In this document: positions 1 to 64,000 of the stretch, piece after piece
How positions within the stretch are numbered: the first letter of the stretch is position 1
How the letters are laid out: every line of letters begins with the position of its first letter
NCBI GenBank assembly: GCA_947650365.1
Contig: CANTAL010000207.1
Location: 62,001 to 126,000, forward strand
DNA length: 64,000 nucleotides
DNA from: Chamaelirium japonicum
Taxonomy: Eukaryota; Streptophyta; Magnoliopsida; Liliales; Melanthiaceae
Direction of reading: 5' to 3'
Position numbers and translations under genes: made by a program
The notes under the pieces: model-generated
What the model was told of the DNA's origin: nothing
The model's database searches: none
The model's input: the letters and a program-made list of their open reading frames with translations, nothing else

Positions 1-355
1 AAACAAACACGCTCCGAGCAAGTGCTCGTTCGTGTACAATTTCGCTAGAAAGAAAAAGAAACAATCCTAGAAAACTGGCCAGGGAACCGAGGATGGTCAA
101 CCCCCACCCTCGCCCATCTAAATCCTTATAATCCACAATAATAATCAATGCAAAATAAATCCGGGGTCCGACCCCCGGATGCATGCAATCATAGATTACT
201 ATTCAGCGCGGCACCTGCAAAAAGACGATACATAGCACAATCCATATGCATGATCTACGCCGAACCCCGACGAAAACATATGACATCATATATTCACATG
301 ATATTTTCACGAATTCATGCATGAAACATACACCAAAGCGTGCTCTGATACTAAT
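1..355 (-). mobile_element. Leader fragment of a second, tandemly joined copia copy
   Basis: This stretch is nearly identical to 7880-8233, the untranslated leader next to the 5' LTR of the complete copy, including a primer-binding site at 342-353. It therefore belongs to the internal region of another copy that shares the LTR at 356-2311. It contains no gene. Confidence 0.88.
342..353 (-). promoter_or_regulatory. Primer-binding site, one mismatch
   Basis: Read on the minus strand this is TAGTATCAGAGC, one base different from the initiator-Met tRNA primer-binding site TGGTATCAGAGC. It lies two bases from the LTR edge. It marks the left-hand copy of the tandem array. Confidence 0.8.
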
Positions 356-2311
356 TGTTTGAATTGGGTTCCGCTAATCAGAGTCGCAGCGGAAGCAAAA
401 AGAAAGATCCGAAGATCATACGGTGTATGTTTCATTACAATTCGTGATACAAAACAATCTACATGCAAATCTATGATCTTAGAATATGTGCGGATACCCT
501 AGAGGCATACTACGATCTATGGAAGACATGCATGCATCTACTTAGGTGTTTAGATTCATCATACCTTATGGATCTATGATCCGGAGATTACGGAATGATG
601 AAGAACGGCACTTGAATCGCAAGGAAAACTGTCGGATAGCACCTTGTCCTTTGCGAATTGAAGAATCCTCGAAATCCCGTCTCTAAGTGCAACGATTACG
701 AGCCGACGGAAGAATCCGTTGCGAAGATGATGGCGAGCCTCGAGATTTTCTCCTCCTGTTTCTCCTTTCTTCCTTCTCCTTCCTTCCTCTTCCTTCTCCC
801 TTCTTCTTCCTCTCTTTTCCTTGGCCGAAACCACAAAGGAGGAGGACTAGGGGTCGGATTTTTGGAGGGGAGGGAGTAGAACCATTAGGGCCGGCCCTCC
901 CCCTCCTATTTCCTTTATAGAGCCAGTCTCCCATGGCTGCAAGGAGCCTAGGGCCGGTACCTAGGTGGATAGGGATGAGGGGGGGTCGGATTTAGGTCTT
1001 CCGGGTGCCTATCGTGAAGTCCGGACGAAAACACCCTTCACGAAAAGCGGAAAACTGAAAGTGAGACTGAGTGAGGTGCGCTACTCGGAATCGAGTTTCG
1101 TCAGCGCCTGTGAGCTCCTGGAATTATTCCGCTCAATCTAAGATCCATATTCAATATGTTATGTGCCATATTTTAGTATTTACCAAAATACCCCTATAGC
1201 CCGTAACACATGTGAATTAGGTTCTTTGGCTCCGGGCTTGCGCTCCATCGTGCTATTTCACATCCAACGTATCCAACTAGGTCGGGGAACAATTCCTATA
1301 TGCAATGGCAGTGCGAAACCTTCAGGGTTCGGGATCATAGCTCCAATCGAATCCCTGATTAACTGTTCCGGTGACACACCGAAAGTTCCGTTAATCAGCC
1401 CTAATCCGATTAACCCGCGTAGCCACCCAGAGTACGACGCGAGTTGAAATCTAGTGATCCTAAACTTATGTTACTCCCTCATAACCCTGTTCTCTACTAT
1501 ACTCCGATAATCCTTAGGCCCTCCAATTACTGGTGCTATGATACGACTCGGGCGGTGGGGAGCACCGTCAGATCCCGATCGATCATCTGACTAGGGTTTG
1601 ATGACTTGTCATCTATAACACCACACACCTTCAGGTGCTATGCCTAGCATCCGGAACGTCGTCAGTCATACTGACAACCACCAGGCCTGGGTTAACTGTG
1701 TGGACAGATTGACTCATCAAACCGCACCCATCCAATATTGGACGTCGGATAACTTGTAGGGATTATATGTCACTCAAGCGCCAGCCGGGTAACCCAACGT
1801 ACCGTGGTATTGGACTATGGAAGGTCCGCACACGTTGGCACATCAAAGCACCACACAACTGGTTGGCCCAGTGAGCATGGTCCCTCAGGGTTAAGGATAG
1901 ATTATCTATAGTAGAAAGACAGTTTCTGCACCAGTGTCTGAATTACTGAACTGTGCACCGTCTTGGTTCCTGTTCAACACGATCATCGTGCTTGGTCAGG
2001 TGAATGGGAATCCCACATTCCCGTGGTGGAGACTTCACCATATCCTATACCTGCCAACAGCTTATACTCGGTGAAGCGACCAGCATCACCAAAGCTGTGA
2101 ACTAGTTCTAGGTCTATACAGAACTGGTCTACTGGGTCCCCCAAGCATGGATCCTCCATGCGCCTCAGTGGCCTACTGTGTTCCCTAGGGTCCTTTTATT
2201 ATATGAGTATTATCATATACCAGAGTAGTATTCTAATTAAAGCAATAACCAAAGTCATCTTTATTAATGTTAATACAGAAAATCCACGCTAAGGACACAC
2301 GAGCTATAACA
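356..2311 (-). repeat. Copia LTR shared by two tandem copies
   Basis: This 1956-bp LTR is the 3' LTR of the 2312-8233 internal region and also the 5' LTR of the partial copy to its left, because a primer-binding site abuts its left edge. Minus-strand start TGTTATAGCTCGTGTG; minus-strand end in AACA next to the PBS side. It has a full version of the segment around 1610-1670 that is deleted in the right LTR. Short reading frames inside it (for example 574-934) are not genes. Confidence 0.92.
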
Positions 2312-2322
2312 ATCTCCCACTT
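2312..2322 (-). promoter_or_regulatory. Copia polypurine tract
   Basis: On the minus strand the bases just before the 3' LTR read AAGTGGGAGAT, a purine run in the position of the plus-strand primer of retrotransposon replication. Confidence 0.75.
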
Positions 2323-2325
2323 GGC

Positions 2326-3999
2326 CTAGCGGGGAACAACAGTCTTAACTCCCATGGCATCCATGTGTTTCTCAAAAGCCTTGGTCGGTAACGCCTTTGT
2401 GAAAAGGTCCGCCATGTTATCTGCAGACGCCACCTGAGTCACTGCTACCTCCCCTCGCTTCTGCAAGTCCCGGATTATGTAGTATTTCCGCTCGATATGC
2501 TTGCTCTTCTTGTGATATCTTGGCTCCTTGGATTGTGCTACCGCTCCACTATTGTCGCAGTAAAGGACAATAGGATCTTGAGCTCCCGGTACGCATCCTA
2601 AGTCTGTGAGGAACTTCTTGAGCCACACCGCCTCCTTAGCTGCTTCGCACGCCGTAACGTACTCAGCCTCTGTCGTCGAATCCACGATGCATCCCTGCTT
2701 CACGCTCCTCCAACTGACTGCTCCTCCTCCTAATGAAAACACAAACCCTGACGTCGATCTCGTGGATTCCCGATCTGACGCAAAGTCAGAATCCGTATAT
2801 CCAATCGGCATCAGTTTCTGTGAAGAGTAAACTAACTCATAATCTCCCGTCCTACGGAGATACTTGAGTATACTTTTCACAACAGTCCAGTGCCCTGGAC
2901 CCGGATTTGACTGATACCTGCCCATCATGCCTACTGCATAGCATATATCTGGTCTCGTGCACTGCATGGCATACATCAGACTTCCTACTGCCGAAGCATA
3001 AGGTATCTTCTGCATCTCTGCCCTCTCCTCAGGAGTCTTAGGACCCTGATCCTTGGACAACTTCATTCCATGTCTGAATGGAACCAGTCCCTTCTTGGAG
3101 TTGTGCATACTGAATCTGACCAAGATAGTATCTATATAGGCTGACTGTGATAGCGAGAGAATCTTGTTATGGCGATCTCGAGTTATCTTGATCCCTAGAA
3201 CATAACTCGCTTCACCCAGGTCTTTCATGTCAAATTGAGAGGATAACCACACCTTCACTGTAGACAACGTTCCAACATCATTTCTGATGAGCAGGATATC
3301 GTCCACGTAAAGCACTTGAAAAACTACTGCAGTTTTATCGCTCCTTTTATAAACACATGGTTCATCCACATTCTGTTCAAATCCATAAGACTGGATAGCC
3401 TGATCAAAATGCATGTTCTAACTTCTGGATGCTTGCTTCAGTCCATAAATGGACCTTTGTAACTTGCACACCAGACCTTTCTGACATTTTGCGACAAAGC
3501 TTGGAGGCTGAGACATGTAGATGTCTTCTTCCAAATCCCCGTTGAGGAATGCGGTCTTGACGTCCATTTGCCAGATCTCCCAATCATAATGGGCTGCAAT
3601 GGACAAGAGGATCCGGATAGACTTAAGCATAGCCACTGGCGAAAAGGTTTCGTCATTGTCGATCCCTTCTCGCTGGGTATAACCCTTAGCGACTAGTCTA
3701 GCTTTGTAAGTCTCAACGGTACCATCCGGACCTCTTTTCCTTTTGTACACCCACTTACACCCAACAGGTTTAATGTTGTGAGGTGGTGCTATAAGTGTCC
3801 AGACCAAATTTTGGGACATCGATGTCAGTTCTGCCTCCATGGCTTCCTGCCATGCTGCATGGTCAGTGGATACCATCGCTTCGTCATAGTTCAGATGATC
3901 ATTCTCCTGAAACTCTGGATCAACCATAAAGGCTTCTCCAATGTATCTATCAGGAGCACTTGTTGTCCTCCCTCTGCGATGAACCTGCGGTGGTTCCAT
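2326..3999 (-). pseudogene. Copia reverse transcriptase and RNase H
   Basis: Two in-frame open segments (3999-3418, 193 residues; 3414-2326, 362 residues) are separated by one TAG stop at 3418-3420 where relatives have tryptophan. The first contains the copia RT signature blocks, including [11 protein letters not shown] and [11 protein letters not shown]. The second contains the catalytic LYVDDILL box, then the RNase H region with YTDSDFASD, STTEAEY and YCDNSGAV. It would synthesise element cDNA in virus-like particles. The segment upstream (integrase) is in another frame, so a frameshift lies near 3900-4000. The C-terminus ends 14 bases from the LTR, as expected for this family. Confidence 0.92.
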
Positions 4000-5321
4000 A
4001 GGAGTCGATCTACAGTACCGTTAATCTTAGTGGTATCGGCTCCCACTATGTTTTCTGTCTGTGTACTCCCATCAGTACCAAGCAATTCTTCAAGAACTAC
4101 TTTACTGGTGGGCTTATGGTCTATTAAATAATCCTGCTCCAGGAATACGGCGTTCGTCGAGAGGACAACCTTTCTATCCTCAGGATCATAAAATAAACCA
4201 CCCTTTGTCCCTTTTGGATACCCAACGAACAGACATACCTTAGTTTTTGACTCCATCTTATCTCGCTTGTCCTTTCGCACATGCGCTGGACAACCCCAAA
4301 TCCTAAAGTGCTGCAGGCTTGGCTTTCGCTTCAACCACAGCTCCTAAGGAGTTAGGGGTACTGACTTTGATGGAACAAAGTTCAAAGTATATGCTGCCGT
4401 CTCTAGGGCATATCCCCAAAAACTAGGTGGCAATATTGCATAACTCATCATAGTCCGAACCATGTCTAACAAGGTTCGCTTTCTCCTCTCAGATACACCG
4501 TTTTGTTGTGGTGTCCCTGGTGCAGTCAACTGGGATACGATCCCATGCTCATGCAGGTACCCAATAAATTCATCCGATAGGTATTCGCCTCCTCGATCCG
4601 ATCAAAGAGACTTGATACTTTTACCCGTCTGCTTTTCTGCTTCAGTTCTGAACTCCTTGAACTTATCAAAGGATTCAGACTTCCGCCGCATTAGGTATAT
4701 GTATCCAAACCTCGAGTGATCATCCGTGAAGGTGATAAAATACTCGAAACCTCCTATGGCACGGACACTTATGGGCCCACATACATCAGTGTGTACCAAC
4801 TCCAATACCTCCTTAGATCTGCTACCTTTGGCTCGGAAAGAACTTTTAGTCATCTTGCCTTCCAGGCAAGACTCACACGTCGGTAGGCTTTCTGAAACAT
4901 TTGGACTTAAGAGTCCTACCTTAACCAACCTATGAATCCTGTCTGAGGCTATGTGTCCAAGCCTTAGATGCCAAAGGAGTGTTGGATTATCTGAGGGATT
5001 TTTCCTTTTAGATGAATTAATCACACAAGCTTCAGTTATGTTATCCTGCTTATGATTGGAGTTAATTACATAGAGACCATTCTATATCTTTCCCTTACAA
5101 ATAAAGGAACCATTCAATTTAATTGACACACCAGAAGCATCAAATAAAACTGAAAAACCTTCATCATTCAATAAGGAAACAAAAATTAAATTACGTCTCA
5201 AGGACGGTACATAAAGTATGTCTCTAAGTAATAAACTTCTTCCATCAAGGAACTACAAGATGACATCTCCAACTGCTTCAGCCTCTGCCACGGCCTCAGT
5301 TCCCATGCTTAGGATTATCTC
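4000..5321 (-). pseudogene. Copia integrase region
   Basis: Open segments at 5024-4602, 4529-4344 and 4334-3891 share the gag frame. They give an H..H-C..C zinc-binding start (LLWHLRLGHIA, then CESCLEGK), the integrase core (VHTDVCGPI; GTPQQNGVSERRKRT) and the downstream region (LKRKPSLQHFRIWGCPAHV). The enzyme inserts the cDNA into chromosomes. Stops at 5082-5084 (TAG), 4602-4604 (TGA) and 4344-4346 (TAG) break it, and a frameshift follows near 3900-4000. Confidence 0.88.
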
Positions 5322-6293
5322 TCATTCACCCAGTTTTCTTGTCTCCTTGAATCCCTGCAAATTATTGCAAGCATGGTTAGTGGAACCAGAATCCACAATC
5401 CATAAAACTGGAGAATAACTGGATGTTACAAGGGATTCCACTATGTGGATTTGAGATATACCTGTCTCAGCCTTCTTGGGAGCCGCACGGCAGTCAACCT
5501 TCCAGTGCCCCTTCTTGCCGCATCGAAAACATTTTCCTTTGGGCTTTGTCGGACCATTCTGCTTGGGAACCTGCAACTGCACCTGGCCCATCTTCACGGG
5601 CTTCTTGGACTTTCTTTTCTGAAACTTGCCCTTGGCTTTCAGAGAAGAATTCCGCTCCACGTTTAGGGATTGGGCTCCTGCCTTCATCCCATCCTCTGCC
5701 ACCAGGAGTGCCGCTAGGAGCTCTGCGTTAGACATCTCTAACCGGTTAAGGTTGAAGTTTTTAACGAAGCCCTCAAACGCTCCTGACAGAGATGCGAGGA
5801 AAATGTCGGTCTGGATCTCTGCATCCAAGATGACATTGAAGAAACTAAGCTCGTTCACATAGCCAAACAACTTCAGCATATGATCCCGAACTAAAGTCCC
5901 CTCTGCCATCTTTGTGAACACCAATTTCTTGATGGTCAGGTAACGAGTTACCCAACTATAACCCTCGAACATTTCCTTCAGGTAAAGCATCATGTCTGAA
6001 GCAAAGGCCATGACTTTGACTTGCTTCTGAATGACGGTCTGCAAGGATGCCACAATGTAGCACTTGCACATCTCATCAGCATCTAACCAGTCTTTCCATT
6101 CCTTTAACTGGGCCTCAGTTGAACTTGGTCCCGGCATGGCCGGTTGAGGGGTACTTAGGGCAATTGTGTGTTTGCCAACTCTTAGGACGAGCATCAGGTT
6201 ACGCTTCCAGTCCTCGTAGTTTGGTCCCATAAGTTTGTTATCATTAAGTATGGAGGCAAGGGGGTCGAGCTTGGTCATGATTTCTATAAACAA
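5322..6293 (-). pseudogene. Copia gag and protease start
   Basis: The 323-residue reading frame opens with the copia gag type (GPNYEDWKRNLMLVL near residues 24-38) and has a CCHC zinc knuckle, CFRCGKKGHWKVDC, at about residues 255-268. The aspartic protease active-site block WIVDSGSTNH follows at about 298-307. Gag builds the particle and the protease cuts the polyprotein. A TGA at 5322-5324 cuts the protease; the same frame continues downstream into integrase, consistent with a single gag-pol polyprotein. The ATG at 6291-6293 is the first in frame, after a long untranslated leader. Confidence 0.92.
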
Positions 6294-8219
6294 TGGTTTA
6301 AAGCAATAGTTTGGGTCTACTACAATCTATTTCATGGAATTTAGAAATAAATAATGTGTACTCCAGCCGCTATGTCTTCACCACCTCAAGTGGAGATATC
6401 CAGGAATCTAAATTCCCTGAGCTAGAGCACTGAGACTATCGGCCCTGAATTGGAGACAGCATCTCGGTGAGAGCATGCAACCGCTTCTGCCAATGGGGTT
6501 TTTACGACCCAGTCTTTATCAGAATTACCCATGGTAAACTGAAAGACCTCTCAGTCTCCTTTTGGCCAGCTTTATGTGACCCGCGTGCGCAGCAACAGCG
6601 GCTTCACACAAGCTTTCGGATGCTTCCCACAAATCTAGGTGGTGTCGGTAGGGGGGTTCATAGGCTCCCGTGGTGCAGGATAAAACTGTCACCCACTGCC
6701 ACCGGCATCCTCCATGTCCCGAAGGAAACCACTAGGCAAACCAGCATGGAAGGAAACACAGCTCTCACCCGGTGGGAATAACGAACTGTGTACCTCCCAC
6801 CCAGACCCTTAGCCGGTTGATTGTGGAGGCCAAGGGCTCCCCTTTGGAGGGAACCTCTTACACATCCCTTCTTTATTAGGTTTTATGCATATCTAGATAG
6901 GTCACGACCTCCTAGATATAGACCCTAGTCTACCGTGCTCCCACTAGGATTACAAACCCTCCCGCAAAGCATTAGTATCCTTGGAAAATATCATAGTCCC
7001 TACCTTGAATACTTAGCTTTTGTCTTTCTTGCAAGGATCACATTACATAGATTCCAAGGATCCCGATACTCCACTAGTTTGCCCATAATCCTAAGATCTG
7101 GAGCCTAGCCTAAGGTTAATGTGGAAAGGACTCCCACTAAGATGATGCCTTGTTCACAATTTGATGCCTGATGTCATAGTAGACCTCACCTCATTACAGG
7201 TTTCGATGCTGGCCAAATAGGGACATCCGATAACCTCCGTCGGACCTCAACCTAATAGTGGCATAACTAAATCATGATGAGTTCATACTACCATCAAACG
7301 TCATCTAGAAACGGGTATCACACTGTAAAATCCTAACCTAACTTGGTCGCTAGGACCACGTGGGGAAAGGGCATCCCACGAGGGTTATCATACTTCTTAT
7401 GGAGACATTAGTTAATTATCTCTAAATAAATCTAACACTGTGTCTATCTCGGTGCACAGTACTTGGCTACCTGAACTACCACGAGGGTGGTTACCGCCTT
7501 TTCTTTTAGCTAGCCACCGAATTCGCACGTGTTAGAAGCATATAGAGACACTGATGAATCCATAATTTTAGTACTAACCCTAAGCCTGATCTAGAGACTA
7601 ACTCACAAGCAAGAATGATAATCACATTATCATCGGGGTTCTCTAAATACTTAATAAAGAGAAACAACAGAGAAAGTATCCAAACTGAATCAAGTCCAGG
7701 GTCCAACCCCTGAACCTGAATAGTACAGCCAAGATATCCTGCTCTTCCGTTTTGCACGATCTCTGACGATGATCCCCTTCATCGCCAACGTGCATGCTTT
7801 CGCCGGGTCTTTGCACGCCATGGTACCGCTTGCCCGAACCATGGATGTAGCATCATCTCCTTCTTCCTGTGACCGAAAAACTAACACACTCCGAGCAAGT
7901 GCTCGTTCGTGTACAATTTTGCTAAAAAGAAAAAGAAACAATCCTAGAAAACTGGCCAGGGAACCGAGGATGGTCAACCCCCACCCTCACCCATCTAAAG
8001 CCTTACAATCCACAATAATAATCAATGCAAAATAAAATCCGGGGTCCGACCCCCGGATGCATGCAATCACAGATTACTATTCAGCGCGGCACCTGCAAAA
8101 AGACGATACATAGCACAAACCATATGCATGATCTACGCCGAACCCCGATGAAAACATATGCCATCATATATTCACATGATATTTTCACGAATTCATGCAT
8201 GAAGCATACACCAAAGCGT
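6294..8219 (-). other. Copia untranslated leader
   Basis: A 1.9 kb stretch between the primer-binding site and the gag start with no credible reading frame. Its PBS-proximal part (from about 7880) is repeated at 1-341. Long leaders of this size occur in plant copia elements and often hold packaging signals; I see no specific motif. Confidence 0.75.
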
Positions 8220-8231
8220 GCTCTGATACCA
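8220..8231 (-). promoter_or_regulatory. Primer-binding site, initiator-Met tRNA
   Basis: The minus strand reads TGGTATCAGAGC, an exact match to the complement of the 3' end of plant initiator methionine tRNA. It lies two bases from the LTR edge at 8234, the standard copia arrangement. Confidence 0.95.
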
Positions 8232-8233
8232 AT

Positions 8234-10133
8234 TGTTTGAATTGAGTTCCACTAATCAGAGTCGCAGTGGAAGCAAAAAGAAAGATCCGAAGATCATACA
8301 GTGTATGTTTCATTACAATTCGTGATACAAAATAATCTACATGCAAATCTATGATCTTAGCATATGTGCGGACACCCTAGAGGCATACTACGATCTACGG
8401 AAGATATGCATGCATCTACTTAGGTGTTTAGATTCATCATACCTTATGGATCTATGATTCGGAGATTACGGAACGATAAAGAACCGCACTTGAATCGCAA
8501 GGGAAACTGTCGAATAGCACCTTGTCCTTTGCAAATTGAAGAATCCTCGAAATCCCGTCTCTGAGTGCAAGGATTTCGAGCCGACGGAAGAATCCGTTGC
8601 GAAGACGATGGCGAGCCTCGAGATTTTCTCCTCCTCTTTCTCCTTTCTTCCTTCTCCTTCCTTCCTCTTCCTTCTCCCTTCTTCTTCCTCTTTTTTCCTT
8701 GGCCGAAACCACAAAGAAGGAGGACTAGGGGTCAGATTTTTGGATGAGAGGGAGTAGAACCATTAGGGCCGGCCCTCCCCATCCTATTTCCTTTAAAGGG
8801 CCGGTCTCCCATGGCTCCAAGAAACCTAGGGCCGGCCCCTAGGTGGATAGCGATGAGGGGGGGTCGGATTTAGGTCTTCCGGGTGTCTATCGTGAAGTCC
8901 GGACGAAAACGCCCTTCACGAAAAGCGGAAAACTGAAAGTGAGACTGAGTGAGGTGCGCTACTCGGAATCGAGTTCCGTCAGTGCCTGTGAGCTCCTGGA
9001 ATTATTCCGCTCAATCTAAGATCCATATTCAATATGTTCTGAGCCATATTTCAGTATTTACCAAAATACCCCTACGGCCCGTAACACATGTGAATTAGGT
9101 TCTTTGGCTCCGGGCTTGCGCTCCATCGCGCTACTTCGCATCCAACGTATCCAACTAGGTCGGGGAACAATTCCTATACGCAACGACAGGGTGGAACCTT
9201 CAGGGTTCGGGATCTCTAGCTCCAACCGGATCCCTGATTAACTGTTCCGGTGACACACTGAAAGTTCCGTTAATCAGTCCTAATCCGATTAACCCGCGTA
9301 GCCACCCAGAGTGCGATGCGAGTTGAACTCTAGTGATCCTAAACTTATGTTACTCCCTCGTAACCCTGTTCTCTACTATACTTCGATAATCCTTAGTCCC
9401 TCCTATTACTGGTGCCATGATACGACTCGGGCGGTGGGGAGCACCGTCAGATCCCGATCGATCATCTGACTAGGGTTTGATGACTTGTCATACTAACAAC
9501 CACCAGGACTGGGTTAACTGTGTGGACAGATTGACTCATCAAACCGCACCCATCCAACACTGGACGTCGGATAACCTGTAGGGATTACATGTCACTCAAG
9601 CGCCAGCCGGGTAACCCAACGTACCGTGGTATTGGACTATGGAAGGTCCGCACACGTTGGCACATCAAAGCACCACACAACTGGTTAGCCCAGTGAGCAT
9701 GGTCCCTCAGGGTTAAGGACAGATTATCTATAGTAGTAAAACGGTTTCTGCACCAGTGTCTGAATCACTGAACTGTGCACCGTCTTGGTTCCTGTTCAAC
9801 ACGATCATCGTGCTTGGTCAGGTGAATGGGAATCCCACGTTCCCGTGGTAGAGACTTCACCACATCCTATACCTGCCAACAGCTTATGCTCGGTAAAGTG
9901 ACTAGCATCACCAAAGTTGTGAACTAGTTCTAGGTCTACACAGAACTGGTCCACTGGGTCTCCCAAGCATGGATCCTCCATGCGCCTCAGTGGCCTACTG
10001 TGTTCCCTAGGGTCCTTTTATTATATGAGTATTATCATATACCAGAGTAGTGTTCTAATTAAAGCAATAACCAAAGTCATCTTTATTAATATTAATACAG
10101 AAAATCCACGCTAAGGACACACGAGCTACAACA
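8234..10133 (-). repeat. Copia 5' LTR
   Basis: A 1900-bp direct repeat of 356-2311, ending in GAGCTACAACA where Gypsy 1 pol sequence begins. It is shorter than its partner mainly through a deletion of about 57 bases near 9490, between two short GTCAT repeats that the other LTR copies keep apart. Confidence 0.93.
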
Positions 10134-13100
10134 CATTCGTAAGTGCACTCCTGACTCCCGAAGAAGAGGCTGCATACATCAAGCTACTCCAAGAATACAG
10201 AGATGTCTTCGCATGGTCCTACAAGGAAATACCCGGCTTTACCCCAAGATTGCAGTACACCAGCTTGCTGTCAGACATGGAGTTAGCACCATCAAGCAAG
10301 GACAAAGACGCTACCGGCCAGAATTAATACCGTAAATAGAAGGTGAAATCAACAAGCTCATTGAAGCCGGTTTCATCCGAGAAGTCAAATATCTAACGTG
10401 GATCTCCAGCGTCGTCCCAGTTAAGAAGAAGAACGGTCAAATCAGAGTATGTGTGGACTTCAGGGATTTAAATGATGCATGTCCCAAAGATGACTTCCCG
10501 TTACCAATCACAGAGTTGATGGTAGATGAGACAACTAGCCATGAAGCACTAACCTTGATGGATGGATCTTCAGGCTACAACCAGATCTGCATGGCCCCCA
10601 AAGATGAAGAACTTACGGCATTCCGTACGCCAAAAGGGATCTACTGCTACAAAGTTATGCCTTTCGGCTTGAAAAATGCAGGAGCTACCTACCACCGAGC
10701 CATGCAAAAAAATTTCGACGATATCCTTCATCAGAATGTGGAATGCTACGTCGACGACCTCGTGGTAAAATCAAGACAAAAGCCAGCGCATCTTCAAGAC
10801 CTCGAGCTAATCTTCAAACGGCTTCGAAGATACCAGCTCCGCATGAACCCGCTTAAATGCGCATTTGGAGTCTCCTCGGGTAAGGTTCTCGGCTTTGTCG
10901 TACGACATCGAGGCATCGAGATAGATCAATCCAAAATAGATGCTATTCTCAATATGCCAATCCCAAAAACAGTACGAGACCTCAGAGGTCTCCAGGGCCA
11001 TCTAGCATATATCAGGAGGTTTATCGCCAACTTAGCTGGAAAATGTAGGCCCTTCAGTCGCCTCATGAATAAAGGAGCACCATTTAAGTGGGATGAAGCT
11101 TGTCAGGAAGCCCTCCAAAACATCAGAAATTACTTACTCAAGCCTCCAGTTCTGACAGCACCAGTTCAAGGAAAGTCATTGGTCCTTTACATCAGCGCCC
11201 AGGAACAGTCCTTGGGGGCACTCCTGGCTCAAGACAACGAGCTAGGTAAGGAAACAATATGTTACTATTTGAGCCGCACTCTCATCGGTGCGGAGCTAAA
11301 CTACTCCCCGATTGAGAAGGTCTGTCTGACGCTCATCTTCGCTACAAAGAAGCTGTGACACTACATGTTAGCTCACGTCATCAGACTCATCTCAAAAGCC
11401 GACCCGCTCAAATACATTATGTCAAGGCCAGTGCTCTCCGGACGTTTGGCCAAGTGGGCTTTACTCCTCCTCGAGTTCGATATCACCTTCGTCCCTCGTA
11501 AAGCGGTCAAAGGTCAAGCTCTCGCGGACTTCCTGGCAGAATACCCCCTTCTAGCAGAATGGGAATTATCGGAAGATCTCCCAGACGAAGAAGTATTCTG
11601 CATCGACATCGCCCCTTCTTGGAAAATATTCTTCGACGGCGCGGCAAGGCAAGACGTGGCAGGAGCAGGGGTTATCTTCATCACGCCAAATGATGAAATA
11701 ATCCCTTTCGCATTTCTACTATCAGAACCATGCTCCAACAACAGGGCAGAATATCAAGGCTTGATTATTGGCCTCGAACTCGCCAATGATATGAAACTTC
11801 AAGGACTTGAAATTTTCGGCGACTCTCAACTCGTCATTCAGCAAATATTAGGAGCATACGAAGTTAACAAAGAAGACCTCGTGCCGTTACATCTACGAGC
11901 TCTGAAACTCCTTGGTACGCTCAAAATTGCTTCAATCCAGCATGTCCCCAGAAACCTCAATCAGCAGGCTGATGCACTCGCAAATTTAGCTGCTACACTT
12001 CCATTCCCAGAAAAAAGCCCGCTCATCATCCCTATTTGCAAGAGGATGGTGATCACCGAGGAGGACCCCCCTATGGAAATCCCGGACCAAGTCAATGCAG
12101 TACACGTTCTCATGACCGACGAGCTAGATTGGAGATAACCATTCATAAACTTTCTTGTCCACGGGAAGCTCCCTGAAGATCCAAAGCGTAAGGTCGACAT
12201 TCGCCGACGGTCTCTGAAATTCTTCCACTTCAACAACGAGTTGTACCATCGAAGCTACGATGGCACGCTCCTGAGGTGTCTTGCAAAAGAAGAAACGGAA
12301 ACAGCACTAGAAGAAGTCCATGCCGGGATCTGTGGTTCACATCAGTCTGGTCCAAAGCTTCACTTCCGCATCAGGCGGATGGGGTATTACTGTCCCACTT
12401 GATCAAGGACTCCCTCGATTTTGCAAAAAAATGTCACGCTTCCCAGTTGCATGGCGACTACATCCGTCAGTCTCCGGAACCTTTGCATCCAACCATCGCA
12501 TCATGGCCCTTCGATGGATGGGGACTCGATATTGTCGGTCCGCTACCCAAGTCATCCAAGCAGCATCTTTACATTCTGGCGGCAACATACTACTTTTCTA
12601 AGTGGGCTGAGGCAGTACCATTGCGAGAAGTTACCAGACACTGTCATCAGCTTCATCAAGAACGACATCATCTTCCGGTATGGCGTCCCTCGCTATATCG
12701 TCACGGACAACGGAAAGAGTTCAAGAACGCCGCTGTCAGCCAATTCTGTGCCAAGTTCGATATCAAACAAAGGTGTTCAACCATGTATAACGCCTCAGCC
12801 AACGGTCTAGCTGAAGCTTTCAATAAAACACTCTGCAAACTTTTGGAGAAAGTCGTCTCAAAATCAAAGAAAGACTAGCATGAACGCATGGGCGAAGCGC
12901 TATGGGCATATCGCACCTCTTTTCGCACGTCAACACAGGCAACTCTGTACTCACTGGTATACGGAGTAGAAGCTGTCCTCCCGCTCGAGCTCCAGATCCC
13001 GTCACTCAGGATAGCCATTCAAGAAGGCCTTGTCAACGGCGACAACGCCCAACTTCGCCCAGCAGAATTGGAAGTACTGGATGAAAAGCGCCTCGAAGCC

Positions 13101-13370
13101 CAGCAACGCTTGGAATGTTATCAAGCCAGGCTAATACGAGCCTTCAACAAAAGAATTCACCCTCGATCCTTCCAAATAGGAGAACTGGTGCTGGCAGTCA
13201 AACGCCCCATCATTCTTTCGCATCGAGGAGGAAAGAAGTTCGACGCCAAATGGGATGGACCGCACGCTGTCAAAGAGGTCTACTCCAACGGTGCATATCT
13301 TCTCACCACGTTAGAAGGGCTTACACTCGGCCCTATCAATGGCAAATACCTCAAAAGGTACTACGCCTAA
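10134..13370 (+). pseudogene. Gypsy 1 pol: reverse transcriptase, RNase H, integrase (3' part)
   Basis: Begins abruptly at the copia LTR with protein similar to the middle of Gypsy 2 pol. RT blocks VDFRDLN (near 10453) and ECYVDDLVVKS (YVDD at 10747-10758) are followed by a connection region, then an extra RNase H with FFDGAARQ, NNRAEYQ, FGDSQLV and NQQADAL, then the integrase zinc finger (HAGICGSHQSG) and core (GLDIVGPLP). It ends with GKYLKRYYA and no chromodomain. Stops interrupt it, for example TGA at 11356-11358 and TAA at 12136-12138 at positions where Gypsy 2 reads arginine and glutamine codons, and TAG near 12877. Frameshifts occur near 10230 and 12395. Non-functional. Confidence 0.92.
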
Positions 13371-13620
13371 AAGCAGGGCTACACTCCTTGCAAAAAAAAA
13401 AAGGAACTACGTGTGACTTGATCCCTCTCAGTAGGGTACGTAGGCAGCCTGTAAAGGTTCAGTCCAAACAAAAAAAAAAAGAGAACATCCAGACACCACC
13501 ATTCCAGAAGATAAGTCCAGAAAATAAATGCATGATATTAAGTTATCATCAAATGAAAGAAAGTAAAACTGCGAGTCTATCCAGCAGAAATGACAAAAAA
13601 GAAAAGGAAATGCAACACTG
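13371..13620. other. Gap between convergent pol and antisense gene (Gypsy 1)
   Basis: About 250 bases separate the pol stop from the antisense-gene stop. The same gap of about 250 bases exists in Gypsy 2 (26283-26532). It carries short A runs but no gene. Both genes must end transcription here, so it probably holds two opposed 3' processing regions. Confidence 0.6.
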
Positions 13621-16600
13621 CTAGTAAAGCGAGTTAAACTCTTTAAGACGTTGGAGCAGCTCACCGCCAGTAACCTCCATGTGCTGTAGCTCCGAAGACC
13701 GAGAAGCTATCTGCTCCCGATGCGTCGCCAGCTCAATACGTTGCTTTGCGAGATCTGCTTCAAAAGATTTCTCGATCGTCTCAGCTTTCTCGAAAGATGC
13801 ACGAGCAGCCTCTAGCTTCTTCCGTGCCCGAACAAGGCTCGCAGTAGCAAGTGCATGCTGCTCTCCTAGACGACGCTCCTCGTCCTCGGCCTTTGCTAGT
13901 ATCAGGGGAAGGTCATCTTCCATCGAAGCCCATTTCAAGCGATGAGCTTCACTGTCCGCCAAGAAAGCATGCATCCGTGCCTCAAACAAAGAGTCATCTA
14001 CCTAGAAAGCCACCAAACTCTAGCAAAACTCAGGTCCCTCAAGGACCCACCAGTCATTCAAAGCATCAAGACCATCCTCCTAAAAAGGTGCGAGCGTTGC
14101 CTGAATATACTTCCGACAGCTCTCTAAAAGAAGCGCAGAAAGAAGGCCTCGCGAGCTACACTTTCGCTTATCAGCCCCTGAGTGTACCGACGGGGTAGGC
14201 TCCGGTCGTGAAGGCTCAAGCACAGGAACCGCCTCTTGAACCATCACCGTGATAACAGTCAGTGGTACTATCGGAGCTGAAGGAGAAGCTACAGGCGAAC
14301 GTTTGACGGAACAACTACAGGAGTAATCTTTGCCAGACTACCGGGCTTGACCAGAGGAATCTGTTCTCTCCCTACACTGGAGACCTCATCCTCCTCCCCA
14401 AAGCCCAACTGCTCCATGTCAATATCGTCCAGGTTGACAGTACTGCCGGCAAAATCTGCTTCACACACTCCCAAAAGCTCTAAGTTATCCCAAGGTACGT
14501 CCAGCCCGCCACTCTCAATCAACGTCGCTCTGATAGGAGAGCATTCATGCCCAACCCCCTTGGGGGCAGACTCGCAGTCCAATCCAGCAGACCCTGCCCA
14601 AAATGAGAGTTAAACAACTCAGCCAACGAAATAAGAATACAAGCAAAGAAATCCATGAGCAACTAGAAGCGAGAGATACCTGCGGCGTCCGATGAAGCTA
14701 CCCCAAAAAGAGGGATTACCTCATCGGCAAAAAGCCCTGGCTCTCCCTCTCGAGCTGGCTCTGCTTCACTAGCACCAGCCAAAGCTGCCTCACACAAGAG
14801 ATCCAACTTCCTTCTCTTGGGAGAAGCACGCCCACTCCAAGAAGTCTGAGTCTCAGGAAGACTCTGAACCTTGGTAGACGGAGCCATCTCGACTTCTTGC
14901 ACAGAAAGAGAAGCTCGGGAAGTACTCTCTCGATGGCCGCAAGATCTCTCTGATCGTCGCTCCTCGGACAGAAAACGGCGATCCTCTGACCCCACCAAAG
15001 GGTCGAAAGGAAAGTCAGCCCGCTCGCTGCTAGCAAGGACGTCCAGTGGAAAGCTAGCCAGGAAGGGAAGCACTGACTCGTTAACCCAGCAGCGATACTC
15101 AGGAGTTGCAGCATCCTTTCCGCCCGACTTAATCCCCGGCGAGTAAATACACCCAGTAAATCGGTCATAAAGTGCTCCCCAGAGGCGGTACGCTTCCTGC
15201 GGGGTGTAATGTGACTGCATGCGCAAAGGAGTCCCCGGCAACTCTTGGCGGAAACCCTGCTGTCGAGCAAACCGGTGGGGAGGGTACTGTGCCACCTCTA
15301 CTGCGTCCCCACGATGCCAAATGAGATACCCGGGCTTGCAACTCACCATACTCCAGTACAAGTGCTCGGGCATCTCCGGCCCATCATATACCAAGGATCT
15401 TGTAGAAGGTGCAAGTGCATTCTCTGATACAAAGTCAAAGTCAGAAGGGCCCATACGTCTCAACCACTCTCGAGCACTGGGCTTCGGACGCTCCCACGCG
15501 TAATAAGCATTCATTACACCTCCTACACAAGGAAGAAAGGGTACCGAGGTCGAAGGTCCACGTGCTGCAAATATCCCCTTCGAAAAGTGGAGCCCAATCC
15601 AACCATAAAGATAATGCAGGGGGCAAAAGGAACTGGCCCTGCCTACTTCCTCTCTTGCATTATCTGCACTCGATAGACTCCAGTATGTTCCATTAAGCCC
15701 TTGGTACAACAAGCAGAGGATCGACGGCGCCAGGTTAAGAAATTCTTCGTTCACCATCCGAGCAGCTGCAAAGAAGGTCCCCGGACGTATCACATCTCCA
15801 TTCTAGGGCAGAGCAAAGCGGCAAAGAAAAAGTACCAACCCCGCTGACCAGTAAGCAGCACGCCAAGTATCGCTGCATTCCTCCAGTCCCAAAACATCCC
15901 AGGGACGTTGCGCCCCCGCCATGGAGCACCATTCTTTCCTTAGAGATTCAATCGGTCGCCGAAAAGTGCCAGGTACCAGTTTCTTTGATGATGTGTACCT
16001 CCACATCGGGTGACTCGAAGGGGGGGCGTGGCGATATTCTCCTCGAAACCAGAAGTCCACCCAAGCTGAGTGGAGTACTCGATCTGACTGCTCACGCGCT
16101 GCTATAATATCGTATGCCTTAAAAAGCAAAAGACAGAAGCCAGGAGACTCGTCTGGATCCGTCAGGACCTCGAACCTCCTCCTGATAGTAGCTCCGAACT
16201 TCTGGACATCCAGAGATAATATGCATGTCACGAAGGGTGATTCCGATTTCACCAGCTCCGGTCAAAAAAGTGTTTGTCTCAGGGCACCACTGCTCGTAAA
16301 GAGCCCGGTACACACCATCCGGTCGGCTGTACTCCCAACAAGACGGCTCCACAAACCTTGCCAGACGCTCCATCCCTGGCTCTGCCTCCAAAGCGCCAGA
16401 CAGCTCTCTCATCCAGTCTCGAAAACCTTCCAGATATGTGACGTCTTCACGCGGTTGAATCTCTACACCCCATCGCGTACGGCGGGAGCATATCTTCAAA
16501 GCAACAACGGGGACCGAAACCGACTCCTCGCCAGTATGGTGAAACGGCAACCCCAAACTTGGCCGAACAACCTGCCGGGAAGATCCTTCATCAGTAAGGA

Positions 16601-16682
16601 TACGCTCGCCAAGTTTCAACACACGACAAGAGCCGTCGGCCACGCCATTCTCACGAACTCGCTCATGCGTCGAAAGCTAAAG
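13621..16682 (-). pseudogene. Antisense plant-mobile-domain gene of Gypsy 1
   Basis: Read on the minus strand, segments 16643-16119, 16252-15803, 15793-14663, 14582-14289 and 13989-13621 match the plus-strand gene at 23226-26282 in order. The N-terminal part carries the plant mobile domain signature: WCPETNTF, then GEIGITLRDMHIISGCP. The middle resembles the same domain (WIGLHFSKGIF; YLIWHRGD). The C-terminus is a charged coiled coil (EDEERRL, RKKLEAARASFEKAETIEK). An 86-base GT-AG intron is visible at 14594-14679. Broken by a frameshift near 16150 and a TGG-to-TAG stop near 15800. Function of the protein is unknown; related host proteins act in the nucleus in gene silencing. Confidence 0.82.
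14594..14679 (-). other. GT-AG intron in antisense gene (Gypsy 1)
   Basis: On the minus strand GCAG|GTATCTCTCG starts and GGGCAG|GGTCTG ends an 86-base segment. The flanking exon sequences join in frame, and the same intron occurs at 25224-25308 in Gypsy 2. Confidence 0.75.
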
Positions 16683-17717
16683 TACTGACGGTCTGGCCTC
16701 CTGTCTCGAAGCACGGTGGTTGAAGACTTGCGCAAAAGGGAAACGAAGATGCATACTCCCGTGGGAGACCGCATCGATGATGCAGCCGGAACTCGGAAAA
16801 CTCTCGTAACGACGAGACCTGAAAAAAGAAAGGAGACAAAGCCCAAGTCAGATAGCAAGAGAAATACAAGACAAATACAGAGAAGCACAAAAAAAAAAAG
16901 CCTCGGCTAAAATGGCGCAGACCCGAATGCCAAAATAAAGACACAGGGGGGGCCTTGGCTAAAAAGCCGCCGATCCCATGTGCCAAAACAAAGAAACAGG
17001 GGGGGCCTCGGCTAAAAAGTCGTCGGCCCCATATGCAAAACAAAGAAACGAGGGGGGGCCCTCGGCTAAAAAGCCACCGGCCCCACGTGCAAACTGAAGA
17101 AACAAGAGGGGGGCCATGGCAAAAAGCCGCGACCCCCTCTCTCCTGATTAAAACCCGCAGGGGGGGTGCTGCCGGCCTCTACCCACGTCAATCGCACCCG
17201 CGCCGCGTCGGCCACCGGCCCACCTGCCACGACCCATGCCGGCCACCGCACGCGTGCCCGCCGCTGCTGCTGCTGCCGCCCCCGCGCCTCGCGCGCGCAC
17301 CGCACCGCCGCCGCTGCCGCTGCTTCGCCGACCCCCGCACCCCACGTGCGCGCCACTACCGCTGTCGCTGCTGCTGCCGCTCCCGCACGCGCGGTCCAGA
17401 ACCGGGAAGAAGAAGGAGAAGAAGAAGAAGAAGAAGAAGGAGGAGGAGGAGGAAGGGGACCACCTCGCCTGCGACGCTCCACCCTCCGCGATCCGACGAT
17501 CTCCTCTCCTTCTCGAGCTCCATGGCGTGACCATCTTCATCCTCCGCGTCATCGTCGCGAAGCAAGAAACCCTAGCAAGAGCTTTCGTCTCCAAGCCGCC
17601 GGGAACCGTCAACAATGAAGACAAACGAGGAAACGAGGGTCCTTATAAAGACCTAATCCCACACGAATACGCGGCTCAAGTCCAAGCGCTACGCGTTTCC
17701 CGCAGGCGCACTCAAAC
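16683..17717 (-). promoter_or_regulatory. Upstream region of the Gypsy 1 antisense gene
   Basis: Between the conserved coding part and the polypurine tract lie a splice-acceptor-like CTTTTTTCAG before GTCTCGTCG, four to five GGCTAAAAAG repeats of 53-54 bases (about 16890-17130), a GC-rich stretch with a GAA run (17400-17450), and near 17640 on the minus strand a TATA-like TCTTTATAAGG. Downstream of it are a CTAGGGTTT telo-box-like motif and an ATG near 17550. The same order occurs in Gypsy 2. The long reading frames in all six frames here are composition artefacts. Confidence 0.55.
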
Positions 17718-17730
17718 TTGAGGGGGCATT
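17718..17730 (+). promoter_or_regulatory. Gypsy 1 polypurine tract
   Basis: TTGAGGGGGCATT directly precedes the LTR start TGTGGGCATT. Gypsy 2 has the same motif at 21615-21627 on the minus strand. Confidence 0.85.
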
Positions 17731-18526
17731 TGTGGGCATTGAAATTGGCCCACGGGTCGAACCCAATTGGCACACGTAAAATAGGCCCGCACCCAACGGC
17801 CTTCGGGTCGAACCCGACCCGCACATGAAACTTGGGCCCGCACACAACGGTCCACATGCGCAACTCGACCCACACACAATGGCCCACATGCGTAACTCGG
17901 CCCACACACAATGGCCCACATGCACAACCTGGCCCATACACAACGGCCCGCATGCGAAATTGGGCCCGCACACAAACGGCCCGCATGCGAACTCAGCCCG
18001 CGTGCAAACTCAATTCACGCGCCGTGGCCCAACTCAAAGCAAACGGGTCCCACTGGACCCGCAACTCGAACACAAAGAGGGGGGCCCACCGGCCCCCCTT
18101 CTTGAAAACCGTGCCCCCCACCCCATAGGGAAGTGGGGCCGGCTATAAAGGAAAAGAAAAGAAAGAAAAAAAAGAAAAAGAAAAGAAAAAGAGAAGAAAA
18201 GAAAAGAAAATCAAAAAAAAAAAAAATCAAAACCGCCTCGATGCGGGGGGACGTGGCGTGGACGTCTACGCAGCCGTAGATCCGCGACGATCCCTCGATC
18301 CAACAGACAAGATGACGTTGGGTCGCCATCCGATCTAAAAGTGCAAAAAATAACAACTCAATCTTCAAAGACCGAGTCACATCTAGCCCGTAACCACCCC
18401 AACTAAAAAGGAGGGGATCGAGTTTGTTTCCCCGAATAAAGGAACAATATCTTGATGGTTATGGGGGGAGATATTGGATGAAACCAAAATATTTTAGCCA
18501 TATCTCCCCCAACCGCCCTCTTTGCC

Positions 18527-18535
18527 TATAAATAG
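18527..18535 (+). promoter_or_regulatory. LTR TATA box, Gypsy 1
   Basis: TATAAATAG preceded by TTTGCC and followed by a purine stretch, at the same place as in the Gypsy 2 LTRs. It marks the likely U3/R boundary roughly 30 bases downstream. Confidence 0.7.
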
Positions 18536-19510
18536 AAAGGGTGCGGGAAGGCGAAAGGGGTCCGAAAAGCTGCAGACGAAAGGGCTCTGCAAAAGAAGCT
18601 CCAACGCTTGAAGACCGAAGGCTTCACGAGGCACGGCAAGCACGTCCTACGGGAATCCTTGGCCCTTCAAGTCCTCATCAACGTGAAGACCTTGCACTCG
18701 AAGATCAAAGCTTCGACTCCTCGCACGAAGAAGAAAGCTTGGAGAAGAAGACCCGGAGTTGTCGTCATCCCGACTTCTCCAACGATCTTCATCAACTCCA
18801 AAGACGCCATAAGCAAAGGCCGGAGAAGAAGATCGAAGCCGACAACACCCGTCGTCTTCAACAAAGGCATCGACTCCTCGCACGAAGAAGAAAGCTGGGA
18901 GAAGAAGGTCTGAAGCCGGTGCTACCCCTGTCGTCTTCGTCAACAAAAGCCGACGCTACAACCGTCGCACGGAGATCGATGCTACCCCCGCCGTCTCCAT
19001 CAACAAAAGCCGACACTACAACCGTCGCACGAAGATCGGTGCTACCCCCGCCGAAAAGCCAAGCCGACGCCACAGCCATCGAGGAAGCCGGAAGAATAAA
19101 GAAGCCATGAGGAAGCAGCCATCGCCGTTCGAGAAGAAGATTGAGTCAAAGCTAAAGCCAAAGCCAACGCAAGAAGCCAAAGCAAACGCACCGGTAAAGC
19201 CCGTGCCAAAGCAACGCACGTGCCAAAGCCAAGCAACTACGACGGTCACGAGCAAAGCACCGCACGTTCTAGCCGATACGATGTGAAGTCCGGAAGAACT
19301 AAAGCATCGCAAGCCTCTACCCGCCTACGTTCAAGCGCAAGCGCCAAAGCATAGCAAACGCTAGAGCCATGCCAAAGCTACGCCAAAGCCAAAAGCTAAA
19401 GCCAAAGCTGACGCCAAAAAGCACGATCGACGCCGCGAACCGACGATCAAGGACGCCGAGGTCTAGCAAGGATAGAGGAAGACACGAAGACCGAGGAACG
19501 AAGCCCAAAA

Positions 19511-19515
19511 CCTCC
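19511..19515. repeat. Target-site duplication CCTCC, left
   Basis: CCTCC immediately outside the left LTR, identical to 36565-36569 outside the right LTR. Removing Gypsy 2 and one copy restores a continuous Gypsy 1 LTR. Confidence 0.93.
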
Positions 19516-20748
19516 TGTGGTCGCGGAAAAAAGATTCGGGTCGTCTTTATTGCGGATCACACGAGATTACAAATTTTCTTTGATCAGGAGATTGTGGGAG
19601 AGATCCTTTGGAGGGTCCCTTTGATCCGCGTCTCCACGTGGTATTCGTGCGAGAGCTTTGAAGGGGTTGCCCAGGACAGAGGTCTTTACAAGGTGAGGGT
19701 TTCTTGAGAGGCTAAGGAATATCGGCCGTTGATTTTGTCCCGTCCGTGCTTCGCGCTTTCTCGGCTAGGGAGGCTTTGGGCTTCGTTCCTCGGTCTTCGT
19801 GTCTTCCTCGATCCTTGCTCGACGTCGGCGTCCTTGATCGTCGGTTCGCGGCGTCGATCGTGTTTTTGGCGTCAGCTTTGGCTTTAGCTTTCGGCTTTGG
19901 CGTAGCTTTGGCGTGGCTCTGGCGTTTGCTTTGCTTTGGCGCTTGCGCTTGAACGTAGGCGGGTAGAGACTTGCGATGCTTTAGTTCTTCCGGACTTCGC
20001 ATCGTATCGGCTAGAACGTGCGGTGCTTTGCTCGTGACCGTCGTGGTTGCTTGGCTTTGGCACGTGCGTTGCTTTAGCGCGGGCTTTACCGGGGCATTTG
20101 CTTTGGCTTTTTGCGTCAGCTTTGACTTTAGCTTCGACTCGATCTTTTTCTCGAACGACTGGCGTTGCTTCTTCAAGGCTTCTTTCTTCTTCCGGCTTCC
20201 TCGACGGTTGTGGCGTCGACTTGGCTTTTCGGTGGGGGTAGCACCGATCTTCGTGCGACGATTGTAGCGTCGACTTTTGTTGATGAAGACGGCGGGGGTA
20301 GCACCGGCTTCGGCACGACGGTTGTAGCGTCGGCTTTTGGTTGACAAAGGCGGCAAGGGTAGCACCGGCTTCAGGCCTTCTTCTCCCGGCTTTCTTCTAT
20401 ATGCAAGGAGTTGATGCCTTTGTTGAAGACGACGGGTGTTGTCGGCTTCGATCTTCTTCTTCGGCCTTTGCTTATGGCGTCTTCGGAGCTGATGAAAATC
20501 GTTGGAGCAATCGGGTGATGACAGCTCCGGGTCTTCTTCTCCAAGCTTTTTTCTTCGTGCAAGGAGTCGAAGCTTTGATCTTCGAGTGCAAGGTCTTCAC
20601 GTTGATGAGGACTTGAAGGGCCAAGGATTCCCGTAGGACGTGCTTGCCGTGCCTCGTGAAGCCTTCGGTCTTCGAGTGTTGGAGCTTCTCTTGCGGAGCT
20701 CTTTTGTCTTCGGCTTTTTTGGACCCTTTGTGCCTTCCCCCACCCCTT

Positions 20749-20757
20749 CTATTTATA
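20749..20757 (-). promoter_or_regulatory. LTR TATA box, Gypsy 2 3' LTR
   Basis: The minus strand reads TATAAATAG followed by AAGGGGTGGGG. Same place as in the other LTR and in Gypsy 1. Confidence 0.7.
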
Positions 20758-21303
20758 GGCAAAGGGGGGCGGTTGGGGGAGATATTGCTGAAATCTTTTT
20801 ATTTCATCCAATATCTCCCCCCATAACCATCAAGATATTGTTCCCTCTTTCGGGAAAACAAACTCGATCCCCTCCTTTTTAGTTGGGGTGGTTACGGGCT
20901 AGATGTGACTCGATCTTTTAAAGATTGAGTTGTTATTCTTGTTGCACTTTTGGATCGGATGGCGACACAACGTCATCTTGTCCGTTGGATCGAGGGATCG
21001 TCGCGGATCTACGGCTATGTAGACGTCCACGCCACCTCCCCCCGCATCGAGGCGGTTTTGATTTCTTTTTCCTTTCTTTTCTTTTCTTTTCTTCTCTTTT
21101 TCTTTTTCTTTTTCTTTTCTTTTCTTTTTCTTTTAGGGCCGGCCCCACCTCTCCATGAGGAGGGGGGCACGGTTTTCTAGAAGGGGGGGCCGGTGGGCCC
21201 CCCTCTTTGTGTCCGAGTTGCGGGTCCGGTGGGACCCGTTTGCTTTGGGTCGGGCCATGGCGAGAAAATTGAGTTCGCACGTGGGCCGAGTTCGCACGCG
21301 GGT

Positions 21304-21510
21304 CGTTGTGTGCGGGCCGAGTTTCGCATACGGACCGTTGTGTGCGGGCCGGGTTTCGCATACAGGCCGTTGTGTGCGGGCCGAGTTTCGCATCCGGGCC
21401 GTTGTGTGCGGGCCGGGTTTCGCATGCGGGCCGTTGTGTGCGGGCCGGGTTTCGCATACGGGCCGTTGTGTGCGGGCCGGGTTTCGCATACGGGCCATTG
21501 TGTGCGGGCC
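21304..21510 (-). repeat. 32-bp tandem repeats in Gypsy 2 U3 (3' LTR)
   Basis: Units begin at 21304, 21336, 21368, 21400, 21432, 21464 and about 21496. The core on the plus strand is CGTTGTGTGCGGGCC followed by GGGTTTCGCATAC. They lie upstream of the TATA box, the usual place for enhancer repeats. Confidence 0.9.
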
Positions 21511-21614
21511 CAAGTTGCATGAGCGAGTCGGGTTTGACCCGAAGGCTGTTGGGTGCGGGCCTATTTTTCGTGTAAAAATCGGGTTCGACCCGTGGGCTAA
21601 TTTCGATGCCCACA

Positions 21615-21627
21615 AGTGCCCCCTCAA
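21615..21627 (-). promoter_or_regulatory. Gypsy 2 polypurine tract
   Basis: The minus strand reads TTGAGGGGGCACT directly before the 3' LTR, matching the Gypsy 1 tract. Confidence 0.85.
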
Positions 21628-23195
21628 GTTCGAGTGCACCCGCGGGAAACGCGTAGCGCTTGGACTTGAGTCGCGTATTCGTGTAGGATTAGGTCTTTAA
21701 AAGGCCCCCCGTTTTTGTTTCTCTTCATTATTGGCGATTCCCGGCGGCTTGGAGTCGAGAGCTCTGCTAGGGTTTCTTGCTTCGCAACGATGCCGAGGAG
21801 GATGAAGATGGTGACGCCATGGGGTTCGCGGAGGAGGGAAGACCGCCGGCCCATGGACGGCGGAGGGTCGCAAGCGAGACGCGTCTTCTTCCTCCTCCTT
21901 CTTCTTCTTCTTCTTCTTCTTCTTCTTCTTCTTCGCATGGTGGGCGTGGGCCGGTGCGGTGGCCGGTGGCGCGAGGCGCGGCCGGGGCTGCGGGCCGGAG
22001 GGTGCGAGGCGCGGCCGGGGGCTGCTGTGGCGGCCGGCGCGCGGGGGGACTGGAGGTGGGACGCGGCTGGGGGCTGCGATATGCGGCCGGCGCGTGGGCT
22101 GGAGACGGGGCGCGGAACGACGGGCGCGGGTGGGGCCGTAGGCCGGAGCGGCAGGGCCCGTGGGCCGGAGCGGCACGCTGCGCGGGGGCCGGAGGTGCGG
22201 GCGCAGGGCGGCAGGGCGCGGGGGCTGGAGCGGCACGCTGCGCGGGGGCCGGAGGCGCGGGCGCTGGGCGCGGGCGGGGCCGTGGGCCGGAGCGGCAGGG
22301 CGCGGAGGAGAGCGCGGGCGGGCGCGCGGAGGCCGGCGGTGTAGGCGGCCGGGGCTGCGGAAAAGAGCGCGGGCGGGCGCGCGGAGGCCGGCGGTGTAGG
22401 CGGCCGGGGCTGCGGGGGCCGCGGGGGCCGGCGGGGTGCGGCGCGGCCGGTGCTGGTCGGGGACGACGCACCCCCCCCTGCATGTAAAAATAGAAGAGAT
22501 AGAGAGAGGGGGTCGTGGCTTTTTTGCCATGACCCCCCTCTATTTTCTTTATTCGCTCAAAGCCCCCCCCGCTAACTTTAACAGGAGAGAAGGAGAGGGT
22601 CGCGACTTTTTGTCGTGACCCCCCTCTCTTCTTTTTATTTGCTCAAGGCCCCCCCTCCCCTGCTAATTTTAACAGGAGAGAGAAGGAGAGGGTCGCGGCT
22701 TTTTGCCGTGACCCCCCCTCTATTTCTCTTTATTTGCTCAAGGGCCCCCCCTGCTAGTTTTAACAGGAGAGAGGAGAGAGAGTCGTGGCTTTTTTGCTGT
22801 GACCCCCCTCTATTTTTCTTTATTTGCTCGAGGGCCCCCCCCTGCTAGTTTTAACATGAGAAGGAGAGAGAGTCGTAGCTTTTTTTGTTGTGACCCCCCT
22901 CTATTTTTCTTTATTTGCTCAAGGGCCCCCCCCTGCTAGTTTTAACAGGAGAGAGGAGGAGAGGGTCGTGGCTTTTTGCTGTGACCCCCCTCTCTTCTTT
23001 TTTATTTGCTCAAGGCCCCCCCGACTTCTTTGTTTCGGAATCTATCTAACTTGGGCTTTGTCTTCTTTCTTTTTCAGGTCTCGTCGTTACGAGAGCTTTC
23101 CGAGTTCTGGCTGGGTCGTTGATGCGGTCTCCCACGGGAGTACGCATCTTCGCTTCCCTTTCGCGCAGGTCTTCCACCACCGTGCTTTGAGATAG
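21628..23195 (+). promoter_or_regulatory. Promoter and leader region of the Gypsy 2 antisense gene
   Basis: On the plus strand, TCTTTAAAAGG (near 21695) lies where Gypsy 1 has TATA-like TCTTTATAAGG. It is followed by CTAGGGTTT (near 21770), a motif common in plant 5' leaders, and an ATG at 21790 opening MPRRMKMVTPW. Gypsy 1 has a similar opening, MTRRMKMVTPW, after which both run into simple repeats and the two copies diverge. A CTT run (21890-21935) and a very GC-rich block with internal duplications (21945-22440) follow. A splice-acceptor-like TTCTTTTTCAG precedes GTCTCGTCG near 23077. I infer a first exon plus a long intron, but cannot fix the exon ends. Confidence 0.5.
22490..23030 (+). 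repeat. Hairpin-bearing tandem repeats, about six units of 86-93 bp
   Basis: Each unit has a purine run, then GGGTCGTGGCTTTTTGCC and its near-complement TGACCCCC, giving a stem-loop, then a CTCAAGG and C-rich tail. Units start near 22511, 22597, 22690, 22781, 22871 and 22964. Gypsy 1 has shorter 53-54-bp related repeats at the same place. Confidence 0.85.
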
Positions 23196-23225
23196 GAGAC
23201 CGGACTGTCAGTACTTCAGCTTCTG

Positions 23226-26200
23226 ATGCACGAGAGAGTTTGCGAGGACGGCGTGACCGACGGCTCTTGTCGAGTGTTGAAACTTGGCGAGCGTATCCTC
23301 ACTGACGAAGGATCTTCCCGGCAAATCGTTCGGCCGAGCTTGGGGTTGCCGTTCCACCACACTGGTGAGGAGTCAGTTCCGGTCCCTGTTGTTGCTTTGA
23401 AGATATGCTCCCGCCGTACGTGATGGGGTGTGGGGATTCAATCGCGTGGAGATGTCACGTATCTGGGGGGTTTTCGGGACTGGATGAAAGAGCTGTCCGG
23501 CGCGTTGGAGGCAGAGCCAGGGATGGAACGTTTGGCGAGGTTTGTGGAGCCAGCTTGTTGGGAGTACAGTCGACCGGACGGTATGTACCGGGCTCTGTGT
23601 GAGCAGTGGTGCCCCGAGACCAATACCTTTTTGACTGGAGCTGGTGAAATCGGGATCACCCTTCGTGACATGCACGTCATCTCTGGGTGTCCAGAAGTTC
23701 GGAGCTACTATCAGGAGGAGGTTCCTTCTCTGGAGGTTTTAACGGACCCAGACGAGTCTCCTAGCTTCTGCCTTTTGCTTTTTAAGGCGTATGCTATTAT
23801 AGCGGCGTGCGAGCGGTCAGACCGGGTACTTCACTCGGATTGGGTAGACTTCTGGTTTCGAGGAGAGTATCGTCACGCTCCCCCTTCGAGTCACCCGATG
23901 TGGAGATATGCCTCGTCAAAGAGACCGGCGCCTGGCACCTTCCGGTGACCGATCGAATCTCTGAAGAAAGAGTGGTGCTCCATGGCCGGGGCGCAACGTC
24001 CCTGGGAAGTCTTAGGACTTGAAGAATGCAGCAATGACTGGCGTGTTGTTTACTGGTCAGCGGGGTTAGTACTTTTTCTCTGCCGCTTTGCTTTACCCTG
24101 GGAAGGGGATGTGGTATGCCCTGGGACCTTCCTTGCAGCTGCTCGGATGGTGATTGGAGAGTTTCTTAACCTGGCGCCGGCGATCCTTTGCTCAATGTAC
24201 GGTGGGCTTAGCGGCACCTATTGGAGTTTATCGAGTGCGGGTAATGCAAGAGGGGAAGTAGGCAGAGCCAGTTCCTTTTGCCCCCTGCATTACCTCTATG
24301 GTTGGATTGGGCTCCACTTTTCGAAGGGGATCTTCGCGGCGCGTGGACCTTCGACCTCGGTGCCCTTCCTTCTTTGTGTGGGAGGTGTGATGAACGCCTA
24401 TTACGCATGGGAGCGTCCGAAGCCTAGTGCCCGAGAGTGTTTGCGACGCATGGGCCCTTCTAACTTTGAATTTGTATCGGAAAATGCACTTGCGCCTTCT
24501 ATGAAATCCCTGGTGTGTGATGGGGCGGAGATGTCCGAGCCTTTGTACTGGAGCATGGTGAGTTGCAGGCCTGGGTATCTTATTTGGCGCCGTGGGGATG
24601 TAGTGGAGGTGGCCCGGTACTCTCCCCACCGGTTTGCTCGTCAGCAGGGTTTTCAGCAGGAGTTGCCTGGGACTCCTTTGCGCCTGCGGTTACGTTACAC
24701 TCCGCAGGAGGCGTACCGCCTCTGGGGAGCGCTTTACGATCGATTTACTGGGTGTACTTTCTCACCGGGGATTAAGTCGGGCGGCAAGGATGCCGCAACT
24801 TCTAAGTATCGCCGCTGGGTCAACGGGTCAGTGCTTCCCCTCTTGGCTGGCCTTCCGCTAGACGTCCTTGCTAGCAGCGAGCGGGCTGACTTTCCTTTTG
24901 ACTCTCTGGCGGGGTCAGAGGATCGCCGTCTCTGGTCCAAGGAGCGATGGTCAGAGAAATCTTGTGGCTGTCGAGAGAGTACTTCCCAGGCTTCACTTTC
25001 TGTGCAAGAAGTTGAGATGGCTCCGTCCTCCAAGGTTCAGAGTCTTCCTGAGACTCAGGCTTCTTGGAGTGGGTGTGCTTCTCCCAAAGGAGAAAGTTGG
25101 ACCTCTTGTGTGAGGCAGCTTTGACTGGTGCTGGCGAGGCAGGGTCAGCTCAAGAGGGAGAGCCAGGGCTTTTTGCCGATGAGGTAATCCCTCCTTCTGG
25201 GGTATCTTCTTCGGATGCTGCAGGTATACCTTGTTTCTAGTGTTTCATGAATTTCTGTGCTTGTACTCTTACTTCGTTGGCTGAGTTGTCCAGCTCTTAT
25301 TTTGGCAGGGTCTGCTGGACCGGACTGCGAGTCTGCCCCGAAGGGAGTTGGGCAGGAGTGCTCTCCCCTCAGAGCAACGTTGATTGAAGGTGGCGGGCTG
25401 GATGTTCCCTGGGATAACTTGGAGCTTTTGGGAGCGTGTGGAGCAGATTTTGCCGGCAGTGCTGTCAACCTGGATGATATTGACGTGGAGCAGTTGGGCA
25501 TTGGGGAGGAGGATGAGGTCTCCAGTGTAGGGAGAGAACAGACTCCTCCAGCTAGGTCCGGTACTCCGGCAGAGGCTACTCCCGCAGTCGTTTTGTCGGA
25601 AGGTTTGCCTGTGCCTCCTCCTTCGGCTCCGGTGGTTCCACTGACTGTTATCACGGCGATGGTCCAGGAGGCGGTTCCTACACTTGAGTCTTCAGGACCG
25701 GAGCCCACCTTGCCTGTGCACTCAGAGGCTGACAAGAGAAAGTGCAGTTCGTGAGACCTTCTCTCTGTGCTTCTTTTGGAGAGCTGTCGGAAGTATATCC
25801 AGACGACGCTCGCACCCTTCCAGGAAGAGGGCTTTGACGCTTTGAGCAGCTGGTGGGTTCTTGAGGGGCCTGAGTTTTGCAAGAACCTGGCGGCCTTCCA
25901 GGTAGATGGCTCTTTGTTTGAGGCACAGATGCGTGTTCTCTTGGCGGATAGTGAAGCTCATTGCTTGAAACGGGCTTCGATGGAAGATGACCTCCCCCTG
26001 ATACTGGCAAAGGCCGAGGACGAGGAGCGTCGACTGGAGGCACAGCATGCACTTGCCACTGCGAGCCTTGTTCGGGTGCGGAAGAAGCTAGAGGCTGCTC
26101 GCGCATCTTTTGAGAAAGCTAAGACGATCGAGAAGTCTTCTGGAGCAGACTTGGCAAAGCAGCGTATCGAGCTGGCGACGCATCGGGAGCCGGTAGCTTC

Positions 26201-26282
26201 TCGGTCTTCAGAGTTGCAGCGCATGGAGGTTACTGACGGCGAGCTGCTCCATCGTCTCAAAGAACTTAATTCGCTTTACTAG
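23226..26282 (+). pseudogene. Antisense plant-mobile-domain gene of Gypsy 2
   Basis: Open segments 23226-23423, 23430-23948, 23982-25124, 25257-25754 and 25767-26282 form one gene of about 990 codons once an 85-base intron (25224-25308) is removed. The plant mobile domain is recognised by WCPETNTFLTGAGEIG and TLRDMHVISGCPEV near the start and by HYLYGWIGLHFSKGIF and GYLIWRRGD in the middle. The C-terminal 120 residues are a charged coiled coil. It is convergent with pol. Stops near 23421, 23946 and 25752 are TGA at positions that read CGA or another arginine codon in the Gypsy 1 copy, and a small deletion near 25090 shifts the frame. Genes of this kind are known extra ORFs in Tat-type elements; the role is not established. 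Confidence 0.85.
25224..25308 (+). other. GT-AG intron in antisense gene (Gypsy 2)
   Basis: GATGCTGCAG|GTATACC opens and TTTTGGCAG|GGTCTGCTGG closes an 85-base segment containing an in-frame stop. Joining GCA-G to GG-TCT keeps the frame, and the Gypsy 1 copy has the same intron. Confidence 0.8.
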
Positions 26283-26532
26283 CAATGTCGCATTTCCTTT
26301 TCTTTCTTGTCATTTTTGCTGAACAGACTTGTAGTTCTGTTTTTCTTTATCTGGTAATAACTTAATATCATGCATCTATTTTTTTTGGACTTGTCTTCTG
26401 GAATGGCAGAGGTTGGTTGTGTTTTTCTTTTGTTTGGATTGAACCTTTACAGGCTGCCTATGTACCCTACTGAGAGGGATCAAGTCACACGTAGTTCCTT
26501 TTTTTTTTTTTGGAAGGAAAGCAGCCCTGCTT
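26283..26532. other. Gap between convergent antisense gene and pol (Gypsy 2)
   Basis: About 250 bases with T runs and no gene, equivalent to 13371-13620 in Gypsy 1. Confidence 0.6.
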
Positions 26533-29500
26533 TTAGGCATAGTACCTTTTGAGGTACTTGCCATTGATGGGGCCGAGTGTAAGCCCTTCTGGCGTGGTGA
26601 GAAGATATGCGCCGTTGGAGTAGACTTCTTTGACAACGTGAGGTCCATCCCACTTGGCGTCGAACTTCTTTCCTCCTCGATGTGAAAGGATGATGGGGCG
26701 TTTGACTGCGAGCACCAATTCTCCTTTTTGGAAGGATCAAGGGCGAATCCTTTTGTTGAAGGCTCGGGTCAGCCTGGCTTGGTAGCATTCCAGGCGTTGC
26801 TGGGCTTCGAGGCGCTTTTCATCCAGGGCTTCCAATTCTGCTAGGCGAAGTTGAGCGTTGTCGCCATTGACGAGGCCTTCCTGGACGGCTATCCTGAGTG
26901 ACGGGATCTGGAGTTCAAGTGGGAGGACAGCTTCTACTCTGTATACCAGCGAGTACGGAGTTGCCTGTGTTGGCGTGCGAAAAGAGGTGCGATATGCCCA
27001 TAGCGCTTCACCCATGCGTTCATGCCAGTCTTTCTTCAACTTTGAGACGACTTTCTCCAAAAGTTTGCAGAGTGTTTTGTTGAAAGCTTCAGCTAGGCCG
27101 TTGGCAGAGGCGTTGTACATGGTTGAACACTTTTGCTTGATATCGAACTTGGCGCAAAATTGGCTGACAGCGGCGTTCTTGAATTGCTTCCCGTTATCCG
27201 TAACGATATAGCGAGGGATGCCGTACCGGAAGATGATGTCGCTCTGGATGAAGTTGATGACAGAGTGCCTGGTAACTTCTCACAATGGTACTGCCTCAGC
27301 CCACTTGGAGAAGTAATATGTTGCCACCAGGATATAAAGATGCTGCTTGGATGACTTGGGTAGCGGACCGACAATATCGAGTCCCCATCCATCGAAGGGC
27401 CATGATGCGATAGTTGGATGCAAAGGTTCCGGAGGCTGACGGATGTAGTCGCCATGCAGCTGGCAAGTGTGGCATCTTTTTGCAAACTCGAGGGAGTCCT
27501 TGATCATAGTGGGCCAGTAGTACCCCATCTGCCTGATGCGGAAGTGCAGCTTTGGACCGGACTGATGTGAGCCACAGATCCCGGCATGGACTTCTTCTAG
27601 TGCTGTTTCCGCTTCTTCTTTTGCAAGACACCTCAGGAGCGCACCATCGTAGCTTCGACGGTACAACTCGTTGTTGAAGTGGAAGAATTTCAGAGACCGT
27701 CGGCGAATGTCGACCTTACGCTTCGGATCTTCAGGGAGCTTCCCGTGGACAAGAAAGTCTATGAATGGTTGTCTCCAGTCTAGCTCGTCGGTCACGAAAA
27801 CGTGTACTGTATTGACTTGGTCCGGGATTCCCATAGGGAGGTCCTCCTCGGTGATCACCATTCTCTTACAGATAGGGATGATGAGTTGGCTTTTTTCTGG
27901 GAACGGAAGTGTAGCCGCCAAATTTGCAAGCGCATCAGCCTGCTGATTGAGGTTTCTGGGAACATGCTGGATTGAAGCATCTTTGAGTGTACCAAGGAGT
28001 TTCAGGGCTCGTAGGTGCAATGGCACGAGATCTTCTTTGTTGACCTCGTATGCCCCCAATATTTGCTGAATGACGAGTTGAGAGTCGCCGAAAATTGTGA
28101 GCCCTTGAAGTTTCATATCATTGGCGAGTTCGAGGCCAATGATCAGAGCTTGATATTCTGCCCTGTTGTTGGAGCATGGCTCTGATAGTAGAAACGAGAA
28201 GGGAAGTACTTCGTCGTTTGGTGTGACGAAGATAACTCCCGCTCCTGCTACATCTTGCCTGGCCGCACCGTCGAAGAACATTTTCCAAAAAGGGGCGATG
28301 TCGATGCAGAATACTTCTTCGTCTGGGAGATCTTCCGATAGTTCCCATTCTGCACGAAGGGGGTATTCTGCTAAGAAGTCTGCGAGAGCTTGACCCTTGA
28401 CTGCTTTACGAGGGACAAAGGTGATGTCAAACTCAAGGAGGAGCAAAGCCCACTTGGCCAGACGTCCGGAGAGCACTGGTCTCGATATGATGTATTTGAG
28501 CAGATCGGCTTTTGAGATGAGCCTGATGGCGTGAGCTAACATATAGTGTCGCAGTTTTTTTGTAGCGAAGATGAGCGCCAAACAGACCTTCTCAATCGGG
28601 GAGTAGTTTAGCTCCGCGCCGATGAGAGTGCGGCTCAAATAGTAGCATGTTGTTTCCTTGCCTAGCTCATTGTCTTGAGCCAGGAGTGCCCCCAAGGACT
28701 GCTCCTGGGCGCTGATGTAAAGGACTAATGGCTTTCCTTGAACTGGTGCTGTCAGAACCGGGGGCTTGAGTAAGTAATCCCTGATATTTTGGAGGGCTTC
28801 CTAACAAGCTTCATCCTACTTGAATGCTGCTCCTTTCTTCATGAGGCGACTGAAGAGCCTACATTTTCCAGCTAAGTTGGCGATGAACCTTCTGATATAT
28901 GCTAGATGGCCCTGGAGACCTCGGAGGTCTCGCATGGTTTTCGGGATTGGCATATTGAGGATAGCATCTATTTTGGATTGATCTATCTCGATGCCTCGAT
29001 GGCGTACGACAAAGCCGAGAAACTTTCCCGAGGAGACCCCAAATGCGCATTTAAGCGGGTTCATGCGGAGCTGGTACCTTCGAAGTCGCTTGAAGATTAG
29101 CTCGAGGTCTTGAAGATGTGTTGACTTTTGTCTTGATTTTACCACGAGGTCGTCGACGTAGCATTCTACATTCTGATGAAGGATATCGTCGAAAATTTTT
29201 TGCATGGCTCGTTGGTAAGTGGCTCATGCGTTCTTCAAGCCGAAAGGCATGACTTTGTAGCAGTAGATCCCTTTTGGCGTGCGGAATGCCGTAAGCTCTT
29301 CGTCTTTGGGCGCCATCTGGATCTGGTTGTAGCCTGAGGATCCATCCATGAAGGTTAGTGCTTCATAGCCTGTTGTTGCATCCACCATTAGTTCTGTGAT
29401 TGGCAGTGAGAAGTCATCTTTGGGGCATGCACTGTTTAAGTCCCTGAAGTCCACGCATACTCTGATCTGGCCGTTCTTCTTCTTGACTGGGACCACGCTG

Positions 29501-31734
29501 GAGATCCACATTGGATACTTAACTTCTCGGATAAAGCTGGCTTCAATGAGCTTGTTGACTTCGCCCTCTATTTGCGGTACCAGTTCCGGTCGGTAACGTC
29601 TTTGTCCTTGCTTGATGGCGCTAGCTCCATGCTTGACAGCAAGCTGGTGTATTGCAATCTTGGGGTCAAGTCCCGACATTTCCTTGTAGGACCATGCGAA
29701 GACATCTCTGTATTCTTGGAGTAGCCTGATGTATGCGGCTTCCTCTTCGGGAATCAGGAGTGCACTTACGAATGTAGGCCGAGGATCCTCTTGCGTACCC
29801 AAGTTGATTTTCTTCAAATCGTCGACGGTAGATTGCCCCCCTTCTTCGAGGACTGGCGGGGCGTCGGGCAACTCGTCGTCCGAAGTAGAAGATGCGTCGA
29901 TTGGAAAGTCGGAAATGGTGATATGATTAACAGAGACCAGAATAATGTCGGTGACATTGGCAGTTTGAAAGAATGACATGGGTGGGTGGGTGGGAATGAT
30001 TTTTCTCACCTCAGTGAGTGGCTTTCCCAAACGGTCGAATACTGACCTTCGCTTTGCTTGTCCGATTGGCCCAAGTCTTTTGAATACTGATATTGGGTTT
30101 TGACTTGCCTGGTTTTTGACGCTCTTCCTTTGCTTTTGAGGTATGGTCCGACGCCGAGCTCGATATCGCCTTTTTTTGGCGCCCTTTGTAGCGGGATGAA
30201 TGATATTGGTGGAGCGTGCATCGGAGGCTGGCGATCCCTCTTCCGCTTCATCCACCAACTTCACCTCAATGTAGTTAGAGGTGAAGGTCTTCTCTCCTGT
30301 TATCTTGATGACCATCGGGGTTTGACGAGAGCCGATGCCTCGCCGATTTGGTGGGATCTGTTCGCCACCCTGGAGTAAATGGGCTTGAGTCTTAGTCATC
30401 CCGTGTGGTATTGGAGCTGGCAGGAGCGTACTCATATGTGCAGCACTGTCTTTGTCGTAGCCAGCTTTGAACAGCAGCTTGGCGGCATTTTGCCCCCAGC
30501 TTCCTTTTGGCTTGAATGTGAGTTGGCTGGATTCGAAGGGATTGATGGGTTTTGGCGAACTTGAAGCTTGCCCCAGGCTGGGTAGTGGCAGTGTCATCTC
30601 TTGCAGAGTGATGACATTAGCTTCTGATAGCGGCTGGACCATCCCTTTTGGCGAGGCAAAAGGTGGTGGTTCATCTTTGCGAAGCCACTGAGGCGTGAGG
30701 CGTAAGACTGTCGTAGCTTGGACAGGTAATGGAGTATGCTTCATGGATCTTGGCTTGGAGCTGATGCGCATTCTTCGTCTTGGCGCTAGCACTTCTTTGA
30801 CTTCGTGTATCGCCTTCGATGGTGGTACTAGATTTGGAGTTGGCAGAGCTTCGTCCTGCTCCATCCTTTTAGCTTTCTGAGTTCGAGGAGTATTAGCTGG
30901 AAGGACTTCTGCAACATGGTCCTTTGCTTGGTAAAACTTGGCATCGGCGAGGTGCGCTTCAGCCTCATTGAATGGTTTGTCGTTTGCAACAATGCACTTC
31001 TCCAGACCTTCCTCGTAGTACTTGAGGCATTGGTGCCAGGTAGACACTACGACACCGTTTTCGTGCAGCCACGGTCTTCCCAGCAAAAGGTGATATGATG
31101 TTTGACAGTCAATGACGTGGAAAAGAACCGTCGTGTCAAGTTGACTGATGGAGAGTTTTAGACGAATGATCCCTATGGTGGACTGTCCTCCTTGGTTGAA
31201 CCCTTGAATGACCAGCTGGCTTTGTGAGAGCTGGTCGGTGGTGATGCCGAGCTGGCGCATTGTTTGGATAGGCATGATGTTGACGGCGGAGCCACAGTCC
31301 AACAGGATTCGATTTACCGGCTTCTCGTTGATGTATCCCGAGACATAGACAGGTCGATTGTGCAGTCGTGCTCCGAGTTGCAGATCTTCGTCCGAGAAAG
31401 TTATTGCTACGTTACATGAGACAATAGTTTTGTCCTTCTCGGCGTTTTTCTTCTTTCTTTTGTAGCTGTCTGGGTCTGTCAAAGCCTCGGCCATTGCTAG
31501 GCGAGCTTTCTCTGGGAGGTGTAGTGCTTCTATGAGTGGCAAGTGCAGGATTGCCTCATCGTAAGCAGCAGTACTGTCTTTGTCGGAATCATCCTCCTCG
31601 TTGTCGGTGTTGCTTTCTTTGGAAGGCTTGATCCTATCTTCTTCTTCCGGCGCTACGTGAATCTCAACCATGCAACAAGAGGCTTCGTGCCGCTGATTAG
31701 CTGGGAGGAAGTAATCGGGGAAGAACTCTTGCAA
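26533..31734 (-). pseudogene. Gypsy 2 pol polyprotein
   Basis: Minus-strand domains in order: aspartic protease (ILLDCGSAVNIMP, near 31310), RT (VCVDFRDLNSACP near 29450; ECYVDDLVVKS near 29150), a first RNase H-like connection, an extra RNase H (FFDGAARQ, NNRAEYQ, FGDSQLV, NQQADAL), the integrase zinc finger (HAGICGSHQSG, CHTCQLHGD), the integrase core (GLDIVGPLP) and a C-terminal part ending YLKRYYA. There is no chromodomain. The doubled RNase H is a hallmark of the Tat group. Stops at 29224 (GGA to TGA against Gypsy 1), near 28816 and 28805 (TAG), 27280 and 26737 (both CGA to TGA) break it. The frame from 31734 to 29224 is otherwise open for 836 codons. Confidence 0.94.
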
Positions 31735-31894
31735 CGTTGTTGGTTCTGGTTTGCAGGAAGAGATTATCAGGATCTGCTGGCGGTACTTTGAATGCCTTCC
31801 TTCCTGAAGCTTTGTTTTTCTTTTTGTAAGTTCTTCGTTCCGGAAGCTTTCTTGTTACCCGATCGAACTTGCGACTTCTTGGCATCCATGGCCT

Positions 31895-32386
31895 TCATCT
31901 GTGAGGCAACATGACCCATGCATCTTCATCAGTGGATTCTTCGTTACCGAGGTGAAGCTCTGGAGTGGCAGCTGTAGGTTCTTCATGGGTCGGGGAGACC
32001 TGCTCCTCTGGGGACCTTGATGGTTCGCCTTCTGACTCCCAGCCGGTGGGCTTGATTTCTTCTATTGAGACAGGCGAAGGTTTGGAATAGAGGACGTAGT
32101 AGTCGAATTTACCTGAGGGCTGGCCTAACAGACCGACCTCCGGGTCTCCTTGCTCGTACCTTGTCTGGAGATTTGTGAGTTCCCCATGAGTCGGGGAGCC
32201 TTGCTCCTCTGGGGACCTTGGTGGTTCACCTTCTGACTCCCAGCCGGTGGGCTTGATTTCTTCTATTGAGATAGGCGAAGGTCTGGAATAGAGGACGTAG
32301 TAGTCGAATTTACCTGAGGGCTGGCCTAACAGACCGACCTCCGGGTCTCCTTGCTCGTACCTTGTCTGGAGATTCCGTTGGGACAT
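31895..32386 (-). CDS. Gag-pol linker ORF with an internal duplication
   Basis: A 163-residue reading frame between gag and pol, in a different frame from the pol segment downstream. It has two near-identical 67-residue blocks (LQTRYEQGDPEVGLLG, then KFDYYVLYS and EEIKPTGWESEGEP). I recognise no domain; the acidic, proline-rich make-up suggests an unstructured linker. It may be the N-terminal part of pol, separated by a frameshift near 31800. Confidence 0.5.
   Translation of the reverse strand: MSQRNLQTRYEQGDPEVGLLGQPSGKFDYYVLYSRPSPISIEEIKPTGWESEGEPPRSPEEQGSPTHGELTNLQTRYEQGDPEVGLLGQPSGKFDYYVLYSKPSPVSIEEIKPTGWESEGEPSRSPEEQVSPTHEEPTAATPELHLGNEESTDEDAWVMLPHR
31974..32375 (-). repeat. 201-bp tandem duplication, two copies
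   Basis: Copies at about 31974-32174 and 32175-32375 (for example AGCCGGTGGG at 32041 and 32242). The period of 201 is divisible by three, so the frame is kept. Confidence 0.9.
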
Positions 32387-32494
32387 AGCTTTGTTTAAGA
32401 GAGACGTCGATGTAGGCGACGGTTGCCCCCAAGGCAGTGACGTCTCTTTCTCAGCGAGCTTAGGAGCGTACTGCTGTCGTCTTGAAACTTTTCA

Positions 32495-34393
32495 TCATGG
32501 AGCTAACTTCGCAATTGGCCTTTGGCGATTGATGCGCAACTTGGGCCTTCTCTGGTGGGTAGCAACGAGTACCGGTTGAAACGAACCGAAGGTGATGGAC
32601 GTCATGTTTGCTGTTGCAACGTCGTTGGAGTCGATCTCAATTTTTCCTTGCTTTGCGAGTGCCATAATCTTTTCTTTGAAGACGAAACACTTCTTAATAG
32701 GATGGCTAACCAGCCGATGGTATTTGCAGAAGAGCGGGTCGTTGACCCGATGCATCTGTTCGGGCCTTTTTGAAGGAGGAAGCTCGATCATCTTTTCTTG
32801 TAGCAGTTGATCGAACATGGAGGAGACTTCCGAGTCTGGAAAGGGATACTCTTTGGCCTCAAGTTCTTCCAGAGTCATCTTCGACTGTCTTTGAGATGGA
32901 GGCGGTGGTATGGCAGCTCCCTTTTCTTGATCCGACTTACCGCTGATTTTGAGTGGCTTGGAGGCCGAGGCGATGTCGGCGACGTTAACTTGCTTTGATT
33001 TGGGTGCCGACGGTTTGTCTTTCTTTTCCACCTTCAGGAAGTCTTTGGTCTTCGAGTCCCCGCGATTTGCTAAGCTGAGCTCCATGTCGTGTGCTCGAGT
33101 TGCGAGTTCTTCGAAGGACCGAGGCTTGATCCCCTTGAGGATGTAGAGTAAGCCCCAGTGCATGCCTTGGGTGCACATCTCGATAGCCGAGTCTTCCGAC
33201 AAACGGTCTCGTGAATTCAGGGCGAGATTTCTCCATCGATCGATGTAGTCGATTACTGATTCGTCCTTCTTTTGTTTGACGGCAGTAAGCTCGGTCATGC
33301 TAACGATGCGCCGAGTGCTGTAGAAGCGGTTGAGGAATTCCCTCTCCATCTGATCCCAGCTGTCAATGGATCCTGGAGGAAGATCATCATACCAGTCAAA
33401 AGCATTACCTTTGAGTGTGCGAACGAACTGCTTCACCATCTCATCGCCGTATGTGCCGGCGTTATTGCAAGTTTCGATGAAGTGGGCAATGTGTTGCCAT
33501 GGGTTCCCCTTTCCGTCGAAGTGTTGGAACTTTGGTGGCTGGAACCCGGTAGGGAAGCGCAGCTATTGGATCCTTATGGTGTAAGGCTTTGAATATGCCG
33601 CCGTAATCGGAGGTAGGCTGCCGCCGTGGGAACGCATCATGTCAGCCACTAGTGCTTGTATTTGCTGGGCATTCATCGTTGCTGCCACTAAAGGTTGCGC
33701 GGCTACCGAGACCGGCACGGGAGCCGAGGACAGTGCAGGAGTAGTTGCTAGTGTTGCCGGACCAACTTCTGCAAGAGCAGGAGTTGGAGACGGGGCTGGA
33801 GCAGCTACTGGAGAAGCAGGAGGTTGACCGAATGCCGGAGCATCCCTCGCACTTAGCCTTTGAAGCAAGGTGTTGATGTGACGATCCTTCTCTTCTATTA
33901 GTCGGGTGAGCTGAGCCATGTGTTCACCCATTTGCATGACTTGGAGCTGGAGAGCGGACGGAGGATGATGCCGTAGGACATCTCGATGTTGCATGCCTGC
34001 ACCCTCGCTATCGTCGTCGGAGACGTAGTTACGCTGACTTGCTTCTGCTTGACGACAGACGTTTGCCCCCGGCAAAGGAGGTGCAAAGTCCGCTGGAGAA
34101 CCCGAACGGGCTCGGGGTTGGGGCTGGTCCTCCCTAAATTTCTGGACAGATGTTCCAGGATTGAGGCTCGTTTCTTCATGCACCAAGGCCTCATTGGCGC
34201 CTTGGCGGGCATCTTCGGTAGCAGTTTCTGGCGTGAAGAAGTCCGCGAGAGTTTGAGTACGCCGAGTGTAGACGCGTACTATCGGGGGAATGACATCCTC
34301 CGGGTTTTCTGGATCGCCGTGTTGGAGTAGTGGAGACTCGGCGATAGGTGAGAGGCTTGTTGGAGCAAACGTATCATCATTTGTTCCGGCCAT
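32495..34393 (-). pseudogene. Gypsy 2 gag
   Basis: One frame from ATG 34393 to 32495 interrupted only by a TAG at 33563-33565. The first 276 residues are proline/alanine rich with a short coiled coil (MGEHMAQLTRLIEEKDRHI). After the stop comes the gag core (LKGNAFDWYDDLPPGSI; FLNRFYSTRRIVSMTEL; DRWRNLALNSRD). Near the end is a degenerate zinc-knuckle-like block, CKYHRLVSHPIKKC, typical of Tat gag. It would form the particle around the RNA. The ATG lies 72 bases from the 5' LTR. Confidence 0.9.
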
Positions 34394-34441
34394 GGCGAAC
34401 TTGAAGCAACTCCTTCAAACGTACGGATGAAAGGAGAGGAG

Positions 34442-34459
34442 GTCCCACCGGGCGTGCCA
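34442..34459 (-). promoter_or_regulatory. Putative primer-binding site, Gypsy 2
   Basis: The minus strand reads TGGCACGCCCGGTGGGAC six bases after the 5' LTR. It begins TGG as primer sites do. I could not assign the tRNA. Confidence 0.55.
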
Positions 34460-35698
34460 GAAATCTGTGGTCACGGAAAAAAGATTTGGGTCGTCTTTAT
34501 TGCGGATCACACGAGATTACAAATTTTCTTTGATCAGGAGATTGTGAGAGAGATCCTCTGGAGGGTCCCTTTGATCCGCGTCTCCACGTGGTATTCGTGC
34601 GAGAGCTTTGAAGGGGTTGCCCAGGACAGAGGTCTTTACAAGGTGAGGGTTTCTTGAGAGGCTAAGGAATATCGGCCATTGATTTTGTCCCGTCCGTGCT
34701 TCGCGCTTTCTCGGCTAGGGAGGCTTTGGGCTTCGTTCCTCGGTCTTCGTGTCTTCCTCGATCCTTGCTCGACCTCGGCGTCCTTGATCGTCGGTTCGCG
34801 GCGTCGATCGTGTTTTTGGCGTCAGCTTTGGCTTTAGCTTTCGGCTTTGGCGTAGCTTTGGCGTGGCTCTGGCGTTTGCTTTGCTTTGGCGCTTGCGCTT
34901 GAACGTAGGCGGATAGAGACTTGCGATGCTTTAGTTCTTCCGGACTTCGCGTCGTATCGGCTAGAACGTGCGGTGCTTTGCTCGTGACCGTCGTGGTTGC
35001 TTGGCTTTGGCACGTGCGTTGCTTTAGCGCGGGCTTTACCGGGGCGTTTGCTTTGGCTTTTTGCGTCGGCTTTGACTTTAGCTTCAACTCGATCTTTTTC
35101 TCGAACGACTGGCGTTGCTTCTTCAAGGCTTCTTTCTTCTTCCGGCTTCCTCGACGGTTGTGGCGTCGGCTTGGCTTTTCGGTGGGGGTAGCACCGATCT
35201 TCGTGCGACGGTTGTAGCGTCGACTTTTGTTGATGAAGACGGCGGGGGTAGCACCGGCTTCGGCACGACGGTTGTACCGTCGGCTTTTGGTTTACGAAGG
35301 CGGCAGGGGTAGCACCGGCTTCAGGCCTTCTTCTCCCGGCTTTCTTCTACGTGCAAGGAGTTGATGCCTTTGTTGAAGACGACGGGTGTTGTCGGCTTCG
35401 ATCTTCTTATCCGGCCTTTGCTTATGGCGTCTTCGGAGCTGATGAAAATCGTTGGAGCAATCGGGTGATGACAGCTCCGGGTCTTCTTCTCCAAGCTTTC
35501 TTCTTCGTGCAAGGAGTCGAAGCTTTGATCTTCGAGTGCAAGGTCTTCACGTTGATGAGGACTTGAAGGGCCAAGGATTCCCGTAGGACGTGCTTGCCGT
35601 GCCTCGTGAAGCCTTTGGTCTTCGAGCATTGGAGCTTCTCTTGCGGAGCTCTTTTGTCTTCGGCTTTTTTGGACCCTTTGTGCCTTCCCCCACCCCTT

Positions 35699-35707
35699 CT
35701 ATTTATA
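35699..35707 (-). promoter_or_regulatory. LTR TATA box, Gypsy 2 5' LTR
   Basis: TATAAATAG on the minus strand. This is the copy expected to drive gag-pol transcription. Confidence 0.7.
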
Positions 35708-36253
35708 GGCAAAGGGGGGCGGTTGGGGGAGATATTGCTGAAATCTTTTTGTTTCATCCAATATCTCCCCCCATAACCATCAAGATATTGTTCCCTCTTT
35801 CGGGGAAACAAACTCGATCCCCTCCTTTTTAGTTGGGGTGGTTACGGGCTAGATGTGACTCGATCTTTTAAAGATTGAGTTGTTATTCTTGTTGCACTTT
35901 TGGATCGGATGGCGACACAACGTCATCTTGTCGGTTGGATCGAGGGATCGTCGCGGATCTACGGCTACGTAGACGTCCACGCCACCTCCCCCCGCATCGA
36001 GGCGGTTTTGATTTCTTTTTCCTTTCTTTTCTTTTCTTTTCTTCTCTTTTTCTTTTTCTTTTTCTTTTCTTTTCTTTTTCTTTTAGGGCCGGCCCCACCT
36101 CTCCATGAGGAGGGGGGCACGGTTTTCTAGAAGAGGGGGCCGGTGGGCCCCCCTCTTTGTGTCCGAGTTGCGGGTCCGGTGGGACCCGTTTGCTTTGGGT
36201 CGGGCCATGGCGAGCAAATTGAGTTCGCACGTGGGCCGAGTTCGCACGCGGGT

Positions 36254-36475
36254 CGTTGTGTGCGGGCCGAGTTTCGCATACGGGCCGTTGTGTGCGGGCC
36301 GGGTTTCGCATACGGGCCGTTGTGTGCGGGCCGAGTTTCGCATACGGGCCGTTGTGTGCGGGCCGGGTTTCGCATACGGGCCGTTGTGTGCGGGCCGGGT
36401 TTCGCATACGGGCCGTTGTGTGCGGGCCGGGTTTCGCATACGGGCCATTGTGTGCGGGCCCAAGTTTCATGAGCG
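36254..36475 (-). repeat. 32-bp tandem repeats in Gypsy 2 U3 (5' LTR)
   Basis: Same seven-unit array as in the 3' LTR, here more uniform between units. Confidence 0.9.
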
Positions 36476-36564
36476 AGTCGGGTTTGACCCGAAGGCCGTT
36501 GGGTGCGGGCCTATTTTTCGTGTAAAAATCGGGTTCGACCCATGGGCTAATTTCGATGCCCACA

Positions 36565-36569
36565 CCTCC
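36565..36569. repeat. Target-site duplication CCTCC, right
   Basis: Matches 19511-19515; see the Gypsy 2 entry. Confidence 0.93.
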
Positions 36570-36865
36570 CTAGCCGAGAAAGCGCGAAGCACGGACGAGA
36601 TGAAATCAACGGCCGATATTCCTTAGCCTCTCAAGAAACCCTCATCCTGTAAAGACCTCTGTCCTGGGCAACCCCTTCAGAGCTCTCGCACGAATACCAC
36701 GTGGAGACGCGGATCAAAGGGACCCTCCATAGGATCTCTCCCACAATCTCCTGATCAAATGTTCGCCGCACCCGGACTCGCCACACACGAGCCCCCTGGG
36801 TCCCGGCATTTGTAATCTCGTGTGATTCGCAATAAAGACGACCCGTATCTTTTTCCGCAACCACA
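36570..36865 (+). repeat. Gypsy 1 3' LTR, second part
   Basis: Resumes the LTR interrupted at 19515 and ends TTCCGCAACCACA. Against Gypsy 2 it has an extra segment of about 45 bases near 36765-36810. DNA beyond 36865 is outside the gypsy elements. Confidence 0.9.
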
Positions 36866-37338
36866 AGTATGTACAAGGGATCCGTCCCATCCTTGTAGTA
36901 TTCAAAGAGGGACAAAAGGCCCCATCGAAATGTGGAATTATTTAGTTCCTAGCACCCCGTTACGGGTAGCTATGGAATGTCACACCATTCATCTCGCTCA
37001 TGTTTTATGTATTTCATGTTATGTCACACAATCAATGCAATTGGCTTCCGATATTTCATCCACCTATATTAAAATGTCAAATGGCTGGGCTTCTCTCTCA
37101 CATCCAGAGCTTTCATGCACACCTTACTCATTCCTGGCCATGTCCAATGATTCGGATATTGGAGTAAACTAAAATTGGTGTCTGACACCTCCCTCCGGCC
37201 TCCTCCCTAAGTTCCGATGACATCGCCTCACCTGGGGGTTGGCGGCGGCTTGCTCGGGGGATCCCAAAAGCTCCACACGTGACGGGTGTTGATACCCAGC
37301 AGCGGTTGCGGAATATGGGTCGGTGGGATGAGTATGGT
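36866..37338. other. Anonymous DNA right of Gypsy 1
   Basis: No credible gene, RNA or repeat was recognised. Short reading frames here lack any domain or start context. Confidence 0.5.
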
Positions 37339-37530
37339 TCAGCCAGGAGTACACCGGACCCAGCGGTTGGTGTACTGGACTTTCGGCGGTGGAGGCTTGG
37401 TCGCCTCACGGATCGGGCAGGTGGTGTGAAGGACGACGGCGGAGGCCGGGGTGGTGTGGGTGCTCAAGAGGAGAGCGAGGAGGAGCGGCAGGAGTCGCCG
37501 GGGTAGGGCTGGGTGCCCAAGATCCGCCAT
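37339..37530 (-). CDS. Possible first exon of a secreted protein
   Basis: The minus-strand ATG at 37530 opens 63 codons: a short basic start (HPALPRR), a leucine core (LLPLLLALLL) and a signal-peptidase-like ASA before VVLHTTC. That is a textbook secretory signal layout. The mature part has cysteines (TTCPIRE, WVRCTPG) and then meets a stop, so any real gene would have to splice before 37339. I recognise no family. It could equally be a gene fragment or a chance frame in GC-rich DNA. Confidence 0.25.
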   Translation of the reverse strand: MADLGHPALPRRLLPLLLALLLSTHTTPASAVVLHTTCPIREATKPPPPKVQYTNRWVRCTPG

Positions 37531-37697
37531 CAAGATTCAAGAACAACAAGAAAGGGATTAAAGTGGAGTTCAAACCTATGATCAAAAAAGAGAGATGTGG
37601 GTTCTTGTTTCTTCGACCTAGGGAGAGAGAGATGTGGGTGACTGAAGTCGAAGAAGAGCAGGGCAAAAGCAAGAGGAGTAATATGAGTTATATATAT

Positions 37698-37959
37698 GGG
37701 TTATTTTGACTTTGTACCCGAAATTTTGTCTTGAATTAGATTTTACCCCCATCTTTTCATTAATTAGATTTTACCCCGGAAAACTAATTGTTCTGTCAGC
37801 TCACCATCGAAGAGAAAGAGTGAGCTAACGGAAAAAAAATAAAGTTTTGTGGTTGAGCAGGCGGAACAGTTAGTTTTGGGGAGTAAAGTCCAATTAATGA
37901 AAATATGGGGGTAAAGTCTAATTCAAGGCAAAATTTGGGACGCAAAATCAAAATAACCC
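37698..37959. mobile_element. Fold-back MITE, 262 bp
   Basis: Starts GGGTTATTTTGACTTTGTAC and ends with the inverted counterpart (CAAAATAACCC). The arms pair over about 100 bases. Flanked by TATATAT on both sides (37691-37697 and 37960-37966), a likely 7-9-bp target duplication, though the AT-rich site could mislead. Confidence 0.75.
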
Positions 37960-37968
37960 TATATATTT

Positions 37969-38220
37969 GGGTAAATTATACTTTACCTCCCTGAAGTTTA
38001 GATCAAAAAGAATTAACCCCCCTATAGTGAAAAATTACATTTTGCCCCCTTCAAGTCAATTTTAATCAGATAATAATTACCAAATGAGGAAATTAAGTGG
38101 TTAACAATAAGGTGGTTGTGCTAATATTTTAAACTTTAGGAGCGATTTGGAACAAAATAAACTAAGGGAGGGTTAAGTGTTTTTGAGCTAAACTTCAGGA
38201 GGGCAAAGTGTAATTTACCC
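37969..38220. mobile_element. Second MITE, 252 bp, adjacent to the first
   Basis: Ends GGGTAAATTATACTTTACC and its inverted partner GTAATTTACCC, with inverted arms of about 50 bases including CTGAAGTTTAG. It begins nine bases after the previous MITE. A decayed relative lies at 44763-44938. Confidence 0.7.
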
Positions 38221-38256
38221 TATAAGTACGTTCGCACGGTCTGGATTCGTTAGCCC

Positions 38257-38352
38257 ACACATCATCACTGAATGAAACCAATTGGAAGAGGCCGTGTACG
38301 TAGCACACATCATCACTGAATGAAACCAATTGGAAGAGGCCGTGTACGTAGC
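38257..38352. repeat. 48-bp tandem duplication
   Basis: ACACATCATCACTGAATG and the bases following occur twice in perfect tandem with period 48. Confidence 0.9.
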
Positions 38353-38639
38353 ACGCGCGATCTCATGAGCTCGCAAAAGAGGAAGAAATTTTCTGTTGTT
38401 GTACCATACAACCGTTGGGCCCACTGCGATTCAAATGGGGTTGCGAAAAATTTCGGGGCACTTACAAAGCCGTCCCCCGAAATTAAGCTACAGAACTCTA
38501 AGAACCTGTTGACAAAAATATCCTCACCGGTGTTTTAAATTTTATTTGCAATGCCACTGAACCAGTAAACAGCAAATCCGGCCAGATCTGCCCGCCTCCG
38601 CTCGTCGCCGTCGGACCCCACCTTTTCACAGACGGTGGC

Positions 38640-38870
38640 TGCCGTCGAGCTGGGGTGCGATGCACCGATCGGCGGTGGCTGCGGTCAGGGTGGGGTGTGA
38701 TGCAATCGCCAGAGCCGTACCTCCTCCCTCCTCACCGGCGATGGCTACCGTCAGGTGGGGGGTGCAATGCACCGGTCGGAGGTGGCTGCCGTCGGGGTGG
38801 GGTGCAATGCACGGTCCGCGGTGGCCGCAGTCGGGGTGGGGGTGCGATGCACCAACCGGAGGTCGAGCTT
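38640..38870. repeat. GC-rich imperfect tandem repeat
   Basis: Four to five diverged units of about 48 bases built on GGTGGCTGCCGTCGGGGT and GTGCAATGCACCGG. The overlapping reading frames here follow from the repeat and are not genes. Confidence 0.7.
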
Positions 38871-38949
38871 GCCGGGGTCGCGCCGCTGCTCTCGATGCCG
38901 CCGTTGCCGCTCGGGAGAGAGATGGGAGCTGGAGATAGTTTCGGGTTTA

Positions 38950-40170
38950 TCATGAAAATGCAGGGACCTTAGCTTGAATGAGACAAGTACGGGTACTTTT
39001 CATGGGATGGATCTTTTGTCAGAGACCTTAGGCACAATAGCCCAAATTTTTTTGGGGGAGTTGGTTTGCGGTTTGACAAGATATCAGTTTAAAGCCAAAG
39101 TCCCTTCAAAATATTTTGGACGAAAATGTTCTCCAAATGAATTTAAATTTTTATTTATACTGCCATCGGTTTCTTTGAAACTAACCGAACTTTCAAGTTG
39201 CTCGGATGTCAGATCTTCTCACCATCGATGCTGGCCGTCGCTAAACCAAACATAAACCTAACGCTAAATCCAAGATCTACAGGTCATGGGATGAACCCTA
39301 GACCTAGGAATTTTAAACCTAATCCCTAGCCCCCGTTCCTTCTCGTCTTCGTTGCTTGTTGTCGTCGGGGCGGCAGCGGCGAGCAACTGCAACTCAAGAT
39401 CAAGCCCGCTGCCGTCACCACCAGCTCTACTACTCGCACCAGAGACCGCTATGGCTGCTTGATAGGAGTTGTGGGTATTTTTAAATTTCTGGAGAAAACG
39501 AGGGACATGACGTTAATCAAAATGTTGAGATGTTCTGCGTCTTTGAGATTTCTTCTGTCAATGACTAATTATTAGTTAACCCAAAATTTTTTGCTCCAGA
39601 TGCTCAGTGATGCATCTGGGCCATTCATTGATAGGCTTTGGAGGTTACGGGCCCTAACACATGGGGGTAGTGGCCCCTAGTACTCAGAGCATGCTGATAG
39701 GCTCTGAGTGATATAAATTGACTGTTAGTTCACATCAATCCTATGCTAAAAGTTCAACTACTGGTAAACAAATAGAGGGGGTTTTTTCTCTATAAAAATC
39801 TCATTAGTGTATTCCATGTGTATTCCATCTCGTACAAGCTCAGTATCACGCTCAATGTTGTATATCATCAATGTGGACTCTTTATAAGATGATTGACTCA
39901 TAGGACATCTGCATGTCAACCGAAGTGTCTACTCCTCATTCGGCGACGACAACCTGGGTCTCACAGTCCACCACAAATCTACCATCTCATCAAACTAGTA
40001 CGTGTATCATCCGTAGGGATGGCAACGAGAGGCTCCAAAACATTTTGGAACTGATCTAAACGAGCCCCCATTACTCGAATGGATCGAGTCCAAGGTTTTG
40101 GTCCAAAAATCCAAACCCGTGTTCGGTTTTTTTCGAGACTAGGTCTTTCGTCAATATACCATTTTTTAAT
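38950..40170. other. Anonymous DNA
   Basis: No gene recognised. A motif TAGGGATGGCAACG at about 40016 resembles one end of an hAT-type MITE but I found no partner. Confidence 0.4.
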
Positions 40171-40227
40171 GGGGTAATGTGCCTAAGGTCCCTCACAACC
40201 GATTAGTATAGTGATAAGGATGGACAA

Positions 40228-40559
40228 TTGGGAAGGCAACGGTGCGGTTTCGGTATGGTTTCGGACAAAACCAAAACCGCACCACAACACCGAATCACAA
40301 CACCGAAACCGCACCGCACCGCGATGGTGTACCATTATGTAAAACCAAAACCGCACCATGCAGTACGGTGCACCGCAGTTTATTACTAGAATGGTCTAAA
40401 CGGTGCAATTTTATGCGGTTTTGGTTAAAACCGAAACCTCACTGCTACACCGAAACTGTACCGCACCGCAAAGGTTTTATATTTTAGCAAACCAAACCCG
40501 TACTATGCGGTGCGGTTTATCGCGGTTTTTTATTTTAAGCCGCACCGTTGTCATCTCTA
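40228..40559. mobile_element. hAT-type MITE, 332 bp
   Basis: Ends TTGGGAAGGCAACGGTGCGG and the inverse of TAGAGATGACAACGGTGCGG. Flanked by the 8-bp direct repeat ATGGACAA (40220-40227 and 40560-40567), the length typical of hAT transposition. The interior is repeats of GCGGTTT and AAACCGCAC, giving strong fold-back potential. Confidence 0.85.
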
Positions 40560-40567
40560 ATGGACAA

Positions 40568-42050
40568 CAAGATGGTTTTGCCTCGGGTCCTCTCGTTTGG
40601 AAAAGATCCATTTTACCCTTAGATTGTTTAGAAAATATCCATTTTACCCCTACATGTAGCTGTACAATAAAATAACATAAAGAGTAACATAAAAATTTCA
40701 AACAAGATTTGATAAAAAAAAATTGCTACAATAAAATCACTCTAGCAATTGTTACTTTTTTATCACCGAATTGTTACTCTTTACTACCACTGTAGCAATT
40801 GTTACTTTTTATTCCCGTATTCCTATAGTGATTTCAATGTTGGTTATAAATTGTTGAAACAGAAATTAAGATGGCTATTAAGAATCGCAAATACCAAATT
40901 TAGAGGGCAATGAAATGAGATGGTATTAACTATGTTTGATAGGTATCAAAATCAGCAACAAGCACAATTCAATTTTATTCTATGGGTAATCCATTATACC
41001 AAGCAGTTGTAGAGATCACAAGTACTAATTCTACAATCATTTAAAAAAACTAGTTTAGCATGTATATGTATAGAGATCAAGGGAGAGAAAGTAGCCTGGG
41101 TCGAGGCGCAAGACGCTGTCCTAAGACTGGATTTGCCCTCCTCGATGCGGAGCTCCCGACTTCCGATCTTAGAGATACAACGACCCTTGAGTTCCCCCGT
41201 CGGCACGACTCCGAAGGAACGAAATGAACTCAGCTTCTACTCGAATCCGAAAAATGAAAAAGGAAACCGAATCTCCTCTTCAAATCAGGTGGGAAAATCA
41301 CCCTGAGATTTGAAGAGGATGGAAATACTGCTCTCGGGTTTTTCTCACAGAGCTCACAGGGTTCAGCAATGGCAGAAAGAGAGAGGAGGAAGAAGGCTCT
41401 ATTTTTCTCTGTAGTTTGAAAGACTGAAGCACAGGGCATTTAATAGGCCTTGGGAATATATTTTAATGGCTGTTGACAGGGGGAGCGGAGTCAGTCGAGG
41501 TGGCAGCTAACGTGAACAGGCAGCTGCGACATGACCGTTGGGGGGCTGCCCGCTGGCACAAATGATGACCGATTGGGTGGCTCCAGGTGGCGAAATGATG
41601 ATGGTTGTAGGGGAAACAGCAAGTCCAGCCCAGTGACTTGAAGCCCAAAAAGAATAGCCCAACAAAATCTCACCCGAAGCCCGGAAGCCCATTCGCGTCC
41701 ACGCGGCTCGCGAGCCACGGACCTGGGCCCGACCCGGCCCGGCTTGGTGTTTGCGTGTGTAGTATGTGAGGCCTTAGGCCCATGTGAGCTTTACCATCCT
41801 CTAGGATGGACCACCCTTATAAACAAGCTAGTGCCTCTTCCCCTTATCGATATGGGACTAAACTTAGGGAGAGATAGTAAAAGAATGGTTGAGGCCAAGA
41901 TTTGATCCCTTGACATTTGCCAAAAAAGGAAGCCCCCATAAAATCGACCTTATTAACCACTTGGCCAACCGGTTTTATTTATTAAGAGAAGTAGATAATT
42001 AAGATATATATTCTATCCAACAATTTCACTATAGCAAACTTTTTTAATCA
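40568..42050. other. Interior of the inverted-end element; possible solo LTR remnant
   Basis: No coding gene. Between about 41050 and 41900 the minus strand resembles a plant LTR (TCCCATATCGATAAGGGG, CTTGTTTATAAGGGTGG and, further on, TATTAAATGCCC), but I could not define ends or a target duplication. Confidence 0.3.
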
Positions 42051-42341
42051 AAATTTCTTATTAAAAAACAATTCCTACAGTAAAATCACTGTAGCAATTG
42101 TTACTTAATTCGGTAATACAGAGTAACATTGCAAATTGTTTCTCCTTTGCTGCAGTGAAGAGTAACATTTGTGATTTTAGTATTAAGGACAATTTTATCA
42201 TTTAAATGGATGAAAAGTCAATGGAGGGACTTGCTTTAAAAGCTTTTTTCGGAAGGGACCTGGGGTAAAGCCATCTTAATGTCTGTCCTAGTGTCCTTTA
42301 CACTAAACTGATCCATTGTTAGGGACCTATCACAAAGTCCC

Positions 42342-42741
42342 ACTTTTTTAATCTTCGATCCATGGCCTCAGCCTAAAACCGTATGAATTTAAGCCAAAAA
42401 TATAACCATGTCTACTATAGAGTAGTAAGTAGTTCTTTCAGATCTCTAAAGAAACTTCAAAGGAAGTTGTTGCTTAGTAATTTTAATCCATTTTATCTTA
42501 TATTTTACTTGATCTTTGATAATTGCTTAACATAATTTTAAAATAGTAATGAAGGACAAAAATATGGCGGAAGTTTGAATAGAGCCTCAAAATCTTACCG
42601 ATAAACAGCAAAAACCCTAATTTCATCGTCCGTAAGGAGTTGTCAATATCTTGACGATAATAATCATCGTCGAGTTGTCACCTACAAGGGCTCACCGTTT
42701 CAATTAGCGACAACCACCATTGCTGAGTCGTCACTGGTAAG
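42342..42741. other. Anonymous AT-rich DNA
   Basis: I see nothing I can identify in this stretch. Confidence 0.4.
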
Positions 42742-43377
42742 TAGGTCTGTCAAAGGGCAGGGTTGGGATCAAATTGTGCCCAGTCCTTTGTTTTAGGAGG
42801 TGGTCCCTAGCCCGGCCCTACCCCTTTAGGGTAAAAAAATTATGGACCCTAGCTTAACCCTTCAAGGGCAGGGCTGGACCAGGGCCAAATTGATATCACT
42901 ATGATAAGGATTATCAACATATCTCTTTATTCAATTAGGTCATTAAATAAGGGTTAAATCTTTTTTTTTGTCTCCCTAAATTACTCTTATGCTAGTGCCT
43001 TTAGGCTTTTAACATTCATTTAAAATCCCATTCATTTATTTGTGCTAGACTGATAATACAGCTTAAAAAGCATTATAAGTCTTATGAGTGTTATATAATA
43101 CTTCTAATACTAATATATCCAAACTTGATAACTCCAATTCCTATAGGTTATAGCGAGTGACCAATTAATTACTGATTAGTCCCACTTAGTTATTCATTTA
43201 GCCTCTTAATAAGTATTATATATATATATATATATATATTATAATTTATGTATATGGAGGGCATAGCCGAGGTATAGGTTTCCCTGGCCCGGCCCTCATC
43301 TTCGAGGGCTTATGAAAACTAGGCCTGACTCGGCCCTCATCTTCGAGAGCTTATGAAAACTAGTCCTGGCTTAGCCC
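42742..43377. mobile_element. Left part of a MITE split by the CACTA element
   Basis: Starts TAGGTCTGTCAAAGGGCAGG; the inverse partner TTGACAGGCCTA ends at 57684. Flanks CTGGTAAG (left) and CTGACAAT (right) agree at 5 of 8 positions, a weak hAT-like duplication. A TA microsatellite (43217-43240) and a 41-bp tandem duplication (43290-43371) lie inside. Confidence 0.55.
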
Positions 43378-43389
43378 CACTACAAGAAA

Positions 43390-44205
43390 TAGGGTCTTTA
43401 CCGACGGACATTATTATCACCGTCGGTAATAATACACTTTTTACCGACGGTGACAATAATATCCGTCGGTATTATAACTTCAATTTTTTTAATTTTCTGT
43501 GCATATTTATACCGACGGTATACATATTTACCGTCGGTAATATACTTTATACCGACGGTAACATATAAACCGTCGGCAAAATGTCATCGTCGTGATATTG
43601 TACCGACGGACATTGTAGTTCCGTCGGTATAAACAATGTTACCGACAGCTATAATATCTCCGTCGGCCATATACCGACGGTAATAAAATTTCCGTCGGTA
43701 ATATTGTCCCGACGAAACTCAGTGTAAAAACCGAGCCTCTGGAAAAAAATAGAAGGGAGAGTTTCGTCGTACTATTTACCGACGGACTTAAAAGTTCCGT
43801 CGGTATAACTAATTAGACCGACGGAAATTATATTTCCGTCGGCACTGTACCGACGGTAATTACGTTTCCGTCGGTAAAATGTTCCGACAGTTCTCAGGGT
43901 GCCAAACCGAGCCTCTGGGAAAAATTGAGCTTGAAGTTTGGTCGGGATTATACCGACGGAATTTATCTATCCGTCGGTATAATACCGACGGTAATTAAAT
44001 TGCCGTCGGTAAAATGTCCCGACAGTTCTCAGGGTGCCAAACCGAGCCTCTGGAAAAAATTGAACTTGTTTGTTAGTCGTGGAGTTTTACCGACGGACAT
44101 TAAGTATCCGTCGGTAAAAAGGTGGATTTGTACCGACAGATATTATTGTGCCGTCGATAAAAGATATTTTTACCGACGGAAGTAAAATTTACCGTCGGTA
44201 AAACG
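43390..44205. repeat. Left subterminal repeats
   Basis: About a dozen pairs of ACCGACGG followed 10-20 bases later by CCGTCGGT, each pair able to form a stem. A longer unit with GTGCCAAACCGAGCCTCTGG occurs three times (near 43720, 43900 and 44035). In En/Spm elements such motifs bind the TNPA protein and are needed for transposition. Confidence 0.92.
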
Positions 44206-44219
44206 CCTGCCATAAGTTA

Positions 44220-44535
44220 ATTTCAGCGATCCCCTCCTAGCCTTCTCTGTTCTATTTCGATCTGAAACTCTCCCCCGGCCCTCTCTCTCTCTCTAAATCT
44301 CCCCCCCATCTCCCCCCCTCCCCGGCCTCCCTCCCCCCCTCCCCGGCCCCGTCGCGTCCCTCCGGCCGACCGATCGACCGGCGGTTGGTGAGATCCGGCA
44401 TCCGTCGTCCCTCCTCCTCCTCGTGGGCATCCGTCGTCCCTCCTCGTCCTCGTGGGCTCCGGCCGGTGAGATCCTCCTCCTCCTCCTCCCCCCGGTGAGC
44501 TCCTCCTCCTCCTCCTCCTCCTCCTCGTGGGTGAT
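44220..44535 (+). promoter_or_regulatory. Pyrimidine-rich leader, likely 5' region of TNPD
   Basis: CT- and CTC-rich sequence right after the subterminal repeats, where CACTA elements start transcription. I see no clear TATA box. Reading frames on the minus strand come from the (GAG)n composition. Confidence 0.45.
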
Positions 44536-44551
44536 CATTGATGTGTGGTAG

Positions 44552-45102
44552 CAGTGGCGGAGCCAGAAATTCACTCCAGTGGGGGCAACCTTTGCTTGGC
44601 TTTAAAAGTTTTATCCAATTTCTACTAACAAAGGATTTGAATGGACTACAAAAAAATTCCGCTTTCAGTTCATAGGCATGCAAAAATCTCCCATTGAAAA
44701 AAATATTACACAAAAAATCGTGAATAACTATCTAGAGAGGGAGAGAAAGAGAAAGAGAAAGAAATGGCTCCCTAAAGTTTGAAATGTTAGCATATACACC
44801 CTTTTGTCAACTATTTTATTTTCTCATTTGGTAATCTTTTATCTGATGAAAACTTAATTGAAAGGGTTAAAATGTAGTTCTTAAACTATTGGGGGGTTAA
44901 GTGTCTTTCAGCTAAACTTCAGTGGGCAAAGTGTACTACTCATTGACAAATCAGACCCATCAGATCTCTGAACCAACTCCACTTCATTGGTTGATTATCA
45001 ACGTGTTGTTGACACTGTACAAATAGCATTAGTTTTTTTTTTTTTTTGCTAATCTCAGTGGGGGCAGCTGCCCCCACTGGGCCTATATTGGCTCCGCCTC
45101 TG
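44552..45102. mobile_element. hAT-type MITE, 551 bp, inside the CACTA leader
   Basis: Ends CAGTGGCGGAGCC and the inverse of CAGAGGCGGAGCC, flanked by an exact 8-bp duplication TGTGGTAG (44544-44551 and 45103-45110). A further sub-repeat AGTGGGGGCA lies near both ends. No coding sequence. Confidence 0.9.
44763..44938. mobile_element. Decayed relative of the 37969-38220 MITE, nested
   Basis: Shares GGTTAAGTGTCTTTCAGCTAA, AAACTTCAGTGGGCAAAGTG and TCTCATTTGGTAATCTTT with that MITE. Its ends are eroded. Confidence 0.55.
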
Positions 45103-45110
45103 TGTGGTAG

Positions 45111-46129
45111 TTGTTTAATAGTTGGGACCGCGGTCAACTAGCTCGAGATGTGCGCGTGCCATGCACCCGAACTGTACGTGCCTTTGTAGAACCAAACAAA
45201 CGATCCAAAATCAAGACCAGGAAGCCCGTACCACCGGTCACAATGAGGGGCGCACCTGAGTCTGAATCAGGGTTGAGTCAAGCATCAGACTCTGGCTGAA
45301 TATTTGGCTCACCAAGGCCAAGTAGGTCCACTTGGACGGCCAAACATCTGACGCCCTCGTACAAGAGCCAATTTGTTGGTGGACTCAGACCTATGACCTC
45401 TAGAATGCACGACAAACCAACCGCAATGGAAGGTTTACTTTTCACCCCCAACCTCTAACCTGAATACCTAACCAGAATGGCGTGTCATCCAATCACAGCC
45501 TGCCAATTGGGGTTTTGTGCAACGGACGGCTGTGATCGGGACGCATCATTATGGTTAAAAGAAATTAAAATTTTTTTTTTCCCAAGAAAGGACAAGAGCA
45601 TTTTTACTTCCCGACTGGTACACTGTACTTGCTTATGGCTCAATCGGGACGGTCCATGTGGATCATTTAAACGTGAATAACAGGTGCAGCAAGTGTGCAG
45701 CCAATGTTGTTCCCGTTTAATTTTGAACCCAAAAGGATGCTATCAAGGGCTGTTGGTTAAGCCAAGCAACTCTGGATATGTCCCAAACGCATATGGCTAA
45801 CTGGGTTTGTACGTAAGTGGTCTTAATTAAGCTAGAGACGACTCATGAGCATAGTTAAGCAGCTCGACAGTCAGGTCATGGTCACAGGGAATGCCTAGCT
45901 AGATGTTAGATAACTATCTTACCCAAAAGCTTAAGATGGTCACGTGATATCAGAGTTTTGGTTTCTGCGAGGTCCTAGGTTCAAATTATGTTGCCTCCAT
46001 TTGTTAATTTCAGTATTACCCCATCTATTTAATTCTCCACCTACCCGGGAACCGAAACCGAAATTGTGCGGAGTCTTATAACATTGTTTGAAATTATATG
46101 TCAGGTGTTGTATAGCCAGATAGACGAAG
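45111..46129. other. Region between the MITE and the transposase start
   Basis: No gene recognised. Probably leader and/or first intron of the transposase gene plus its promoter-proximal sequence. A weak tRNA-like B-box, GGTTCAAAT, occurs near 45970. Confidence 0.4.
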
Positions 46130-49100
46130 ATGTCTTCGATCGATAAGAGTTGGATGCGTAATTCGAATCGCATGAGCCAAGAGTACAGAGAAGGAGTCAG
46201 GAAATTTCTGGATTTTGCATTTGAGCGTCTTGCACCGCTTGATGGAAAAATTGTGTGTCCCTGTATAGACTGCGGAAGGGTGATTAGGAAGGTTCGAGAG
46301 GAATGTGAGGTTGATCTGGTAATGCGTGGCATTGACGTTACCTATACCCGTTGGTTCTCGCACGGTGAGGAGCTAGATGCAGTCCCCATGGCAGCTCACG
46401 GTGAAACTTCAAACACAGTGATCGCTGATGATAATATTAATACAGACGATGACGATGACATGCAGGGTATGATACATGATTTGCAAGGTGGAATAGGCAC
46501 GGAAACACCGTCAGGTGATCAGCCCAATATCGAAGCGGACAAGTTCTACAGATTGCTTAAAGATGCCGAACAACCTCTATACCCGGGGTGTGAGAAGTTT
46601 TCAAAACTCTCTTTCACTGTAAAGCTTCTTCATTTGAAGTGCCTCAATGGTTGGAGTAATAAGTCATTTAATATGTTGGTAGAGTTGCTGAAAGAGGCTT
46701 TTCCTATGGGTGAGACAGTACCGAAATCATTCTACGAGGCGAAGAAGACAATTAAAGATCTCGGTCTGGGTTATGAGAAAATTGATGCATGCGTGAACGA
46801 TTGTATGTTGTACCGGAAAGAGTACGAACATGCGCGGTCATGCCACATATGCGGAGCAACGAGATATAAAGAGACGGATGCCGAGTCTAGTACCAGTCGA
46901 AGGAAGAAAAATGTATCTGCAAAGGTTCTCCTATACTTCCCGCTCAGGGACAGGCTTCAGAGGTTGTTTATGTCATCGAAGACTGCTGAGCACATGAGGT
47001 GGCATGCACGAGAACGTACAGATGACGGGATTATGAGACATCCGGCCGACTCTCTGACGTGGAAAGATTTTGATCATACATATCCTGAATTCGCATGTGA
47101 AGTTCGCAACGTCAGGTTAGGGCTTGCTAGCGATGGCTTCAATCCCTTTGGGAATATGAGTGTGTCGTACAGCATTTGGCCAGTTGTCCTAGTTCCATAC
47201 AATTTGCCTCCCTGGATGTGCTTAAAAAAGCCATACACAATGCTCTCCTTGCTCATTCCCGGACCCAGGTCGCCTGGTAATGATATTGACGTTTACTTGC
47301 AGCCGTTGATTGAGGAGTTGAACGAGTTATGGGAAGTTGGGGCCGATACGTATGATGCCTCGTTGCGCCAGAATTTTCGGATGCATGCGGCACTTCTATG
47401 GACCATCAACGATTTTCCTGCATATGCCAACTTATCCGGGTGGAGTACTAAAGGAAAATTGGCGTGCCCTACATGCAATAAGGAGACAGATTCATTACGA
47501 TTGAAGAACGGAGGCAAGTTCTGTTATATGGGCCATCGAAGATTCCTTGTTGACGGCCATAAGTGGAGGCAGAACAAAAGAGCTTTCAACGGCAAGAAGG
47601 AACTTGCAAAGGCCCCGGAGCAGCTTTCGGGGGTAGAAGTCTTGTGCGAATTGGATCAGCTTGATGCCGTGGCACTTGGAAAAGGTAAAAAGAAGAGAAC
47701 GCATGAAGATTCAACGCGTGAGCATAACTGGAAGAAGAAGAGTATTTTCTTTAAACTACCGTACTGGAGCAGCCTACTCTTGCGGCATAACTTGGATGTC
47801 ATGCATATTGAGAAAAATGTGTGTGACAACATTATAGGAACACTGCTGAATCTCGACGGTAAGACGAAGGATAATCTTAAATCTCGTCTCGATCTTAAGG
47901 AGTTGGGCATCCGAAAATCACTTCATCCCCAAGAGATTGGGGATAAGTATGTGTTGCCAGTTGCATGCTACACCATGAGCTCACAGCAAAAGGCAGCCTT
48001 ATGTGCATTCCTACGGTCTGTGAAAACGCCAGACGGTTATTCTTCGAATATCGCACGATGCGTGCAAGAGAACGGCCGGAAGTTGTCTGGATTAAAGAGC
48101 CACGATTGTCATGTTCTTATGCAGCGATTGTTATCTCTTGCTATACGTGGGAATTTAACCGAAGAGGTGTCCGGTCCGTTAATTGAGCTCAGCACTTTTT
48201 TCAGACAGTTGTGCTCGAAGGTACTTAGAGTGGACCAACTTGAACAGATGGAGAGGGATATTGCGCTCACATTGTGCAAGTTAGAGATGATATTTCCACC
48301 TTCATTCTTTGATGTCATGGTGCATTTGACCGTTCACTTGGCAAATGAGGCCAAACTCGGCGGCCCAGTTCATTACCGGTGGATGTATTTTATCGAGAGG
48401 TAATCGTCTCGTCTCATTCGCACAATGTATTTGATCGTTCTTGATATATTCATACAAATATTTTTTTCTCAAATTAGGTACTTGCGAACATTGAAATCAT
48501 ATGTTCGTAATAAAAGTCGTCCGGAGGGATCAATTGCTGAAGGATACCTAGCAGAAGAATGTCTAACATTCTGCTCAAGATACCTACATGGTATAGACAC
48601 GCGATTCAATCAACTTGAGCGGAACTATGACGGTGGTCCAATAGACTTCGATGGGGGTCTGTCTATATTTGCCGAAATGGGTAGACCTGTAGGAGGAGGC
48701 AAAACCCGTCGATTGTCTGTAGATGAGATTCAACAGGCACATATGTATGTGTTGCGCCAATGTGATGAAGTGTGGCCATTCATTGAGTAAGCATTTTACG
48801 ATCATTTACTCATTCTTTCAGTCCATTCATTAAGTATATGTGCTAATTATAATCTAATTCATAACCGGTAAAACAGGAAGCATAAAGCCATCATTAATAA
48901 TCGGGGTATTCGAAATGCTCCCCAAATTCATGATCGTGAATTCCCATCGTGGTTCGAGAAACACGTAAGTATTCACATCATTACTGAATTTCATTGACAT
49001 CCATTACCGAACAATAATTATGTGTTCATATCATGAATGTCGTGTGGTTATTATAGGCACAGGAGCTGCACGACAACCACGATCCGCTGATGAATGAGGA

Positions 49101-49731
49101 TCTCTGGCGCTTATCTTGTAGTCCTTTGCAAGACGCAATATCGTACGATGGTTATATCGTGAACGGTTATAGATTTCGGACGAAAGATAGTGAAAAATCA
49201 CGAAGAACCCAAAATAGTGGGGTTGTCGTCAACGGTGAGCAAGAAGAATTAGAAAATATCGACTTCTACGGCGTCCTCAACGAGATTCTCGAGATTAAAT
49301 TCCTTGGCCAAAATCGGATCGTATTATTCAAATGCGATTGGTATGATGTTAATAATCGCGGGACTGGTTATAATGTCGACAAATACGGTTTTATCAGCAT
49401 CAACACTGCCAAGAGATTGAATACCCAATATGAAGATCCATTCATTCTTGCCTCTCAAGCGCAACAGATATTTTATGCACCGGATAATACCTCTCCAGGT
49501 TGGCAAATTGTAGTCAGGTCACCACCCAGAGATTTTTACGACATGGGAGACAAGGATGCGGGGGTCGTCGATGATGATTTGGATGCATACCAGAATGATG
49601 AGATAATCATTGTCGACGCAGTGCACGACGAAAATGAAGATGTCGACAATATAAACTGGACAGCGAATGCAGATCAAATAATAGAAGAGGGAAGCGATGA
49701 GAGTGACAGAGATGAGACAGAAAATGACTAG
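46130..49731 (+). CDS. TNPD/TNP2-type CACTA transposase
   Basis: Exons 46130-48399, 48478-48786, 48877-48964 and 49057-49731 join in frame to 1113 codons; every intron is GT-AG. The N-terminal transposase-associated domain has SWMRNSNR and the CPCIDCGR zinc-like motif. The TNP2 core (about residues 250-620) has FPAYANLSGWSTKGKLACP and the family signature DVMHIEKNVCDNIIGTLL. The first intron cuts a DUF4218-type region (MVHLTVHLANEAKLGGPVHY then YLRTLKSYVRNKSRPEGSI). A DUF4216-type domain (FYGVLNEILEIKF, near 955-1020) and an acidic tail follow. It excises and inserts the element by binding its ends together with the TNPA product. No stop or frameshift is seen. ATG choice rests on the family N-terminus; an upstream non-coding exon is possible. 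Confidence 0.92.
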
Positions 49732-49911
49732 ACCGTATGTAAATCAAATTGTTTCATATTTAAATCAAATTGTTTCATATATAAATCATATTGTTTCATA
49801 TGTATATCATATTGTTTCATATGTAAATCATACCGTTTCACCGATTCATATGTAAATCATACCGTTTCATATGTAAATCATACCGTTTCACCGATTTACG
49901 ATCCGACCGAT
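49732..49911 (+). repeat. 21-bp tandem repeats after the transposase gene
   Basis: Repeats of GTTTCATATGTAAATCATA, about 21 bases each. The same motif reappears at 50836-51004, so the left satellite array is embedded between two blocks of it. It is likely 3' untranslated or intergenic sequence. Confidence 0.85.
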
Positions 49912-50835
49912 TCACCGATTTAGAGTCTAAGAGTTGGAAAATCATAAGTTAGCGTGTTTCGGATATGAAATAGGTTTGGATTCGATCGGATCGTCATCGG
50001 ATCGGCATCCGATAATTCGAAGTTGGATTTATTCCGTATTTCGGACTTGCGAGCGGGTTCTAATTGGATATTTGACCAATTTACGCTCCGATTCATCGAT
50101 TTAGAGTCTAAGTGTTGGAAAATCATAAGTTAGCGTGTTTCGGATATGAAATAGGTTTGGATTCGATCCGATCGTCATCGGCTCGGCATCCGGTAATTCG
50201 AACTTGGAATTATTCCGTATTTCGGACTTGCGAGCGGGTTCTAATTGGATATTTGACCAATTTACGCTCCGATTCACCGATTTAGAGTCTAAGTGTTGGA
50301 AAATCATAAGTTAGCGTGTTTCGGATATGAAATAGGTTTGGATTCGATCGGATCGTCATCGGATCGGCATCCGGTAATTCGAAGTTGGAATTATTCCGTA
50401 TTTCGGACTTGCGAGCGGGTTCTAATTGGATATTTGACCAATTTACGCTCCGATTCACCGATTTAGAGTCTAAGTGTTGGAAAATCATAAGTTAGCGTGT
50501 TTCGGATATGAAATAGGTTTGGATTCGATCCGATCGTCATCGGCTCGGCATCCGGTAATTCGAACTTGGAATTATTCCGTATTTCGGACTTGCGAGCGGG
50601 TTCTAATTGGATATTTGACCAATTTACGCTCCGATTCACCGATTTAGAGTCTAAGTGTTGGAAAATCATAAGTTAGCGTGTTTCGGATATAAAATAGGTT
50701 TGGATTCGATCCGATCGTCATCGGATCGGCATCCGATAATTCGAACTTGGAATTATATTCCGTATTTCGGACTTGCGAGCGGGTTCTAATTGGATATTTG
50801 ACCACTTTACGATCCGATTAACCGATTTAGAGTCT
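49912..50835 (-). repeat. Left 181-bp satellite array, about five monomers, minus orientation
   Basis: Monomers repeat every 181 bases (reading-frame ends at 49920, 50101, 50282 and 50463). They are the reverse complement of the array at 52788-56616. Two variants alternate (GGATCGGCATCCG and GGCTCGGCATCCG), giving a 362-bp dimer period. It lies in the intergenic space between the two transposon genes. The repeated 68-codon frames are by-products of the repeat. Confidence 0.95.
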
Positions 50836-51004
50836 AACTGTTTCATATTGTTTCATATTGTTTCATATTGCGAGCGGGTTCATATTGTTTTATATTGTTT
50901 CATATGTAAATCATACTGTTTCATATGTAAATCAAACTGTTTCATATTGTTTCATATGTAAATCTTAAATCTTACTGTTTCATATGTAAATTAAATTGTT
51001 TCAG
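50836..51004 (+). repeat. TTTCATATG-type repeats upstream of TNPA-like gene
   Basis: ACTGTTTCATATGTAAATC and shorter TTTCATATTG units, related to 49732-49911. The stretch ends TTTCAG directly before the ATG at 51005, which also looks like a splice acceptor, so a leader intron is possible. Confidence 0.8.
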
Positions 51005-52704
51005 ATGGCATCACGGTCATATGTTCGTAGAGGCAGAGGCAGAGGCAGGGGTAGGGTAGCTGAGAGCGCTCCGGCTGCCACCCCAGGGTCCGAGGCTGAG
51101 CCGTCCGGATCTGGTAGTGCTGTTCCTCTCTCCACACCAGCTCCTGCTGTGGTCGCAGCCTCCGGAGCTTCGAGCACTGCTCAGCACTCGGCTGCAGCGT
51201 CTACGCCCACAGGTAATGTTTAGATCTAAAGTTTTATACATGTTGTAAATACTTCTTCAGTACTGATGTATATTTTATTTGCAGGGTCGACCAGGTACGT
51301 AGGCGACCGGGGCGTGACGACGGCCCGGCGCTTGTCGGCCTTACGCGAGCCGCTGTCCCTACAGTGGAGCGGCCATACCTTTGTGGGCGAGCACGCTTCT
51401 GACGCCGCCACGTGGGTCGGCATGATAGTACGGGAGGAGAGGAATGCCCCGATTGTGGGGTTAAGGGGGTGGAAGAACATTGATGCATCCTATAAGGAGA
51501 GGATGTATCAGCAGTTTTTGGTACGTTAGTTTCATTAAAGCATTTTAGAATAATATCGTACTTCTTTATAATTTGATTTGATAAAATGACTTGTTTCTAA
51601 ATTGATTTTGCAGGAGAAATTTAAATGGGAGAACATGGAAACCGACACCCATCGGGAGGACTTGTGGAAGACGATGGGTGAGCGGTACAGGGATTACCGT
51701 CACGAGCTCTACAAGCTCTACGGTTACTTGGTCGGCCAGCCGGCTGAGGAGGTACAGGCTGCGGCTGGGACGAGAGACGCGCCACCGCTACACATTCTAC
51801 AGTTTTTGGTCGCTCACTGGGCCACCCCTAACTTTCAGGTATAATTATAATTTTGTTGATTCGTACTTGTTTTAATGTTATACTAAAAATTTGTATTGAT
51901 GTTTCAAAATTTAATCGATTGCACAGAATAAATCTGCTATAGGCAAGCAGAATAGAAGTGCCTCGACGACACCTGCTCCAGTGAAGGGGAGGACCTCCAT
52001 GCCCCAGCTTGCCCAGCAGCTGGTAAATGATACAAACATTGTTATTATTTAAAGCTCTATACATGTTATATTAACTCGTCTATTTATTTTATATGTCCAA
52101 CAGACACAGTCCTTGGGCCACGAGCCTAATAGGATTGACCTTTTTGAGGCCTCTAGGAGGCGGCGTGTCGATGGGGCATTTCTGGACGACAGGGTTGCCT
52201 CGCAAGTGGTAAGTAATTAAATTACTGTTAATATATTCTTATACATATGCCATAAAATATCATTGAATATCATTGGTTGCTTTTATATAGGAGAGGATGC
52301 GACTTCTGGTGACCCCGTCGGGCGAGGCCGGCTCCTCCTCCAGCTCAGTATCTGTCGACTCAGCGATGGATACTGTGCTGAGACCTGCCACGCACGGCCG
52401 TGTCCTCTGTACGGGCCTTGGAGTCACGCCCTCCTCCTACTTTGGACGAGAGGGTATGCGCTCGAGGGCACGGGACACCCAGACCGGTGCTATCACTCAG
52501 CTGCAGTCTGCGCTAGACGCGGAGCGAGAGCAGAGGCAGGCCCTCGAGCAGAGGATGGAGGTAGAGCGAGAGCAGAGGCAAGCCCTCGAGCAGAGGGTTG
52601 AGGCGGAGAAGAAGGCCCTCGATGAGGAAAGACAAGCTCGCAGGGAACTGGAGCGTAAATTTAATGAATTCATAAGCCGGTCTAGCGGTGGCTCATCCTC
52701 ATGA
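51005..52704 (+). CDS. TNPA-like CACTA second gene (plant transposase Ptta/En/Spm type)
   Basis: Exons 51005-51212, 51285-51520, 51614-51838, 51927-52022, 52104-52208 and 52291-52704 have GT-AG borders and join in frame to 427 codons. The N-terminus is basic and Ser/Ala/Pro rich (RRGRGRGRGR). The central part (about residues 75-230) resembles the Transposase_24 family (RNAPIVGLRGWKNIDASYKE; LYKLYGYLVG). The C-terminus is a coiled coil with a repeated EREQRQALEQR. In En/Spm the TNPA protein binds the subterminal motifs and pairs the ends. No stops in the spliced frame. It lies between two inverted satellite arrays, 169 bases after the left array and 83 before the right one. Confidence 0.88.
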
Positions 52705-52787
52705 TCAGGTACTTACTAATCTTTATAATATTAGCAAAAAATATGAATCTTACTAATTTGAGTTTAGATCATATTATCACATTTATG

Positions 52788-55700
52788 ATTTTCCAACACT
52801 TAGACTATAAATCAGTAAATCGAATCGTAAATGGTCTCTCTTTCTCTCATGGTAATGATGTAGCCTCTGTTTTTCTTTTAAATACGGAATAATTCCAAGT
52901 TCGAATTACCGGATGCCGATCCGATGACGATCGGATCGAATCCAAACCTATTTCATATCCGAAACACGCTAACTTATGATTTTCCAACACTTAGACTCTA
53001 AATCGGTGAATCGGACCGTAAATTGGTCAAATATCCAATTAGAACCCGCTCGCAAGTCCGAAATACGGAATAATTCCAACTTCGAATTACTGGATGCCGA
53101 TCCGATGACGATCGGATCGAATCCAAACCTATTTCATATCCGAAACACGCTAACTTATGATTTTCCAACACTTAGACTCTAAATCGGTGAATCGGAGCGT
53201 AAATTGGTCAAATATCCAATTAGAACCCGCTCGCAAGTCCGAAATACGGAATAATTCCAACTTCGAATTACCGGGTGCCGATCCGATGACGATCGGATCG
53301 AATCCAAACCTATTTCATATCCGAAACACGCTAACTTATGATTTTCCAACACTTAGACTCTAAATCGGTGAATCGGAGCGTAAATTGGTCAAATATCCAA
53401 TTAGAACCCGCTCGCAAGTCCGAAATACGGAATAATTCCAACTTCGAATTACCGGATGCCGAGCCGATGACGATCGGATCGAATCCAAACCTATTTCATA
53501 TCCGAAACACGCTAACTTATGATTTTCCAACACTTAGACTCTAAATCGGTGAATCGGAGCGTAAATTGGTCAAATATCCAATTAGAACCCGCTCGCAAGT
53601 CCGAAATACGGAATAATTCCAAGTTCGAATTACCGGATGCCGAGCCGATGACGATCGGATCGAATCCAAACCTATTTCATATCCGAAACACGCTAACTTA
53701 TGATTTTCCAACACTTAGACTCTAAATCGGTGAATCGGAGCGTAAATTGGTCAAATATCCAATTAGAACCCGCTCGCAAGTCCGAAATACGGAATAATTC
53801 CAACTTCGAATTACCGGATGCCGATCCGATGACGATCGGATCGAATCCAAACCTATTTCATATCCGAAACACGCTAACTTATGATTTTCCAACACTTAGA
53901 CTCTAAATCGGTGAATCGGAGCGTAAATTGGTCAAATATCCAATTAGAACCCGCTCGCAAGTCCGAAATACGGAATAATTCCAACTTCGAATTACCGGGT
54001 GCCGATCCGATGACGATCGGATCGAATCCAAACCTATTTCATATCCGAAACACGCTAACTTATGATTTTCCAACACTTAGACTCTAAATCGGTGAATCGG
54101 AGCGTAAATTGGTCAAATATCCAATTAGAACCCGCTCGCAAGTCCGAAATACGGAATAATTCCAACTTCGAATTACCGGATGCCGAGCCGATGACGATCG
54201 GATCGAATCCAAACCTATTTCATATCCGAAACACGCTAACTTATGATTTTCCAACACTTAGACTCTAAATCGGTGAATCGGAGCGTAAATTGGTCAAATA
54301 TCCAATTAGAACCCGCTCGCAAGTCCGAAATACGGAATAATTCCAAGTTCGAATTACCGGATGCCGAGCCGATGACGATCGGATCGAATCCAAACCTATT
54401 TCATATCCGAAACACGCTAACTTATGATTTTCCAACACTTAGACTCTAAATCGGTGAATCGGAGCGTAAATTGGTCAAATATCCAATTAGAACCCGCTCG
54501 CAAGTCCGAAATACGGAATAATTCCAACTTCGAATTACCGGATGCCGATCCGATGACGATCGGATCGAATCCAAACCTATTTCATATCCGAAACACGCTA
54601 ACTTATGATTTTCCAACACTTAGACTCTAAATCGGTGAATCGGAGCGTAAATTGGTCAAATATCCAATTAGAACCCGCTCGCAAGTCCGAAATACGGAAT
54701 AATTCCAACTTCGAATTACCGGGTGCCGATCCGATGACGATCGGATCGAATCCAAACCTATTTCATATCCGAAACACGCTAACTTATGATTTTCCAACAC
54801 TTAGACTCTAAATCGGTGAATCGGAGCGTAAATTGGTCAAATATCCAATTAGAACCCGCTCGCAAGTCCGAAATACGGAATAAATCCAAGTTCGAATTAC
54901 CAGATGCCGAGCCGATGACGATCGGATCGAATCCAAACCTATTTCATATCCGAAACACGCTAACTTATGATTTTCCAACACTTAGACTCTAAATCGGTGA
55001 ATCAGAGCGTAAATTGGTCAAATATCCAATTAGAACCCGCTCGCAAGTCCGAAATACGGAATAATTCCAAGTTCGAATTATCGAATGCCGAGCCGATGAC
55101 GATCCGATCGAATCCAAACCTATTTCATATCCGAAACACGCTAACTTATGATTTTCCAACACTTAGACTCTAAATCGGTGAATCGGAGCGTAAATTGGTC
55201 AAATATCCAATTAGAACCCGCTCACAAGTCCGAAATACGGAATAATTCCAACTTCGAATTACCGGATGCCGATCCGATGACGATCGGATCGAATCCAAAC
55301 CTATTTCATATCCGAAACACGCTAACTTATGATTTTCCAACACTTAGACTCTAAATCGGTGAATCGGAGCGTAAATTGGTCAAATATCCAATTAGAACCC
55401 GCTCGCAAGTCCGAAATACGGAATAATTCCAACTTCGAATTACCGGGTGCCGATCCGATGACGATCGGATCGAATCCAAACCTATTTCATATCCGAAACA
55501 CGCTAACTTATGATTTTCCAACACTTAGACTCTAAATCGGTGAATCGGAGCGTAAATTGGTCAAATATCCAATTAGAACCCGCTCGCAAGTCCGAAATAC
55601 GGAATAAATCCAAGTTCGAATTACCGGATGCCGAGCCGATGACGATCGGATCGAATCCAAACCTATTTCATATCCGAAACACGCTAACTTATGATTTTCC

Positions 55701-56616
55701 AACACTTAGACTCTAAATCGGTGAATCGGAGCGTAAATTGGTCAAATATCCAATTAGAACCCGCTCGCAAGTCCGAAATACGGAATAATTCCAAGTTCGA
55801 ATTATCGAATGCCGAGCCGATGACGATCCGATCGAATCCAAACCTATTTCATATCCGAAACACGCTAACTTATGATTTTCCAACACTTAGACTCTAAATC
55901 GGTGAATCGGAGCGTAAATTGGTCAAATATCCAATTAGAACCCGCTCACAAGTCCGAAATACGGAATAATTCCAACTTCGAATTACCGGATGCCGATCCG
56001 ATGACGATCGGATCGAATCCAAACCTATTTCATATCCGAAACACGCTAACTTATGATTTTCCAACACTTAGACTCTAAATCGGTGAATCGGAGCGTAAAT
56101 TGGTCAAATATCCAATTAGAACCCGCTCGCAAGTCCGAAATACGGAATAATTCCAACTTCGAATTACCGGGTGCCGATCCGATGACGATCGGATCGAATC
56201 CAAACCTATTTCATATCCGAAACACGCTAACTTATGATTTTCCAACACTTAGACTCTAAATCGGTGAATCGGAGCGTAAATTGGTCAAATATCCAATTAG
56301 AACCCGCTCGCAAGTCCGAAATACGGAATAAATCCAAGTTCGAATTACCGGATGCCGAGCCGATGACGATCGGATCGAATCCAAACCTATTTCATATCCG
56401 AAACACGCTAACTTATGATTTTCCAACACTTAGACTCTAAATCGGTGAATCGGAGCGTAAATTGGTCAAATATCCAATTAGAACCCGCTCGCAAGTCCGA
56501 AATACGGAATAATTCCAAGTTCAAATTACCGGATGCCGAGCCGATGACGATCGGATCGAATCCAAACCTATTTCAAAATCGAAACACGCTAACTTATCAT
56601 TTTTTAACGCTTAGAC
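52788..56616 (+). repeat. Right 181-bp satellite array, about 21 monomers, higher-order organised
   Basis: Full monomers start at 52976 and every 181 bases to 56415; a first, interrupted one begins near 52788. Monomer landmarks are ATGATTTTCCAACACTTAG, GCGTAAATTGGTCAAATATC, CCCGCTCGCAAGTCCGAAA and CCTATTTCATATCCGAAACA. Sequence variants recur every fourth monomer (724 bp), five times in a row. Most monomers are near identical, so amplification is recent. The final monomer degrades after 56570. Confidence 0.97.
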
Positions 56617-56624
56617 TCAGTTAT

Positions 56625-56870
56625 AGATATAAACCATTTTTTTAACAAATACATGTTAATTGCAGGAGCAGGGCGGCGTCAGGGGATCGATGAGAGCACC
56701 AGCGTTGGTGGTGGGCGGGCGTGGTTGAGATAGGGCGGCGTCAGGGGATCGATGAGAGCACCGGCGTTGGTGGCGGGCGGGGGTGGTTGAGATAGGACAT
56801 GTATCATCTCTCAGTTCTGGATTGTGTAAATATTGTTTTGTAATATATGGTTATTTTTTCTTCTATCTAT
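56625..56870 (+). repeat. 62-bp duplication downstream of the right array
   Basis: GGGCGGCGTCAGGGGATCG recurs at 56671 and 56733 with the bases between. A TTGCAG before it looks like a splice acceptor, so this may be a 3' terminal exon or untranslated region. A diverged single copy is at 62456-62571. Confidence 0.75.
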
Positions 56871-56888
56871 AATTGTCGGCCGGGAACT

Positions 56889-57030
56889 GTGGTAATATTT
56901 GATAATTTGCTGTAATTTTTTATCAATTTAGGTAATATTTTATAAATTGTGGTAATATTTGATAAATTGTGGTAATATTTGATAAATTGTGGTAATATTT
57001 GATAAATTGTGGTAATATATTGTGGTATTG
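56889..57030. repeat. 20-bp tandem repeats
   Basis: ATAAATTGTGGTAATATTTG repeated with period 20, four to five good copies and decayed ones to the left. Confidence 0.88.
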
Positions 57031-57084
57031 AATCACAGGAATTAAATAACATTATTTAGGTAAATTTATTAAAAAAAAAAAGAT

Positions 57085-57575
57085 ACTTATTACCGACGGA
57101 AATGAATTATTCCGTCGGTAATAATATTTTTATTTTTTTTAAATTATTAATGATTTGCCGACGGCATATAATATCCGTCGGTAATATATATAGTATTACC
57201 GACGGGTAATATATATATCCGTCGGTAATATATATAGTATTACCGACGGTGATATTAATTTGGTCGGTAATATATATATTATTACCGACGGGTAATATAT
57301 ATATTTGTCGGTAATATATATAGTATTACCGACGGATTCTTATAGTTCGTCGGCAATACTATATTATATTAGTTTTAAATTTGTTAAATATTACCGACGG
57401 CGTTCTAATTACCGTCGGTATTAATTATTAATACCGACGGTAATATTTGGTCCGTCGTATTGTTTTCCCCGACGCCTTTTTTCCCGACAGCCAGCGACGG
57501 AAATATCTTCCGTCGCTATATAATATTACCGACGAAATTTTAATATTACCGACGGATATTGTCCGTCGGTAATAA
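57085..57575. repeat. Right subterminal repeats of the CACTA element
   Basis: Many ACCGACGG / CCGTCGGT pairs, mirroring the left end, with AT-rich spacers (TAATATATATAG). Confidence 0.92.
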
Positions 57576-57595
57576 CTGTTTTTTTTGTAGTGCCC

Positions 57596-57684
57596 TTAGG
57601 CCCTTGTCGGGTAGGGCTTTAGAGGAGTTTGGAGGACCGAGCCGGGCAGGATACCCTCTCCAAAGAGCCAGATTGACAGGCCTA
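57596..57684. mobile_element. Right part of the MITE split by the CACTA element
   Basis: Ends ATTGACAGGCCTA, the inverse of TAGGTCTGTCAA at 42742. It follows the CCC duplication of the CACTA insertion. Confidence 0.55.
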
Positions 57685-57692
57685 CTGACAAT

Positions 57693-58175
57693 AGGTCATC
57701 ATTTTAGTTAAAGAGAGGAGAGAGAAAGAGGTGAGTTGTTCCACAATGGACATTTGAAAAAAATAGTGCAATCAGATTTCCATGATGAGTTATAATTATA
57801 CAACATATTTATTACAAGTAGTGACACAGGGTTTACAACTCACTAGGTTTAGAGCAACTCCAGCCCATACTCAAAATTTTACTCAGATCTGAGTAAAAAC
57901 TCAATCTGATAGAATGATGATAGGATTCCCCTTGGGAAACTCAAAATGAAGAGACTTTTTGACGTGAGTAAGGAACCCAATAGTTCAGTGAATCGATCGC
58001 CTGATTGCGACGGCACCCTGCACACTACAACCCATTCTAGGAACCATTTGGTTCCATTTCACCATTGTGAGGGAGTTAAAGAAGGGGCAAAGGGAACGTC
58101 CTCTGCGGTACCAAGTTCAAAATCCTCTGTCACCTGCGGATACCAACGATATTTTGGAAATCTATCGTGACACTT
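57693..58175. other. Anonymous DNA
   Basis: No gene recognised; a 74-codon frame at 57946-58170 has no recognisable feature. AGAGCAACTCCAGCCC near 57853 resembles a MITE end but no partner was found. Confidence 0.4.
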
Positions 58176-58284
58176 ATTCAGGTACTTACTAATATTTATA
58201 ATATTAATATAAATTATGCAACTTACTAAAATTGCTAGTCAGAATATCTACTAAAATTGCTAGTCAAAATATTTTACTAAAACA

Positions 58285-61200
58285 TGCTGACTTTTGATTT
58301 TCCAACGCTTAGACTCTATATTAGTCAATCAGAGGATAAATTCTTAAATATCTACATAAAACTTGCTCGCAAGTCTGAAATACGAAAAAACATCCAAGTC
58401 CGAATTATCGGATACGATCGAATGACGATCCCATCGAATCAAAGCCAAGTTTAAAATCCCAAGCACGCTAACTTATGATTTTCCAATGCTTAGACTCTAA
58501 ATTAGTCAATAGAAAGGAATAATCTTAAAATATCTACCAAAAACTTGTTCATAAGTCCGAAATACGAAAATACATCCAAGTCTGAATTATAGGATGCGAT
58601 CCGATGACAATCCAATCAAATCCAAACCAAGTTTAAAATCCAAAACATGCTAACTTATGATTTTTCAACGCTTAGACTCTAAATTAGTCAATCAGAGGGT
58701 AAAATATTAAAATATCTACTTAAAACTTACTCGCAAGTCCAAAATACGAAAAAACATCCAATTCTGAATTATCGAATACGATCCGAGGACGATCCCATCG
58801 AATCCAACCCAAGTTCAAAATCCAAAACACGCTAACTTATGATTTTTCAATGCTTAGACTCTAAATTAGTCAATCTGAGGGTAAATTCTTAAAATATCTA
58901 CTTAAACTTGCTTACAAGTTCAAAATATAAAAAAAATATCCAAGTCCAAATTATCGGATGCGATCCGATGACGATCCTATCGAATCCAAACCAACTTCAA
59001 AATCTGAAACACGCCAACTTATGGTTTTCCAACGCTTAGACACTAAATTAGTCAATCCGTGGGAATATTCTTAAAATATCTACTAAAAACTTGCTCGCAA
59101 GTCCGAAATATAAAAAAGCATCCAAGTTCGAATTATCGAATGCGATCCGATGACGATCCGATCAAATCCAAACCAAGTTCAATATCCAAAACATGCTAAC
59201 TTATGATTTTCCAACGCTTAGACTCTAAATTAGTCAATCGGAGGGTAAATTCTTAAAATATCGATTTAAAACTTGCTCGCAAGTTCGAAATATAAAAAAA
59301 CATCTAAGTCTGAATTATCGGATGCGATCTGATGACAATCCCATCGAATCCAAACCAAGTTTAAAATCCGAAACACACTAACTTATGTTTTTCAACACTT
59401 AGACTCTAAATTAATTAATCTTAGGGTAAATTTTTAAAATATCTACTTAAACTTGCTCGCAAGTCCGAAATATGAAAAAACATCCAAATCAGAAATATCG
59501 GATGCGATCCGATAACGATCCTATCGAATCCAAATCAATTTCAAAATCCAAAACACGCTAACTTATGATTTTTCAATGCTTAGACACTAAATTATTTAAT
59601 CTGAGAGAATAGTCTTAAAATATCTACTTAAAACTTGCTTGCAAGTCCGAAATATGAAAAAACATTCAAGTCCAAATTATCGGATGTGATCCGATGACGA
59701 TCCGATTAAATCCAAACCAAGTTCAAAGTCCGAAATACGCTAACTTATGATTTTCCAACGCTTAGACTCTAAATTAGTCAATCGGATGGTAAATTCTTAA
59801 ATATCTACTTAAAATTTGCTCGCAAGTCTAAAATACAAAAAAACATCCAAGTTCGAATTATTGGATGTATGATGATCCCATCAAATCCAAAACACGTTAA
59901 GTTATGATTTTTCAACGCTTAGACTCTAAATTATTCAATAGGAGAGAATAATCTTAAAATATCTACTTAAAACTTGCGCACAAGTTCGAAATATAAAAAA
60001 CATCCAAGTCTGAATTATCGGATGCAATCCGATATATGACGATTCGATCGAATCCAAATCAAGTTCAAAATCTGAAACATGCTAACTTATGATTTTCCAA
60101 CGCTTAGAATCTAAATTAGTCAATCGAAGGGTAAAATCTTAAAATATATATCTACTTAAAACTTGCTTGCAAGTCTAAAATATGAAAAAACATCTAAGCC
60201 TGAATTATCATATGCAATCCGATGACTATCCCATCGAATCCAAACCAAGTTCAAAATTCGAAACACGCTAACTTATGGTTTTTCAACGCTTAGAATCTAA
60301 ATTAATTAATCGAAGGGTAAAATCTTAAAATATCTATTTAAAATTTGCTTGTGAGTCCGAAATATGAAAAAACATCAAAGTTCAAATTATCACGATCCGA
60401 TCGAATCTAAACCAACTTCAAAATCCAAAACACGCTAACTTGTGATTTTTCAACACTTATACACTAAATTAATCAATTGGAGGGTAAATTCTTAAAATGT
60501 CTACTTAAAACTTGCTCGCAAGTTCGAAATACGAAAAAACATCCAAGTCCAAATTATCGGATATATGACGATCCCATCAAATCCAAACCAAGTTTAAAAT
60601 CCGAAACACGCTAACTTATGATTTTCCAGCGCTTAGACTCTAAATTAGTAAATAGGAGGGAATAATCTTAAAAAATTTACTTAAAACTTGCTCGTAAGTT
60701 CGAAATACGAAAAAAATATCCAAGTTCGAGTTATCGGATGTGATCCGATGACGATCCGATCGAATCCAAATCAAGTTCAAAATCCGAAACATGCTTCTTA
60801 TGATTTTTCAATGCTTAGACTCTAAATTAGTCAATCGAATGGTAAAATCTTAAAATATCTATTTAAAACTTACTCGTAAGTCTGAAATATAAAAAAACAT
60901 CTAAGTCCGAATTATCGGATATGATTCGATGATGATCCCATCGAATCCAAACTAAGTTCAAAATCTAAAACACGCTAACTTATTATTTTTCAACGCTTAG
61001 ACTCTATATTAGTCAATCGGAGGGTAAAATCTTAAAATATATTTTAAAAATTTGCTCGCAAATCCAAAATATGAAAAAACACCAAGGTCTGAATTATCAC
61101 GATCCGATGATGATCCGATCGAATCCAAACCAACTTCAAAATCCAAAACCCACTAACTTGTGATTTTTCAACGCTTAGACTCTAAATTAATCAATCGGAG

Positions 61201-62110
61201 GGTAAATTTTAAAATATCTACTTAAAACTTGCTCTGAAGTCTAAAATATGAAAAAACATCTAAGCACGAATTATCGGATGCAATTCGATGATGATCCGAT
61301 CGAATCCAAACCAAGTTCAAAATCCAAACACGCTAACTTATGATTTTCCAATGCTTAGACTCTAAATTAGTCAATTCGAGGATAAATTTTTAAAATATCT
61401 ATTTAAAATTTGCTCGCAAGTCCGAAATATGAAAGAACATCTATGTCCAAATTATCGGATGTAATCCGATAACGATCCCATCGAATCCAAACCAAGTTTA
61501 AAATCCGAAACACGCTACCTTATGATTTTTTAACGCTTAGACTCTAAATTAATCAATCGAATAGTAAATTCTTAAAATATCTACTAAAAGTTGCTCACAA
61601 GTTCGAAATATGAAAAAAACATTCAAGTCTGAATTATCGTATGTGATCTGATGACGATCCCATCGAATCCAAACCAACTTCAAAATCAGAAACATGTTAA
61701 CTTATGATTTTTCAACGCTTAGACTCTAAATCAGTTAATCGGAGGGTAAAATCAAAAAATATCTACTTAAAACTTGCATGCAAGTCCAAAATACGAAAAA
61801 ACATCCAAGTCCGAATTATCAGATGCGATCCGATAATGATCCGATCGAATCCAAACCGAGTTCAAAATCTAAAACACACTAATTTACGATTTTTCAACGC
61901 TTAGACTCTAAATTAGTCAATCGAAGGATAAAATCTTAAAATATTTACTTATAAATTGCTCCTAAGTCCGAAATACGAAAGAACATCCAAGCCCGAATTA
62001 TCATATGCGATCCGATAACGATCCAATCGAATCCAAACCAAGTTCAAAATTCGAAACATGCTAAGTTATGATTTTCAAACGCTTAGACTCTAAATTAGTC
62101 AATCGGAGGG
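58285..62110 (+). repeat. Diverged satellite array, about 22 monomers of about 180 bp
   Basis: Landmarks CTAACTTATGATTTTCCAAC, GCTTAGACTCTAAATTAGTC, CTTGCTCGCAAGTCCGAAAT and GATCCGATGACGATCC recur about every 180 bases from 58290 to 62060. Same orientation as the right array of the intact CACTA element but with many substitutions and small indels, hence much older. I see no higher-order period. Confidence 0.9.
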
Positions 62111-62455
62111 TAAAATCTTACCTGAAATATTTGGTAAAAAATCAAATCTAGCGGCTCGAAGGGGAAGGAGGGAGGCGGCGATCTTACCGACTGTTTGGAT
62201 GATCGCCCCCCTATTTACGTGATCTATTGGGCAAGTCGAATGTGGGGAGCATGAATTTGTAGGGGGGGGGAGCGTGACGGGGGGAGTTTGAAAAAGGAGA
62301 AAATCTATAATATAATGGTGATGCCACCTCAGTAAATATCATGGTAGATCACACGCTGGAGCACCATTCAGCACCACTACAACTGATTCATAACCACATG
62401 ATTTAATCACCACAAAAATACATTGCACTAAGCCCCAACTGCATCATGTTATATA
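62111..62455. other. Unassigned stretch within the decayed CACTA relative
   Basis: No counterpart in the intact element and no gene. It has a G-rich run near 62250 and AT-rich sequence after it. Confidence 0.4.
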
Positions 62456-62571
62456 TATAGATGTAAACTATTTTTTTAATAAATACATGTTAATTGAAGG
62501 TTGTGTGGCGTCAAGGGATAAGAGCACCAGTGTTGGTGCCGGGTGGCGTGAGGGGTGGTTGAGCTAGGTAT

Positions 62572-64000
62572 TGTAGCGCGTGTGTCCTTAGCGTGGATTT
62601 TCTGTATTAACATTAATAAAGATGACTTTGGTTATTTTTTTAATTAGAATACTACTCTGGTATATGATAATACTTATATAATAAAGGACCCTAGGGAACA
62701 TAGTAGACCACTGAGGCACATTGTGGATCCATGCTTGGGAGACCCAGTGGACCAGTTATGTGTATACCTAGAACTAGTTCACGGCTTAGGCGATGCAGGT
62801 CGCTTCACCGAAAATAAGCTGTTGGCAGGTAGAGGATGTGGTGAAGTCTCCACCACGGGAACATGGGATTCCCATTCACCTGACCAAGCATGATGATCGT
62901 GTTGAACAGGAACCAAGATGGTGCACAGTTCAGTGATTCAGACACTGGTGCAGAAACCGTCTTACTACTATAGATAATATATCCTTAACCCTGAGAGACC
63001 ATGTTCACTGGGCCAACCAGTTGTGTGGTACTTTGATGTGCCAACGTGTGTGGACCTTCCATAGTCCAATACCATAGTATGTTAGGTTACCCGGCTAGCG
63101 CTTGAGTGACATATAATCCCTACAGGTTATCCGATGTCCAGTGTTGGATGGGTGCGCTTTGATGAGTCAATATGTCCACACAATTAACCCAGGCCTGGTG
63201 GTTGTCAGTATGACTGACGACATTCCGGATGATAGGCATAACACCAGAAGGTGTGTGGTGTTATAGATAACAAGTCATCAAACCCTAGTCAGATGATCGA
63301 TCGGGATCTGACGGTGCTCCCCATCGCCCGAGTCGTATCATGGCACCAGTAATAGGAGGGACTTAAGGATTATCGAAGTATAGTAGAGAACAGGGATACG
63401 AGGAAGTAACATAAGTTTAGGATCACTAAAGTTCAACTTGCGTCGCACTCTAGGTGGCTACGCGGGTTAATCGGATTAGGACTGATTAATGGAACTTTCG
63501 GTGTGTCACCGGAACAGTTAATTAGGGATCCAGTTGGAGCTAGAGATCCCGAACCCTGAAGGTTCTATCCTGTCGTTGCGTATAGGAATTGTTCCCCGAC
63601 CTTATTGGATACGTTGGATGCAAAGTAGCGCGATAGAGCGCAAGCCCGGAGCCTAAGGACCTAATTCACATGTGTTACGGGTCGTAGGGGTATTTTGGTA
63701 AATATTAAAATATGTCTCAAAACATATTGAATATGGATCTTAGAATGAGCGGAATAATTCTAGGAGCTCACAGGCGCTGATGGACCTCGATTCCGAGTAG
63801 CGCACCTCACTCAGTTTCTCTTTCAGTTTTCCACTTTTTGTGAAGGACGTTTTCGCCCAGGTTTCACGATAGACACTTGGAATCCCTAAAAACTGCCCAC
63901 TCTCTATCCTAATCTATCTAGGGCCGGCCCTAGCTTCCTTGAAGCCATGGGGGACCGGCCCTATAAGTAGAATAGGGAGAGGGAGGGCCGGCCCAATGTG
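62572..64000 (+). repeat. Third copia LTR, plus orientation, cut by the window end
   Basis: Starts TGTAGCGCGTGTGTCCTTAG and follows the reverse complement of 356-2311 to the window edge. It retains the segment lost from 8234-10133. Whether it is a solo LTR or the 5' LTR of another element cannot be seen. Confidence 0.9.

What the first reader, a model, noticed from the sequence alone, without database searches (positions are those of the whole stretch)
49912..56616. CACTA transposon carrying 181-bp satellite arrays on both sides of its TNPA-like gene
The satellite is inside an element bounded by CACTA termini and a CCC duplication, so it moves with the transposon. The monomer length (181 bp) is that of a nucleosome plus linker, like many centromeric or heterochromatic satellites. 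Together the arrays make up about a third of the element. A transposon that carries such a satellite could seed new satellite loci in the genome.
Basis: partly seen in the sequence, partly recalled or inferred. Interest (0 to 1): 0.88.

Follow-up and report, generated by a model that had tools for sequence, protein, structure and literature searches.

The report
Jumping gene carrying satellite DNA arrays
An apparently intact plant jumping gene of the CACTA type carries two facing blocks of a 181-letter tandem repeat around one of its own genes, and an older relic beside it has a related repeat in the same place, so the repeat has probably travelled with this transposon for a long time; satellite-carrying CACTA elements are already known, but this paired layout looks unusual.

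Summary
The CACTA element is 43378-57592 (14,215 bp, CCC duplication) with intact-looking TNPD and TNPA genes; the finding's coordinates cover only its arrays and TNPA. The 181-bp arrays (5.2 and 20.7 copies) make up 33% of it. Its consensus is 84% identical to the young one and its flanks 76-87%, so the satellite probably descended with the element family rather than invading one copy. Most likely it is a passively carried resident satellite, homogenised in the young copy and decaying with methylation-type mutations in the relic. Satellite-bearing CACTA elements are published (Chenopodium quinoa; links in Arabidopsis and Triticeae), so this is a new variant of a known kind. Only two copies were seen; genome-wide abundance was not tested because the genome search did not complete.

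The parts
43378..57592 (+). complete CACTA (En/Spm superfamily) element, 14,215 bp, TSD CCC
43378..44300 (+). 5' terminus and subterminal ACCGACGG/CCGTCGGT repeats
46130..49731 (+). TNPD-like transposase gene, 4 predicted exons, 1113 aa (Transposase_21, DUF4218, DUF4216, Transpos_assoc)
   Evidence: splice sites picked by hand
49907..50842 (+). left 181-bp satellite array, 5.2 copies, between TNPD stop and TNPA start
51005..52708 (+). TNPA-like gene, 6 predicted exons with coding sequence, 427 aa, Transposase_24 (PF03004)
   Evidence: splice sites picked by hand
52709..56665 (+). predicted 3957-bp intron in the TNPA 3' UTR (TCAG|GTACTT ... TTGCAG|GAGC)
   Evidence: inferred from GT-AG sites, no transcript data
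52880..56618 (-). right 181-bp satellite array, 20.7 copies, inverted relative to the left array, 4-monomer higher-order repeat
57050..57592 (+). 3' subterminal repeats and inverted CACTA terminus
58178..58229 (+). relic copy: splice donor and 5' end of the array-bearing intron, 86.5% to 52705-52756
58279..62120 (-). relic satellite array, about 21.4 diverged copies of 182 bp, same orientation as the right array
62456..62568 (+). relic copy: intron 3' end and 3' exon, 76.5% to 56622-56734 (acceptor CAG reads AAG), cut off by LTR-like sequence

Best explanation
This is an apparently autonomous CACTA element whose family has carried a 181/182-bp satellite as a resident non-coding component since before the young copy and the neighbouring relic diverged. 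Shown by sequence: two inverted arrays flank the TNPA-like gene, and the array downstream of TNPA sits between homologous flanks in both copies. Inferred: the large array lies in a 3' UTR intron and the small one in the first intron or the spacer before TNPA, where extra length is tolerated. Unequal exchange creates the dimer and tetramer patterns, and gene conversion (or a past inverted duplication) keeps the two arrays alike. Transposition carries the arrays to new sites; once a copy is silenced, its array stops being homogenised and decays by methylation-type mutation. The satellite is mainly a passenger.
For: Arrays lie inside CACTA termini with TSD CCC. Both reading frames are open with hand-picked GT-AG introns removed and have the expected Pfam domains. 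The relic array is bounded by an 86.5% match over 52 bp (E 5.9e-10) and a 76.5% match over 119 columns (E 5.1e-17) to the segments that bound the right array. Consensus of relic (17 of 20 intervals used) against young: 84.2% over 183 columns, between the two flank values, as expected if array and flanks diverged together. L01 = L03 = R04 = R08 over 181 bp although the arrays are inverted. Lag-4 identity in the right array is 99.3% against 97.7-98.3% at lags 1-3 and 5-7, 20 monomers. Array edges are degenerate and interiors uniform. The 3' edge of the right array has the relic-type base at 3 of 4 diagnostic sites against 13 of 520 in 20 interior monomers. Relic decay: 157 of 280 changes are C>T or G>A; at CpG 80 of 404, at other C/G 77 of 745.
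Against: Only two copies were seen. The relic shows no CACTA terminus in the window: 57596-58177 has no match to the element or its two proteins and its right side is cut by LTR-like sequence, so it is called a CACTA relic only through its flanks. The intron has no transcript support, and at 59% AT it differs from the five coding introns (75-79% AT). The 3-of-4 edge result rests on four sites; the other three edges gave 1 of 8, 0 of 8 and 0 of 10. Whether the satellite also exists free in the genome is unknown.
Confidence: 0.7

Rival explanations
1. A host satellite, abundant elsewhere in the genome, was captured by the family; the element is only one of its homes, as proposed for the 171-bp satellite in Chenopodium quinoa CACTA elements.
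For: The monomer has no convincing source inside the element or the rest of the window (hits of 12-17 bp, E 0.79 or worse), so an outside origin is possible. In C. quinoa the authors favour capture, and a 74% similar satellite exists in C. sosnowskyi without link to CACTA elements (PMC8978399, passages).
Against: Shared position in two diverged copies and similar divergence of array and flanks point to one early acquisition rather than repeated invasion. These data do not speak to the ultimate origin.
Confidence: 0.2
2. The inverted arrays are functional: a pre-mRNA spanning TNPD, TNPA and both arrays folds into a long hairpin that is diced into small RNAs, so the element silences or tunes itself and its relatives.
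For: The arrays form an inverted match of 957 columns at 97.3%. A possible splice acceptor TTTCAG lies directly before the TNPA ATG, and of three poly(A)-like hexamers searched between TNPD stop and TNPA start only one ATTAAA was found, at 50990. Spm/En and Tgmt* make TNPA-type transcripts by skipping the transposase region (PMC2613891, passages).
Against: No RNA data. Inverted orientation in one element can be chance, and the left part of the relic is not preserved in the window, so conservation of the inverted pair is untested.
Confidence: 0.1
3. The left array is a recent inverted duplication of a few monomers of the right array and not an old partner (not exclusive with the best explanation, which concerns mainly the right array).
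For: L01 and L03 are identical to R04 and R08, and the L01-L02 pair differs from R04-R05 at one site.
Against: Both edges of the left array are degenerate, which suggests residence in place for some time; gene conversion explains the identical monomers equally well.
Confidence: 0.3
4. The array copy numbers or the inverted arrangement are assembly artefacts.
For: Identical monomers (R02 = R06 = R10 = R14 = R18) are hard for short-read assembly.
Against: Both arrays have degenerate edges on both sides, and the right array has an ordered tetramer pattern with variants that an artefact would not easily create. No reads were available.
Confidence: 0.05

Closest known systems
CACTA element of Chenopodium quinoa with a 171-bp satDNA array (Jozin type; PMC8978399, outline, abstract and passages seen)
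   Same: CACTA element of similar size (16,523 bp) with a nucleosome-length satellite array (5,550 bp, 32.5 copies) between the coding part and the 3' end; the array was found in elements on four scaffolds.
   Different: One array, not two inverted ones; no intron placement in the passages seen; monomer unrelated to ours (score reached or beaten by 287 of 300 shuffles).
Atenspm2 and the Ensat1 satellite of Arabidopsis (seen as a table row in PMC6947457 and a cited sentence in PMC7320549)
   Same: En/Spm-like element whose internal region is linked to satellite arrays.
   Different: Original paper not seen; sequence not compared.
CficCl-61-40 satellite of Chenopodium, derived from the tnp2 domain of a CACTA element (PMC7320549, passages seen)
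   Same: CACTA element as a source of satellite DNA.
   Different: Monomer of about 40 bp derived from transposase coding sequence; here no coding origin was found.
Wheat and barley satDNAs with EnSpm/CACTA homology (PMC10827815, PMC11447152, passages seen)
   Same: Satellites partly or wholly matching CACTA sequence.
   Different: In the wheat table rows seen the EnSpm-matching monomers were 335 bp or longer; gene structure of the element is not described in the passages seen.
Tgmt* of soybean, 20.5-kb CACTA with mosaic TNPA-like transcripts (PMC2613891, passages seen)
   Same: Transposase gene followed by a DNA-binding-type part in one complex transcription unit.
   Different: No satellite array mentioned in the passages seen.

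Membership tests
CACTA (En/Spm) superfamily | terminal inverted repeats beginning CACTA | tested here: met
   43378 and 57592
CACTA (En/Spm) superfamily | 3-bp target-site duplication | tested here: met
   CCC on both sides
CACTA (En/Spm) superfamily | subterminal repeat clusters at both ends | tested here: met
   37 of 39 window copies of ACCGACGG or its reverse complement lie in the two ends
CACTA (En/Spm) superfamily | tnp2-type transposase | tested here: met
   PF02992, E 3.7e-102
CACTA (En/Spm) superfamily | second gene, TNPA-like | tested here: met
   PF03004, E 5.6e-17; binding to the subterminal repeats not tested
CACTA (En/Spm) superfamily | present-day transposition | not testable with these tools
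   needs other accessions or excision assays
Satellite-carrying CACTA elements (C. quinoa kind) | tandem array of satellite-length monomers inside the termini | tested here: met
Satellite-carrying CACTA elements (C. quinoa kind) | array present in several copies of the family | tested here: inconclusive
   one complete element and one relic identified by its flanks only
Satellite-carrying CACTA elements (C. quinoa kind) | homologous monomer (not needed for the kind, only for common descent) | tested here: not met
   no similarity above shuffles
Centromeric satellite | CENH3 association and long arrays at centromeres | not testable with these tools
   no chromatin data; genome search unanswered
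Centromeric satellite | CENP-B-box-like motif (recalled; not universal in plants) | tested here: not met
   0 matches in the window, 0.62 expected by chance

The most novel reading that the evidence does not exclude
The paired, inverted, intron-borne satellite arrays are a conserved regulatory part of this CACTA family: read-through transcripts fold the arrays into a long hairpin whose small RNAs set the silencing state of the family, and gene conversion keeps the two arms matched because they must pair.
Probability: 0.08. Interest if true: 0.75.

Novelty: new variant of a known kind. Interest (0 to 1): 0.42.

Why it matters
How satellites originate and spread is an open question. Here a nucleosome-length satellite with a higher-order pattern sits in an apparently intact DNA transposon, and a relic whose decay can be measured stands 0.6 kb away. 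The two stages can be compared directly: homogenised in the young element, frozen and decaying in the fossil. The inverted pair around TNPA also gives a concrete small-RNA test.

Tried and rejected
Origin of the monomer from the element's own genes or subterminal repeats: only hits of 12-17 bp, E 0.79 or worse, in the window with its three arrays masked. Sub-monomer periodicity: best self-offset 0.354, below the 95% shuffle limit of 0.365. A conserved box shared by young and relic consensus: longest difference-free run 27, P 0.21. CENP-B-box-like motif: 0 matches, 0.62 expected. The relic's left neighbour as a degraded TNPA exon: no tblastn match there at E up to 10. Protein relatives of TNPA: the 7,992 candidates sharing most words were scored and none reached E 0.001; I guess that the collection holds few plant proteins, and the other two searches were not spent. 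Monomer strings in the paper library: 4 strings of 19-20 letters, 0 papers. Paper searches used: 10 of 10; nothing in the listings, or in the passages of the 11 papers that I opened, describes a CACTA element with paired inverted satellite arrays. Most subscription papers are not held, and supplements were not open to me.

Full report
Observation. The window is plant-like DNA (inferred from its transposon content; the species is not known to me). A complete CACTA element runs from 43378 to 57592. Its ends are the 2 perfect matches among 6 hits to CACTACAANAAA allowing one mismatch and are flanked by CCC. Subterminal motif copies cluster at its two ends: 21 of 23 ACCGACGG and 16 of 16 CCGTCGGT. 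The TNPD-like gene (46130-49731, 4 predicted exons, 1,113 aa) has Transposase_21, DUF4218, DUF4216 and Transpos_assoc domains. The TNPA-like gene (51005-52708, 6 predicted exons, 427 aa) has Transposase_24. With GT-AG introns that I picked by eye, neither coding sequence has an internal stop, so the element may be autonomous; there is no transcript evidence.

Arrays. Tandem Repeats Finder reports 181-bp arrays at 49907-50842 (5.2 copies) and 52880-56618 (20.7 copies), 4,675 bp or 32.9% of the element. They are in opposite orientation: the left array matches the right one in reverse over 957 columns at 97.3% (best of six hits listed, 97.0-97.3%). Among 24 complete monomers (20 right, 4 left) 17 of 181 sites vary. 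The right array is a tetramer higher-order repeat: R02, R06, R10, R14 and R18 are identical. L01 and L03 are identical to R04 and R08. Mean identity at lag 4 is 99.3%, against 97.7-98.3% at lags 1-3 and 5-7; the truncated last unit was left out of this table. Edges of both arrays are degenerate while interiors are uniform, the usual picture of unequal exchange in place (established knowledge).

Position in the gene. The TNPA stop codon is followed after four bases by a donor (TCAG|GTACTT, 52708/52709), and the array is followed by an acceptor (TTGCAG|GAGC, 56665/56666). The right array would therefore lie in a 3,957-bp intron of the 3' UTR, while the five coding introns are 72-93 bp. Against this, the long intron is 59% AT and the five others 75-79%. 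The left array lies between the TNPD stop and TNPA. TTTCAG directly before the TNPA ATG is a possible acceptor, and of three poly(A)-like hexamers searched in between only one ATTAAA was found, at 50990. By analogy with Spm/En and Tgmt*, whose TNPA-type transcripts skip the transposase region (PMC2613891, passages), the left array may lie in the first TNPA intron. Both assignments are inferences.

The relic. Outside the element, 58279-62120 holds about 21.4 copies of a 182-bp repeat in the orientation of the right array. On its left, 58178-58229 matches 52705-52756 (86.5%, E 5.9e-10); on its right, 62456-62568 matches 56622-56734 (76.5%, E 5.1e-17). These are the two ends of the predicted intron and the start of the 3' exon. 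The donor is preserved and the acceptor CAG reads AAG. The relic consensus was built from 17 of 20 intervals; 3 with lengths of 157, 167 and 364 were dropped. It is 84.2% identical to the young consensus over 183 columns, with 26 substitutions and 3 gap columns, between the two flank values. Relic monomers are about equally different from each other at all lags from 1 to 12 (means 83.5-85.2%) and 9.1% from their consensus; 157 of 280 changes are C>T or G>A, at CpG 80 of 404 and at other C/G 77 of 745. This is what a methylated, no longer homogenised array would show (inference; no methylation data). The 3' edge of the young array carries the relic-type base at 3 of 4 diagnostic sites, against 13 of 520 in the 20 interior monomers, of which 8 are at one site that varies within the young array. 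The other edges do not show this: 1 of 8, 0 of 8 and 0 of 10; three inner stretches gave 1 of 22, 1 of 12 and 2 of 17. The relic has no CACTA terminus in the window: nothing in 57596-58177 matches the element at E 0.001 in blastn or its two proteins in tblastn, and the right side ends in LTR-like sequence at about 62568.

Interpretation. Two copies that differ by about 14-24% share the satellite between homologous flanks, so it was probably acquired or born before they split and has descended with the family. It does not answer where the satellite came from, since the monomer has no convincing source elsewhere in the window, nor how abundant it is in the genome, because the genome search did not answer in 14 tries. 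There is no sign that the relic seeded a growing satellite locus.

Comparison. CACTA elements that carry or give rise to satellites are known: a 171-bp array near the 3' end of C. quinoa elements (PMC8978399), CficCl-61-40 from tnp2 and a cited Arabidopsis En/Spm case (PMC7320549), Atenspm2/Ensat1 (PMC6947457, a table row), and CACTA-related satellites in wheat and barley (PMC10827815, PMC11447152). The C. quinoa monomer is unrelated to ours. The features that I did not meet in the passages seen are the two inverted arrays around TNPA, exact monomer sharing across the inversion, the tetramer order, and the predicted intron placement kept in a diverged relic. I rate it a new variant of a known kind.

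Verdict. Observation confirmed with corrected coordinates; interpretation partly supported. Interest 0.42.

Noticed in passing
44552-45102: A hAT-like short inverted-repeat element (TIR CAGTGGCGGAGCCA / CAGAGGCGGAGCCA, 8-bp duplication TGTGGTAG on both sides) is inserted upstream of TNPD inside the CACTA element.
   Followed up: partly
49736-49896 and 50839-51003: A 21-bp AT-rich minisatellite (unit like TATGTAAATCATATTGTTTCA) flanks the left satellite array on both sides; its unit ends in TTTCA, like the possible acceptor before the TNPA start.
   Followed up: no
56670-56796: A 62-bp tandem duplication (95% matches) lies in the predicted TNPA 3' exon; the relic aligns to either copy.
   Followed up: no
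58279-62120 and 52880-56618: Relic and young array have nearly the same copy number (21.4 and 20.7); with two copies this may be coincidence or a length limit.
   Followed up: no
1-2311, 7878-10133, 62568-63998: Related LTR-like sequences: direct repeats at the window start (95-96%) and an inverted copy (90-92%) that cuts off the relic.
   Followed up: no
10133-16855 and 23042-29775: A 6.7-kb inverted duplication at 88.5% identity, and a 2.1-kb direct duplication 19515-21614 / 34465-36564 at 98.2%.
   Followed up: no
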